DNA of 64,000 nt, taken from Liolophura sinensis. Its lineage: Eukaryota > Mollusca > Polyplacophora > Chitonida > Chitonidae. The stretch covers positions 50,765,187-50,829,186 of the forward strand of contig NC_088301.1 in the NCBI RefSeq assembly GCF_032854445.1, read 5' to 3'. This document shows, piece after piece, positions 1 through 64,000 of the stretch. Each line of letters opens with the position of its first letter. The stretch's first letter is position 1. The position numbers were made by a program, and so were the translations under genes. Below the pieces are notes generated by a model. It had not been told where the DNA came from. It did not search any database and saw only the letters and a list, made by a program, of their open reading frames with translations.

Positions 1-239
1 TTGGCAAGGCTCCGTACAGCACAATAAAATGTACATCTTGTGATACGCTTGTCTGAAGAACCTCATGGTAGTCAGCCAAAAGATCGAAGACCTAACCAAA
101 GCCTGAAAGATGTGTAGCCAGTTCTCTGGGCCGACTCTTGCCTCCATAGATTGGGGTCATGTATCATGTAATTTAGTGTGTTCATTATCCCATCACGGTG
201 CCAGTCCTAATCTAATGAATGGTGTTTTTCTCCTTGTAG

Positions 240-473
240 GGGTTTGCCCAGAGTCTGCAATTACGCACTTGTCAAGGACATTCTAGATTTGGACTAAGCA
301 GTTGTCTGTCGACAGTACATTAAGAGGGAAGGCTTTAAGATTAGGACGAAGGAGGTCTCCTTCAGATGATGTGCTGGTACACCTAATGGGCACACCTGAT
401 CCTTGACACTGATGCTCAGTGTGGTTTAAGAGGGGCTGAAAACATGGACTGAGAGTCGACATGAACAGACAAA
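240..473 (+). other. LRRN 5' UTR exon segment with splice acceptor
   Basis: A pyrimidine-rich tract followed by TAG ends at 239, a good 3' splice acceptor. The coding exon of the LRRN gene would then start at about 240 and carry roughly 234 nt of 5' UTR. The upstream 5' exon and promoter are not recognised and may lie outside the window. An out-of-frame upstream ATG occurs at 461, 13 nt before the main start. Confidence 0.5.
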
Positions 474-2585
474 ATGAGAGGCACATATTCCCACATATTG
501 TCTTCAGAGATTGCAATCTTACTGCTGATGTTCTGCAGCCTGAAGACAGCAAGTGTCAAACAGTTGCCAAGCTGGAATGTGTCTTGTCCACAAGAGTGCA
601 GCTGCAGCATTCGCATGTCACAGTACCTAAATGTCGAGAGGAAGACTGTAGACTGCAGTTGGAGCAGCTTGGATGATATTCCATTGGGAATTCCACTAAC
701 GGCACAAGTGCTAATACTAAGCAACAACAACATTACATCGCTCCTAAATCTGCCAGAGTTTCCCAGCCTTCTGGAGCTGGACTTGTCCAGTAACAATCTA
801 CAGGACATCAGTAGCAGACCAATGTTTGGACGACTTGGTTCTCTTGTGTCTCTCAACATCAGCAGTAACAACATACAAGAGATACACCATGGTGCATTCA
901 GTGGTTTGAAACACATGGAGATTTTAGACCTATCCTTCAATTCACTGCATTCCATTGAACATCAGGATGCCTTTGCTGGACTCAACCATCTGCATAAGCT
1001 TTTCCTCACTGGCAACCAACTTACATCCCTTGGCAAAGATTGGCTTAATGGAATGGTTCACCTACAGGAGCTTCATCTCAATCAAAATCAGATAAGTGAC
1101 ATCTCAGAGGGATCTGTGAATGTTCTGAAAGATCTCAAACAATTGGTCCTTTCTGACAACTTTTTAAAAGCGTTACCTGAAAATGTATTCAAAGGTCTGG
1201 GAAACCTATACCTATTGGACATATCTAAAAACAATCTCACCAAAATACCCACAAGGACGTTTCAGCAACTGTCCAACAGAACGGAACTTGTTTTGAACGG
1301 GAACCCAATTAGAAGGGTTCACACCAATGACTTTCTTAACATGGATGTGGAAAATGTTTCTCTTAGTTATATGCCAATACTTAGTCTGATAGAGAAGTCA
1401 GCTTTCCACAACATGACAAATCTTCGCATACTACATATACGCCAAAACAAGCAACTGTTTTTTATTGATCCATTTGCGTTTTCAAATGTACCACATTTGC
1501 AGTGGCTGCTTGTGGACGGAAACCACCTGTCAGCCTTGCCACAACAGGTAGAAGAAAGTTTACCACAGCTTACAGAGGTGCATGTCTATGACAACCCTCT
1601 CTCCTGCGACTGTAATATTCACTGGATACGCCAGCTTCTAGAGACACCAGAAAATAACAGTCAGTCACATATCACCTTCCCACACTCTGAGAGGATACTG
1701 TGTGATAATCTCACAGTGCCAGTCCCCCTAATGGAAGTGCCAGTCGAATCCATCCCTGCTGTGTGTTCACCTGCAACCATTCCCTTGTTCAATGATACGA
1801 ATCAGTTGGAAGTTGGAGAAACTTTACGCTTAGAGTGCCACGCGCTAGGCATTCCCACACCAAATATGCAGTGGATGCTGTCTAATGGCAAACGGTTGAA
1901 CATCACCTCTGAAAATGTGCGTGCATCCCTCATTGACGATTCTGTGTTAATTGTGCATAATATCAAGGCAGAAGATTCCGGTACATATGCATGTGAAGCT
2001 AGCAATGAGGTAGGATACGACATAAGCTCCACTGCTGTGAGAGTTCACAGCAGCAACATTCGCGTTGTCATACTTCACCAGTCAAAGACGTTCATTACAC
2101 TAACATGGAACGGAACAGATTCCACTGTGCAATCAAGCGACTATAAAATTTTGTATAACCAGGCTGGTTCATCAAGTGGTCAAAAGGAAATTCATCTCCA
2201 CCCATTTCTAAGGAAGTATACTATCACCAACTTGACACCAGATACTTCGTACGAGTTATGTGTCGTTTATGTACACAACTCTGTCTACCATAAAGTACAC
2301 TGTTTGAACATTTCAACTCTTCATGAAGCATATGTGCTCCAGGGCATCACCAGAATTAGTAAGCAAAAGATCATCATGGGTGTCATCATTGTATTTAGCT
2401 TAGGAGTCTTAGCATGCGTTGCTGGTCTGATTGTAAAAAAATGGCGACGCAAAGGCTATGAAAAAACAGACAATGGCGAAATAGCAGAAACGATGTCTCA
2501 AATCCCACTGGAAAATCTGTATCAACCTCCAAGCACTCCATTGTGCACTTCTCGTACATCTCTTCTGCCATCATCTCAAGCTTAA
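474..2585 (+). CDS. LRRN: LRRN-type neuronal leucine-rich repeat transmembrane receptor
   Basis: Complete intronless reading frame of 703 codons. It has a hydrophobic signal peptide (about residues 10-27), a cysteine-rich LRRNT cap (about 33-60), roughly a dozen LRR units with LxxLxLxxN spacing (about 60-375), an LRRCT cap with the C-D-C-N motif (about 377-432), one C2-type Ig domain with the D-S-G-T-Y-A-C signature (about 435-523), one fibronectin type III-like domain (about 524-612), a single membrane helix (about 633-654) and a short cytoplasmic tail of about 48 residues. This LRR-Ig-FN3-TM order, the length and the intronless coding exon are those of vertebrate LRRN1-3 (about 710 residues); AMIGO proteins lack the FN3 domain. 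The expected role is cell-surface adhesion or signalling in neurons. The ATG at 474 has AAA before it and is followed directly by the signal peptide. Vertebrate LRRN1/2/3 arose by later duplication, so a single invertebrate gene cannot be assigned to one of them. Confidence 0.9.
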   Translation: MRGTYSHILSSEIAILLLMFCSLKTASVKQLPSWNVSCPQECSCSIRMSQYLNVERKTVDCSWSSLDDIPLGIPLTAQVLILSNNNITSLLNLPEFPSLLELDLSSNNLQDISSRPMFGRLGSLVSLNISSNNIQEIHHGAFSGLKHMEILDLSFNSLHSIEHQDAFAGLNHLHKLFLTGNQLTSLGKDWLNGMVHLQELHLNQNQISDISEGSVNVLKDLKQLVLSDNFLKALPENVFKGLGNLYLLDISKNNLTKIPTRTFQQLSNRTELVLNGNPIRRVHTNDFLNMDVENVSLSYMPILSLIEKSAFHNMTNLRILHIRQNKQLFFIDPFAFSNVPHLQWLLVDGNHLSALPQQVEESLPQLTEVHVYDNPLSCDCNIHWIRQLLETPENNSQSHITFPHSERILCDNLTVPVPLMEVPVESIPAVCSPATIPLFNDTNQLEVGETLRLECHALGIPTPNMQWMLSNGKRLNITSENVRASLIDDSVLIVHNIKAEDSGTYACEASNEVGYDISSTAVRVHSSNIRVVILHQSKTFITLTWNGTDSTVQSSDYKILYNQAGSSSGQKEIHLHPFLRKYTITNLTPDTSYELCVVYVHNSVYHKVHCLNISTLHEAYVLQGITRISKQKIIMGVIIVFSLGVLACVAGLIVKKWRRKGYEKTDNGEIAETMSQIPLENLYQPPSTPLCTSRTSLLPSSQA

Positions 2586-5500
2586 CATTATATGAACGGG
2601 TGACCACTTTCACGATGTTGGTCCAGATATCACTAACGTTTTCCAAATGCATTGCCTTGAAAACTACATTTCCATGAAAACCTAATACCCTGACGACTTC
2701 AAAATGTACTTGTATAGATGATCTGTTTACAAAAAAATATACACTCTAATAAGGGCACGCATTTTGACCAAGTCAATCTCATACACACTCTTAATTAGGC
2801 CAATGGCACTTGATTCCTTTTTTCCCCCCATCAGAATATTTTGAAAAATTGGTGAGGGCAGCAGAAATATTATCACTTTTCATCATCCGTATTTTGGCTA
2901 CATTTTATGATAATCTGACCTTCTGTTAAAATTTCATCAAGGACATTCAAAGGAATCAAGTATGATTTGCCATCGGCCATGTCATATCACTATATAGGTT
3001 CCAGTAACAGTCGTGATGAACCATGCCTTCAGAATGCTTTCCAAATCAAATTGTGGGCTTCCAAACCATCAAATCTAATCCAATGCATAATACAGTGTTT
3101 GGGTCTATTCCTGCAAACCACCTATCGAAAGACTTAAATTTTGTAAAATGTGTCTTTGTGCATATTGTTTAGAATAATAATCTTGTGGAAAGTTGTTTTC
3201 ACAAGTTTTATGAAACTGTGGAAAGTTAGTTTTAAACATCATTCTATTTATCATCTTAGTTCCCAAATACTCATGTTTTCCTTACCATTTCAGATCTGTA
3301 TCACCAAAAACCCACACTGTATTTGAAAATCTACTGCTGTTTGTACAACTGCCACTGTATGTTGCCTTGATAGTAATGCTACACACCTGGTGCTTACAAA
3401 CATTAAAAAAAAAAAAAAGAAACTCCGAGTCGGTTTGAAAAAATTTCTTCCACTATAAAAACCTTGCAAAAGCAATGCATTTCCGGCAAATAACATATTT
3501 TCATTTTTTCATAAATATTTCCTTATTTCCTTGGTAAATTTGAATGCAAATACTTGTCAGAAACATTTTTTTTTTCAGGATAGGGATGCAATAGTGGTTA
3601 TTTCTAGTCATCTCAACAACAGTATATAGTCTTTCAAACAATGACCAATGGGGTGCATTTCCCCACCTCACATGTCTAAAGTAATTCATGACTAAACTGT
3701 GGAATCTTTTGTTCATTCTTGCCTTTGCGATGATGTTTTGTAGGCAAACCACATAGTAACATGTTACTCTTTCACTGCAAGAGGACAATGCTATATTCAG
3801 CTTGGACCTGAGTCACCATTATGTGCGACAAGGTACCCCGTTGGTGTTCTACAAAGTTCATAAATTATATGCATGTATTCATACCAGCCCACCACTTACT
3901 AATGCACATCGTCTGCGTCATGAAGTGTTACATAATAAAAGATTTATAATTGATGATCTCTTGACTGGAGCATGCCACTAGCTTGCCCGTGGATTACCTG
4001 TGGAAAACCCATGGGAATGGTAATGAGCTGGTTGTAAAACATCATTATCTGTTCTAGCTCAAATCCACAGTTAAACCAAAGCAGTGAATGTATAATTCAA
4101 CAGATGAAGGCCAATGAATTGGTGCTGGATGCTAAATGTCAGCAAACTACTTGCTAGGGAACAAGTTAATGGTGTTTCCGCTGTTTGCTAGCGTTTATAT
4201 ATATAAAACAAAATGGGCTATTATGTAATTCATTTGAATGCACTGTTTATGTCATACGGCACAAAGAACAACTGTACAGCTGAAATGTTTGTTCATTCAT
4301 GTACATGTAATATGTAAATTTTGTACATTTTTACTGTCAAAGGAATTTGATGTTGCATTATCTAGTCACTTAGTGTAATAATCTTAATGTTATCTCTATG
4401 CAAAGTCATGCAAGCTGTTATAATTATGATTTGTGATGACCAAATTTTTGATTTCTTCATGGAATTTTGCTTTCTGAGGCATTTAAAGTTCAATTCCTTC
4501 TATATTCAAACATAATCAAATTTGTGAAGTCAAGACGTGACGTGAATTCATGTGTAATCAATATGTACATGTACATTGTATGGACATCTAGTATGTCATC
4601 ATTTGTAATCCTGAATATGAAAGAAATTAAAAATTAGTAAAATGAATATGTGCATACAAAAGTTTTCCAATTAACAATTAATTACAGTATCCATGTTATT
4701 TTTATTCAGGCTTTTACAATGGCTAGATAATTTTCTTGATCTGCTCAACTAACCACTCAGACTCACAGCAATCACTGATACTTCATACAGGTGTGAATTG
4801 TACAGCTGGGAAAAGTGAATTCATGTGTCAATGATAAATTTCTATTTATACATTTACACTATTTCTATTTATACAAGTAGGCTACCATTCTTTTATATTA
4901 TAAGCGGTTTTTAACCAAACACTGCTGAATGTCCATTTTTAATAACAGTGCAATACATGGACCACATAATTCCAAGCTTCCTTAAACAATATAAAGGAAC
5001 TCTTTCCACTCATCACAGTCACAATGGAAACGTTGAACGAGGCATTGTTTAATAAACTAGACACAGTCCTAGATGCTTTTTATGAACATTCATAGTGTCA
5101 ATGTTCTTAATTTTCCAGAGGCTACATGACTGATGACCATTGCCAAGGTTCTCACTGACATGAAAATGTGTCACAAGATATACAGTGTACCTCATGCACA
5201 TACATAACCAGTAAGCAGATTTAGAACATTTATAAGATTTTTGCCTACATACTTGCAAACCAAAGTTTTTTCTTGCCTAGGATATTCTGTAATAAACAAT
5301 TTACTGCACAGTCCACAGAAACTAAAGCAATTCCTCATGAACAGTCTCTGTAAAGTACTGCTTCAATAGTGTGAGAATCCATTGTATCAATCTGGATCGT
5401 GTCAGCAGTACCACTGCTATACACTACCACCTTTAACATTCATTGCTGTTTCCTGAAATTCTCAAACCTGGATCTATCTATCATTACCATTTCCCATTTG

Positions 5501-5890
5501 GCAACATACCACAAATGATCAAAATATACCCTATGAAATACGGAAGTGTTAGCTCAATTAAATTTTTTAAACTATTTAAACTTTCACACAATTTAACGCT
5601 AATCCTTGTCAATCTAGTCTGTTATGATTATCCCTATGCTATTTTTGGAATACTGCTGATTATAATTTTTTTTCTTCTTGAACTAAGATGATTGGAGCTT
5701 GTATGTACAGATATTGTCCTTACCACCATAAAGTATGTTTTCAATCAATGCTTGCAAAAATGTTAAATATTTTTTACTGTATCATTTTATGACATACTAG
5801 GAAGTCCTTGGTGGCAAAGTCTTTAAGGTTAAAGCACATGTATATCCTCCAAGGTGGTGTCATAAATAAAGCTAACTGTGCTGCCATTTT
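2586..5890 (+). other. Probable LRRN 3' UTR with several candidate poly(A) signals
   Basis: This AT-rich stretch after the LRRN stop has no coding signal. Canonical AATAAA hexamers on the + strand include those near 3934 and 5865. The true cleavage site cannot be chosen from sequence alone, so the right boundary is a guess at the longest likely UTR. Confidence 0.35.
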
Positions 5891-6139
5891 TTACCCACAT
5901 TTTACTTCTGCATGAGGTTATAGACTTTGCTGCCGCATAAACTGTAAATTATTCATTGCATGTTGAAGTGTCATGTGAAAACTGTACATTTGAGAGAACA
6001 AAGTCATGAAAAAAAATAATAAATGTGATACTAAACTTGCAGTTTTGTTGCTGATGTATCTTTCACCTTTTTAGTCATGCAACACAACTACATTACGAAA
6101 TCCATGTGCCTTATTTAACATGGTACCTGGCTGGTGGTG

Positions 6140-6235
6140 GTTTACTTTAGGCACTGGTTTCCTTCAACCATAAACCTTTTGTTATATAAGTGAAACATCT
6201 TGAGCAAGGTACTAAACACCAACCAATTAAATAAA
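6140..6235 (+). mobile_element. Degenerate SINE fragment, family A
   Basis: Diverged body ending in AAACACCAACCAATTAAATAAA, matching the reverse orientation of the family A tail. No head is visible. Confidence 0.55.
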
Positions 6236-6346
6236 AGAATACATAATGTGCTGGTGCTTCCCAGTGACTGATCACTGTTTGAATGCTAGTATTAAGCTAC
6301 TAGCAGAGATAGAGTGTTAAGGAATTTTACATATTGCCATTCATAG

Positions 6347-6890
6347 AAGGGCTACTCCAATTCCAAGAAAAAGTACATGTGCACGTAAATGTAGTGGAAT
6401 CATAAAAACACTACCAAAGCAAACCCTATGGAACAGTGCTAACAAAATGATTCAAAAGTAATCTTCTTCAGTTTCCGTAATTTTTTTGCTGATGTGACTT
6501 GATAACTGACACATTTTCACATAAGGTGTGACCATTTTCCAACTATCACACTGTTGTGACTACAGTCTGCAGACTGTAGTCTTTTATACTGAAAACATAA
6601 ACTTGAATCAGGCATACGTGATTTAGTGTATTACAGCTATCAGGCTGGAACATTAGAAAGTTTGTCATCATTTATGGAGATGGGTGACACCTTGTGTTCT
6701 TGCTTGTCCCCACATCAGGCAAAATAAGAAACAACAGAAAGTATTTGTTTCTGTATGGTACTCCCAAACTTATGCCAGTGGTTTTAATACACCACAATTT
6801 TCTTCCAATGCAGGAAAACAACGGTCTCTAGCCTTATCAATTAACCCTGCTTAATGAACTCTTAGGTTTTTACACTGGTGTAGCCCTTAA
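6347..6890. mobile_element. Non-autonomous DNA element candidate (MITE), copy 1
   Basis: Matches 39168-39677 along most of its length, with shared blocks such as GCTGATGTGACTTGATAA, AACAACAGAAAGTATTTGTT and the ACACTGGTGTAGCCCTTAA end. Short terminal inverted repeats GGGCTACTCC and GGTGTAGCCC. It contains the 24-nt palindrome at 6558. It has no coding capacity. Confidence 0.6.
6558..6581. repeat. 24-nt perfect palindrome
   Basis: GACTACAGTC-TGCA-GACTGTAGTC reads identically on both strands with no spacer. It lies inside MITE copy 1 and has no equivalent in copy 2. Confidence 0.9.
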
Positions 6891-9800
6891 AAACTAAAGC
6901 CAATTGTACATTGTTTTAAGCGCTTATACAACCCATAAGTTTAGATCAGTGCATGTTTACAACCATTAAAATGTTTCATTCAGTATCCTGCAGGCAGAAG
7001 AGCTTAAGCCTGGAACAACAAACACAGCCCACAGGAGACCATTGCAGTATGCCCATATTTATTTACTTGGCTCAAAGCTGTCAGAGTGGGTGTTTTTCAA
7101 CAGCACCAAATGCCACAATAACAAACATGAATGCTAAATACACAAATAAATAAAATAAATCAATAAACTTCTGTCATGGCTACTTTAAGGGCCGAGTGGT
7201 GTCTGGTTATAAACATTGGAGATTTACATTTTTGGGCTGAATTACTACCACGGACAAGATTTAACCCTCAGCCAGACTCATTCAAGTATAATAATAACCT
7301 GAAAGGGAAAAGCATCTTAATATTGCCTCAAACCCAATCAGAAACTAGTGGCTTGTAAATTTGTTCTCAAGATATTGTTCACATTTGAACGAATTCAGAT
7401 GCATTCTTGAATAAATCTAGATGGTGCCAATAGTGGATAACAAAGCAAAATACACGGCTGCTTCCATCTGAGAAGCCCAGGATTCTTCATGCAGTAACAT
7501 GTATGGAAATTCCTTCTACATGTATTCAGGGACTATTTGTGCCTGCCTCCATTTGCATCATCAGCCTTGTCCAAGCTATTGGCACACATCCAGCATTTGC
7601 TAATCTATGGGTTCTCCAGAGAAATCAACTGTCCCAAATGGTTATACCTCATGGTCTAACAACAATGGCAGTCTGAATCTAGGCAATATGACAATCACTG
7701 CCATAAAGTGAATCCCTTGGAGCAGATGTCCACAGGTCTGCCAGAATGAACCTTGGGACTGAATCATTAAGCAGTACCCCCAATAATAGGATTCCAAAGC
7801 CTCAACCCTGTTTTGTAAAGTGAGCACAGCTTGTCGCAGAAATTCTAGTCATGATATTATTAATGCACTTTTATACAAGTAAATGACTGACTTGAGTGTC
7901 ATTTGTCATGTTTACCCATATGCATGAGTCTGTAATTCAAGAAGAAAAGAAGATGACCTTTGCACATTTATACACCCACTGACAACTGATGTCTGCTCAA
8001 TCCAGCTGTAAGGGAAATTAGAACAGGAATGGTTTGCATACCAACTATTAGTAGTCAGATACAGTTGGTATAGCTTCATTGCAATCCTTACACACAACCG
8101 TATTCCACCAGTTTCTCCGAGACTCATTAATTTCTTGGTGATATATCCATGCCAGAAGGTTAACTGACAACCAATTAGGGTAGATACCAAGTGGGCTGTG
8201 AACTTGGGGCCTTTGCTGACCGTGGCATTTTACAGTAATCAGTCATCTGACAGCCAAAATTGACTCAAGGCTTGGGCAAATAAAACTCATTGTTGACCAT
8301 TACCATGAGCTCATGGAGAAATGGAACACGAACATGGATTCTCCATCCTAACCTGACCCAAAGATCGATTCACATTCCCACAAAACCTGCTCTAACACTC
8401 TTCAAAACACTGTTCAACCAAGCACGCACGCACACAAATATGACCAAGTAACCCTTGTAGGTACCAGTCACACTTTATGGATAAGTGATACACTTCATGT
8501 CAGAAGGAAACGAATGGGACATCTCACTACACGCAAAGCTGATTGATTAGATCATTGTTCCTTGGATCAGATCACTGTTCCTTGGATGATCAAATCTGAT
8601 TAATGCTAAAGTGCTTATGACTTTATATTATCGCTGATATTATCTATATACAATATTTTGAAAATAATACCTGCCTCTTTATTTGATTTGTGTATTGTGG
8701 GGTAATAAAGAATATCTCACTCATACTTTGATTGTAAGACCTATAGGTGGAGGAAACCGTTACCTGCAAAAAACCTCCTGACATAAAGCTGTACATTAAA
8801 GTGACCTTCTTATCGCAGACAAAACACTCTTTAAGTATAAGGTCAGAGGCTTAAATCAAGCTATTCTGGCTATATCTTTATGTGCAGAGGTTTGTTGAGC
8901 GATTGGCAGTTGTCCCCTAGGTTCCGCTCAGCATTCTTCCACCCATAAACCTGAAACTGAACCTCAGTTACGTGGTTTGAAAGACATCACTTTCCCAGAA
9001 GAGCGACCTTTGAAAGTACCAGTCACACAAATAATGCTTTTACAACATGACATTTCCATTAATTCTCTACCACCCAGTTTTGACAACACAATATTTTTTC
9101 ACAGGTTTCAACAATATGAGTGACAAGTCAACATACAAAAGATGACAAAGCGTAACGAATCCAAATGGAAAGAGACAATCCTTTACTGAAAAGACAGCCA
9201 TATCATGTTGAAGGCTTTATCTTAATGTTAAGTCATCTTACAAATAAAGGAAACTCTTCACATAACTTAAAACTATTTAGCGCCAAACTTTCTTGTCACA
9301 ATATATTGTTGCATCCAAAAATAAAAAGGCAGTCTCGTCAAAAATTCATGCCAGTGTCGGAATGGAAATTGAAGTTGTTCATTCCTCCAAGAGCTGGACA
9401 TTTTTCTTCCGCTGTGAGCATTCCTGTTTTATTTGACATGAGAGCTCCCATCGACTTTCATTATCCGAATACAAGGAAGTCCTGCGCCGTTTGAAACCAA
9501 TTTCTATCATTAGATGCCTGGTGCCCTTCAGCCATTCCACGGATGTCCTGCGCTACAATCAATATATCGGAAACATTTCAATTCACCCTTTCATCATCAC
9601 TGATGAGCCCTTGTGCAGACATGGGCGGCCTGAAGCCGTTGGCATTAGACCATGGCGGTAAGCCCCAAGTTTAAGGGCTGGGCAAGAAGGAAGTGTTCAA
9701 GGACAGAGTGAAGAATATCTGCTTCCTTTCACTGGCTGAGGTCATTAAAGCCTCACTGCCTGAAGGGTATTAGCTTTAGACTTGTAAACAGAAGCACCCA

Positions 9801-11007
9801 CCACTGTCTAGCATTCAGGGGTCTAAGGTGTTAAAGCTCGTGAAGAGTGCCCCAAGATATAAAGGTTGTCAAATCACATTACCATCAACTTTGTTTTCCC
9901 TAGAAAAGATTCAGGCATTTGCTTAAAAGACATCACCAGTGCTTTCCAGGCATCCCTAAAGGGAAAAACCCTCTACTCAAGTGCGTCTTTACACTTTCCG
10001 TCAGAAAGAAATGAACACCTCTAATATTCCAACTGATTTGACTCGTAAAATAAAACAATGAAGCCCCAAAGTGAAAAGAAAAAACTTCTAATGAGTAAGA
10101 TCATGTGTTTTGGCAAAGTTCAAGTATCGTTGTAGGAAGAAACATGTTGTGAATCTGGAATCTAGATGTGTTTGCTCAAAAAGTTTAATTACACATTACT
10201 GATATATATTACTCCTACCATACATCAAGGCATTTAGAAATCAGAAAATAATAATTGAAACAACAAGCAAAATATGAAAGATCCATAACAAGACAAAGGT
10301 ACCAGTAAATAAGACCATATTTTCATAAAATTCTTATAATTTCCTAGATGAATCTAATAATGAACATTTATTATTACATAAGCTGATAAAGCAATGCAGG
10401 AAAATGAACAGCCAAAGGTCAGCATAAAAAACCAAGAATTTAAATATCACAAGCAAAATTTTGAAAGAATAAACCTGAACACAACTTAACAAATTATACA
10501 TTATACTGCAAGCATTTTTCTTTTGTTTTTTTTTTTTTTTTGGCGAAAACAAAAAATGACATTCTTATTCCAGATAATATGAAAGACAACAACAGAATGT
10601 CAGTATCCCAAAACAGAAAACCTCCTATCCCTCACATTAGAAAACCATGTCTTGGCAAAATCATTTTATGAAGGTAAGTCAGTTTCTTAAAAAAACGTTT
10701 GCATGAAGTAAGACCAGGGTTTAGCAATGACACATACAAGTGCGGTATTTTGTTCTGAGGTTGTTGACAGAGATTTCCATGCATACACCTAAGCTTAGGA
10801 GACTATGGGAATCAATACTAAGAATAACAGCAACGCACCTCTACCTGCAAGAAAGCATATACGACAAACATTTAAGGCTAAAAGATTCAGCAAAGCACTA
10901 GCAAAGAGAACAATGCTGTGAGAGCTATATTCGGATTAACACTAATCCAACTTCTGGAGAGCAAGACAGTGACACATACTGAAAACATGGCACTCAAAGA
11001 AAATACT

Positions 11008-11118
11008 GGTAGCTTGCCTGATAGAACAGTTTGCAAAACTGCGTAATGTTCAAGTCATGTAATACATTCAAATATTGACATCTAAACCAAAAAAAAATTA
11101 AAAAGTAGAATGATTGAC
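11008..11118. repeat. Dispersed repeat, copy 1 of a pair
   Basis: About 110 bp closely matching 23479-23580, e.g. AATGTTCAAGTCATGTAATA followed by CAAATATTGAC. Not coding; class unknown. Confidence 0.8.
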
Positions 11119-13242
11119 ACTGTCATACAAGGATATTATCCTCTAATTATATAGTGCTCAATTCATGCCATTAAATCAACAAGAAAGACCAAACTTATTA
11201 TACTGTCATAACTATCAGTGTTTATTGTATGCGTAAGGATTGCAGAGCAGAGCAGTGTGTTATGAAGTTGCAAATCACTGGTGGTAAAAGACACTTGGGG
11301 CAGTTAGAGAACAATTTTACCACAGATGCCTCTAATATACAAATCTTGAGCTGCGATTGGCAATGCACCCATGTACTATAGGAGGCAAATGCAACCTTGT
11401 GAATAGCTGAGAAAAATGTTAAACTATGAGGTAAAAGACTTCCTGGGTCTTTGATAAAACTATGGGTGGCCACTACAACCCTATGATTGGCCAAAAACTT
11501 CAACCAAACTTGACATCAACACCACCACTGACAGCATCTGATTCCCCTCTCACAATAGCCATCCTTACTTCATAAAGCGAGTTAATACATGGCAAGAGTA
11601 ATTACTATAATTCTTCAACTTTTTGCATGTTTGTACGGTTTTGTTTCAAGCATATTCTGAAGACATTATTCTGTGATAAAATTATACTTTTTGTGAAGCC
11701 CTGAAATTGGACAATCCAAGCAATATTGTAACCCAAAACAAATAACAAAAATGTGCATAAATTCCAATGAAAGTTGCTCTTTGATATGTGTAAAGGTTGA
11801 GGAATTAGCGGACGCCTGCTGTGATGTTTTTCCAACATGCAGATCTAATCCTTAAAAGCCCTCACAAATACATGCATATATCACAAACCAGATGAAATAA
11901 TCTCAGATGACAATTCAAAGTGACGGAAAGTTACGAGAACGGCAACTGTGTCCATAAGTTATTGCTGATTTGAATAATATTTCCTGTGCTCTAGAATAAA
12001 CCAATCAATATGGCAGAAACAACTGACTTATATACAGATATACAGAAAACGGATGAAATATCATTACCCAAGTCTTTACTCCAACATTATTTATATCATG
12101 GCCATATATTTCAATGGGTTCTTGCAAATTTATCACTTGTTACAATAATTCAAAGAACTAAAATTATTTATTTACTTGAATTACACATTACACCATTCAT
12201 ATAATAAACAAAATTAATTTGTTGTTACACCTCCAAATCCTCTGAAATGATGATTAAAATAACAAAAAAGAGGTAAAAGTATGAGATTCATATGAGTTAA
12301 AGTATAACAGATTTATGATACGTTATTATGTCAGCAAATGTAATGTTGGACTGTTGCGTAACCAATAGGAAAATACTGTATCAAATGTTCTTGATGATTA
12401 ACCAGTCTACCCTGTGAGTTACACATCAATGACATATGGGAAGACGATCCTTTCCTTTTAGCTAAAAATAAGCCTGTTAGTATCGAGTTAAATGAGCATT
12501 TGTTATTTGCAGTATGCAGAACAAAACAACATAAACATTGTTTTCTTGATGTGATCTTCTCATGTATATTCCCTCACATAGTGTCACATACATGTATGTT
12601 ACAAGTTATGTTATATCTGATAATCATATATCCTGACAATACCGTCCTCGCCCAAAAGCAAATTGAGTGTGTGATTTCACGTACTCTGGGCATACTATCT
12701 CTCCTCTGGGCGTTCTTTTCACCTGATCGTCACTTGCGTCTGGCGCTCTGCTGGTCAGCCTGATCACAATGACACTATTACTGCTGATGCAATACACATT
12801 CGCCAGTGACTGTAAGCTGTTTTTACCTTTCGTGTTGTGGCGCTATAGTGCCGATGATGTCAACAAATTCAGTCGGGGAAAACTTGTGAAAGTATAATAC
12901 GTTTACGTAGGATCATGGAATATGTTGTCTGTTTATTAATATTGCAAAAACTGACCTACAAACCTGAAGAGGGTGAAAATGTATTCAGAAGTGAACGATT
13001 CACTATGAGAGAAAGTCACTATCAGGTCAGAACCTTTCTGATCTCTCTGCCTTAACCTTTTGTTTTGGTCGCTTGAAAAAGTTGAGATTTATGCTGAACC
13101 AAAACACTGATTTTATCCATTTGCTTTAATTTCATAACAATGCTGTGTTTCTTGCTGTCAGCCCCAAACAGTGAAGACAAATATCAAAATACGCCTTAAC
13201 TACTGAGATCACAGCACTTGTGATATACCTACATGTATATGC

Positions 13243-13245
<3 letters not shown>

Positions 13246-13275
<30 letters not shown>
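13246..13275. repeat. (TA)n microsatellite
   Basis: Uninterrupted alternating TA of about 28 nt, in the IMMP2L intron. Confidence 0.9.
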
Positions 13276-13279
<4 letters not shown>

Positions 13280-16170
13280 TGGTAAAATGTAATTTTGCAG
13301 TTGGACAAAAATCTCGAGCTTTATTTTTTTGTTAAAAATACACGTAGACAACTGTTTTATGTCCCAACTACAAAAGAGGAAAGTCTATAGTGGAGTCTGA
13401 GAGAATTCAAATGGATTAAGGCTCTGCGTGAACGTTTATTTTTTGGTGGATAAACAGAGGCATCATGCTGCTAATGTGGGATATTTCTTCACTTCCCTGT
13501 GCATAGAAGCAGAAAATAGAGGGCTTAAATGCATTTGTATACAAAAAACAGTTCTACTAAGTCATTAACTCTGGATAAGAGACAATCCGTACACAAATAA
13601 AATGTTTGAACTGATTAGCACGTTATTGGAATTCTTGTGAACAAATGCCAAATGTCGCTACACAAGAAATTTGGCCAAAAGTCTGCAGTATTCCCTCTTT
13701 GAAGTTGTTTATCAAAATCAACTTAATGTTTTCACTGTTTTATGTTTTTATTTTTAAAAGGACAGGAAGCCATGTGAGATACTATGCTGATACCTTCGAA
13801 GGGGACAAGTGTTAGTAATGTAAACTTCAGATCCGAGTTTCATATAAATTTTATGAAACTGAAATGTGCAAAATAAACCCAAGTTTCATTGTCTGCGTTT
13901 GTCTTTTCATTCAAGTTGTACCCATGTGCGCGCAAACTACACTTCATGGTGATGTTACACATCTTAACATGCACTCAGTGCGGCGGTGAATTTGGTGAAG
14001 TTAATTTTCAAATCCTACTGCTGTGCAAGTCTCAGTATGGAACGAAAGTGTGCCCCATGCGTGAGATGTTATTGTTTATGGGACCCAAATCCTTTAAATA
14101 AAACAAAATACATACAGCGCAACAGGGAGGATGTCTACTAACATGTACAAACATGCTACCTGCATTTTTCACGTATAAAGGGTCTACATTTCATCAGTGC
14201 TGAGGTATGAGTGAAAATATTCTTGTGTACGACATAAAAAATTGATCAAACAAGTAAAAATACAATTCGCTATCCAACCATTCCCAGGTTATATTGCCAC
14301 TGCTTACAGATTCACCTTGTGCATTTTCTCTGGTATACACCAATAACAACCCACTTACTGGCATAAATTCTTCCAGTTCATCTGTCTTGTAATATTCGAC
14401 ACTACACTTACTCGACATTCGTATACTTTAACGTACTCTTGGAGAATCAACCATAACTATAAATATACTCAAATCAAATGTAGGTAATTTTTTTAAACAT
14501 TTACATCTGCTAAATGTGCATCTGTGAATGTGAGATGACTTGAACGTTTTTTTAGAAGCAAGTGTCATCATGGAGTGAATGAGTTTTGTTTAAGAGATTA
14601 TGGATCAACTGAGAATATTCTATCAGATTTCAACACCAACTGTAAATCCATCCCACACGTGGCATAGGCTTACTCCACAGAGTGGGGGCGGTTAATCCAT
14701 TAGCCTACATAAGCGGTTTCAGAGGTCAAAAGTATTATGATTCAACAGTGATAATTTAACAGTGATACCAGTCCAGGGATTATTTACTGAAATTGTAATA
14801 GGATTAATAATCAATTGACAATATTCTGCCAAGTTTTATCACCAATTATGAATTCATCACATCTCACAGATGACCTTTTCTTACTCCACAGGCTGGATGG
14901 TCGGGATTCATAAAATCAGAAAAATGAAATGGAATTTAAGCCTAGATAATTTCCGGGCCTACAGTACGGGAAAGTAATTGTTGACCTATACAAGCCTGGT
15001 GCATTGATATAACAACCAGTTGTTAAGATTTCATCACTTTATGGTTTATTTCACTAAGAATGTCATTAGAAAAAATAGCGTTTGATAAAAGAAAGAGTAT
15101 GAGTGGGCCTATACCATCGCATGCGCCACCTCTCATGCGTGAATGCAGGTCTATATAACTGGTGAACCTGAAACAACAAAGAAAAAATTTTAAAACGTAT
15201 AATTTTTGAGTTCTTGTATGCTAATAAATATTATCCAGCAAAAATTCCACACTTAAATTCTGTATGAAGTCACATCGTTGATTTAAACTGACCAGATAAT
15301 TCTAACAAAACGATCAAATTCTATACGAGGCTTCATCATCACTTTAGGCTGAACAAACAATTCTCGTTTAGCACTTTATATTCAAACGAATGTAGGCCTA
15401 CAGCTGGCCATCATGTTGATTACTTTACCTAATCATGTGTTTAGCTTCTGATCACTGAGCAAACAAGGTCAAACACCTTGCCGGGAAAAGTAAGGCAAGG
15501 CCGTCTGCATTTCACCACGCTGGCTGAACTATGTTCACTGAAAGCTCGGACGACCTGTAGCCTTGCGCATCAGAGGATGGCCACCCCAGCTGTAGACGTC
15601 ACACTGGTTTCACCCTCTCTTCAATTACTCTCCATGTTCTCTAGGCGCCTTCACATACTAAATTTGCTTTTGGGCGGTATTGTATGTCTATATCAAAGCT
15701 CAAAGGTATTTAATTTTAAAAATATTCTTATACTCTGGATGTACTTAAAAGAAAAGAAAAACATAAAGCTGTCCAAGCAAACAATTTATGAGAGTTACCT
15801 CCCCTTTCTACCAAAAGTAATATCAGAAGATATATGCAGTTCAGTGGAGTCATTGTTCATCTGTTACCTATTTATAAATATTATATCCTTTGAATAAGAA
15901 AATTAAACAATGAGAAAAACATGCTAAACTTATAAAATGTAGTTTCTTTCTCCACCATGCAATTTTGATCACAGAGTAAATGGCAATGACAGCTGTAGGA
16001 ATAAATAAAACAATTTTACAGTTTAAAACAGCCAATAACAATGTTCATAGTTACACAAAACAACATGTATGACAATTTGCTGTGATGTTCTATTTAATTC
16101 TTTTTATGTCAACCTGAAAAAGTCATCACTGCAACCAACAACAGCAACATAGTCAAAGAAAGCAACTTAC

Positions 16171-17311
16171 ACCAGAGATACTATGTCTCCCCGCTGAAAC
16201 TCATAATTTCTAGCCGCCCATTTGTTGAGAAGAACATAGTCCATTGACCTCTGACCCTGAGGATTGAACACAGGCTGAAACAGTGAGAAAAATATCTTCA
16301 TTTCATTTATTTATTAATTTATTCGACTGCTGCTTAATGCCATTTTCAAGTATTTTTCACTTCACTTGGTGGAATTAAAATTATTAGTGGAGGAAACCCA
16401 CCTAGCACAAACCACCAAAATTGGGCAAATTACTGATGATCTTTCCCACATGTAGAGATATGCACACCATACTAGGGATCTTCAAAAAATGTTAGGCTAA
16501 GTGAACCTTCACACTAGTACTGTCGACCCCTTGTGATCATCAAGGCCTCCACAAGCAGAGAGTGAGGGAATATACAAATTCACTGTCCAAGGCCTCGTTT
16601 GAATCGACAATTTAATTTGTCCTAGTGAATGAAAGTCAAGCCCAGAGCAAAATATGAATGGTACACAATGCTTTTCAAATAAAATGCCAATATAAGACAC
16701 AGTTTTGTCTAAAATAACAACTCTGGTAATATATATATTCATATATTTGTAAACTATTTATTTATTTAACTCTAGTCCAGCTCATGCTAGCTTCCTCTCC
16801 AGCCATATGGGAGAACGCCTGCCAGCAACCTGCAGATTGCCGTGGGTTTCTCCCGGGCTCTGCTCGGTTTACTCCTACCATGATGCTGGCTGCCGTCATG
16901 TAAGTGAAATATTCTTGAGTAAGGCGTAAAACATCAAACAAATAAATACTTGATTTCACTGGTATTTAACATAACACTCAAGAATTTTCTACTTCTTGCT
17001 GAAGCTGCAAGTGCTGGAATGAAACCTGCAATGTTATTTGTCAAGGGCCAGCATGTCAGCAATTCGAGCCAGACAGGACCCTGTTTGTGTAAAGTAAAGA
17101 GCATGCTGTCATTTAAATGTTATTTTCCATTATCTTTATATCTCCATGGTTAGTGTTAATATAAAATAGAATATAAAAATATTTTGCATACCTGCATGGA
17201 GGCACCTTCCACTTTTGCAACATAGCCAACAACATCAAAGAAGGTGACTGTGGCAGGTAGGGCAAAGGTAAGTGCTCCCATCGCAACTTTTAACAGATAT
17301 GTGACCCCCAT
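16171..17311 (-). CDS. IMMP2L: Mitochondrial inner membrane protease subunit 2, N-terminal exons (partial)
   Basis: Two - strand exons, 17311-17192 and 16274-16171, join in phase 0 and encode the first 74 residues. Exon one ends in V-E-G-A-S-M-Q, the S26-family signal-peptidase motif whose serine (residue 38 here) is the nucleophile. Exon two reads on with D-Y-V-L-L-N-K-W and R-G-D-I-V-S-L-V, the conserved block before the catalytic lysine. The hydrophobic stretch at residues 5-27 is the membrane anchor. Splice sites are GTATGC and GTAAGT donors with a TTTCAG acceptor. The ATG at 17311 is supported by an in-frame TAG four codons upstream. The family processes intermembrane-space presequences together with IMMP1L. 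The catalytic-lysine exon and the D-x-N-x-S-F-G-P block were sought between 1 and 16170 and not found, so the rest of the gene must lie left of the window. The open phase at the 3' end is 2. Confidence 0.88.
16305..16410 (-). mobile_element. Degenerate SINE fragment, family A
   Basis: ATTTATT tail followed by a diverged body, including GTGGAGGAAACCCACC; no tRNA head. It sits 30 bp upstream of the second IMMP2L exon. Confidence 0.6.
16757..16950 (+). mobile_element. SINE, family A, truncated
   Basis: Reverse-orientation copy, tail AAATAAATA at 16941-16948. It keeps the body and the part next to the B box but lacks the A-box head. It lies in the IMMP2L intron between the two visible exons. Confidence 0.82.
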
Positions 17312-20159
17312 CAGGACAAGCTAATATCTTCATCCATAATGCACACTTCCCTCGCTAAAAACCACAAAGAAAAGAAAAACAGAGTGTCTGTACTTTATTT
17401 GATTGGTGTTTTATTATGCAATCAAGAATGTGCCACTTCCATAACATCAGAAGACAGGATAGTAGCAAAAAAACAAGAAGTACTACTGGGAAAACGACTG
17501 AACCTAACTTGCAACCTTAAGGGGTACTTTTTCCTGTGAAAGGGCAACTCAGCTGACATCCGGTAATGTTTGTCAGAACAAGAGACTGCACAGCTTTCAC
17601 CTTAAGCTGGTTCAGTCATTTTCAGACAGCTGATTGAACGACACACCTAAGCAGCATTAAAACCATATAAAACTGGTTTTGTTGATTTAAAGTGCTTGAA
17701 TCTGATGAGGCTTACTCATAACATTGGTCAGTTTCTTGGGTTTAGATTGCTGTATTTGATTAATGTATATTAATGGTTATGAAAAAGTTCCATTACTGTC
17801 TTTGAATCCCAATTAGAAAGCCTTAGTACCTAGCAATCACTGAACGGATCCAAATAGCAAATGATTTCATTGAAGCATCCAGACAATTTTCACTACAGGA
17901 ATTTCAGGGAAGTTTAAAACATTGAAAAAGATAAATTTCAAATTTATTCACATTATGTTAGCTAGATCAGTATTTCTGCATTTGTATTATTTTGTTTACT
18001 GTACCAGTACCTATATTTATGGTACCAGTATATGAACTTCAGACGAACTTGGTCAATAGACGTAGAATACATTCAACCAGCTGACAGCCTGGGAGGTCTT
18101 GTCTCCATTAGCATGTCGATTCACAAAACAGGAGCTTATTTATACATTATATCAACATGGACTAGTTCATCAATAATTTGTGTTCACAACAGTTTGTGCT
18201 CAAGTGTGGATAGCATTGCATTGATATTTTAATATTTAATGGTCACAAAATCCACTTTTATTTCTTCCTCATTCACACTCCAGATATCTAGGCAAATTCA
18301 CTCTCTTGCATATGTAAAGAGTGCCAACGAAGTCATACATGAGCTTGACCCCACTCCAAGATATGCAAAGAGAACATCAGATTACAGGTGTGAGATGGAG
18401 CGAAAGTTAAAATGGACTTTGCTGGACTGTTCAACAGTTTTATTATCTTGAGGGCAATCATCAATGATACATGCTAATACTACATGCACCTAGGAACAAG
18501 CTCCTAGTTGGTACATTAAATCAGCGAAATAAACAAACCCTAAAGGTTCCCAGCTTGGTTCCCAACATTTTCCAATTCTATTGAGAAAATCTGTCTAACA
18601 TTTTATATACTATAAATTCCTTTAATTATATGATTTGAAAAAAATATGTTTAAATGTTTCTAGTGTAAATCTTGTGTAAGTGAACTCTATAAACCTCCTC
18701 TTAATATCAGAGGTATAACGATAACAAAACTATAACTGGTAATATTATTAAAAATTCATACTATTTTATACATAGGTAACCATTTTTACATACAGGCATC
18801 ATTTATAGTGTTAAACCTTGAGGTCTATTTTTCCCCAGGTAACTATCAGAAATTGTTGAAAAAAGACCTCAACGTTTTAATTTAATTGAACTACATAGTT
18901 CCTAAACAACAAATCATTCACATATTTTTTTTAATAAAAGCAGCCCTTTTCAACTCATAATAACCCAAGAAATTTTGACCTCATTCGCACAGATCGTTCT
19001 ACGGGTAGTCTTTAACCATATCCTCAACTACATGAAATAATTGGATATACCGGTACACCATTGGATATGTTGTTGTTGACATTGAATAAACCGGTACTGA
19101 AAAACCAAAGTGTCTAGATTTTCGCCAAGAAGTAATTTACCTATCCATTACATCCGCTTATGAACTTTGTTTTCTGCACTTTCGCAAATCATTTCACTGA
19201 TATTGCTGCATATCATTCAGCTTGAGAGGTATTGTCTTCCTCCAAGCGAACTGCTTTGCCCTTAACATGTGCACGGACTAATATTACCTCCGATCTTTAG
19301 AGAGCTCCATATATCAGACTAGAGTACCTTCTGTATAAGAGTACACTAGTAAGACTAGAATACATTTATACTGTATAAAGATACCCTAATAAGAAAACTG
19401 GTGCAAATAATCCATGCACACAAATAAATCTATATAACGCAGTAAATGGTCAAATGGTTTACTGTTTTTAACTTTCTTGTTTTTTTTTTGTCAAAGGATC
19501 GATTTCTCCAACTATTTCTGTAGAGCTCTTTCTAATAGTAAAGTAGGTCTACCGGTAGAATGCTTGGCATATATGTTAAAAGTAAGTCACTGGTGTCTCA
19601 GTGTAGAGGTAAGGTTGGTGGGTGCTTTCATATCAGCAGATATGAAATTCACATCTCACAAATTATATACCATACATACTGAACACACCATTTGGCCTAC
19701 ATAAATGTAAATTAATCTATAGTGATGTCATTGCCCATGTTGCAAACTCTTTGCACAGTAACATGAAAAAACTGCTCTGGAAATTTCTTGCCATAATAGT
19801 ATGCATACTGCTCAATTTACTCACCAGTAGTGGTATTTGTCTCATCATTTAGAGATGTGTCAACAAGGTCGTCAGATATGGAAATGGTAGATAACTCAAG
19901 AATTCAGAACTCAGTGGTGCGAATTTCAGTATGTCTGATCTTACACAAGGTTCCCAAGGTCATGACCTAAAACCTTTTACCATACTGATATACATTTCAT
20001 CTGTTGTGTTTGTAGGATTTTGTGAATTAACTTTGACTCAAGGGACAGAATATGATTCCATTAAGAAAATACAGGCCTAATATCTATATCGACTTCTGGA
20101 TTGTTGTTGAATGCAAATCACTCTTCATAAGATAAAAGAGAACAAAGATGTTTCTTTGA
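17312..20159. other. Intergenic region between ELAPOR 3' end and IMMP2L first coding exon
   Basis: The IMMP2L promoter and any non-coding first exon should lie here. The sequence is AT-rich and I could not place a core promoter or a 5' UTR exon with confidence. No coding exon is recognisable on either strand. Confidence 0.4.
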
Positions 20160-23142
20160 GTTATGAAAATAGCAGTTTATTGACACAACATAGTGTATGG
20201 AAACACACACAAAATACAGACGAATGTAACCAGTAAGTCTTATGCTGTGACATGAGGAAAACTTCTGCCAAATAAATGCAAATTTCTGAGAGTACCACTC
20301 GATAAATAATATTGAGGAGCAAACTTTGGTAAAGATAGTTCATCAACAATAAAATATTTGGGACGATGCTGCAAAAAACATAAGAAAAAGTAAATAGAAA
20401 ATAAACTGAAAATGACAAAAATGGGATTGTAACGTAAACATCTGAACCACCACCAGACAAAGGATGTAACCACCAAATATTGCACTCTTAAATCCTTACT
20501 GTGTATTTGTGGTCCATGAATGGATTTAACTGGTCAAATTGTAAATTAAGTCAAAGCTTAATAAATATACATGGATAACACAATTTAAATATTTTTGAAT
20601 ATAGAGGAATGTGAACCGAGTAAATTTGTGAATAAATGATGACGATATAAAAATCCAAGCTTCTTTTCATTTAAAACATCATGAGCAAATGCCAAGCTGA
20701 AAACAAAAATACCTTTGAGGCTGGTTTAAAATTTCCCATGAAAATCACAAAAAATCTTATCAATCTATTCACAATCATATACATATAGAGCTTGGAAAAC
20801 TGAAGAGGATTTAACAAACAAAAATCATGTATAGGCAGTAAGAATGTACTATGAAGTCAAGTATACAAAGAGAATTACATACCTTGCTACCTTTGAATAC
20901 CTTAATCAACGCATTATCCTTTCATGTATATTGGGTATCTTTCACATTGAAATGAAAACACCATAAGTGCTGTTCATAAGAAATGATAAATTCCCCCAAA
21001 ACATCAAGTGAGATGTCCTTTTCACCTTCTTTGGAAAAATATGAATGATAATTAAATTTCTCTCTGCAATTTTCTTACATGTTTCTTGTCATATTTAGAA
21101 ATATCAAATTTATCTGTAAATGAAAGTCTGGCTGATACTTCATAAATACATATATTACACCTTAAAAAATAACAAATACAATGGAAAGTAGCATCAGGAA
21201 TGTCAATCATACATTATTTTGAGTAAAATCATCAATGAAATAATACATATCACGAAGATTGGTAGAAAGAACTAGCAGCTCTGCTTTATTTATACATGTA
21301 TTAAAACAAAGAAATTAATTGTTGAATAATTGAGTTACAATCTAAAATTATGGCAATTATCAACACTCAAGCTTAAATCACCTTTTGGTAAATTTAATTT
21401 GAAATACATCAAGGAACAAAAAAATTGTGACAAAGTGGAAAATTAAATGATATTCAGGGAAGGATAAGAGTAAAATGGAAAAAAAAAATGTACAGAACAT
21501 GTAGAAGTCACATTTACAGGAAAAAAAAATTTCAACCTGTCAATCCAGCCGGCTTACCAGTAGTGTGTATATATAAATGTAAAACAGCCATTCCTGCACT
21601 TTGACATGGCACAGACGATGCTAGTTAACAAGGATTCTTAGATCTTGCCAACTACTATTATGGACTAAGTAAAAATGAATATGGTGAGAATGTAAGAATG
21701 ACGGCATAACAAATGCAATGAAAATAATCATTTTTCTCAGATTAAAATCTATGGTATGGTATATCACAAAGTGAAAGCATCTTCTCCACAGTTAATCAAC
21801 CGACAGTCCATGAAAAATAAATAGTCTTGCAAACAGACCTCATGACTATATAAAAGGCACCGTGTTGAGATTACAGAGTATAAAACTTACACCCGATTAC
21901 CATAAAATTCTCTTGTAAAGACACAGAGTGCTTACCATCATTAAACAAAAAAAAAAAATATGTAATAGTAAACATAAAATTAAGTGCAAGCACTGGCACA
22001 TTGTTTGCAATGACATGATATATACAATCTCACTTCAGTTTTCATTTTCGTTTTCCAGTTTTTCTTTCCTTTTTATCCTCGATAAATTCTGTTTATCAAT
22101 CCTCTCCTTCAAATAAAATGCTTTACCAGTATATCTAAAATGTTTCTACTATTCTCTCACCTCACATCCACAACAGAATGCTAACACTCCACAAATATAA
22201 ACCACCAAAGACAACACATACTCTCAGTTTCAACAAAGCATCCAGGCCCCCTAAAATGCGAACAATGTCAAATCTTTCAGTATCTGATTATACTGTAATC
22301 ATTCCCTGGAAATTCGTTCTAGACTCAAACAGATCTTTTGCAACATTATGTAGGTGAGACTATACCTATGCAGTAACACACACTGTTCATGTATTTCACT
22401 CTGGTCTGTTCGAGCAAGAAGAGCAGTGAGAGTTGTGATGTGTGCTAGGAAGATTAATATTTTCACTATAAGCTTATCACAACACATTATCTTTGATATA
22501 AATCAACATCTCACAAGGCATTGTGTGCCATATTGATACTACCTGTATCATCCTTCATGTTCAAATGTTACAGACATTAAGAGTGATGAATCATCGCATA
22601 AAGTCTGGCACATATTTCACACCAAAAAACAGGGCTCTCTATCATGGGTAGACACATTACCCCTGGCATTTATAATATATTGATTTGAAAGAATTCTAAA
22701 AATTTCATACTGTGAAACAGCATATCCATCATGCCAAAAAGCTCCACATCGCACTTTACCTTCCAAAGAGCAGAGCCACTTACACCAATATATGACCAAA
22801 TTATTTTCAACATTCAAAACATAAGGTACATGTACATATATTGGGGCATTCATTTTGGTTCATGAAAGGGTTTTAAAAACTGAATGACTGTGTTCCTTCC
22901 ACAGTAAAACACCAAAGCCCTGTGCTGACGACAGCTATCTATTTACATACACTGCTCCGGCAGAAAACCTAGAGGACAACAGAGTGATTGCATTCCACTA
23001 GAGGAATGAGAAACCAAATGAGAGAGACAATGTATTTGGCTCTACCAAATATCACACATTCAGGCACACGCAAAAATTTTCATTTTGTTTGTCGACAATA
23101 TTTTCCAGTTTTCAAGTTGTTCCATTCATCAACACTGTCACT
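20160..23142 (-). other. ELAPOR 3' UTR
   Basis: About 3 kb of AT-rich sequence follows the ELAPOR stop at 23143. On the - strand a canonical AATAAA (read as TTTATT at 20176-20181) would place cleavage near 20160. Other AATAAA matches upstream could give shorter forms. No open frame in it has recognisable coding content. Confidence 0.45.
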
Positions 23143-26100
23143 CTAAGTCAGTGATTGCTTTTCTGACAGAGCGATGCTTTCAAATGGATTGTCATCATCC
23201 TAGAAACAAACAGAAATATTAGAAGTATTATACATACAAGTATACATAATTCTGAAGAATGAAAACTCAACTCATATTTCATAATTATCCATCATTTTCT
23301 CAACATAAACACAAATGTAGCATTTGGAATCCACAACTTATGCCAAAAAAGTTTTGCTGAAGAAAAAACAAAATAACTGTTTCTTGATAAACGAACTAAA
23401 TGAGAAAATTTACAGCAATGAGTTATGAATAAAATACAAGCTTATGACCATTCAGTTACAAGGCATTCTGAGAATATCGGTAGCTCGCCTGATTGAACAG
23501 TTTGTAAAACTGCATAATGTTCAAGTCATGTAATACACTCAAATATTGACCTCTAAACCACAAGAAAGTAGAATGATTGAACATTCATGCGGTAATAATC
23601 AATTTCAAAAATAAAATATCACGGAACACAAAAAAATACAGGTATATCCATAACACCCAAATTACAACAAAATATAAAACAAAATTCAGAATTCCACTTA
23701 TCAAGTCTACTGCACCTTAGAGTTTACTTAACACATATAAATTGGGAGGGTAAAAGTGACACTCCAATTCTCTCTATACACCATAATCAAAATTAAATAA
23801 TTTTAGATTTACATCTGGGTAAAGGTGACCTAGATAATAGCTTCTTGGCAATATACATGTATAACCAAAAAATTGAGATGAAATGCATTAAGGGAGAAAA
23901 TTAAAAATGCAGGAAGCATCATCAGAAAGATCATGGAAAATATATCTAAATATATGTGTACATGTATGATTTTTTGGGGGGGGGGCTGTACGAGCTATAT
24001 TTTGGGATAATGATAATTTTGGGATAATCACCATATCATGATTTTCTTCACAGTAAACTTTTTGTAGCATCAGTTCAGGCATATTAAATACTCCCCCTAC
24101 ATAAAATATTACACAAATAAATTTCCCAATAAGAACAGTTAGGGGTGAAAGAAAAATGTCTTCACATAATTATACTAAAACATGGCCCATAAATCTTTTC
24201 CACTGTCTTTCCAATAATCTTTGCTCCATGTTTTGTTTTCTCCTCCTTTAAAGGTGTTTAGGTACACTTAGAAATGATTAAAAGCCCTGGGAAGTATACA
24301 TCAAAGAAGCACATGCAATTCTCTAATTATGTCTTTGTTGGAACAGGAAATGAAGAGAAAAGATATTTATTCCATACTCACAGAAAAATCTTCCACTGGA
24401 TACTAGGGTTAGTAAGTAAGTTACAGAGTTATTCATTGACCCTCAATACCAGAAATGTTTGTGTTAAGTACAAATTATCAGCTAAAGCTTTCTTAAGGCA
24501 CCAGACAAATCATGTACAACTTTCTACGACATACAAAGCAATTGGCAAGCATTATGATGCACCCTGCAGATAAGGAAACACACACAGCATGAAAAGAGTA
24601 GTCACTCACCCAGTTTTACAAACTGCAATGTTTATACAGAAAGAGTACATAATAACTCACAAAATTAGGAATATAAACTAGACAGATAAACACACACTTG
24701 TACTCACAAGATAGAATTTTTCTAAGCAACTGCATAAAATATCAAAGGCTTTCCATGTGATAAAAGAAAATCAAGCCACAGCAAAGGTTTATTGAATTAC
24801 CTTTCCTCCAATCTTTAATTTCAGTTTGTTGAAGAGTTGTTTCCCCTTGCTCTCCTTGAAGTGCACTGCATCAAACTGTTCTTCCTCCCCTTCATCCAGA
24901 CCACATGAGTCAACACCTGGAAGCTCCATCTCACCATACTTCCCTGTAGAATTCTCTTGACCGACAAGCTTCATGTACTTGTACTCCAGTCTGCAAAAAT
25001 TACAATATTCTGTAGAGAATACGTCCTCGACTAAAAAGGCTATTAAAAAGCTTGCCCGTAAGAGACAATAGAATGCAAAACATCAGTTCAAGTACCTAAG
25101 TTGTGAATTTGACAATTTACGATTATTAATGTCCACCACAGCATCAGCATCCCCCTTGTGTCATTGTGCCTTACATATATGTATAACTTATAGCTTAATA
25201 CATACAGCACTTTTGAGATACCACCCCTCACATTTACCTTAAACTGACTCCAGCACACAATACACTAAGTCTTGAATTTTGTAATTTATATTAATATGCA
25301 CACAGCTCATCAACGATGGAATATCCCCCTCAGCTTATTGTGCTTTACGCGTATGCACAACCTTAGCTCAATATATGCAGTACTATTTGAGATACCTACC
25401 CTAACATCTACTTTAACAGTGATTCTAATACACAATGCACAGTCATGAATATTGTTATTTACTGTAATATGTACACAACGCATCAATGATGGAACATCCC
25501 TCTTATGTTATGGTGTTTTACAAATATGCAAAAACTAAGCCGAATACATGTAGTGCTTTTATAGATAACACTCCTAAAACTTACTTTAACATTGATCCTA
25601 ACATACAATACTGCTAACATTGATTCTAATACACAATACATATAGTCATAAATTGTCATATTTAAGGTATTTGTGATATTTAATTAATATGCACGCAGTG
25701 CGTCAATGATGGAACACCCCCACCATGTTCTTGTGTTCTAAATGTGTGCAAAACCTGAGCTAAATACAGGCAGTACTTTTTACAATTCCACCTCTAACGT
25801 TGACTTTACCATTGCTTTCCTGGTTATTGGATCTACTCGGGGTATGATATAAGACAACATGGATACGATTACATTTAATAATGTACTATAAAACACAGTT
25901 GACATAATGTACTTAACACTGATGATGGGGGGATTAAATTTCAGTTAAAGAAAATAAATAACATTGACATTTGTAAATAGACACAGGTTACTGTGAACAA
26001 TGACAGTGGCCAATAAGCTGACTAATGTAATCTTGCTGAAGACTCTCTTTTACTTAATAATTTACTTAACTTCTGACCTATCATATGGAGGATAATTCAT

Positions 26101-29100
26101 TATTTTAAACAAAATTACTTACTTTCTGTTTTTCTTCCAACAGTAGACAAGGCATCCACACATGATGATGCCAACACCAATCCCTGCCAAGATTCCAATC
26201 TCAACCTACAATATTCATTCAGATACATGAGCCATTATCAAACATCCACCCATCTTTATTTTCAGTCAGAATTTCCTCGAAAAAACAAAAAAAAAACAAA
26301 AAAAAATTGCAAAGGATACACTAATGTGAATTCCATGTCAGAAGAAAAAACATAAATCAGTGTCCATAAAATGAGTTAGATCTACTTTTTCAACCTAGTA
26401 GTATGCATTTGAATCTTTGGTTTCGATGGTGGCCTTGTTTCCTTTGACAAATGACGTAACATCAGGTTTTGCCACTTTACACACATACTGATAGATCTCA
26501 TCACTGAAAATCCATATATATATATATATATACATATATAAAATGATGAACAGACCTTGAAACAAGAAGCATAATCTCAATACTTACAGCAAATGGCAGC
26601 ATGGAACATTTCCTTTCCTTAATAGCAGGTTTGTTTTCTTCTTGGAGAACACAATGTCTGAAACACCGAAACATGGTGGGTGTGTTATACGGTATTACAG
26701 GGTTTACAGTATTTGTCCTAAAATTTCCTTTATGACTTCATTCAGATACATCTTTTCTCTGATTTTGAGAGTTCTAATGACCTTAGAAAGGTTAAGGTTA
26801 GTTTGATTTATTTATTTATTTATTTGATTGGTGTTTTACGCCGTACTCAAGAATATTTCACTTATATGACGGCGGCCAGCATTATGGTGGGTGGAAACCG
26901 GGCACAGCCTGGTGGAAACCCACAAACATCCGCAGGTTGCTGGCAGACCTTCCCACGTACGGCCGGAGCGGAAGCCAGCATGAGCTGGTCTTGAACTCAG
27001 AGCGACCGCATTGGTGAGAGGCTTTTGGGTCACTACATTGCACTAGCGCGCTAACCGACTGAGCCACGGAGGCCCCTAGGTTAGTTTGAAAGGTAGCGTG
27101 ATACCCAACAAGAAAAATGTAATTTTCAGAATCAAAAGTAATACTTTATGACCTTACCTCCAAAAATGCACCTTTTGAGGTGAATTTTTAGGGCAAACAT
27201 GTACAAAATATATTATTTCAAATTTAAAAATGTAGTAATGTACTCAATAATACACACATATAATATAACAAAGTGAGTCTTAAAAATATCTGGCATTGCC
27301 AAGTCCATAGTTGCTCGATAAAATGCCCTGAGACACATTTCCTCCAAGAGACAAGCTACCTGATGGTGGAATCAACATGCAACCTGAGCAGAATGTTATA
27401 ACTGGACTAAAATTGGGTTACTCTGTTGGCCAGGAAAAACCCTAACTGATATTGCAAGAAAGAAGAGAACCTGATACAGAAAATAGCTTACTTGGGAGGC
27501 ACATAATGCAGCATCTGTGTGCCTCGAATACATTCCCCGACAATCACTTCGTAATCCTCTGGTTTGCAGATTGGACAAGCATGCTGAGTGCGCCACAAGA
27601 AGTGGAAATTACATCCGTCACAGGTTCCATCGGAGCATTTGGGGGGCAAGTCAATTGTGCCATTACCATCCTCTTTGTTGTCACACCGCAGAGAGATGAT
27701 GGTGGTACGACCTTCCTTACAAGCTGCGGTAGAACTGCAAGAGTAATGCACAGATGAGGAAAAAGCTTCGTCTCATTGTTTAGAGTTTAATATCATTTCT
27801 ATCACTTCACACAGTATCTCCATGTTTACTGGAAAACAAGAAAGAAACTTCAGGTTTGAGTAAACTAGAAGTTTTAACACTTTGTACACGTACAAGGAGA
27901 TAAAATTTCTTAGAAATACTAGGTTATACTTAATGGAGCACCACAGCACAAAATGCTTGATGATATGATCAGCTTGACGCTGAGTGTCAGCTTTGAATAT
28001 TTTGATAAAGATCTGCATATGATTACTGAAAGAATTAGAAAGTAAACAGTTACCTGTCCGAACGATAGTAGAAATGGATGTCTTCTTCAATGCCTTAAAA
28101 AAAAAATGAGGAATCTCCTAATCTCAACTTCCAGAACCTCATAAAAATTCAGCACATTGTTTTTCCCTACTCGTGTTAAAGTCAGAAGTAAACAACTTGT
28201 TTATTTATGAACCTTTCCCACCCAATGCCATTTAGACACAAGCTGTATGATCTTTTTTCACCCTTGTTTTAATATGGCTTTTATGTCACATGTTATACAT
28301 TTAGATAGTAAGAGTTATATATCTGGGTTCCCCAAATTTTACAATAGGACAGCTATAATATTCAATTGTGATTTCATAGACATACATAACTACTTACCTT
28401 CAACACTGAAGCCTTCCTCTGAGTACATCTCCGTAAGGCTGGCATTGGTCACAATCTTCTGCAGATAATCTCCCAGACTAAAACACAAAACATACAACTG
28501 AGAAAAACTAAGTTACTAGTATGTGTTGTTCTAAAGGAAAAATGATTCCGAGAGTATTTGGAAAAAGTGTAAATCTAATTATAGACACTGCTATATATTT
28601 TTAATAATATTCTAGTTCATTTTTTCAACCAAATGGGATATCCCAAACCATTGATCAAGTGTGTTATCCTGCGTACATTGTATGGAACTATAAACCTCCC
28701 TTTTATTGGCTTAATAATTGACCTCAGTAAAATCCATGTGTATGTGATACAAAAACATATTTATTTACTTATTTGCTTGGTGATTTATGCCGCACTCAAG
28801 AATAAATATACACCGATACTGTCATGTTCTTGCACATTTTTACTTTAAACCAGGTTTGAGTTACAAACAGCAATGTCAGTCATGCCATATTCTTCTTTTG
28901 TATGACAGCAGTCTTGAAGTTATCCTAAAATACGTATTTTACCTGGCTGGCTGTGTTGAAAGGACCATGTTGTGATTCATACGAGCAGGTATCATTGTTG
29001 ACCGACAGACAGCACCCTTTACCTCATTTGGGCTTTGGAAAATCTGAACAAAGATAACACATACAAATTGTAAACAATTCATCTGATGAACTAATTCAAA

Positions 29101-32100
29101 TATACATATAAAAAAATTTCAAATGACAATTTAAATATTAACTGAATGACAAAATCACCTACATCTGCATAATGTATTACCTGCATCTAATTGTATAAAT
29201 GGTCTACAGATTACCACAAATATATCATTTGTGTGGCATTTGACAGAAGGTTAACACGTTAGAAAACACTTAGTGCTTCTTATACTGGCCAAATTTCTCA
29301 AAAACCAAATTAGTAGTTCTTTTTAGACCATAAAATGCATAAAACCATATTTTGATTTTTTCTTAACCATTTGTGTGGATAATAGAAAAACAAAATACAG
29401 GTAAGAAAGTGTGAGATGCACATGCAACAGCAGCTTGATCATTCCATCACAGAAGTAATAGGTATAGAAGGTATGTGCAAATGATAATTGCAAATTGCAA
29501 ATGAAAACACTGTGAAACCCCATGCTAATCAGAATTGTCAATTAACTTTAAGTCTTCGAATCTCCTCCACTCCTGACGCACTGAGCTTATACCAGTAAAT
29601 AACCATAAATGGATAAAACCAACATCCCAATATTAAGTACAAAATAAACGTGCACGACATCGTCAACATCTAAAAGCATCTTCAAAGTTAACCCGATCAC
29701 CAATAAAACCGTGTATACCGGGAACCCCATTCAAGAAAAGCAAAAAAAAAAAATTTTCTCTTCAATAAGCCAGATACTAATAATTCAACCTACAGATAAT
29801 CCAAGACCATTTTCCTGTTCACAATGCAAAAGTTACTAATTAGTATAAACAATCAATGGTTGTAAAGTTATATCACCATCAAACTATGATAGATACATGC
29901 ATAGAATAGTTAAAACTCAGTAATACAGAACATAAATACAAACACACACAGATCTAGATATATAACATGTTGTTATGTTTTTTTGCTTATTTCAAACAAA
30001 ATCATGCTGGATGTATCAAAATCTTTTCATGCTAACTGTGCTGTCAAACACACTAAAGACTGAAACCTGAAACAAAATAAACAACTCACCGCCTCCTCAA
30101 AGGTAACATTGTTGACACAAGTTGCCTGTGGAAAGGCATCATGACCAGCACAGAGACTGATGTTGAACCCATGAACATATTTTGTGCCACTAGAGGTGAA
30201 GAGCCTTGTACCATCTATGTAATGGCTGTATCTACAACACAGCATCAAGTCCATGTAATGACTTGCTGTTAACACAACACATGCCACAAGATTATGGAGG
30301 CAAAACATATTGTAATTTGCAAGTCTGGAATACATGTTACTCCAGTGCCCCCAAGCATGGCTTACATTATGATCCCAGTTAAATAAAAACCTAAAACTTG
30401 GTCAATCCCTTTTTATCTAATTTTATTTTAATGATTATATATTTTTTAATATTAGTATACCTGACAATAACTTTAAGGGTATACTGTTAACACACCTAAA
30501 ACTTCATACCTAAAAATTCTACATCTATTACATTTGGAATTCAATGTGTTTGAAGACAAAAGCTATGACTCACTTTCCTAGTTCTGTGAAATCAAACTCC
30601 CGTCCAGCAGCATTTGTGAATTTGCAGTCTGAGGCACACTTATTCCCATTGAATGGCTGGAGTCCTGATCCACATGTCTGGCAAGATTTCTTTCCCCAGA
30701 AGCTGTCACCAAGGACAACGGTTCCTTGCGGGCAGGGCGTGCACTTTGTGGTGTTAGGGTCAACAAAGTGGCCATCGGGACAGGGGATACATCTGCAGTC
30801 ACAAAGAGTTGCTTCTATGGATAGCTGTTTTATACTTTACCCTGGGTCATGTACATGACGGCATGAAATTTATGCAAGGCAAAATTAGACCAACTCTTGA
30901 TCATGTATCAGTCTTAGTAAGGCGATAAAATATTCCTAAACTAGTGCACTCTGCCATAAACTGTCAAGCTACAGCCCTTCTATCAAGAGCTGGAACAGAA
31001 CTGGAAATATCACTGGTGAACAGCAATGGCCCTATAGATCACACAGTCAACAGGGACTCCACAGACATTATTTGGGGCAACAATGTGTATTAGCTGAAAA
31101 CCATCTAACGAATATGTGTCAATGCAGCACATAGTGCATATTATCATATGACACTTTGATTGTTGTGAAGAATGTAAGCATGCAAGATGTCTGACCCGTT
31201 GTCTTGGACTCCTCTTGGGCAAGACTGACAGGATCTAGCTCCGCCCTGATTGTCCCCGATGTTTGTCACCTCAATGGAATATATCTTAGCAAAGTTGTTT
31301 CTCCCGAGGTCCTTATGGCTCTGCCCAGGACGGAAGGCAAAGGAAAAAGCGTAGTCGTTTAACTCAGTCACCCTGTGCCTGAAAAATACATTAGTAAACT
31401 TTAGCTTAGGTCTGCTGCGCATTTCATTACTTATTAATGCTATCATCAATGCATAGCATTATTTGGGTACATGGAAACCACCAAGATAATGTTATCTTCA
31501 TGTAACCAAGATTATTGTACAAAAACATACAACAGACAGTATCGGAAGTTACCACAAAGAGTTTTGAAATTACTGCACATGATATCTGAACCCTGCGGCC
31601 AATTTTACAGCATAGAGCAAGACATGTACAAATGTAAAAAATAACACACGAAACAAATAGTATTAAGTAAAAGTAAGACTGATCTGAAAAACTGGACACT
31701 TAGGAATCAACAAAGGTCCTACAATCTAACATGTATTGTCATTTGTGAAGTGAAGTATACATACACATGACACTGCTACAGATCTATGACAAAAATCAAG
31801 TTACATGTACTCTACATTACTTGTATTCTTGTCTCTTTTGGGTTCCCTCCCAGCTCTGTAGCAAAACGGCATCAGCTGACTCCTAAACAGAAAGACAAAC
31901 AATAGCCATCTTCATAAATTCATGCATTTCTCACATACAAATTATCAGAAAAAAACTTTGTTGTACTTCGAGCTCCTGTCTTTCGTATGTGTATCATTCT
32001 GCAAAAAAACATCACTTTTCAAGAAAGCCTACCTGAACTTTATTCAGATCATATGTAATATAAAACACAGCTCACTATCATAAACAATCTTTAACTATCA

Positions 32101-35100
32101 TAGGCCAAGACTCATGTTCATTTCTTTATTTATTTGATGGGTGTTTTACATTGTACTCAAAAATATTTTACTTATAAGAGAGTAGCCAGCATTATGGCGG
32201 AAGGAAACCAAGCAGAGCCCAATGTTAGTCCAATAAACAAAGCTGATTCACATACTATGTTTAACAAAAAAAAAAAGGCAGCAGCAAGAAAGACTTGAGC
32301 TTACTTAAGCACACATCACTAGCTGTTGCTCCCTTCATTTAACTCAATACTCATTGAGTACAAATATCTCCTTCTAATGGCTCCTCAACTTGCCATGATG
32401 TGACTGAAATACTGCCAATGTGGTGTTGAGCCATAATAACTCACTCATTCATTCTAAAGGCTTCAAGATAACACTTCTCCATCAATCTATAACCACATGT
32501 AAACATTGTTAACCTGTCAGCACACACACTCTCACCTGAGCAAAACTAAGGGCGCACTTTCCTGTACAGTTCATTTCAAAGACAAAAGTTACTTCTCCGT
32601 AGACTGCTTTCCCCCCTTCCTGCTTTATAGCCTTGGACCGGAACTGGCCAACATTTACGTTGAGTATGAAGTAGGAGTCTGGGACCTTAGCCTGGCCAGT
32701 ATGGACGTGATCTCCAGCTGGGATCCAGCCATCCTCCACCTCACACCCGTCATCTAAAATATTGGTGCGATGCTTTAAATAATAGACATGACAGTTCTGA
32801 AAATAACAGCACCACCAGAGCTCATGATGATGCCCACAGTAAACCTATATGTGATAATTTTAATACGACACACTACCTGTGAGTTATACCCTCAGAACAG
32901 TAGTAAAACACACATGATTAAACTTTAACAAGGACAATCATGCCTTATGCAAGAATATTTATAAGGCAAGAATATTTGGTATTTGACTATACAACACGAT
33001 CCCTTTTCAAACCTGTCTGATCATAATATCTCCAAATAAAAGTTAGTACATCCGAAATGTTTACCTCCGAAGCGGTATTTTAATTTTTTTTTTCATCCCT
33101 GAGAACATACAATACAAATTAAATGCTAGTACCATGAGCAGGCGTCACGACACATACCTGACAGTGTGAAGCAGGCAGTTGTGATGTTTGGAGGCATTGT
33201 GTTCCACCACTGGTAGTAATAGCCATTGTTTGGAGAGGTGCTCCCTGGACAAGGTTTACAAGGCAATGCCCCTTCAGAAAATTGATTGGGTGGGCAAAAT
33301 TGGCATCCTTTGTTTTCAATCATCTGCATACCAGGATTACAGGGAGGGCAGTCTGTAGGAGGTCCTTCTGCTGGCAGCTGAACCGAGTTGGGCAAGTCTG
33401 TTCTGCAGATCTGTGGCTGAATCCATTTGTAACTTATCTTGGTCTGGAAAAAATACATGTATATTTGCTTTAAAATGTAGCATGCAAATTAAGGTAATCA
33501 GATAAAAACCTGTCATGAAAATGACCGATTAACCTGTTATGAAAATTAGTAATTAATTACTAATTATTTTAATATTTTGTTTTTCATTTTATTTTGACTG
33601 ATTTTTGACCCCCCCCCCCTTTTTTTTTTAATTATTATATCTTATAGTTTGTTATATCTTTTCCATCAGGCCTGCAGTTCTCTGGGTGGCCTGGCTAAAT
33701 ACCAGAGTTGATATGAATAATAATTTTTATTTTGTCAGGCCAAGAATTAATCAATGCCAGCCAATAATAACACAAAACCAAACAAAAAAAAAACCCAAAC
33801 AAACAAAAACACCTTTTAAAGTTAATCCAGCCTGAGCCTAACAAGCTGCACTGAAATTATTCTTTCTGAACACAAAACATCAGCCATGCTGACACACTTG
33901 TGAGTGTGTATGTTACCTTTTGGGTGTCATCACACGGGGTATGGTACTCATAGTAGTCTGAAGCAGTACAGGCTGGTCGAGCTTCACACCTAGCTGCACC
34001 CTTTCCTACAAATAGTTCCAAAACAAATACAATTTGAATCAGTGATGAAAAGTTCTTTTGCACATGAGGTCTGATTGATAGGTCAATTGACTGTTGTTTA
34101 ATGCCAAACTCAAGAGCTTTATACTTATTTGACGGCAGTAAGTTTTATGGGTGGAGGAAACTGAAATGTCCATTGTAAACTAGACCTCTGGGCACTTACT
34201 GAAAAATTTTTCCTTGTCTGAAATCCTGATTTGCACACCGTATTGGTGGAAGACAAATTCAACGCATGCTAGACATCACAAATGGCCCTATGAGAGCCTT
34301 TAACAGCTGATTGTCAAGAGTGAGGGAAATCTACTAACTCCATGTCCCAGGCCAGGAATGCACTCATGGGTCAGTGCATTGCAAACCGATACCAGAAAAA
34401 GTCAACATAACAGTGACCAAGGAATACAAGACTTACTGGAGTATTCTGTTGCAGAGTTACAGGGTGTGCAGCTGATAGCTCCTCTCTGGGAATAAGTGTT
34501 GGCATCACATGGCGTGCAGGTTGTGGCGCCTTCACTGCTGTAGGTACCTTCCTTACAGGTAGAACACTGTGAGGTGTATGCCACACCTGGAGATATAAAA
34601 CCATCAAATTACAGACAAATCTACTGACATGTTTTCAAGTGACTAGCGCATGAAATTAGCATTACATACCTTCAATCTCAATGTTTCGTACAAAGATAGG
34701 TCCATGGTTGATTCCACCGAAGTTGACTCGTTTCCAGTACAGAACATTCACTCCTGTCTTCAATGGTACCTGTGATAGGTCACAACAAAAAAAACAGCTA
34801 GAAAATAAAATCTTGAAACATGTGTTACTTACTGATTAATCCTATGTGTTTTCATTTCTTTAGTTTAATTTAACACCCAAAATTGTTCTCTATCAAAATA
34901 CAGTGTATACTGTACAACACACTATGATCAAACAAACAAAAAAATTCCATTACAAGATTTTACTTTAATCTGGTTAATTTATTTCAATTCTCTTGGCAGC
35001 TTTTAATGTTCATTCATCTGGTTAGTACTCACTCGGACTGTTTTCCATTCTCCCTTCTTACAAACTGATGGCCACTTTGAAGATTCATTTTCATGGGCAC

Positions 35101-38100
35101 CTTGGCACTTGTCATTCTGAGCCTAAACAAGATAAATCAAACTGATTATATGCATAGGCCATATATTTACTTATCTGTTTGATTCGTGCTCTGTGAAGAA
35201 TATTTCTCTTTATACAACAGCAGCCAGCATCATGGTAGGAGGAAGTCCAGGGATGAACTCCTTACACAATGTTTTTATATGTTAACATTGACAGATTGAG
35301 ATGTTTACAGTGATTATTCCTTTAACCTACAACATCAAATTGAATATATTTTCGTTTCTTCTTTTTGTGTTTTTTTTTTTTTGCATTCATTCTACATGAA
35401 TTATTTATGACTTGTAGAACTTACTACAAAATGAAAAAATGTTGTTGCATCATTGAACTGGTATTCAAAGACCACACTTCCAGGTTTCACAAGTGTTGCT
35501 GAGTAAACAAGATAACTGGAACAAGGTCCACTGTACACAGCAACATAATCCCCCTCTGGACGCCAGCCTTCACTGTAATCAAGAAAAGAGTCAGATAAAC
35601 ATCCGCTATGCTACAATGGATCAGCTTAAGAGATAAATGAGTCCTCATTCCCCTCCTAGCCAGGTAATCAATCGAGCGATCAGATAAAATGATGCCATAG
35701 AAATCACATGTCAGTGTTCTTTGTCCATATTATTGATTCCTAGAAAAAGCCACTTTAATATCCTGCCAAGACACGATAAACAAAACTACATTTACAGTGC
35801 AACCCTGGAATAAATTATCAATTCAATGCTGATGTATTGTTAAAACAGCTGCATGTATTGCATTTGAAAATGTTTACCTTTAGTTAGGTTTACCGCTTTC
35901 AGCACTATGTAGTGATTACCAGTGATATTCTGTTACAGCATACATGTATGTGAACTTTGACATTATCTTACACCAACCTCACTGATACGCCTTTTTTTTA
36001 AGATGTAGAATACAGAACCTTTAACAATTAATGAAAGTTCACTTATTCAAATATAATGCAAAAACAAATTAAAACGAAACAGTATTATCATAGAATGAGG
36101 CCTATACAATTCTATACACATTAAGAGCGTTGCAGTAAGCAGCAGGACAAGTACAATGTTTTGAACCAAATATCATTTTAAAGGGAGCCCACCGGGCAGA
36201 TTTCAGAGAAAAAATGTGTACTCAATGAAGACTACCTTTAATGATACCCTTAATATGACACTATTATACTATACACTTAATGTAATGATGTCACATTATG
36301 TTTGGCAAGTGCTACCCATAGTGTACATATTGTAATTATTACATTACAGGATTTCATTACACTATGTCTGTAAAAATTAACAAATATCCCATTTCTTTAG
36401 AGAAATCCCATTTCTTTAGAAAACAGTTTGAATAAGTGCACCCCTGAATTTTATAATTGCTTTCAAGTTTATCCTACAATATACTACTCACTGCACCAGG
36501 TGAGTAGTGATTTAATATTGACTATAGCAGACTTACTCAGTGCAGTTGGTCTGTTTGTTGTCAGGCTTGTCATCTCCGACCCATCCCCCAGGTGAGGACA
36601 TGCCAAGACTCTCACTCTCTACAGAGAACCCCTGGGGCAATGATGTCCAGTCATCATAACGAATTCCTCCTCCTAGGGAGTAGGTTCCAGGCTTACAAGC
36701 ATGGCATTCCTGATCCTGGATATCCAGAAACTGGCCTGAATCACATGTAAAGGCTGCAAGTAGAAATTAAGAACATTTACAGCAACAGTAGAGAACACCA
36801 GAGTACAGCAACACAGTACACCATGTAGCTGTCCGCCAAACAATCCCACAACCATTTGTTCTAGACACTTTGATCATTTAACCATACAGAATTTTAATAT
36901 TATATTCAATTCAGCTACTTTACATCGCGACCCCCCCCCCCCTCCTTAATTACTAATTGCTCATGAATATACAGTTGAGACACTGCTATATGTATACATG
37001 TCCATGTACTTCATCCACTGTGCCAATCCTTTGTTGAGTACCTTCTGCCACAACAAATAACTCATTAGAAACATAATCTGATGGTGTACATAAGTTAACC
37101 TGAGATGGCTGATGTTCAGCAATGTGATCTCCATGTTAACTGTACAGTTCATACATGTACATGTAGAATGATACAACCACTAAAACATTCACCAGTTCTT
37201 TTCACTATTCAAGCAACTCAATGAGCTTGTCTGCAATGGTACAAAGAAAATGAATTATTAAATTTAAGTACACGTAGAGGAGAGAGAACTTGCGTACAAG
37301 CATATGAAGCTTCCCCTCAAAAGGTCTTAATTCTGATGTTCAAATAAATGCTGATGGTCACTTATTTTCTACTTTAGATCATACTGATCACATGAACATT
37401 CATTTACGTGTGTGTCATTAGGGTGTTTGAAGAGTTAATTTATAGTAAGTTAAAAAGAGCAGGTACATCATAACATACATCCTGCCATGGCAGGCACCAA
37501 GTCACAATGGATGCAAAACAAATAGATGCAGTAAGCTAAGTAACTCAGAAGAAATTCATTTCCGCAACCTCAATATTTCAACTTCAATTAAGTCATCCTT
37601 AGGAGAATTGTGCCAAGCGAGGCACGTTATATGTATACTGTAGGGTTCCAGAAAAACACAAATAACAAGCATGTCTAACAAGGTTATTGTGCTAAGCTAT
37701 TCTGCACATCAAGTAGATAACTGGATGCAGATAACACTGGAATATACTGGTTTTATTTTGGAAAATAAAGGTCCCTTTTACAGCCACAGTGTAGCACAGT
37801 AGCCACGAAGGAATTGTCCCGTACACAGAAAACTTGAAAAACAATAGACATATTTAAAACATTCAATCAATCATTTGCTCATATTTCTGGTGTTTACTTT
37901 GGGTTCTCCATCTGTGCTTTTCCCTAAGCTGCATTAGATCCACTGAAGGTTGGATTGAAAGGTAAGATGTTATTGATAAAGGACTATCTGTATCATCATT
38001 TGCAATCCAATCTGTTAAGTTCCCACCAAAATTCCATTTTTCCCACCATTGGCATATACATACATGTAATTACCAAACTGCCTAAGTCAGAAGAATATGT

Positions 38101-41100
38101 AATACTTGATAAGCCCTAGATATGTATATGTATATAATGACTAACATGTATGTCAGGACAATTTAAACGGCTCCATACTAAACGTGCCATATTTATCACG
38201 AACAGAATGTGTGACCTTATCTGTATTATACTCATGAGATTATTATATACATCCCTCCACAACAGCTGTGCTAAACCCATGCTCACAGCCAGCCCACATG
38301 TGTACACGGTGACCCTACAACCCCTTTACATAGGCTTGGTCACATAATTCCCAGATGAGGGCTATTAGCCTCATATAATTCCCCATGTTCTAATGGCTAG
38401 CTGTAATATAGCTGAAAGTGAATTATCCAGACAATATTGGGAGCTTGCCAACACTGTGGTCCAAAAGCTCTACTCCCCAAGTAGCCTGTACTGGATCTAT
38501 TTATTTACAGTAGCACTGACCTGGGGGTTCACTGTGGCCTGTTCTACACATATACATGTAATGTGCCGGTGGTACCAGTACCAATTTTCCTGGATGGGGA
38601 CATTTTAGATCCAATGTGGTAGTTTGAATTTACTTGGTTTGAACTTAAAATGTGGACAGAAAGACCCAAGCCATTTGTCAAACAAATCCTTTCAACCTAA
38701 TAATGATTTGAACTGTAATAGTTCACCATTTCTGTATTTGTACATGTACATTAAAGATGGATACTATTACATTCTCAAAGATTTTAAAGCATTCTGTCAT
38801 TATACGCATATTTACATAAACGGATATCATTGAGAAATGACACTGAACAGTCAGTGTTTCAAGTGGGAAGCTGTGCGGAACACTGAATGCTGTAGATCTG
38901 AAGAACAGCTTCCCAGTTCAGCATGCAGCTAAAATCTAATTCTTTTTAGTGCTAGGTGTGCTATAATGGTTACACTGGTCAAATTGAGTGTCAAATGATG
39001 AGTGTCTTTTGTTTTATTTCATTTTATATTTGGGGGAAATTTCCTGAATTTTAGACGCATTGTTATCGCCACATTCACGCATTTATGCCAAACCCAGGTA
39101 CATGTATACAGTAGCTGACAATTGCAATCAACAAACTATAGTATACAGCAATAGTGTATGAATAAACTTAAAGTGCTACTTCAGTCCTAAGAGAAGCTCT
39201 GCGGAAATATTAAAATGATATGAGGGATACCCTAGGGTTCAAAAAGATTTATGAAGAATAACACTATTTAACTCATATAAATGAAGAGTCCTCAAAAATA
39301 AAGTCTTCAACAGTTTCTGTAAAATTTTCCTGATGTGACGTGATAATGTTCCTTATGTGATGATGAGTCAAGTAGATGTGACGTGGAGTAAGGCAGTTAT
39401 GCTGGAATGATGTCATGCGCGTTTGAAACTGCGACGTTATTTGCTGCTATACGTTAGGGACGGGTGATGGCAAGTATTCTTGCATGACGTCACAACAGGT
39501 AAAATTGGAAACGACAGAAAACTTTTGTTTCCTTACTATCCCTCAAAACTAGTAACAGTAGTTTTGATACACTGCCATTTTTTCATAATTTAAGAAAGCA
39601 ATTTGGACTACCTCAATCCATATCATTTAACCCTCCTTTTAAGACATTTAGGTCTTCACACTGTAGTAGCTCTTTAAGATAGCATTACATAGATATGATT
39701 GCAATACTAGTACAAGAAACTCACCTCTAGGAGATATGATTATGAGGTTGCTTTTGAGATAACGGGACATTGAAAATTCAATGTTAATTAGTGTTGAAAT
39801 TTATAAAGTACAAGTAGTCATATTCATACACACTTGATCTTTGAATATCCCTTTCCCTGAATGTTAGATAGTTACTTCAAAGGCAAGACTAGGTCAATGC
39901 AGAAAAAGTAACTCTACAGTTTGCTTAATCTCAGACGGCAATACTTTGTATGTAAGCTGAAGCATTTTGTACAGGCAAGCTAACAACATTGAAACGTGAA
40001 TTATCAGGGATCAAAAAAAAAAAAAACATTGTGGTTGTCTATCTGAGTCTGATGCATGTATATATGTGCATGCATATAACAATTACTGTGATAGATATCA
40101 AGTATGATAATGGTCCCCCATGGATATTTACATAACCCAGCATAAGGAAATGACTCACAATAGCAAATTCAGTTAACTTGTTTTACTTTGAAACTTGATA
40201 CAATGGCTCTTAGCAGCTGTTACTTGTCCAAAATCAGACCTTCGCCTGGCAATGAATGACTAGTACAATAATAAACTCCACATACTTTAGATTGTTGCTC
40301 ACCTCATTTAAGTTATGAGTATTCTACTGATTACAGGATAAAGCAATAAAGTCATGGTATGTAACAGCTGCTGTTGTTGGTTTTTTGTTCCCTGTTCCCT
40401 GTTCCCAGGTCACATGTTTACTGATGATCTGCTTAGCTTCTGTGGAAACTACACTCAAAACAAAGAGTTCAAGCTCAGTACAGCTTTCACTAGTACAGCC
40501 TATAAGCGGTATAAGCTGCACCATCACCCTGCTACCTACCCTAAATGACCAAAAATTTCATCCACGATTAAGTGGCTCACTTTAACAGTTTCTGGGATTT
40601 CTACTGATTTTAGGGAGGTGTTTTGAGAGGTATTTGGAAGGTTGGATAGTATCCTACTGGGAAAATGTAAATTTTACCAGAGATAATGACTCATGACATT
40701 TATTTGCCTCTGAAAATGTTTGAATTTTTAGGTCAATTAGGGTAACTGAGATTAATGTGAAGTTAGGTATTAATAATCTACATAAAAAAAACCAAATTGG
40801 CTCAATGTTACACAGCCATCTTATGTAAAAACTGCATAATTACTTAGATTACTCCACAAATGTTATGACTTATATTTGTACATATTCATGTTAGCCAAGA
40901 CAGTATTAATTTAGCAAATTAATGCTAACATATACACAATGTAAGACCACAACAAATGAACAAAACATGAACAAATAAGAATAAAATGCAGAATATAAAT
41001 GTACATGTGCTACACTACAGTACACATATGTGCAGATAGATACATACAGCAATCCTTTCCGCGCACTGGGGGATTGGGGGCACCTCCACTGCAGAAGTCG

Positions 41101-42573
41101 GGTTTGGGGACAGACACCCTCCATCGACCTCCCTTGCTGTCACATTCAGTGTACTCATAATGAAAGTCTTCCTGTACAACCAGAAAATGCAAGTACAATT
41201 ACACAAACAGAACAGTCATTACACTCATTTACTACTGAAATTAGAGCCTGGACGCTATTCAAAACATGGACATTTTCAGATATCCAGACATGTTATAAGA
41301 AGACTTAAAACTATTTTCAAATCCATGAATATGACTGAAGAGTCATATGAGGATGAGGATTCATTACGTCTGTACATACAGAGGGGTTGCATGACTTCTA
41401 TCAGCTATACTGGAGTGCTGCCACTATCAGCCCACATTGACAGGTCTCCAATATGGCTGACTGGTTATTGTACTGCTTGGGTGATGATAATACATGCAAC
41501 CCCTCTTGTGGCAGGGCGAATCCATGCCTCCAAAGTGCTGCTTGCACTGAAGTATCATGTCAAAGATACCAGATATGACACTTCACAGTCACATTATACT
41601 GACACAAGGCCAACCAGTTCTGTTTCCTTGCCGAGTTGAGAGCAAAGGGAGGCAACAACAAGTACCATTTTTTTTATATTAAAGTCTTCAGTATGACCCG
41701 AACCAGGTCTGATCTCAGGCCAACATTTGCGGTCATATATTCTCTCAACCAGTCCACAAACTAAACTAAATCGAGACATTATATATTTTTGCATAGCTTG
41801 AAATGTGCTCGTCTTGACTCTAAAGAACATATCATAAAAAGTAAGCTGGTGTTAGTACCAATATTATCTTTAATGCATCGGCCTATTGTATAATCTTTCA
41901 AATTCACTAAGTTTGTCACCAACTCCAATACTTTTTACTTGAGACCACAAAGATTCTGATGCTTCCTATTACAATTGTGGCTTTACTTATGTAATAATAG
42001 GTAATACAAAACTTGGCTTCAAGGCAACATAATACCCACGCTATACTTTGTTGACATCCACACTATGAGTATTTATCTGATTGTTGTTGAACACCATAAT
42101 CAAGAATTCTTTGTTTATACAATGGTGGTCAGTTTTATGGGCGGAGGACACTAGATTCCAAAAGAAAACCTAACTTTGATAAATTACTGACTAACTTCAT
42201 CAGATGTGACAAACAGATTTGAACACCATATTGGTGAGAGACAGTGGTCTTCAAATAAAATTTTTTTATTTTTTAAACAAAATATAACCGTTACATTCGC
42301 TATCAACCTATGTTGTAATAAGTAGGCCCAACATTTAATTATGCTTCTAATTCTGCACACAATAATGTGTCTATTTACAAACCATACATGACGTTAATTC
42401 TAAGAAATTAAATATCTTATTAAATCGCAAGCTATATTATAAAATAAATCGTACAGTATTATTTCTTCATGTCACACATAACTTACCGGCTGACATGTCC
42501 TCGTCTGATCTCCTGCCACAACAGTAACGATGAGAAGAACAGCTGCAAACCTGAGCTTATTGCTGTAAGCCAT
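23143..42573 (-). CDS. ELAPOR1: ELAPOR (KIAA1324/EIG121 family) endosome-lysosome transmembrane protein
   Basis: Complete gene with 22 coding exons joining in consistent phase to 992 codons (human ELAPOR1 is about 1,013). Exons: 42573-42487, 41171-41048, 36753-36537, 35572-35425, 35122-35033, 34769-34670, 34586-34437, 34005-33917, 33443-33158, 32753-32536, 31882-31821, 31378-31196, 30792-30574, 30231-30090, 29043-28943, 28477-28398, 28093-28054, 27734-27492, 26657-26588, 26205-26123, 24990-24801, 23199-23143. Domains: signal peptide (1-21); Cys-rich TNFR/ephrin-receptor-like C-x-x-C repeats (about 250-400 and 575-635); a mannose-6-phosphate-receptor homology-like region with paired cysteines (about 637-840); one membrane helix (about 886-906); a cytoplasmic tail of about 86 residues. 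The tail has Y-M-K-L (a YxxPhi sorting signal) and a C-terminal N-P-F. Family members act in the late secretory, endosomal and lysosomal system and in autophagy. One gene here probably stands for both vertebrate paralogues, ELAPOR1 and ELAPOR2. Exon 12 uses a weaker GTCAGA donor. Confidence 0.93.
23479..23580. repeat. Dispersed repeat, copy 2 of a pair
   Basis: Same family as 11008-11118, about 90 percent alike by eye. It lies in the last ELAPOR intron. Flanking duplications were not recognised. Confidence 0.8.
25120..25815. repeat. Diverged tandem repeat in an ELAPOR intron, about four units
   Basis: A unit of about 175-220 bp recurs with anchors CATCAACGATGGAATATCCC, CATCAATGATGGAACATCCC and CGTCAATGATGGAACACCCC near 25307, 25480 and 25700, plus a weaker first match near 25134. 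Each anchor is followed by a TATGCA-AAC-AGCTNAATAC block and a run with CTTTAAC. Units differ by substitutions and indels, so the array is old. Confidence 0.7.
26395..26503 (-). other. Candidate alternative terminal exon of ELAPOR (soluble isoform)
   Basis: This lies between the exon at 26657-26588 and the transmembrane exon at 26205-26123. A strong acceptor (GGATTTTCAG) opens 36 sense codons and then TAG. Its phase fits a splice from exon 27734-27492 (phase 2), not from 26657-26588 (phase 0), so it would be used instead of the membrane-spanning path. It would end the protein about 37 residues after exon 18, with no membrane helix. Codon content looks coding, with a C-K-V-A-K-P core and an S-N-A-Y-Y end. 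No homologous segment is known to me in vertebrate ELAPOR, so this is a candidate only. Confidence 0.35.
26807..27077 (-). mobile_element. Full-length tRNA-derived SINE, family A
   Basis: Read on the - strand, the head holds an A box TGGCTCAGTCGG (27066-27055) and a B box-like GAGTTCAAGACC (26998-26987). These are followed by a conserved body and an (AAAT)n tail at 26807-26825. A perfect 12-bp target-site duplication, AGGTTAGTTTGA, flanks it at 26795-26806 and 27078-27089. It lies in the ELAPOR intron between exons 27734-27492 and 26657-26588. Confidence 0.92.
28757..28810 (-). mobile_element. SINE tail fragment, family A
   Basis: A short piece with the TATTTATTTACTTATTT tail and GCCGCACTCAAGAATA of the body; the remainder is missing. 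Confidence 0.6.
32122..32222 (-). mobile_element. SINE fragment, family A
   Basis: Tail plus body up to AGGAAACCAAGCAGAGCCC, without the tRNA head; in an ELAPOR intron. Confidence 0.7.
34083..34172 (-). mobile_element. Degenerate SINE fragment, family A
   Basis: Diverged body with GACGGCAGTAAGTTTTATGG and GTGGAGGAAAC; tail and head not recognisable; in an ELAPOR intron. Confidence 0.5.
35160..35252 (-). mobile_element. SINE fragment, family A
   Basis: Body with AGCAGCCAGCATCATGGTAG and AGGAGGAAG; headless; in an ELAPOR intron close to exon 35122-35033. Confidence 0.6.
39168..39677. mobile_element. Non-autonomous DNA element candidate (MITE), copy 2
   Basis: Ends TTAAAGTGCTACTTCAGT and CACTGTAGTAGCTCTTTAA are imperfect inverted repeats starting at TTAA on both sides. 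TTAA may be a piggyBac-type target duplication or part of the inverted repeat. It is homologous to 6347-6890. It lies in the second ELAPOR intron. Confidence 0.6.
41380..41765 (-). mobile_element. Old, degenerate SINE, family B
   Basis: Diverged family B body in the first ELAPOR intron, recognisable from GTGGCAGGGCGAATCCATGC, CACATTATACTGACACAAGG and the GTATGACCCGAACCAGG head side. The 159-codon open frame at 41160-41639 is largely this element. Confidence 0.6.
42072..42255 (-). mobile_element. Degenerate SINE, family A
   Basis: Diverged body with CAAGAATTCTTTGTTTATAC and GGGCGGAGGACAC, then a decayed continuation; in the first intron of ELAPOR. Confidence 0.5.
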
Positions 42574-43212
42574 CGTGGCTAGATACATCTTTTGTCAGAT
42601 AATTCTTTAGCCGACCTCTTGTCAAAACAAACACAACAACAGCAACAGCATTCAGAATTTCACATGTACTTCAATCTATGCAGGCGTTGACTTGGGTTAT
42701 TAGCAGCGTTTATACAACAAGGCTGAGGCAAAATGGCGATAAGTTCAGGGGACAGACAATCATGTCCGCTATTACAAAAAAAGCCGTCAGCATAAAACCA
42801 TATGGTTGAAAATATGCATGTCAAAATGATGCCACCTGTGATTATTAGCCCAGAAGACTTATACCTGCTGCGACATCAACTCATGTGCGCAGAGCGCATG
42901 ATCAGAACAGAGCATCGCTCGCATCTCTGTTCAACCCTGAAAGTGCCTACGTATATGAAATTGATTTAAAAGATTTAATAATGTTCACAGAAATTAAAAA
43001 ATAATAACATTTTAAAAGCTTATCGAAAAATGAAAAAAAACATATAATTTCCCATGAGTCTTTTGTGACCGGAAGTATGTCGCTCCATGACGACCGGCAC
43101 GCGTTGCCTGGCACAAACGGGAGTTGCAGGCACACGGAATTAGATCCGCAGGGTATTTATGACTGTATTTCGCGCAATAGGTTAGAGTACCTCTGTCTGG
43201 ATAACGGTCATT
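42574..43212. promoter_or_regulatory. Divergent (bidirectional) promoter region of ELAPOR and CFAP276
   Basis: The two start codons face away from each other across 639 bp. The CFAP276-proximal part (about 43060-43200) is richer in G+C and CpG than its surroundings, as expected of a TATA-less promoter. A GTTGCC-T-GGCAC inverted half-site pair at 43103-43114 resembles an RFX X-box, the common regulatory element of ciliary genes, and a second GTTGCA half-site is at 43123-43128. Transcription start sites are not determined. Confidence 0.55.
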
Positions 43213-46200
43213 ATGGATATCGACACTTCAAGAAAGCCTTACGGGTTTGAACTGTATCAGAACGATAATGATTTTATGGGACAACAAAATTCAGTGGTAA
43301 GTAATACTGACTCACAAAGTTAGTTAAGTTTGGTAAACAAGTGCCTGTACTAAACTGTCCCGGGTAAATGGGAGAGAGACTTTTATTAATTGTATATATA
43401 TAATGAAATTGATTTTTTTTTCCATTTTGGGGTGAATGTAATACCCAAGTAATATTGTACTCGGGTCTTTTTCTACCCAATAAATTAATCCAGTGACGCC
43501 TATTTCATCTAGATGGACTTGGTGTGCTATTTTAAAATTCTGACATTGATCAGTAACACTGATCAGTGTCACTGATGAATGAATGTCACAGTGGAGCCTA
43601 GGCTTTTGGTTTCCATGTGACAGCAGTAGAGATTTTGACATCTGTGATGCCGTCACCACTTATCCATGCTACAACTGATGTTGAAAACTTCAAGCTTGAT
43701 AAACAGTGAATAAGATTTGTGGATCTTGTAACTCTGATATGTATCCATAAAATTTTTCCCGTTTCAAACAGGGTATTGTTAGTAAAAATAAATACTGTAT
43801 AAGTAAGTGCCGCCTCACTGGTTGTTGTGAATATTTGTACAAGTTTGGTCCTCAGTGTTTTACACGTGCATGTGCTTGCACATAACAGCATGTATTGTTA
43901 CTCTGTTAACATAAGACATCTATATCATATGGAGACACTGATAAAATCAAGCATTCTAACAATTCTTGGATTCTATGAAATCGGCCTGCCTGAAAATGTT
44001 AGAGATGAAGTTTAAGGTTAATGAACTGATTGTAGATAACCTCTAAATCTTTTCAAACATCCATTAGTTTTTTAACTTTTTCAAACAAAATTAAAATCAC
44101 ACTTGATGAAAGATTCATTAGTAGACACGAAAATAAAATTTCAAAATTGTTGAAAATAATCCAGAATAGAACCTTAGACCACACTCCTTCAGAAGATATT
44201 GCGAGATTTGAGACATGGCTCATTTTTCTAGTAATTTTTATGTATTAACCTTTATGCATGAGAAGTTCCATAATTTTATTTGTAAAGGAAAAAAAGACTA
44301 AAATCTCATGTTTTCCTTATGTAATATGAAACTGATTCCATTCCAATGACGAATTCTTCACTCGTCATATACATGAGTATGCACATATAGTGGTATATTT
44401 GTATAAGTGATCACTATAGCTTGATTCTCACATGTTTGTTTAAAGTCCACTTTCAATCAGTTATTGATTTTGTGTGCCATGTATCTTTCCAGAATTATCC
44501 ATACAATGATCCCACACATTTAGCACAGAAAAGGGACCCATGGAACAGATTAAATGGCAAATGCACCTTGGCAAGTGCTCGAAGGGAAGTTTATCATCAT
44601 GACCCTCAAGCACCTCGTGACAGTCTTGATTTTGTGTTAAAATCTCAATATGACCACCACAGTGAGTTCTGGAAGCCAAAAAATGAAACGCTTACACAAC
44701 CAGAGACCAAGGGGGTAGACAATGGGTAAGTACATATATCTGAATAACTATCACTGTTTTCAGTTATCTGACTGTACTACTTGCTACTTGTTTGGAGGAG
44801 TTTGTTTTTCTTGGGTTTTTTTCAGTGCTATTTCAGTCATATCAGAGTAATGTTGTCACATTTACAGTAAGTAACTTTACATCTTTATAAATTTGTATGC
44901 TTTCTATGTGTGCTTGCAGACGCATGTTAAAAAATAGAGTGAAAGAAATTCCTGAAGCCAAACCTCCACTCAATCATCCTCTTCGAATGACAGAGCAAGA
45001 GAAACGAGAAAGCATTCACAGCATAAATAATGCCATTGGTAAGTTTCTAAAGTGCATTTTATCGGCTTTTCACTACAGATACAAAACATTAATTATATGA
45101 CCCTTAAATTTTCACTTGTACAGAAAGGCAATTACATATGAATTTTTAAATATACTGTTTTCAAAGCAAGTTGTTGTTTTTAACTCAGAGTAATTTATTA
45201 TTTTTGTGGGAGAAAGTATACACAAGTGGGCAAAAGTTGTATCATCATAGAAAATTGTCACATAGGATTTATAAATGTATATTGCAACTTGTGAAACATG
45301 TCTGCAATGCAATACTGAAATCTGAATATCCAAAAAAGCATTAATTTGTCAATTCTACATCCGTCTGTTTTGTTACTAAAACAACATGTCCAGTGTATCT
45401 TCATTCTGTGTGGTATAGTGACCAAGCAGACCTTCAGTGCGTACAGATTTCACTAGATAAAAAGTGTTCATTGTGTTGTTTGTTTCCAAGCATCATTTGT
45501 GAATGTATGTGTATTATTGTAACACTTTCTGGTTGTTGAAGAGATATTTGTATTGTGATTGTGCAGTGTTCATTCACTTTTCTAACATATGATAATTTTC
45601 ACTTTGTGTTTTCAGAGAGCCACCACACACAGACCACTAACCGTGGCTATGCCAGAAAGCACGATGGCGGTTTTTATGCCTCATAAATCCCACTGATAAC
45701 CTCATTAACAATCCTCTCTTTAACACTGCCTTATTAGAATGCCCAGATCTCTTTATTTTTTTGTGATTTTTACATACATAACACCATGCAAAATAACTGA
45801 TGTTACGAGGTCTGAGTACAAGGCATTACCTCACATGTAAATTTCCAATTGTACTCAATACATATACATTTGTATACCTGCTTCTGTATTTTTGATGTCG
45901 CCATGTATTACTTCTGTACTTATGAAGTTCTTGTTGATCTTTACTTAAAACTTTTCCAGTCAGATTTCTGTAAAACACATCATCAATTCAACTAACAATT
46001 AACTGGTACCATACTTTACATGTATATGCTTTGACTGACTTACACTTGTTGCATACTAACTTGCACATTATTATTAGTTATTATAATTTGACTCCTCGTG
46101 TCAATGAAATCTTTAGTGTAAAATGCTTCTGATCAAGGTGTACAACTTATAACTTTCTCTATAGAATCACCCCACAGTGCAGGAACCAATGGTGGCTACT

Positions 46201-46235
46201 CCCGAAAACATGACGGTGGATTTTACAGCACGTGA
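43213..46235 (+). CDS. CFAP276: Cilia- and flagella-associated protein 276 (C1orf194 family)
   Basis: Four-exon gene: 43213-43296, 44493-44725, 44920-45038, then one of two alternative last exons, 45616-45686 or 46165-46235. All junctions are GT-AG and in phase. Either form gives 168 residues (human 169). Hallmarks are N-D-N-D near residue 18, the block [10 protein letters not shown] followed by D-P-W-N-R-L-N (about 31-48), D-S-L-D-F-V-L about 25 residues further on, E-S-I-H-S-I before the last junction, and the G-G-x-S-R-K-x-D-G-G-F-x-S-T end. The family is a microtubule inner protein of motile ciliary doublets. The form ending at 46235 is closer to the vertebrate C-terminus. Poly(A) signals AATAAA occur at 46350 and 46865. 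Confidence 0.9.
45616..45686 (+). other. CFAP276 alternative terminal exon a
   Basis: 71 coding nt after a TTTTCAG acceptor. It completes the phase-1 codon of exon 3 and ends in TAA. It encodes [15 protein letters not shown], then H-D-G-G-F-Y-A-S. It has the same length and phase as exon b, and about two thirds of the residues are identical. No AATAAA or ATTAAA lies between its stop and exon b; one AATACA variant is present near 45856. Confidence 0.8.
46165..46235 (+). other. CFAP276 alternative terminal exon b
   Basis: 71 coding nt after a CTATAG acceptor, ending in TGA. It encodes [15 protein letters not shown], then H-D-G-G-F-Y-S-T, nearly the vertebrate CFAP276 C-terminus, so it is probably the ancestral exon. 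Good AATAAA signals follow within 120 and 640 nt. Confidence 0.85.
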
Positions 46236-48630
46236 ACTACAGTCCTACTCAGATTCCAATTCTTAACTAAAATAATGTACAAAGCCTTTTGTATTTTTTT
46301 TTTACTATTGGAGACATCCAAGTTTTTAGTTGCAATCTAAATTCTAAATAATAAAACACCAGCAATTTTTTTTTTTTTTGTAATACTACAGTGAAAAATG
46401 AACCAAGTTTTATGTATAAAATGCCATGATAACACTGATATAGCAAATTCAGGAATTTTTTATTTGTTGAAATATTTGTTTTGTTTATATGGTAATATAA
46501 ATTTACATATTTTTCAAGAGTTGCTGTATCTTGATGGAAAAGCTTTGTTTGTATTTTTCAAAAAGTGCAGGATTCTTTTTCTAATGTCAAAATATGTTTA
46601 AAAAATAATTGTTATGTCAATATATATTATACACATTGTATGCAAGAAGCTGATCAAATAGACTGTGATACTGATATATTGTATAGATTGAACAGCATTA
46701 CATTGGAAACTACTACTGCAAGAGTTTCTACACCACAGTCAGTATTTGAGATTTTTTTGTTACTTTAGTTTCTGAAAATGATTCATGTGATTATGGTTGA
46801 AACATTGTGGATAAAATGTTATTTAATAGATAGAAAATAACCGTTTATGTCTTACGTGATTCCAAATAAAAGATTTGTATTTTGTAAATCAATTTGTGAC
46901 ATATTTTCTTTCGCCAGTTTGGTAGGACAGTCCCATTGCCACTAGTTTCAGGTTAGTTTGGACTCACCCTTGTACCACACAATGGTAGAGTTACTGTAGT
47001 GTTAGTATAAACATAGAGCGATGTAGAGCCACATAGTACAAGTGAAATATCCTTACTTGCTTACTTGAGTAGGCTCTTTTGCCTAAACTCGAAAGAGAAA
47101 TTAACAAAATTGGCACTGACAAAGTCAAAATTTTGGGGATGTGAAGTAAGTGACTCCCAAGGTGTATTTTAGAACTGATGTGGATTATTTACAGAGTGTA
47201 CACCAATTCTGGACTTGGTTAGAATTCAAGAATGTAGCCAAAATTGTTTTCAGTGTTATGAAGCTGGTGAAGCTATTGATATAGCTTCACCAAACAGATT
47301 GCTACAACATGGCCATGAATGAACTAGGCAGTTACTTACAGTGCATTTAGTTTTGGAAAAGTCCCAGTCTCATTGCCATGTTAACATGGCCAGATAATTT
47401 CAGAAATCATTAAATACTCACTGATACATAATAAAAAGCAGTGCAAAAACTCTGGGTTTCTCTTGTGGGACCTTTCTGGATCAGATGGTTTAAGTGCTGT
47501 CTTACCAGGACTGTCATATCCTTGGCCACTGAGGTTGGAATATTTGAAATCAGCTGTCACTAATTTGGCTGTGGCATAAAGTCTGAAGGTTCATCCTGAT
47601 ATCAAACAAAAGGTTGTGATTTGCTTCTGTCACTCTGGCTTCCTTCATCCATACGCCTGATTGCCTTCACATACTACATGTAAGTGAAAAACCCTTCTGT
47701 ACACTGTTAAACACCAATCCATAATAACCAAAAAATAAATTAAATCTACACAAGGCAAAAACCTTATAATTAGTAATGACAGGGATACGTCACTCAGTCT
47801 GTCAGAATTGCGCAATGATGATATTAAGACTTGCCTAAAACTATGTAATGCTATCCGAAATGGACAAATTTGACAGAATCGCATGCTGTTATTATGGGTG
47901 AGAAGATAAAAATTCTTCTCTAATTCTTCTCATACTGCTATGATTTTAAAGTGGCCCATGAACTATGATGATACCATTTACCAAGCAAATTTCTACTTTA
48001 CTCTATCAAGACTTTTGTTATTTTTGTTCATATCTTGGTCTGTACACCGTATAGCTTAATATTAAAGCTTCTTATCTTTGTTGATGATACGGTTTAGTTG
48101 TTTGAAAAACTGGTTGATATAGGCCATGTGTGTTGCATAAAGCTCGATACCAGTACCCTATTTCCTCAACCTTTTTCGAATATGAAAGAGCAATTTTAAT
48201 TGCAATTTATACACACTTTCAGGGCTTCACAAAAAGTGTAATATTACCATTCCTTAATTCCTTCAGAATATGCTTGAACAAACATATTGCAAATATGCGA
48301 AAAGCTTGAATTACAGTACCACTTTTCCACAGTTAATGACTGAAAGAATTCTTTAAAATTCATGTACATCTCACGCTAAAGTAATAAGCTTGTATGAAAA
48401 AACACCTTGAATGCGAGAACAGACATGAAGAATAAGTACCATGTAGGCCTGCCATGCTTATGAAACAGACTGGGCCAAGAAAGGTACTTATCCTTTAACA
48501 GATAAAAAAAAAAAAAAGGATATTAACTTGGAAACTTTGAATGCGCAGGTGAAACCTAGCCATGGATGGAATTTGTAGATTCTCTCCCTTTAACTGTATT
48601 CGATAGAGGCCTTAATGTCTTCCACTAATG
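46236..48630. other. CFAP276 3' UTR and intergenic sequence
   Basis: The CFAP276 3' UTR probably ends soon after the AATAAA at 46350 or 46865. Beyond it I see non-coding AT-rich DNA and a short degenerate SINE body around 47670-47745 (tail on the + side). No gene is recognised up to the minisatellite. Confidence 0.5.
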
Positions 48631-50193
48631 ACCTCACTGGGCAGGGGGCTGATCTGCTGAAGCATAAACAACCAGTTTTGGCCACATGGGCCTGAGTGAC
48701 CTCACTGGACAGGGTGCTGATCTGCTGAAGCATAAACAACCAGTTTTGGCCACATGGGCCTGAGTGACTTCACTGGGCAGGGTGCTGATCTGCTGAAGCA
48801 TAAACAACCAGTTTTGGCCACATGAGCCTGAGTGACCTCACTGGGCAGGGTGCTAATCTGCTGAAGGATAAACAACCAGTTTTGGCCACATGAGCTTGGG
48901 TGACCTCACTGGGCAGGGGGCTGATCTGCTGAAGCATAAACAACCAGTTTTGGCCACATGAGCCTGAGTGACCTCACTGGGCAGGGTGCTGATCTGCTGA
49001 AGCATAAACAACCAGTTTTGGCCACATGAGCCTGAGTGACCTCACTGGGCAGGGGGCTGATCTGCTGAAGGATAAACAACCAGTTTTGGCCACGTGAGCC
49101 TGGGTGACCTCACTGGGCAAGGGGCTGATCTGCTGAAGCATAAACAACCAGTTTTGGCCACATGGGCCTGAGTGACTTCACTGGGCAGGGTGCTGATCTG
49201 CTGAAGCATAAACAACCAGTTTTGGCCACATGAGCCTGAGTGACCTCACTGGGCAGGGTGCTAATCTGCTGAAGGATAAACAACCAGTTTTGGCCACATG
49301 AGCTTGGGTGACCTCACTGGGCAGGGGGCTGATCTGCTGAAGCATAAACAACCAGTTTTGGCCACATGAGCCTGAGTGACCTCACTGGGCAGGGTGCTGA
49401 TCTGCTGAAGCATAAACAGCCAGTTTTGGCCACATGAGCCTGGGTGACCTCACTGGGCAGGGGGCTGATCTGCTGAAGCATAAACAACCAGTTTTGGCCA
49501 CATGAGCCTGGGTGACCTCACTGGGCAAGGGGCTGATTTGCTGAAGCATAAACAACCAGTTTTGGCTACATGAGCCTGAGTGACCTCACTGGACAGGGTG
49601 CTGATCTGCTGAAGCATAAACAAAGAGTTTTGGCCACATGAGCCTGAGTGACCTCACTGGGCAGGGTGCTAATCTGCTGAAGGATAAACAACCAGTTTTG
49701 GCCACATGAGCCTGGGTGACCTCACTGGGCAAGGGGCTGATCTGCTTAAGCATAAACAACCAGTTTTGGCCACATGAGCCTGAGTGACCTCACTGGGCAG
49801 GGGGCTGATCTGCTGAAGCATAAACAACCAGTTTTGGCCACATGAGCCTGGGTGACCTCTCTGGGCAGGGGACTGATCTGCTTAAGCATAAACAACCAGT
49901 TTTGGCCACATGAGCCTGGGTGACCTCACTGGGCAGGGGGCTGATCTGCTGAAGCATAAACAAACAGTTTTGGCCACATGAGCTTGGGTGACCTCACTGG
50001 GCAGGGTGCTGATCTGCTGAAGCATAAACAACCAGTTTTGGCCACATGAGCCTGGGTGACCTCACTGAGCAGGGGGCTGATCTGCTGAAGCATAAACAAC
50101 CAGTTTTGGCCACATGAGCCTGGGTGACCTCACTGGGCAGGGGGCTGATCTGCTGAAGGATAAACAACCAGTTTTGGTCACATAAGCCAGGGA
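48631..50193. repeat. 68-bp minisatellite, 23 copies, with 408-bp higher-order period
   Basis: The phrase ACCTCACTGG (with small variants) recurs every 68 bp without indels at 48631, 48699, 48767 and so on to 50127, giving 23 units. Diagnostic variants repeat every six units: the CTAATCTGCTGAAGG variant occurs near 48853, 49261 and 49669, and the ACTTCACTGG variant at 48767 and 49175. A six-unit (408-bp) block was therefore duplicated after the array formed. The unit is not a multiple of three, so open frames across it are artefacts. It lies between the convergent CFAP276 and coiled-coil genes. Confidence 0.95.
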
Positions 50194-50459
50194 GGACACC
50201 AAGAACATGCAAAATGTGCACTGGGCAAATGCACTAAAGAGATGAAGAATAAAAGTACAATGAAAGAAGAAGTTTTGTTTTGAACAATGTCAATTTATAT
50301 CCAAAATACTCAAGAATTGTATAACACATATTTTATCAGACAAAGCTGACAAACAAAAACAATAAGCTTATTCACAAATACAACATAACATATACAGAAC
50401 AACCCAAAATAAGTATGGTACATAAAGACCAAGTGAACAGCTTTACAATAATATAATGT

Positions 50460-51189
50460 ACACTAATAAACAGCAGTTTATTACAACAAGTGATATATGA
50501 ATTTATTTTAAACTTGTAGATAAAATAATCACAGTTGCTTGAAAAAAGGTATACATGCAAGGCTCACAGAATGCATGACATTTCAACAACCTATATTCTT
50601 TGTAAGTTGTGTTGCATAGTAAGTTTGCTGCATGTATAAGCAGTAAAATATTATGAAAACATTATTTCAAAAAAATCACACACTAACATATTCCAGCACC
50701 ATTTAACATGGTTACTTGATTTAAAACCTGACTGCATGCTTTAAACCTCACTTAAAGCAAGTTTAAAAAGCAAATAAAATGAAAATTAGCACTGGCTGTA
50801 GTCTAAGCAAAGTCCAGTCATAGACATAAACATAATAATCACTGATTTATAGAATTGTTCACATGTATAATGTGATTATTGTAAACTACAATTATTGTAA
50901 ACTACAATTATTGTCACTGCATGTATATTTGAATTGGACACACATAATATTCCATACAGAAATAATTACAGGTGATAAACATTTCTGCCAAAATACCAAT
51001 AAATAGTAATATGATTAAGTCCTAAAAAACTGTTGATTATTTAGTCTATCACATATATTCTGACCCTATACATGAGAGCCTTTAAAAATTACATTCACAT
51101 TCTATGTATTATAAACTCAATAGAGTTAAAAGCTTTACATGTGAATTTACATTATCACAAATCCTGGAGTCAGCAGTCCATAGAACATA
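50460..51189 (-). other. 3' UTR of the coiled-coil gene
   Basis: AT-rich sequence after the TAA at 51190. AATAAA signals on the - strand (TTTATT on +) at 50502-50507 and 50477-50482 suggest cleavage near 50460, about 270 bp before the minisatellite begins. Confidence 0.5.
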
Positions 51190-54100
51190 TTACAGATTCT
51201 TTTCACTAATGTTTTCTAAATGAAGTTGTTGTAGTTGCACATTTATACGCTCCTCTCTTTCTAGTTCATATAGCAGTTTCTCAGCTATTCGGCTACGGAG
51301 GCGTCCAGAAACCTACAACAAAATATTAATAGACATAAAAACCTTAACTTATTTCTTTTAATCAGCACCAACAAGGGTACCAAGAAACTGAACAATGCGA
51401 CGGGACAACAAGAGACAAATTCAATTTCAAACACTATCTAACTACTCTTCCCTATTTATGGTTTAACATCACTTTCAAGTTTCAATTTCAGGCGTATCAC
51501 TACGGTGTCACCCTGGAACCCATGCATTATGGTATATTTACAGTGCTGCCTCACTAGAATGACATGCCAAAGATATGTACCAGACACAACGACCCATCCA
51601 GTCACATTATACTGACACATGGGTCAACCAGTGCTTGGCCTATTCCTCTTATGGTGAGTGGAAATAGATGTTGTACCAGGATTACTGATATTAAAGTCTA
51701 GTGTTTGACTTAAATCAGGATTGAACAAAGGACATACTGTACATTTTATGAGGCAGATACTCTATGTACTACATTATGTCACTACAGCTGGTTATTTGTA
51801 CATTTCATAAGTGTTTTATACTTCATTTTAAAATAATAATTAAATTGTCACTTTTGTCATGTTGGTCAGAGAGTGAGTGAGTGAGTGCTTGGGGTTTAAC
51901 GTCGTACTCAACAATTTTTCAGTCATATGACGACGAAGGAATCATTAGGGTGCATGCACGTGTAATGTGCCTCCTTGTTGCAGGACGGATTTCCACCGCT
52001 CTTTTATTTAGTGCTGCATCACTGAGACGACTTACCGAAGGCAAGTAAGCCGCCCCGCCCGAGCCATTATACTGATACGGGTCATCCAGTCGTTGCACTA
52101 TCCCCTTCATGCTGAACGCCAAGCGAGGAAGTTACAACTTCCTCTTTTAAAGTCTTAGGTGTGACTCGACCAAGGATTGATCCTGGATCTACCTGTCCAG
52201 AAGCGGACGCTCTACCAACTGTGCTATCCGGGCCGGTGTGTTGGTCAGAGAAACCCCCACCTTACTTTATATGAATGTTCAAGATGACTGGTGATCCTCG
52301 ATTTGTAGCAGTGTAGAATGAATAAAACGATGAATGAAATTCATTACCTCCATACAATGTCAAAGGAGTTTAAAAAAAAACTCATTTCTTATGCTAAATG
52401 TTATAGGCTGTACTGTCATTCTTCTGGTGGAGTTAAACTATTGTCACTATTGTCACTACTGTCCATCTGGCAAACAACAGTAGATCCCATATAAGTAGAT
52501 CATAACAACTGTCTTATATTTTAAGGAATTTTTAATTCTTCAATGTTCTAAGCTATCTGAGTTTTGACTGACCGTTTTAGGGCGCTGTATCTTCTTGACC
52601 TCGAGGTTTGTATTGCTTCCCAACTCTGGTGTAACACTACGGTTCTGTGGCCAGACAACGCGGGGAGGCCACACTCCTGTTGAGGCTGTACTGGGCCGTG
52701 TTGACTTGGAGCTGGTCACCTTGGCGGATTGGGAACGAGTGGATGCAACTCGAGCTGCTGGGAATCATAGAAAACAAGTAATGTAGATCTATTTGACAAC
52801 TGTTATGGCTTTTAAGTTTTTTAAATTAGAAAAAAAGATAATGAAAACTCTGCAAATATCAAAATTTTACCACACAAAGACAAGTGAGAAGCATGTAAAC
52901 ATTAAAAATTATGAAGCAGTTTAGTACTGAGCACCAAGTGTACTCTTGTGCCTTTACTGAAACAGATAAGCAAACAGATAAGCCAAAATGAAATAATTCA
53001 GAAAAAATAGTTTTATACACATCTGACTGCTCAAGCTAACTTGACGATATGTATAACATATATTTCATTGCATCATATTACAGCAAGAAAACATGAAAAT
53101 GTACTACCAGTCATTCCATACAAAAGACATTGATTTCCTGATGTAGACCAAATGTGGTCTACTAGGCAAGAAATGTGCACATTCTAAACAATGTCAGTGT
53201 TAATGGCATGTACATGTATATGAACTTTGCAATGATAGTTCCTTTATCTTTGTTACTGAAAAGTAATAGCGCAATACTGAAGGATTCTTTCAATCTGACG
53301 TGGGCACACTCAGGGGAGATATTGGAAAGGTCAGTAGTTTGTTATGATTAACTCATCTCCAACCTGAGCAACAGCAGACATTGGGAAGAATGATATTGAT
53401 ATGTGGCTATCTGTGGGAATAATGGTGCACATTTGTTACACAGAACAAACAATTATACACTTCTCCAACAACAAGGGCAAGAAATTAATCTCACTAATCT
53501 GAGAATAAAGTATAATTGAATATTACTAGATATGAGGCAGACTTACAGACTGAACTGGATGGCAGGGAAACTGCAGAGTGTGATCGCTGGACAGTTTCAT
53601 AATCATAGATCTAAAGGCAAGAAGACATGAAAATGTAATAAGTACAACACATTGCACAAAAAGTATTATTTCTTTTCAATTAAAGTGGATCATAATTAAA
53701 TTTTGCACTTTCAAGATATATCTACGTACTAATTGTCCACATGCCCTAACCTGTCAAATGGTCTACTCATAGACTATGTTCCATCACTCTACTGTCAGCA
53801 ATTTTAATGAAGAGGTTGTCAGTGTCATATCACATATTTTTGTAAAAGAAAGTGGGAAGGATAATACTCCCTTGACTGGGATACTATCTTTTTTCCCAAA
53901 TGAAGCAAAAAACTCTGCTCTTCAATGCACAACAAAGGTCACGTGTAGGATGTATATGTTCTTGAATCCTGCAGACCACCTCAAATGTGTCTGTTGAGTA
54001 GGTCATCTCCCTTTGTTTAGTTGTAAAAACAACTGTCACATCGCTGAAGCGATTCACCTGTACATCAGTCTTTGATGGGTCTTTAGCAGGATAAATTTAT

Positions 54101-57100
54101 TACACGGTTACTGAGTAACCTTCATTATGGGCAATATGAGGATTACTGACAGCATATATTTCCATATCCTATCACTGAGTAACCATGTAACTAATACTGT
54201 TGAGTTTTCGAGTTAGTTAGATTGCAGCAGAAGTGTACATGGAAGGAATGCAGCATACAATAAATCCTCTGCAGGATGAACCAGAAATAGAAACAAAGAA
54301 AAAACAATTAAGAATCAAATTTTAAGCAGTCCTATATTATGAAGTACATGTTTTAGATCAAATCAAACACGTCTGCCTCAGTTAATTTGTGTGCCCACTA
54401 CTAGTATACAAACCTGAGCTTGGAGTTCATCCACTCTGTTGAATGCGTCCAATTTTAGGGAGCGTTCATGAGCCAGCTGCTTTTTGAACTGAGTCATGTC
54501 CTTCTTCACCTTACCCTGGTTCATGGTGGAAAGCTTGAATTGTTTGTCCTGCTCATTCGACATCAGCCTCAGCCTCATGTCTTTGTCACCCAATTCCTCC
54601 AGCTACACAAACAAGTTTCAAGAAAAGTATTTCATTTTTATTTTTTTGTAGAAGCTGGTACACTACAAACAGTTTAGTAAGGAATACAGGATATCCCATA
54701 ACTGTGACCCAGGACATGGGATGAAGAGGGTGTGATAAATATTGTATTCCACCCTCAGTCAACAATGTTGAGAGAGCTACTTAATTGGCTCACACAAGTA
54801 CATTCATAAAAATCAGCCAATCAAAAGTTACACATAGACTGGACTACCTTTTTTTACTACGTCATTTTGTTGTCTGCATGTCTAGCTCAATCACGGAAAG
54901 CCAGCACCACAAAATATCCAACATTCTCAGCTCAAAGGGTAGTTCCTCCCATCCTCGTCCGTTTACTTCAGCCGAGGCATTAACCACAAATAACACTGGT
55001 CAAAATGTTGCCTGTACTAGTTCAACTTCACTCATCCAACACATTACGTCAGAGATGGAAATCAGGTCAAGAGCACCAATCTTCAGGAGTCCGATCTCTG
55101 GTGGAGTCTTCAACATCCATATCCATAACCACAAAAAAAAGAATGAACATCCATCTGCTAAATACCATTCTTGCAACGACTCCTGATGGCTTTTCTCACG
55201 ACTTCTCGGAGTCGTTCCTTGATGGACAACTTCGTAAACTGTTTGAAAACAATTGTTCGCTGCTGTATTTTTACATATATACATGATAATTTAGAAATTC
55301 AATCCAAGCTTGTGTGAGTAAAGGCCATTCTGTGTTGAACTCTTTTGTGTGTTGCATATTTGATCTTGCCTATAAATGTTGCACTTTGGTTTGAGGACGA
55401 ACGACTGACGTCACATACATAAATTTGAGTATTATACTGAGACATAAGTTAGTACTTTTTTTCGATTTTCCATTCATGGGATGAACAGAATTTTTGAAAC
55501 TCGAGTCAAAAATTTCATTTGTTTCTCACCAGAGGCTCATAACAAACAAAATGTTTTAACTCTCATTTAATAAATTTGAAACTACAGTGTCGTTTGTTTG
55601 AGATCCTCTATATATATATAAAAAAAAAAATTTAAAAAACAAAAAACAAACATATGCTAGTCAATTCTTTAATGAGCCCCTTCTCCCCTGTCTCCTACAA
55701 CCAAACCAATAAGATGTTTACAGAATACCAAGAACTTTTTCTCAGCATTATTAAGTCATTAGATGGTAATCGATTTGATGGTCTACATAATGTCTGAAAG
55801 GGCAATATTATCCATCTGACAAAGGAACACTGCAGAATTCAATGTTCTGTACAAATGCATAGCAGAAACACTTTATCTACATGTTCGGTCACAAATCATA
55901 GCTTAAACTGTCAGGCTCACCAATTTCTCAATGTTTGCCGATTTTGCAGACTGCAACTGCCTCTGACTTCTTGCTCTCTGTAAATCTACGTGAGACTTCT
56001 CTTGCTTCACTTTCAGCTGTAAAGCAAAATTGTAACGGTGTAAATAATGCAAAACCTTGGAATTGTTGTTTTGTGTTCCATCACCCAGCCTTCCAATCTA
56101 GTCGTACACCGACAAAGAAACCTTGCATGGTATCTCCTTCATCAAGCTATTAATATATAACTGAGCATTCTAAAATGAAGACTTATTTCCATAATGTACA
56201 AAAAAGAAAAAATTTTTTTTAAAAATTGCAGTATCAAAAAGGCCTTTGCATGTAAGAATAAGAACTTTACCTCTTTTTCCAGCATTTTCTTTACTTCATT
56301 CAACTCTTTTTCTGCAGAAGTGAGAGCTTTACGAATGGCAACCTGTTGTTGTCTCAACAGGATCACCTCTTCCTCTGCTATCATTTTCATCTCAACATAC
56401 TGCTTTTTAATTTTATCTGCTTCCTTCTTTAATTTACCAATCTGCAATGCATTAAAATAAGGCATCAAATCACAGTAAATCATATAAAATTTCATGTAAT
56501 TTTTCACCCATTTATTGGGTCTACTTAAACAAAGAGATCGTAGCTATTATCAATTGTAGACCTATTCAGTTGAGTTTACAATTAACTAGAAAAATAAACT
56601 GCAACACCTGCACAAAGGAACTGTAAGGTGATAGTAAATTTTTGACGGTAAATGAATATACTTGTCAATAACTTTTCTTGCCTTCATTTTCAGAAGGGTT
56701 CATAACGATTCAGCAGCTATTAACAACAACATTTCAATAAATGGTCATAACATCTTTTTCAGACAATTACATTGCACATCTTGGTTACCAAGTCACACAT
56801 TCCAACTATCAGTCTACCTAAGGCAAGTATTTCGACCCAACTGTAATTTTTGATTGTAAATTAAAACTATCGCAGCTTGTCCTTTCCTGCAAGAAGGTGT
56901 CCGATTTTAGGCCAAGGGTACAATCGAGATTTTAGTGAATTGCAATCAACATAGGCTTAAAATCCCTATGTGCAAAAAATGAAGGACAAGGTATATCAAG
57001 GCAAATTCTGACCGTTGTTGTAAAGTTGACTTGGCTGTGGTTCTGTCTCCAGCTATTCATTGTTTTCATCTTCAGAATGAGGACATTTAGGTGATGGTTT

Positions 57101-60100
57101 TCTCGCTGAACATTCCTCATATGATCAGCTTTGGCCAGGTTAGACACCAGGCTTGTATTATCTGCAAATCAAATTCACATTGGTCATGAAGTTGGCAATC
57201 AAGCCCAGAGTGAGTTTAACATCGTGCTCAATAATTTTTCAGTCAAATGGCGACAAAGAAATCCTTAGGGTGTATGTGATGTGCTTCCTTGTTGCAGGGC
57301 GGATTTCCACCGCTCTTTTATCTAGTGCTGCTTCACTGAGATGATTTACCAAAGGTAAGTAAGCCAACCCACCCCAGCCATTATACTGGTATGGGTCGAC
57401 CAGTCGTTGCACTATCCCCTTCATGCTGAACGCCAAGCGACGAAATTACAACTTCCTCTTAGGTGTCATAGGTGTGACTCAACCCAGGATTGATCCCGGA
57501 TCATCCGCTCCCAAAGCGGGCGCTCTACCAACTGTGCTATCCAGGCCGGCCAATTAAGCCCAGAAGATGTGATGAAACACACATTTTATTTATTTATTTA
57601 TTTATTTACTTCATTGGTGTTATATGCCATACTCAAGAATATGTTACTTATATGATGGAGGCCAGCATCATGGTGAAACAAAACCGGGCTCAAACACACA
57701 ACCATCCGCAAGTTGCTGACCAGAAAGGAGCCAGCATGAACTGGAACTCGCAGTGACTACATTAGTGGGAGGCTCCTTTCTGGCCTACTAACTCCCTCAG
57801 CCTTAGAGGCCCCAAACACACATTTAAAATGATGATTAAAGCACAGATTAACACATTTCTTATTCTGTGAGTGAAGTACTCATAGCTTGCTCACTGCAAT
57901 AAAATCACTTACAGCCTTGGAGTCTTTAAACTTTCTCTGATTTCCCAAACTTACCTGACTTGATATCAAACTTTTGGTTGAGTTTGGTTAAGGCTTCCAC
58001 AGCCTCTGATCTTGTCTCTGCTATTTTCTCCCTTGTATCATTCAAAAGATCGCCCCTAAAACAGTAAAGAATGACATAATAAATGTGAGGAAAATCCCCC
58101 TTAAAATCACACCACTTTGCTGTCATTACTGACTTGTACATTTGAGTGATTATAAATTACAGATACATGTAATACAGAAATATGCTAATTTGACTTGATA
58201 CTGACACCTGTTTTATAACACATCTATTAGATATAAATTGCTGGTGGACAAATTGATATCACTGACAAATAAGGTAACAATTCATTCTCAGCACGGTCCC
58301 TGAAGAATCTTGTGTGATGACTGAACCATGTCACCTGTTTTATAACACATCTATTAGATATAAATTGCTGGTGGACAAATTGATGTCACTGACAAATAAG
58401 GTAACAATTCATTCTCAGCATGGTCCCTGAAGAATCTTGTGTGATGACTGAACCATGTCACCTGTTTTATGACACATCTATTACATATAAATTGCTGGTG
58501 GACAAATTGATGTCACTGACAAATAAGGTAACAATTCATTCTCAGCACGGTCCCTGAAGAATCTTGTGTGATGACTGAACCATGTCACCTGTTTTATAAC
58601 ACATCTATTAGATATAAATTGCTGGTGGACAAATTGATGTCACTGACAAATAAGGTAACAATTCATTCTCAGCACAGTCTCTGAAGAATCTTGTGTGATG
58701 ACTGAACCATGTTAGATTCACCTGTATTCGTCAAACTTGGCCTTGACCTGGCACACTGTGTTGAACAGGTTTTGAACTAGCCCCTCGTACTCCTCCTTCA
58801 CCCGCTCTCGAATGTCTCTCTCCTGTGTCAGACTCATGTCTCTCATCTCACTAATTTTTGCTCTCAAAGCTGTTATTTCTACATGGAGAGAGCAATGATA
58901 GGTATTGTAATTGAGACATAATGGAAAATAATTTTTTTGTAGAAAACGTTAAGGAAACAACAAAGCGGATATCATTAAATTACATTAACACAATGTAAAA
59001 TACCTTTAATTCAAACAATTAGTCAGAACAATGAAAAAGTCTTACATCGTTTATAGTGTGAAAAAAAAGTCTTAATCAAATTACTATTTTTCAGAATTGA
59101 TGAAATTTAGCTATGTGAAAATTTACCCATGAGAATATCATGTGCCTGATCTGCCATTTGACATTGGACCTCAACTGTGACATTATGCACTGCTGACTTC
59201 ACCTGGTCTTGCAGCTGCTTCATTTCCTGTGTAGTTTAATTAATCAATCAATCAAGAATACAATCAAGAGTTGACTATGACTTATTACACAAATAGAGAA
59301 CAATTTTTAATTCCAATATATAATATATATAGCAATACTGTTGGATAACCCATTAAACAACTTGGCCAGCAAGACTTCTCAGCAGATTCCATGCTTACAT
59401 GTACATCTCATTAAATTATACAGTCAAATTTTAACATTCTGAAAGCCCAAACCCAAAATATGAAAATTAGCCCTTGTCACATACAGTGAAGTTGTCCTGG
59501 ATATCTGTACATCAAGGGTACCAATACAAACAGAATAAGCAGATAAATATCTCTCACAACAACAGCTTGTTACATTCACACCAGAAGTCAATATGAACAG
59601 ATCTCATACAAGATAGGCACAACTTATCCCTTTATTATTAACTCAGTCCTTGCAAATCAATATGTGACACAAAACTGCACAAAACTAAAGGACACTATAC
59701 CTGGTGAATGTACTTTTGATGAAATCTGTGTCAAACAGGATATTGACTACCAAGAAAGGTCAGCACCATCAACAAAATGTGCCTGAATAATTATTTTTCA
59801 CGTACCTGTTCTTTTTGGTACAGAAGGTTATGATTGGCCTTCAACAATGTTTCATAATACATTGTGTAACTGCAAATCAAAGCAGGAAATAAGTAATGAC
59901 ATGCTAATAGTTAATATGACCAACTTGTCAGTGTCGACAGGCTGTTCAATCAATAAATCATATTGAATTAAAACTTTATATCTCATAATATCAGTAAAAT
60001 CAGGGCTCAAAATTAACACTGGTTCACGGCCAGAGGAATTTTGGTCAGGCCATTAGATCTAACCTGGTCACAATGGCCTAAGGTTTATCAACATTTAATT

Positions 60101-63100
60101 CTGTTACCAGTGACCACCACACCTCCCTTTCTAAACATCTCAATCATCTAATCATCTCAAAATATGGCTTTTACTAGATGTATATATTTAGAGAAACTTA
60201 ATTGCAGAACAGTTTGATCATATTTTGCCTTATTTCACTGAAGGATGACCAAATAAAAAGTAGGACAAGCAGATCTCCAAGGGTACTGGTCCAACTGGCA
60301 GTCAACATTTTGTGGTAAAAGGATAAATATTTTGCTCACATAATACAGTAGGCAAGTTGAGCATATACCTAAACCCACATTGTGTACACCAATTTTGCAT
60401 TGACAGGGCTTGAGTGTCAAATATTCTAGCTAAAAATGGAAGAAACAAGGAATGGAAGATTGTTTTCTGAGTTTACAATTAACGCATTATCAAAAACATG
60501 TCCTGTCAATTGAGAAATGTTATAATAAATGAAAGGACATTGTGAATTAAATAACACCATTTGAAGTATGTATAAAGTATGAACATTAATCAAAAGGACC
60601 AAGTTTGTATCTCACCTCTCGTAGTTCAATTTTTCCCGGGCCATAACTCTCTGAGCCAGTTCGGTTAGACAGGTATTCAGGTGAGCCTTAGAAATTGTGA
60701 TGTCTTCCTCTGTCTCCAGGCAGTCAGACATAAGGGCCTGGGCAAAGTTCTCAGCAATATGAGGACGAGTTATGGTGTAGCTTTCCTTCATCACCTTGTA
60801 GCAAAAATACCAGTTAGATAATTCTTTAACAAAGTAAAACCTGGAGGAATTCTTATTTATTCAATTTGTTACTAATATGACTAAAAAGTAAATATTTGAA
60901 CTATTTAGCCGTGTAATTCTGAAAATGATTGATTGGTACATGTACTGACATTTGTCAACAGGATTATTGGCTGTAATTGGAGGAATATATGCATGTTTTA
61001 TGATATCTGCAATTGGTGAGGGCAAGACTAGATGTACATGTCTAAAATTTACAGGATCATCAAAATTCAAAACAAAATGAAGGCTGGAAACATACTGGTT
61101 TCTTCCACAGATCTGTTGGCAGTGCCCCTTCCTCTCTGGATCTCTCTGCCAGGGCAAGTGTCAGTTCTCGTGCCAATTTCTTACGCACCTCATTAATCAT
61201 GTGACACTCAAGATTTTCTAGCAGTTTAAACACCTGAGGGATAGGCAGAGGAAAAAAAAAATCATCAGCAAAATAAAACCAACTTTAATGAGTCATCATT
61301 GTTCTGTATTTCATTATCTGTACAGGTCTTTTTTTTTATAATAAGTGAAATAAGAATGAGATTAGGTAAAGATGGAAAAATGCATTCATTCATTATACAT
61401 AAGCTAAAGGCTCGTCACCAATAGGAGTTTATTGTAATTGTAACTTACTTGTCTTGACCGGATTTCAATCTCTGAAGATCCTTTTGGCATGACCAAAGGT
61501 TCTGATTCGGAGACTAGACCTTCATATAAGTCTCCTTGTCCCAAACGACGTGCCACACTTTGAATCACGGGAAACAGAATCTCCAGCTTGTACTGTTTAC
61601 TGTAAAGATGAACATGACATTTGTTTAACTTTAAGGCAATGAAGAAATATTGTTATGAACACCGTTATTGCTATCCCTATCTACATGTACACAGTGGGAG
61701 GAAATATTTCTCACCTCTGGTTTTAAAAATTAATAAATGCTAAATTAAACAAATATTATTTTTACAACTGGAAGTGAAAAGAACAGTACAAAGAACAGAG
61801 AAATTGGCACCCATAAACCTTTAATGTCTTCCCAAATGGAATTGACTAGAAGAAAAAATGGTGAAGACGATGCATTATCTAACCAAAAAAATACACAACT
61901 GTGAGGCAAAGATATGTAAGCTTTGTGTCTGCAAGTATTACCAGAATTCTTTGTACAAGTGAGGAGATTCAATCCTTTCCACAATGAGTTTGCGTCTTCC
62001 CCAGTCAGCTTTTAACACCTCCTGTCTTTTCCAGAGGAGAAGGAATGACCTCAGGAGACGATACGCCTCCAGAGGTTCATGGGTTCGAGATAAGCCTTGC
62101 TTTGGTGGGGGAACAGCTGGTAAGGTAAGAACAATAAATGCTGGGTAACTTACAAGAATGTACACATCCATTATCGCAAGGGGCCCTGAATATGTTTAAA
62201 TACTTTACTGAAAGGGTTACAAATGAATTTAATACAAAATCTTCAAATTTCAACTTTTAATGAAATCCTTCTTTTCTAGTGATTTATTCCCTAGAGATCT
62301 TGTTTTAATTGGTTTCTTTTTAATGAAGGTTAGATTGTTTGATACAAAAGCTTCATTCCTCTGATGTTGCTAATTGTTGTCTGAAGATGCTTACTCGGTG
62401 ACAAATGTTTTATATCACTTAACAGATTAAAGATAATGTGAAACCATCTCAATAGGCTTGGCAAAGTGGCATCATACTGTATCTATCTATCATTAAGATG
62501 CTTTTGTAAAGCTCTTATAGTGGCCGCTCGTAATCAAGTTTTTATATAAATTACTTTCCAGGTAACACATTACATAACACACCAAAATGTTGAAAAAATG
62601 AATGGATAAAAGAATGATATAAAGATAAAATAATTCAATGCATGCTTCTTCTATCATCTTACATGTATATAAAGCATTAAATGTGGCTATCAACTACATA
62701 TAATTGTTTTTAAACTACAAAACTAAGCATAAAACAAAATTTCTATGACTATCAATAAAATGCAAAGATCAATTTCCTGTAAGACCACAACTTAGGTAGG
62801 GAGACTCACTCTGAGTTTGCCAAACTAAAAAATGCTGTATTGAAATTTCAATGTTATCTCTTCACTACTAGTTGATTGGAGCTCTTTAAAGAATTTCTCT
62901 CTCCACCAAAAGCTACTTCTAAAATGTTTTACATGAATTACATGCACATTATAATCTGCATATCATTCAAGAAACTAACACTGAATCTATGACTATCATG
63001 AATGAAATGAAAAGCAATGTACACCAGAAAAAAATAGGATGTTTACTTATTGCAAAAGCAATTTCCTGAAGACAGAGGATGTATCCATAATTCTGCAAGA

Positions 63101-63935
63101 ATGTAAAATGTAACAATGCAATCTGGGCCTACTACTGCCAATGGCATAACATACACTAATATGAATATAAATGCACATGCATGTGGATATCACATTATTA
63201 AGCAATGAAATCGGGTGAGCAAACTAATGGCCTGTGTCAGAAGTGACCAACGAGGTTACAGCCTTAAATCCAGCACTAGTTCTGGTTCAGCTACAACTTT
63301 AAGTAAGGAGTTTAATCAGGTGACTGCATGACAATGTGTGGTCAAGGTTGTTTTTTTTTTTCTTTCTCAGGGTTCAATTCTTTTATTGATAATCCTGATG
63401 GTGGTCAGAGAAGAGGAATATTCTTCAGTGGCAATAATACTGTGAAAAACCAATCAAATAAGTAAATGTCACAATACTGCCAAATTCTCTGCACTTATTC
63501 TGAAAGCATAAATACTGGCTAAATGTTTATGAATTAACAAACTTTACCAACTTTAGCATGAACATACATGTAAATCGGAGTTTCCATGGTCTATATGGAT
63601 GTTACTGCAATGTCATCTTGTAGCCGCTATTTTGTAGCAGAAAGCGTTATTCACTACCTTTTTTGAACGCTATAAAAATCAGGAAGTATAACTATACAGA
63701 AGAACATATGATAAGCTTTCCAGCGATTCTTCAGAGATGACCATTGGCCTCCCAGAGATTCTATCTTATTCTTCAGTCGAATTTCCTTGTCCAGATTCTT
63801 TAGCAGTCCTATTAACGTAAGTCACACCATCAGTTTAAACCCCTTGTTTTAAAAAGGATGAAATTCAGATTAACAACAATGTACCTGACAACAAATAGAT
63901 TGGACTCTTTTGAGTTCCTTTTATCATCTCAAAAA
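51190..63935 (-). CDS. Large coiled-coil protein, C-terminal part (CCDC162-like, tentative)
   Basis: Seventeen - strand exons join in consistent phase into about 734 codons, open at the 5' end: 63935-63885, 63808-63698, 62116-61942, 61599-61449, 61233-61096, 60794-60616, 59869-59806, 59226-59127, 58878-58722, 58055-57955, 57161-57013, 56441-56271, 56016-55921, 54602-54414, 53610-53547, 52757-52573, 51312-51190. The N-terminal part visible has a conserved-looking helical region (W-S-S-L-K-N-R-W; L-W-K-R-Q-E; H-M-I-N-E-V-R-K-K-L; L-W-K-K-P-V-M-K-E). Long heptad-rich coiled coils follow, then a Ser/Thr/Pro-rich low-complexity segment (exon 52757-52573) and a charged helical C-terminus. I think it is the CCDC162/DUF4549-type family, from memory of its general pattern only. 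The first two exons are the least certain: they use a GTACAT and a GTATAG donor but fit in phase. Exons 57161-57013 and 52757-52573 use GTCAG donors. No enzyme motif is seen; a cytoskeletal or ciliary role is a guess. Confidence 0.8.
51435..51740 (-). mobile_element. Old, degenerate SINE, family B
   Basis: Diverged match to the family B body, including CAGTCACATTATACTGACAC and the following GGGTCAACCAGTGCTTGG; in the same intron as the intact copy. Confidence 0.65.
51873..52238 (-). mobile_element. Full-length tRNA-derived SINE, family B
   Basis: Read on the - strand the head is very tRNA-like: GGATAGCACAGTTGGTAGAG (A box) and a B box-like GGATCAATCC 30-40 nt later. It ends in a (CACT)n tail (GAGTGAGTGAGTGAGTG on + at 51873). 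A perfect 13-bp duplication, TGTTGGTCAGAGA, flanks it at 51860-51872 and 52239-52251. It lies in the last intron of the coiled-coil gene. Family B shares part of its body with family A although the heads differ. Confidence 0.92.
57210..57550 (-). mobile_element. Full-length tRNA-derived SINE, family B
   Basis: Same head (GGATAGCACAGTTGGTAGAG) and body as 51873-52238. A 14-bp duplication with one mismatch, CAATCAAGCCCAGA / CAATTAAGCCCAGA, flanks it at 57196-57209 and 57551-57564. A family A SINE starts 36 bp to the right. Confidence 0.9.
57587..57813 (-). mobile_element. SINE, family A
   Basis: Same body and ATTT-repeat tail as the 26807 copy, with a decayed tRNA head. The 12-bp duplication AAACACACATTT flanks it at 57575-57586 and 57814-57825. 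It is inserted right next to a family B element in an intron of the coiled-coil gene. Confidence 0.88.
58205..58712. repeat. Four copies of a 127-bp tandem repeat
   Basis: CACCTGTTTTAT starts units at 58205, 58332, 58459 and 58586, exactly 127 bp apart. Copies differ at only a few positions, so the expansion is recent. The array ends about 10 bp before the splice donor of exon 58878-58722, in the intron between that exon and 58055-57955. Confidence 0.95.
62117..63697 (-). other. Intron of the coiled-coil gene
   Basis: No coding exon is required here by phase and none is seen on either strand; the sequence is AT-rich without recognised repeats. Confidence 0.5.
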
Positions 63936-64000
63936 CTGCTCATAAACCAAGGGAAACTTTCACTGACATGGCTGGAACCAGACCTACATTTAGCTGAATA

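What the first reader, a model, noticed from the sequence alone, without database searches (positions are those of the whole stretch)
1..17311. LRRN receptor gene nested antisense inside an IMMP2L intron, as LRRN3 is in humans
Seen: the first two IMMP2L coding exons on - at 17311-16171, no later IMMP2L exon in the remaining 16 kb, and a complete LRRN gene on + at 474-2585 downstream of them. Known: human LRRN3 lies in an intron of IMMP2L on the opposite strand. The intron that opens here, after the R-G-D-I-V-S-L-V exon, appears to be the equivalent one. Inference: the nesting predates the protostome-deuterostome split and may be kept because LRRN regulatory elements sit in IMMP2L introns. The 13 kb of apparently empty intron to the right of LRRN is where such elements could be.
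Basis: partly seen in the sequence, partly recalled or inferred. Interest (0 to 1): 0.8.

Follow-up and report, generated by a model that had tools for sequence, protein, structure and literature searches.

The report
LRRN gene nested inside IMMP2L intron
In this invertebrate genome a neuronal receptor gene sits backwards inside a very large intron of an unrelated mitochondrial protease gene, just as in humans, so the arrangement is probably over half a billion years old.

Summary
The window is C7:50765187-50829186 of a 609-Mb assembly. IMMP2L has five coding exons on the minus strand: two in the window (17311-17192, 16274-16171) and three 34.7-48.3 kb left of it. They splice with GT-AG borders into one 163-aa S26 peptidase. 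The LRRN gene (474-2585, plus) lies wholly inside the 50,829-bp intron between coding exons 2 and 3. It is the best match in this genome to human LRRN1 as I recall it; the reverse search was not possible. Human LRRN3 lies in IMMP2L intron 3 (PMC2913944, PMC4255718); a probable 3' splice site before the ATG exon suggests the same count here. A Lox5-type Hox gene marks the genome as lophotrochozoan. Shared descent of the nesting is the best reading. Why it lasted is open: a nested gene can hardly leave without cutting its host. The intron is poor in repeats (mean 1.7% against 7.2% in 15 random tiles), which fits a regulatory landscape, but two neighbouring tiles are equally poor. No DOCK gene, the human neighbour's family, was found beside it.

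The parts
474..2585 (+). LRRN gene, single coding exon, 703 aa: LRR array, I-set Ig, FN3 by Pfam; N-terminal and C-terminal LRR caps weak; hydrophobic helix and ~50-aa tail read by eye
   Evidence: ORF; Pfam LRR_8 1.2e-43, I-set 6.9e-14, fn3 5.8e-7; best genome match to recalled human LRRN1, 252 bits
225..239 (+). 3' splice-site-like stretch (TTTTTCTCCTTGTAG), 234 bp before the LRRN ATG; would imply a spliced 5' UTR, inferred only
   Evidence: pattern scan
17192..17311 (-). IMMP2L coding exon 1 (MGVTYL...VEGASMQ), carries the motif serine; GT donor follows
16171..16274 (-). IMMP2L coding exon 2 (PVFNPQ...RGDIVSLV), AG acceptor and GT donor
17355..17380 (-). pyrimidine-rich stretch ending in AG, 43 bp before the IMMP2L ATG: probable 3' splice site of a non-coding first exon, which would make the LRRN-bearing intron number 3 as in human; inferred
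   Evidence: read by eye
1..16170 (-). part of the 50,829-bp IMMP2L intron (C7:50730528-50781356) that lies in the window; it goes on 34.7 kb beyond position 1

Best explanation
This is an inherited nested gene pair: an LRRN1/2/3-type neuronal LRR-Ig-FN3 receptor gene lying antisense in the intron between the second and third coding exons of IMMP2L, the same arrangement as human LRRN3 in IMMP2L. Shown here: host complete and spliceable, LRRN frame whole and inside the intron, opposite strands, genome lophotrochozoan. Inferred: the nesting was already present in the common ancestor of protostomes and deuterostomes. It persisted because any break that parts the two genes must cut the host gene, and probably also because the 50-kb intron holds LRRN's own control elements, with IMMP2L a passive (bystander) host. 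The confidence given is for the shared descent; the regulatory part alone I put near 0.4 to 0.5.
For: Five in-frame IMMP2L exons on one strand of one 60-Mb contig around LRRN; no N in the 124 kb read except 186 bases not fetched. LRR-Ig-FN3 order and best match of recalled human LRRN1: 252 bits, second LRRN-type gene 212, next 92 (62 of 421 first-look candidates scored). Human LRRN3 in intron 3 of IMMP2L (PMC2913944, PMC4255718, PMC8835746; passages); a different-strand nested pair found in coelacanth and/or zebrafish (PMC3933685 table 1). Chance that one of 2 LRRN-type genes falls in this intron of a 609-Mb genome: about 1.7e-4, half that antisense (my arithmetic). Lox5 peptide KLTGP. Repeat coverage of the host intron 1.7% on average against 7.2% in 15 random tiles, 0 of 15 as low as its mean. 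LRRN3 listed as regulatory-block target, IMMP2L and DOCK4 as bystanders in human (PMC6906185).
Against: Only two lineages compared, one of them through papers; no amphioxus, annelid or insect locus was readable. Protein identity to LRRN1 is 28-30%, and the 13-row tree with two recalled human rows left the LRRN group unsupported. Human sequences were recalled, not fetched, and the reverse search (window gene against a human proteome) could not be run. The human splice position is recalled. The regulatory part is untested: two of five host tiles (3.0% each) lie inside the random range (minimum 2.8%), and two neighbouring non-host tiles (1.7%, 1.0%) are as poor in repeats. No DOCK-C2 match lies nearer than 9.9 Mb.
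Confidence: 0.86

Rival explanations
1. Shared descent but no regulatory cause: the pair stays together only because a gene inside a coding gene's intron cannot be parted from it by rearrangement without destroying the host. (This differs from the best explanation only in the cause of persistence.)
For: Host is complete and the only IMMP2L found. Repeat poverty is shared by some flanking tiles. No DOCK gene was found next to it. PMC3933685 says that nested structures can be inherited, duplicated or lost (passage).
Against: In frog the host is listed as absent, which reads as loss of the host with the nested gene kept (PMC3933685 table 1), so separation happens. The intron is very large and poor in repeats, which inertia alone does not predict.
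Confidence: 0.45
2. Independent insertion: LRR receptor genes with a single coding exon were retroposed into the large IMMP2L intron separately in vertebrates and here.
For: Single coding exon here and in the Lrrn family (PMC2225406); other LRR genes are nested elsewhere (LRRTM in alpha-catenin, PMC3933685; LRRN1 in SUMF1 intron 8, PMC2913944). Here 6 of 7 SUMF-type (PF03781) matches lie on C9 and one weaker on C7 at 3.98 Mb, far from the LRRN-type genes at C7:50.77 and C1:89.71 Mb, so the LRRN1-SUMF1 nesting looks younger.
Against: Same host, same interval between coding exons, same antisense orientation, same gene family: about 1e-4 by chance.
Confidence: 0.07
3. The gene is another LRR-Ig-FN3 receptor (LINGO, LRFN, LRIT, kekkon type) and not an LRRN.
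For: Many LRR and LRR-Ig proteins match it: among the 60 shown of 93 solved sequences at E<=1e-20 are IGFALS, LGR4 and LINGO1, and none is named LRRN1-3. Tree support is weak, and recalled LRRN3 matches only to residue 611, short of the tail. The strict YXX-phi and acidic dileucine motifs of vertebrate Lrrn1 are not kept.
Against: Best match to recalled LRRN1 among 62 scored of 421 candidates, running from near the N terminus (residue 16) into the tail block IPLxxLYxP; LRR-Ig-FN3 order.
Confidence: 0.07

Closest known systems
Human LRRN3 nested in IMMP2L intron 3 (7q31.1)
   Same: Same host gene, antisense, LRRN family, whole gene in one intron, intron number probably equal
   Different: Lophotrochozoan; the gene stands for the line before the vertebrate LRRN duplications (inferred); host intron 50.8 kb; no DOCK gene found next door
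LRRTM1-3 nested in alpha-catenin genes (PMC3933685)
   Same: Neuronal LRR receptor antisense in a large host intron
   Different: LRRTM genes reported only in vertebrates; the pair here would be far older
Genomic regulatory blocks with target and bystander genes (PMC6906185)
   Same: LRRN3 is listed as target and IMMP2L as bystander in human
   Different: No conserved elements tested here; the other bystander, DOCK4, not found beside it
LRRN1 nested in SUMF1 intron 8 (PMC2913944)
   Same: LRRN paralog nested in a host
   Different: No sign of that nesting here: six of seven SUMF-type matches on C9, one at C7:3.98 Mb; LRRN-type genes at C7:50.77 and C1:89.71 Mb

Membership tests
LRRN (LRRN1/2/3) receptor family | LRR array, one Ig, one FN3, TM, short tail (about 12 LRR with LRRNT and LRRCT caps in vertebrates) | tested here: met
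   LRR_8 six stretches, I-set and fn3 over cut-off. LRRNT (21.5 of 25.8 bits) and LRRCT_2 (15.5 of 23.8) below cut-off; repeats not counted; TM and tail by eye
LRRN (LRRN1/2/3) receptor family | Coding region in a single exon | tested here: met
   one 706-codon open frame, 465-2585; no RNA evidence
LRRN (LRRN1/2/3) receptor family | Best match of a vertebrate LRRN in this genome | tested here: met
   252 bits, second 212, third 92; query recalled from memory; 62 of 421 candidates scored
LRRN (LRRN1/2/3) receptor family | Reverse best match in a vertebrate proteome | not testable with these tools
   no animal proteome held; solved structures list no LRRN1-3 among the 60 shown
LRRN (LRRN1/2/3) receptor family | Monophyly with vertebrate LRRN1-3 in a tree | tested here: inconclusive
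   nearest rows by path are LRRN1 and LRRN3, but forks open (65/90)
LRRN (LRRN1/2/3) receptor family | Tail motifs reported for Lrrn1 (YXX-phi and dileucine, PMC2225406); not counted by me as defining | tested here: inconclusive
   block IPLENLYQPP faces IPLNELYPPL; YQPP is not YXX-phi; LL present without acidic residue
IMMP2L | S26 peptidase with serine (GASMQ) and lysine (IIKR) motifs in one spliceable frame | tested here: met
   (PF10502 77.2 bits, cut-off 22.9); TIGR02227 81.2 bits
Nested gene pair as in human | Whole gene inside one host intron, opposite strand, host complete | tested here: met
   (coding parts; UTRs not known)
Nested gene pair as in human | Same host intron as human LRRN3 | tested here: inconclusive
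   papers say intron 3; between coding exons 2 and 3 here; the match needs the non-coding human exon 1 (recalled) and the one inferred here at 17355
Genomic regulatory block | Array of conserved non-coding elements | not testable with these tools
   no related animal genome held (no relatives)
Genomic regulatory block | Poor in transposons and repeats | tested here: inconclusive
   host tiles mean 1.7%, random tiles mean 7.2% (n=15), but two neighbouring tiles equally low; tiles not matched for intron or gene content
Genomic regulatory block | Bystanders of the human block kept (IMMP2L, DOCK4) | tested here: inconclusive
   IMMP2L kept; DOCK-C2 matches only at C7:10.94, C7:40.79, C6:70.37 and C12:14.98 Mb, none within 9.9 Mb; DOCK4 type not resolved; exon-wise search may miss

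The most novel reading that the evidence does not exclude
The IMMP2L intron is a bilaterian-age regulatory landscape of the ancestral LRRN gene: enhancers in it have held a mitochondrial protease gene around a neuronal receptor gene since before the protostome-deuterostome split, and human disease variants in IMMP2L introns act on LRRN3 through remnants of that landscape.
Probability: 0.4. Interest if true: 0.72.

Novelty: new member of a known kind. Interest (0 to 1): 0.52.

Why it matters
IMMP2L deletions and variants are argued over in autism, Tourette syndrome and schizophrenia, partly because LRRN3 lies inside the gene. If the nesting is as old as Bilateria, LRRN control within IMMP2L introns can be tested in invertebrate embryos. 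It also gives a datable case for asking whether nesting alone, or regulation, keeps unrelated genes together.

Tried and rejected
Considered and rejected: further IMMP2L exons inside 2586-16170 (none listed); processed or duplicate IMMP2L (complete exon set; the C6 gene is IMMP1L-like); chance nesting (about 1e-4).

Led nowhere or weak: the Pfam model PF10502 missed the window exons. The 13-row LRR tree was unresolved. DOCK typing by one short exon each against solved structures gave DOCK1 and DOCK5 as best hits for both C7:40.79 and C6:70.37; no DOCK3 or DOCK4 chain was listed, so DOCK4 cannot be told. NCBIfam gave only LRR cross-matches far below cut-off for LRRN. A search with the L1CAM-type tail model found one copy on the same contig (C7:45.38 Mb) and two on C3: a hint of old linkage, not a test.

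Paper searches that could have shown the pair outside vertebrates. Seen were listings with the starts of abstracts: 5 of 5, 20 of 27, 20 of 409, 20 of 113, 20 of 29, 15 of 27 and 10 of 857 papers; none of those lines names it. sought the human exon borders: 10 of 782, 2 of 2 and 10 of 56 listed, without the wanted detail. Passages only (never whole texts) were read of PMC6906185, PMC4255718, PMC2913944, PMC3933685, PMC2225406, PMC10735318, PMC8851819, PMC9023564, PMC2941017, PMC4746269 and PMC8835746. PMC10735318, PMC8851819 and PMC9023564 do not name LRRN or IMMP2L in the main text. Irimia et al. 2012 (ancient microsynteny), whose tables could list this pair, is not held. Supplements were not readable.

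Full report
What is there. The window is bases 50,765,187-50,829,186 of contig C7 (60.4 Mb) in a 609-Mb assembly. On the plus strand at 474-2585 one open frame encodes 703 residues. Pfam finds leucine-rich repeats (LRR_8 1.2e-43), an I-set immunoglobulin domain (6.9e-14) and an FN3 domain (5.8e-7); the LRRNT and LRRCT_2 matches are below their cut-offs. By eye a hydrophobic helix and a short basic tail follow. On the minus strand 17311-17192 and 16274-16171 are the first two coding exons of IMMP2L.

The rest of the host gene. The Pfam model PF10502 found only an S26 gene on C6. A search with an IMMP2L query (window exon peptides joined to human segments recalled from memory) listed 7 matches at E<=10: both window exons; three more on C7 minus at 50730458-50730526 (E 0.126), 50717320-50717430 (9.1e-9) and 50716949-50717017 (0.637); and two of the C6 gene. 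Two of these are weak alone. Reading the DNA and splicing it gives exons of 120, 104, 66, 103 and 99 bases, introns of 917, 50,829, 13,033 and 308 bases with GT-AG borders, and a 163-residue protein. It scores 77.2 bits against PF10502 (cut-off 22.9) and has 89 of 157 residues identical, without gaps, to human IMMP2L as recalled. The serine motif GASMQ and the lysine motif IIKR are present. The LRRN frame sits 13,585 bases from coding exon 2 and 35,132 bases from coding exon 3. The 124 kb examined hold no N apart from 186 bases that I did not hold. Among the frames of 100 or more residues in that intron, listed and looked at by eye only, the longest besides LRRN and its antisense shadow has 166 residues and does not look like a gene to me.

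Is it LRRN. A recalled human LRRN1 finds this gene first (252 bits, residues 16-683), then a second gene of similar plan at C1:89705724-89707646 (212 bits), then a drop to 92 bits; 62 of 421 first-look candidates were scored. The C1 gene has a 730-codon frame with LRR and Ig but no FN3 at E<=0.001 in Pfam. Only this direction was run; no human proteome is held. The recalled LRRN1 tail fits print: PMC2225406 gives a 57-residue C-terminal fragment 660-716 of chick Lrrn1 and its primers (passage), which match the ends when I translate them by eye. In the alignment the block IPLENLY of the window gene faces IPLNELY of LRRN1; the C1 gene lacks it. The strict endocytic motif YXX-phi is not kept. A tree of 13 rows (two recalled human rows, two LRRN-type genes, 9 further LRR genes of this genome) gives LRRN1 and LRRN3 as nearest to the window gene but with open forks. 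Orthology therefore rests on the one-way best match, the architecture and the shared host.

Same place as in human. LRRN3 is nested in intron 3 of IMMP2L (passages in PMC2913944, PMC4255718, PMC8835746). PMC3933685 lists the pair among human different-strand nested genes also found in coelacanth and/or zebrafish, with the host absent in frog (table 1). Human exon 1 is non-coding (recalled), so intron 3 lies between coding exons 2 and 3. Here a pyrimidine-rich AG at window 17355, 43 bases before the ATG, suggests the same non-coding first exon (inferred). The genome is lophotrochozoan: its best Antp-class match reads ENNISKLTGPDR after the homeodomain, the Lox5 peptide (motif recalled; the query carried a similar tail, but these letters are the locus's own). 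Mollusc was not tested.

How likely by chance. With 2 LRRN-type genes and a 50.8-kb target in 609 Mb, random placement gives 1.7e-4, half of that antisense. Shared descent is therefore preferred over repeated insertion. As a contrast, human LRRN1 lies in SUMF1 intron 8 (PMC2913944), while here 6 of 7 PF03781 matches are on C9 and one weaker match is at C7:3.98 Mb, 47 Mb away; SUMF1 and SUMF2 were not told apart. That nesting seems younger.

Why it lasted. Two explanations remain. One is lock-in: separation must cut IMMP2L. The other is regulation: human LRRN3 is listed as the target of a regulatory block with IMMP2L and DOCK4 as bystanders (PMC6906185 table). I tested one expectation of the second, poverty in dispersed repeats. 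Against a library of 15 random 10-kb tiles, five host-intron tiles (LRRN masked) were covered 1.0, 1.6, 3.0, 0.0 and 3.0% (mean 1.7%); the 15 random tiles 2.8-12.2% (mean 7.2%), none as low as the host mean (rank test p 2.6e-4; 0 of 20,000 draws of five random tiles as low), although random tiles had 14 and host tiles 15 library tiles to match. Against this: the 3' flank (1.7%) and one of four upstream tiles (1.0%; the others 3.5, 8.5, 7.1%) are as low, the next intron has 3.9%, host tiles are neighbours and not independent, and random tiles were not matched for content. A local self-comparison gave 2% for both halves of the host intron, 30% for the next intron, 19% for the first, 5% for the 3' flank and 9% upstream. 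Against a wide conserved block: DOCK-C2 exons occur at C7:10.94, C7:40.79, C6:70.37 and C12:14.98 Mb, none nearer than 9.9 Mb; the next recognised gene to the right in the window is ELAPOR-like.

Verdict. I saw no paper naming this pair outside vertebrates in the listings, which were partial, and the main microsynteny catalogue is not held.

Noticed in passing
window 30570-36766, minus strand: Pieces of an ELAPOR1-like gene: PF23091 over cut-off (53.1 of 33.2 bits) at 33129-33488; below cut-off at 30573-30836 and 36536-36766.
   Followed up: partly
window 56145-61652, minus strand: Several coiled-coil exon-like frames of an unidentified gene; five frames scanned, no Pfam family over cut-off.
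   Followed up: partly
L007 (C1:89704001-89709500), frame 1574-3763 minus: Second LRRN-type gene, 730-codon single frame, LRR and Ig domains, tail without the IPLxxLY block.
   Followed up: partly
window 17337-17311, minus strand: A short upstream frame MDEDISLS ends in a TGA that overlaps the IMMP2L ATG, a possible translational control.
   Followed up: no
L015 (C7:45384284-45384442): L1CAM/neuroglian-type FIGQY tail 5.4 Mb from LRRN on the same contig; in human NRCAM and LRRN3 are both on 7q31 (recalled).
   Followed up: no
L008 (C6:25499000-25502500): IMMP1L-like exons on minus, followed by at least three copies of a GVTVRLYQNSMYIKLKQ-like short repeat.
   Followed up: no
L029 and L037: Two random tiles are 9-10% covered although each matches only one other tile of the library; perhaps a shared long element.
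   Followed up: no
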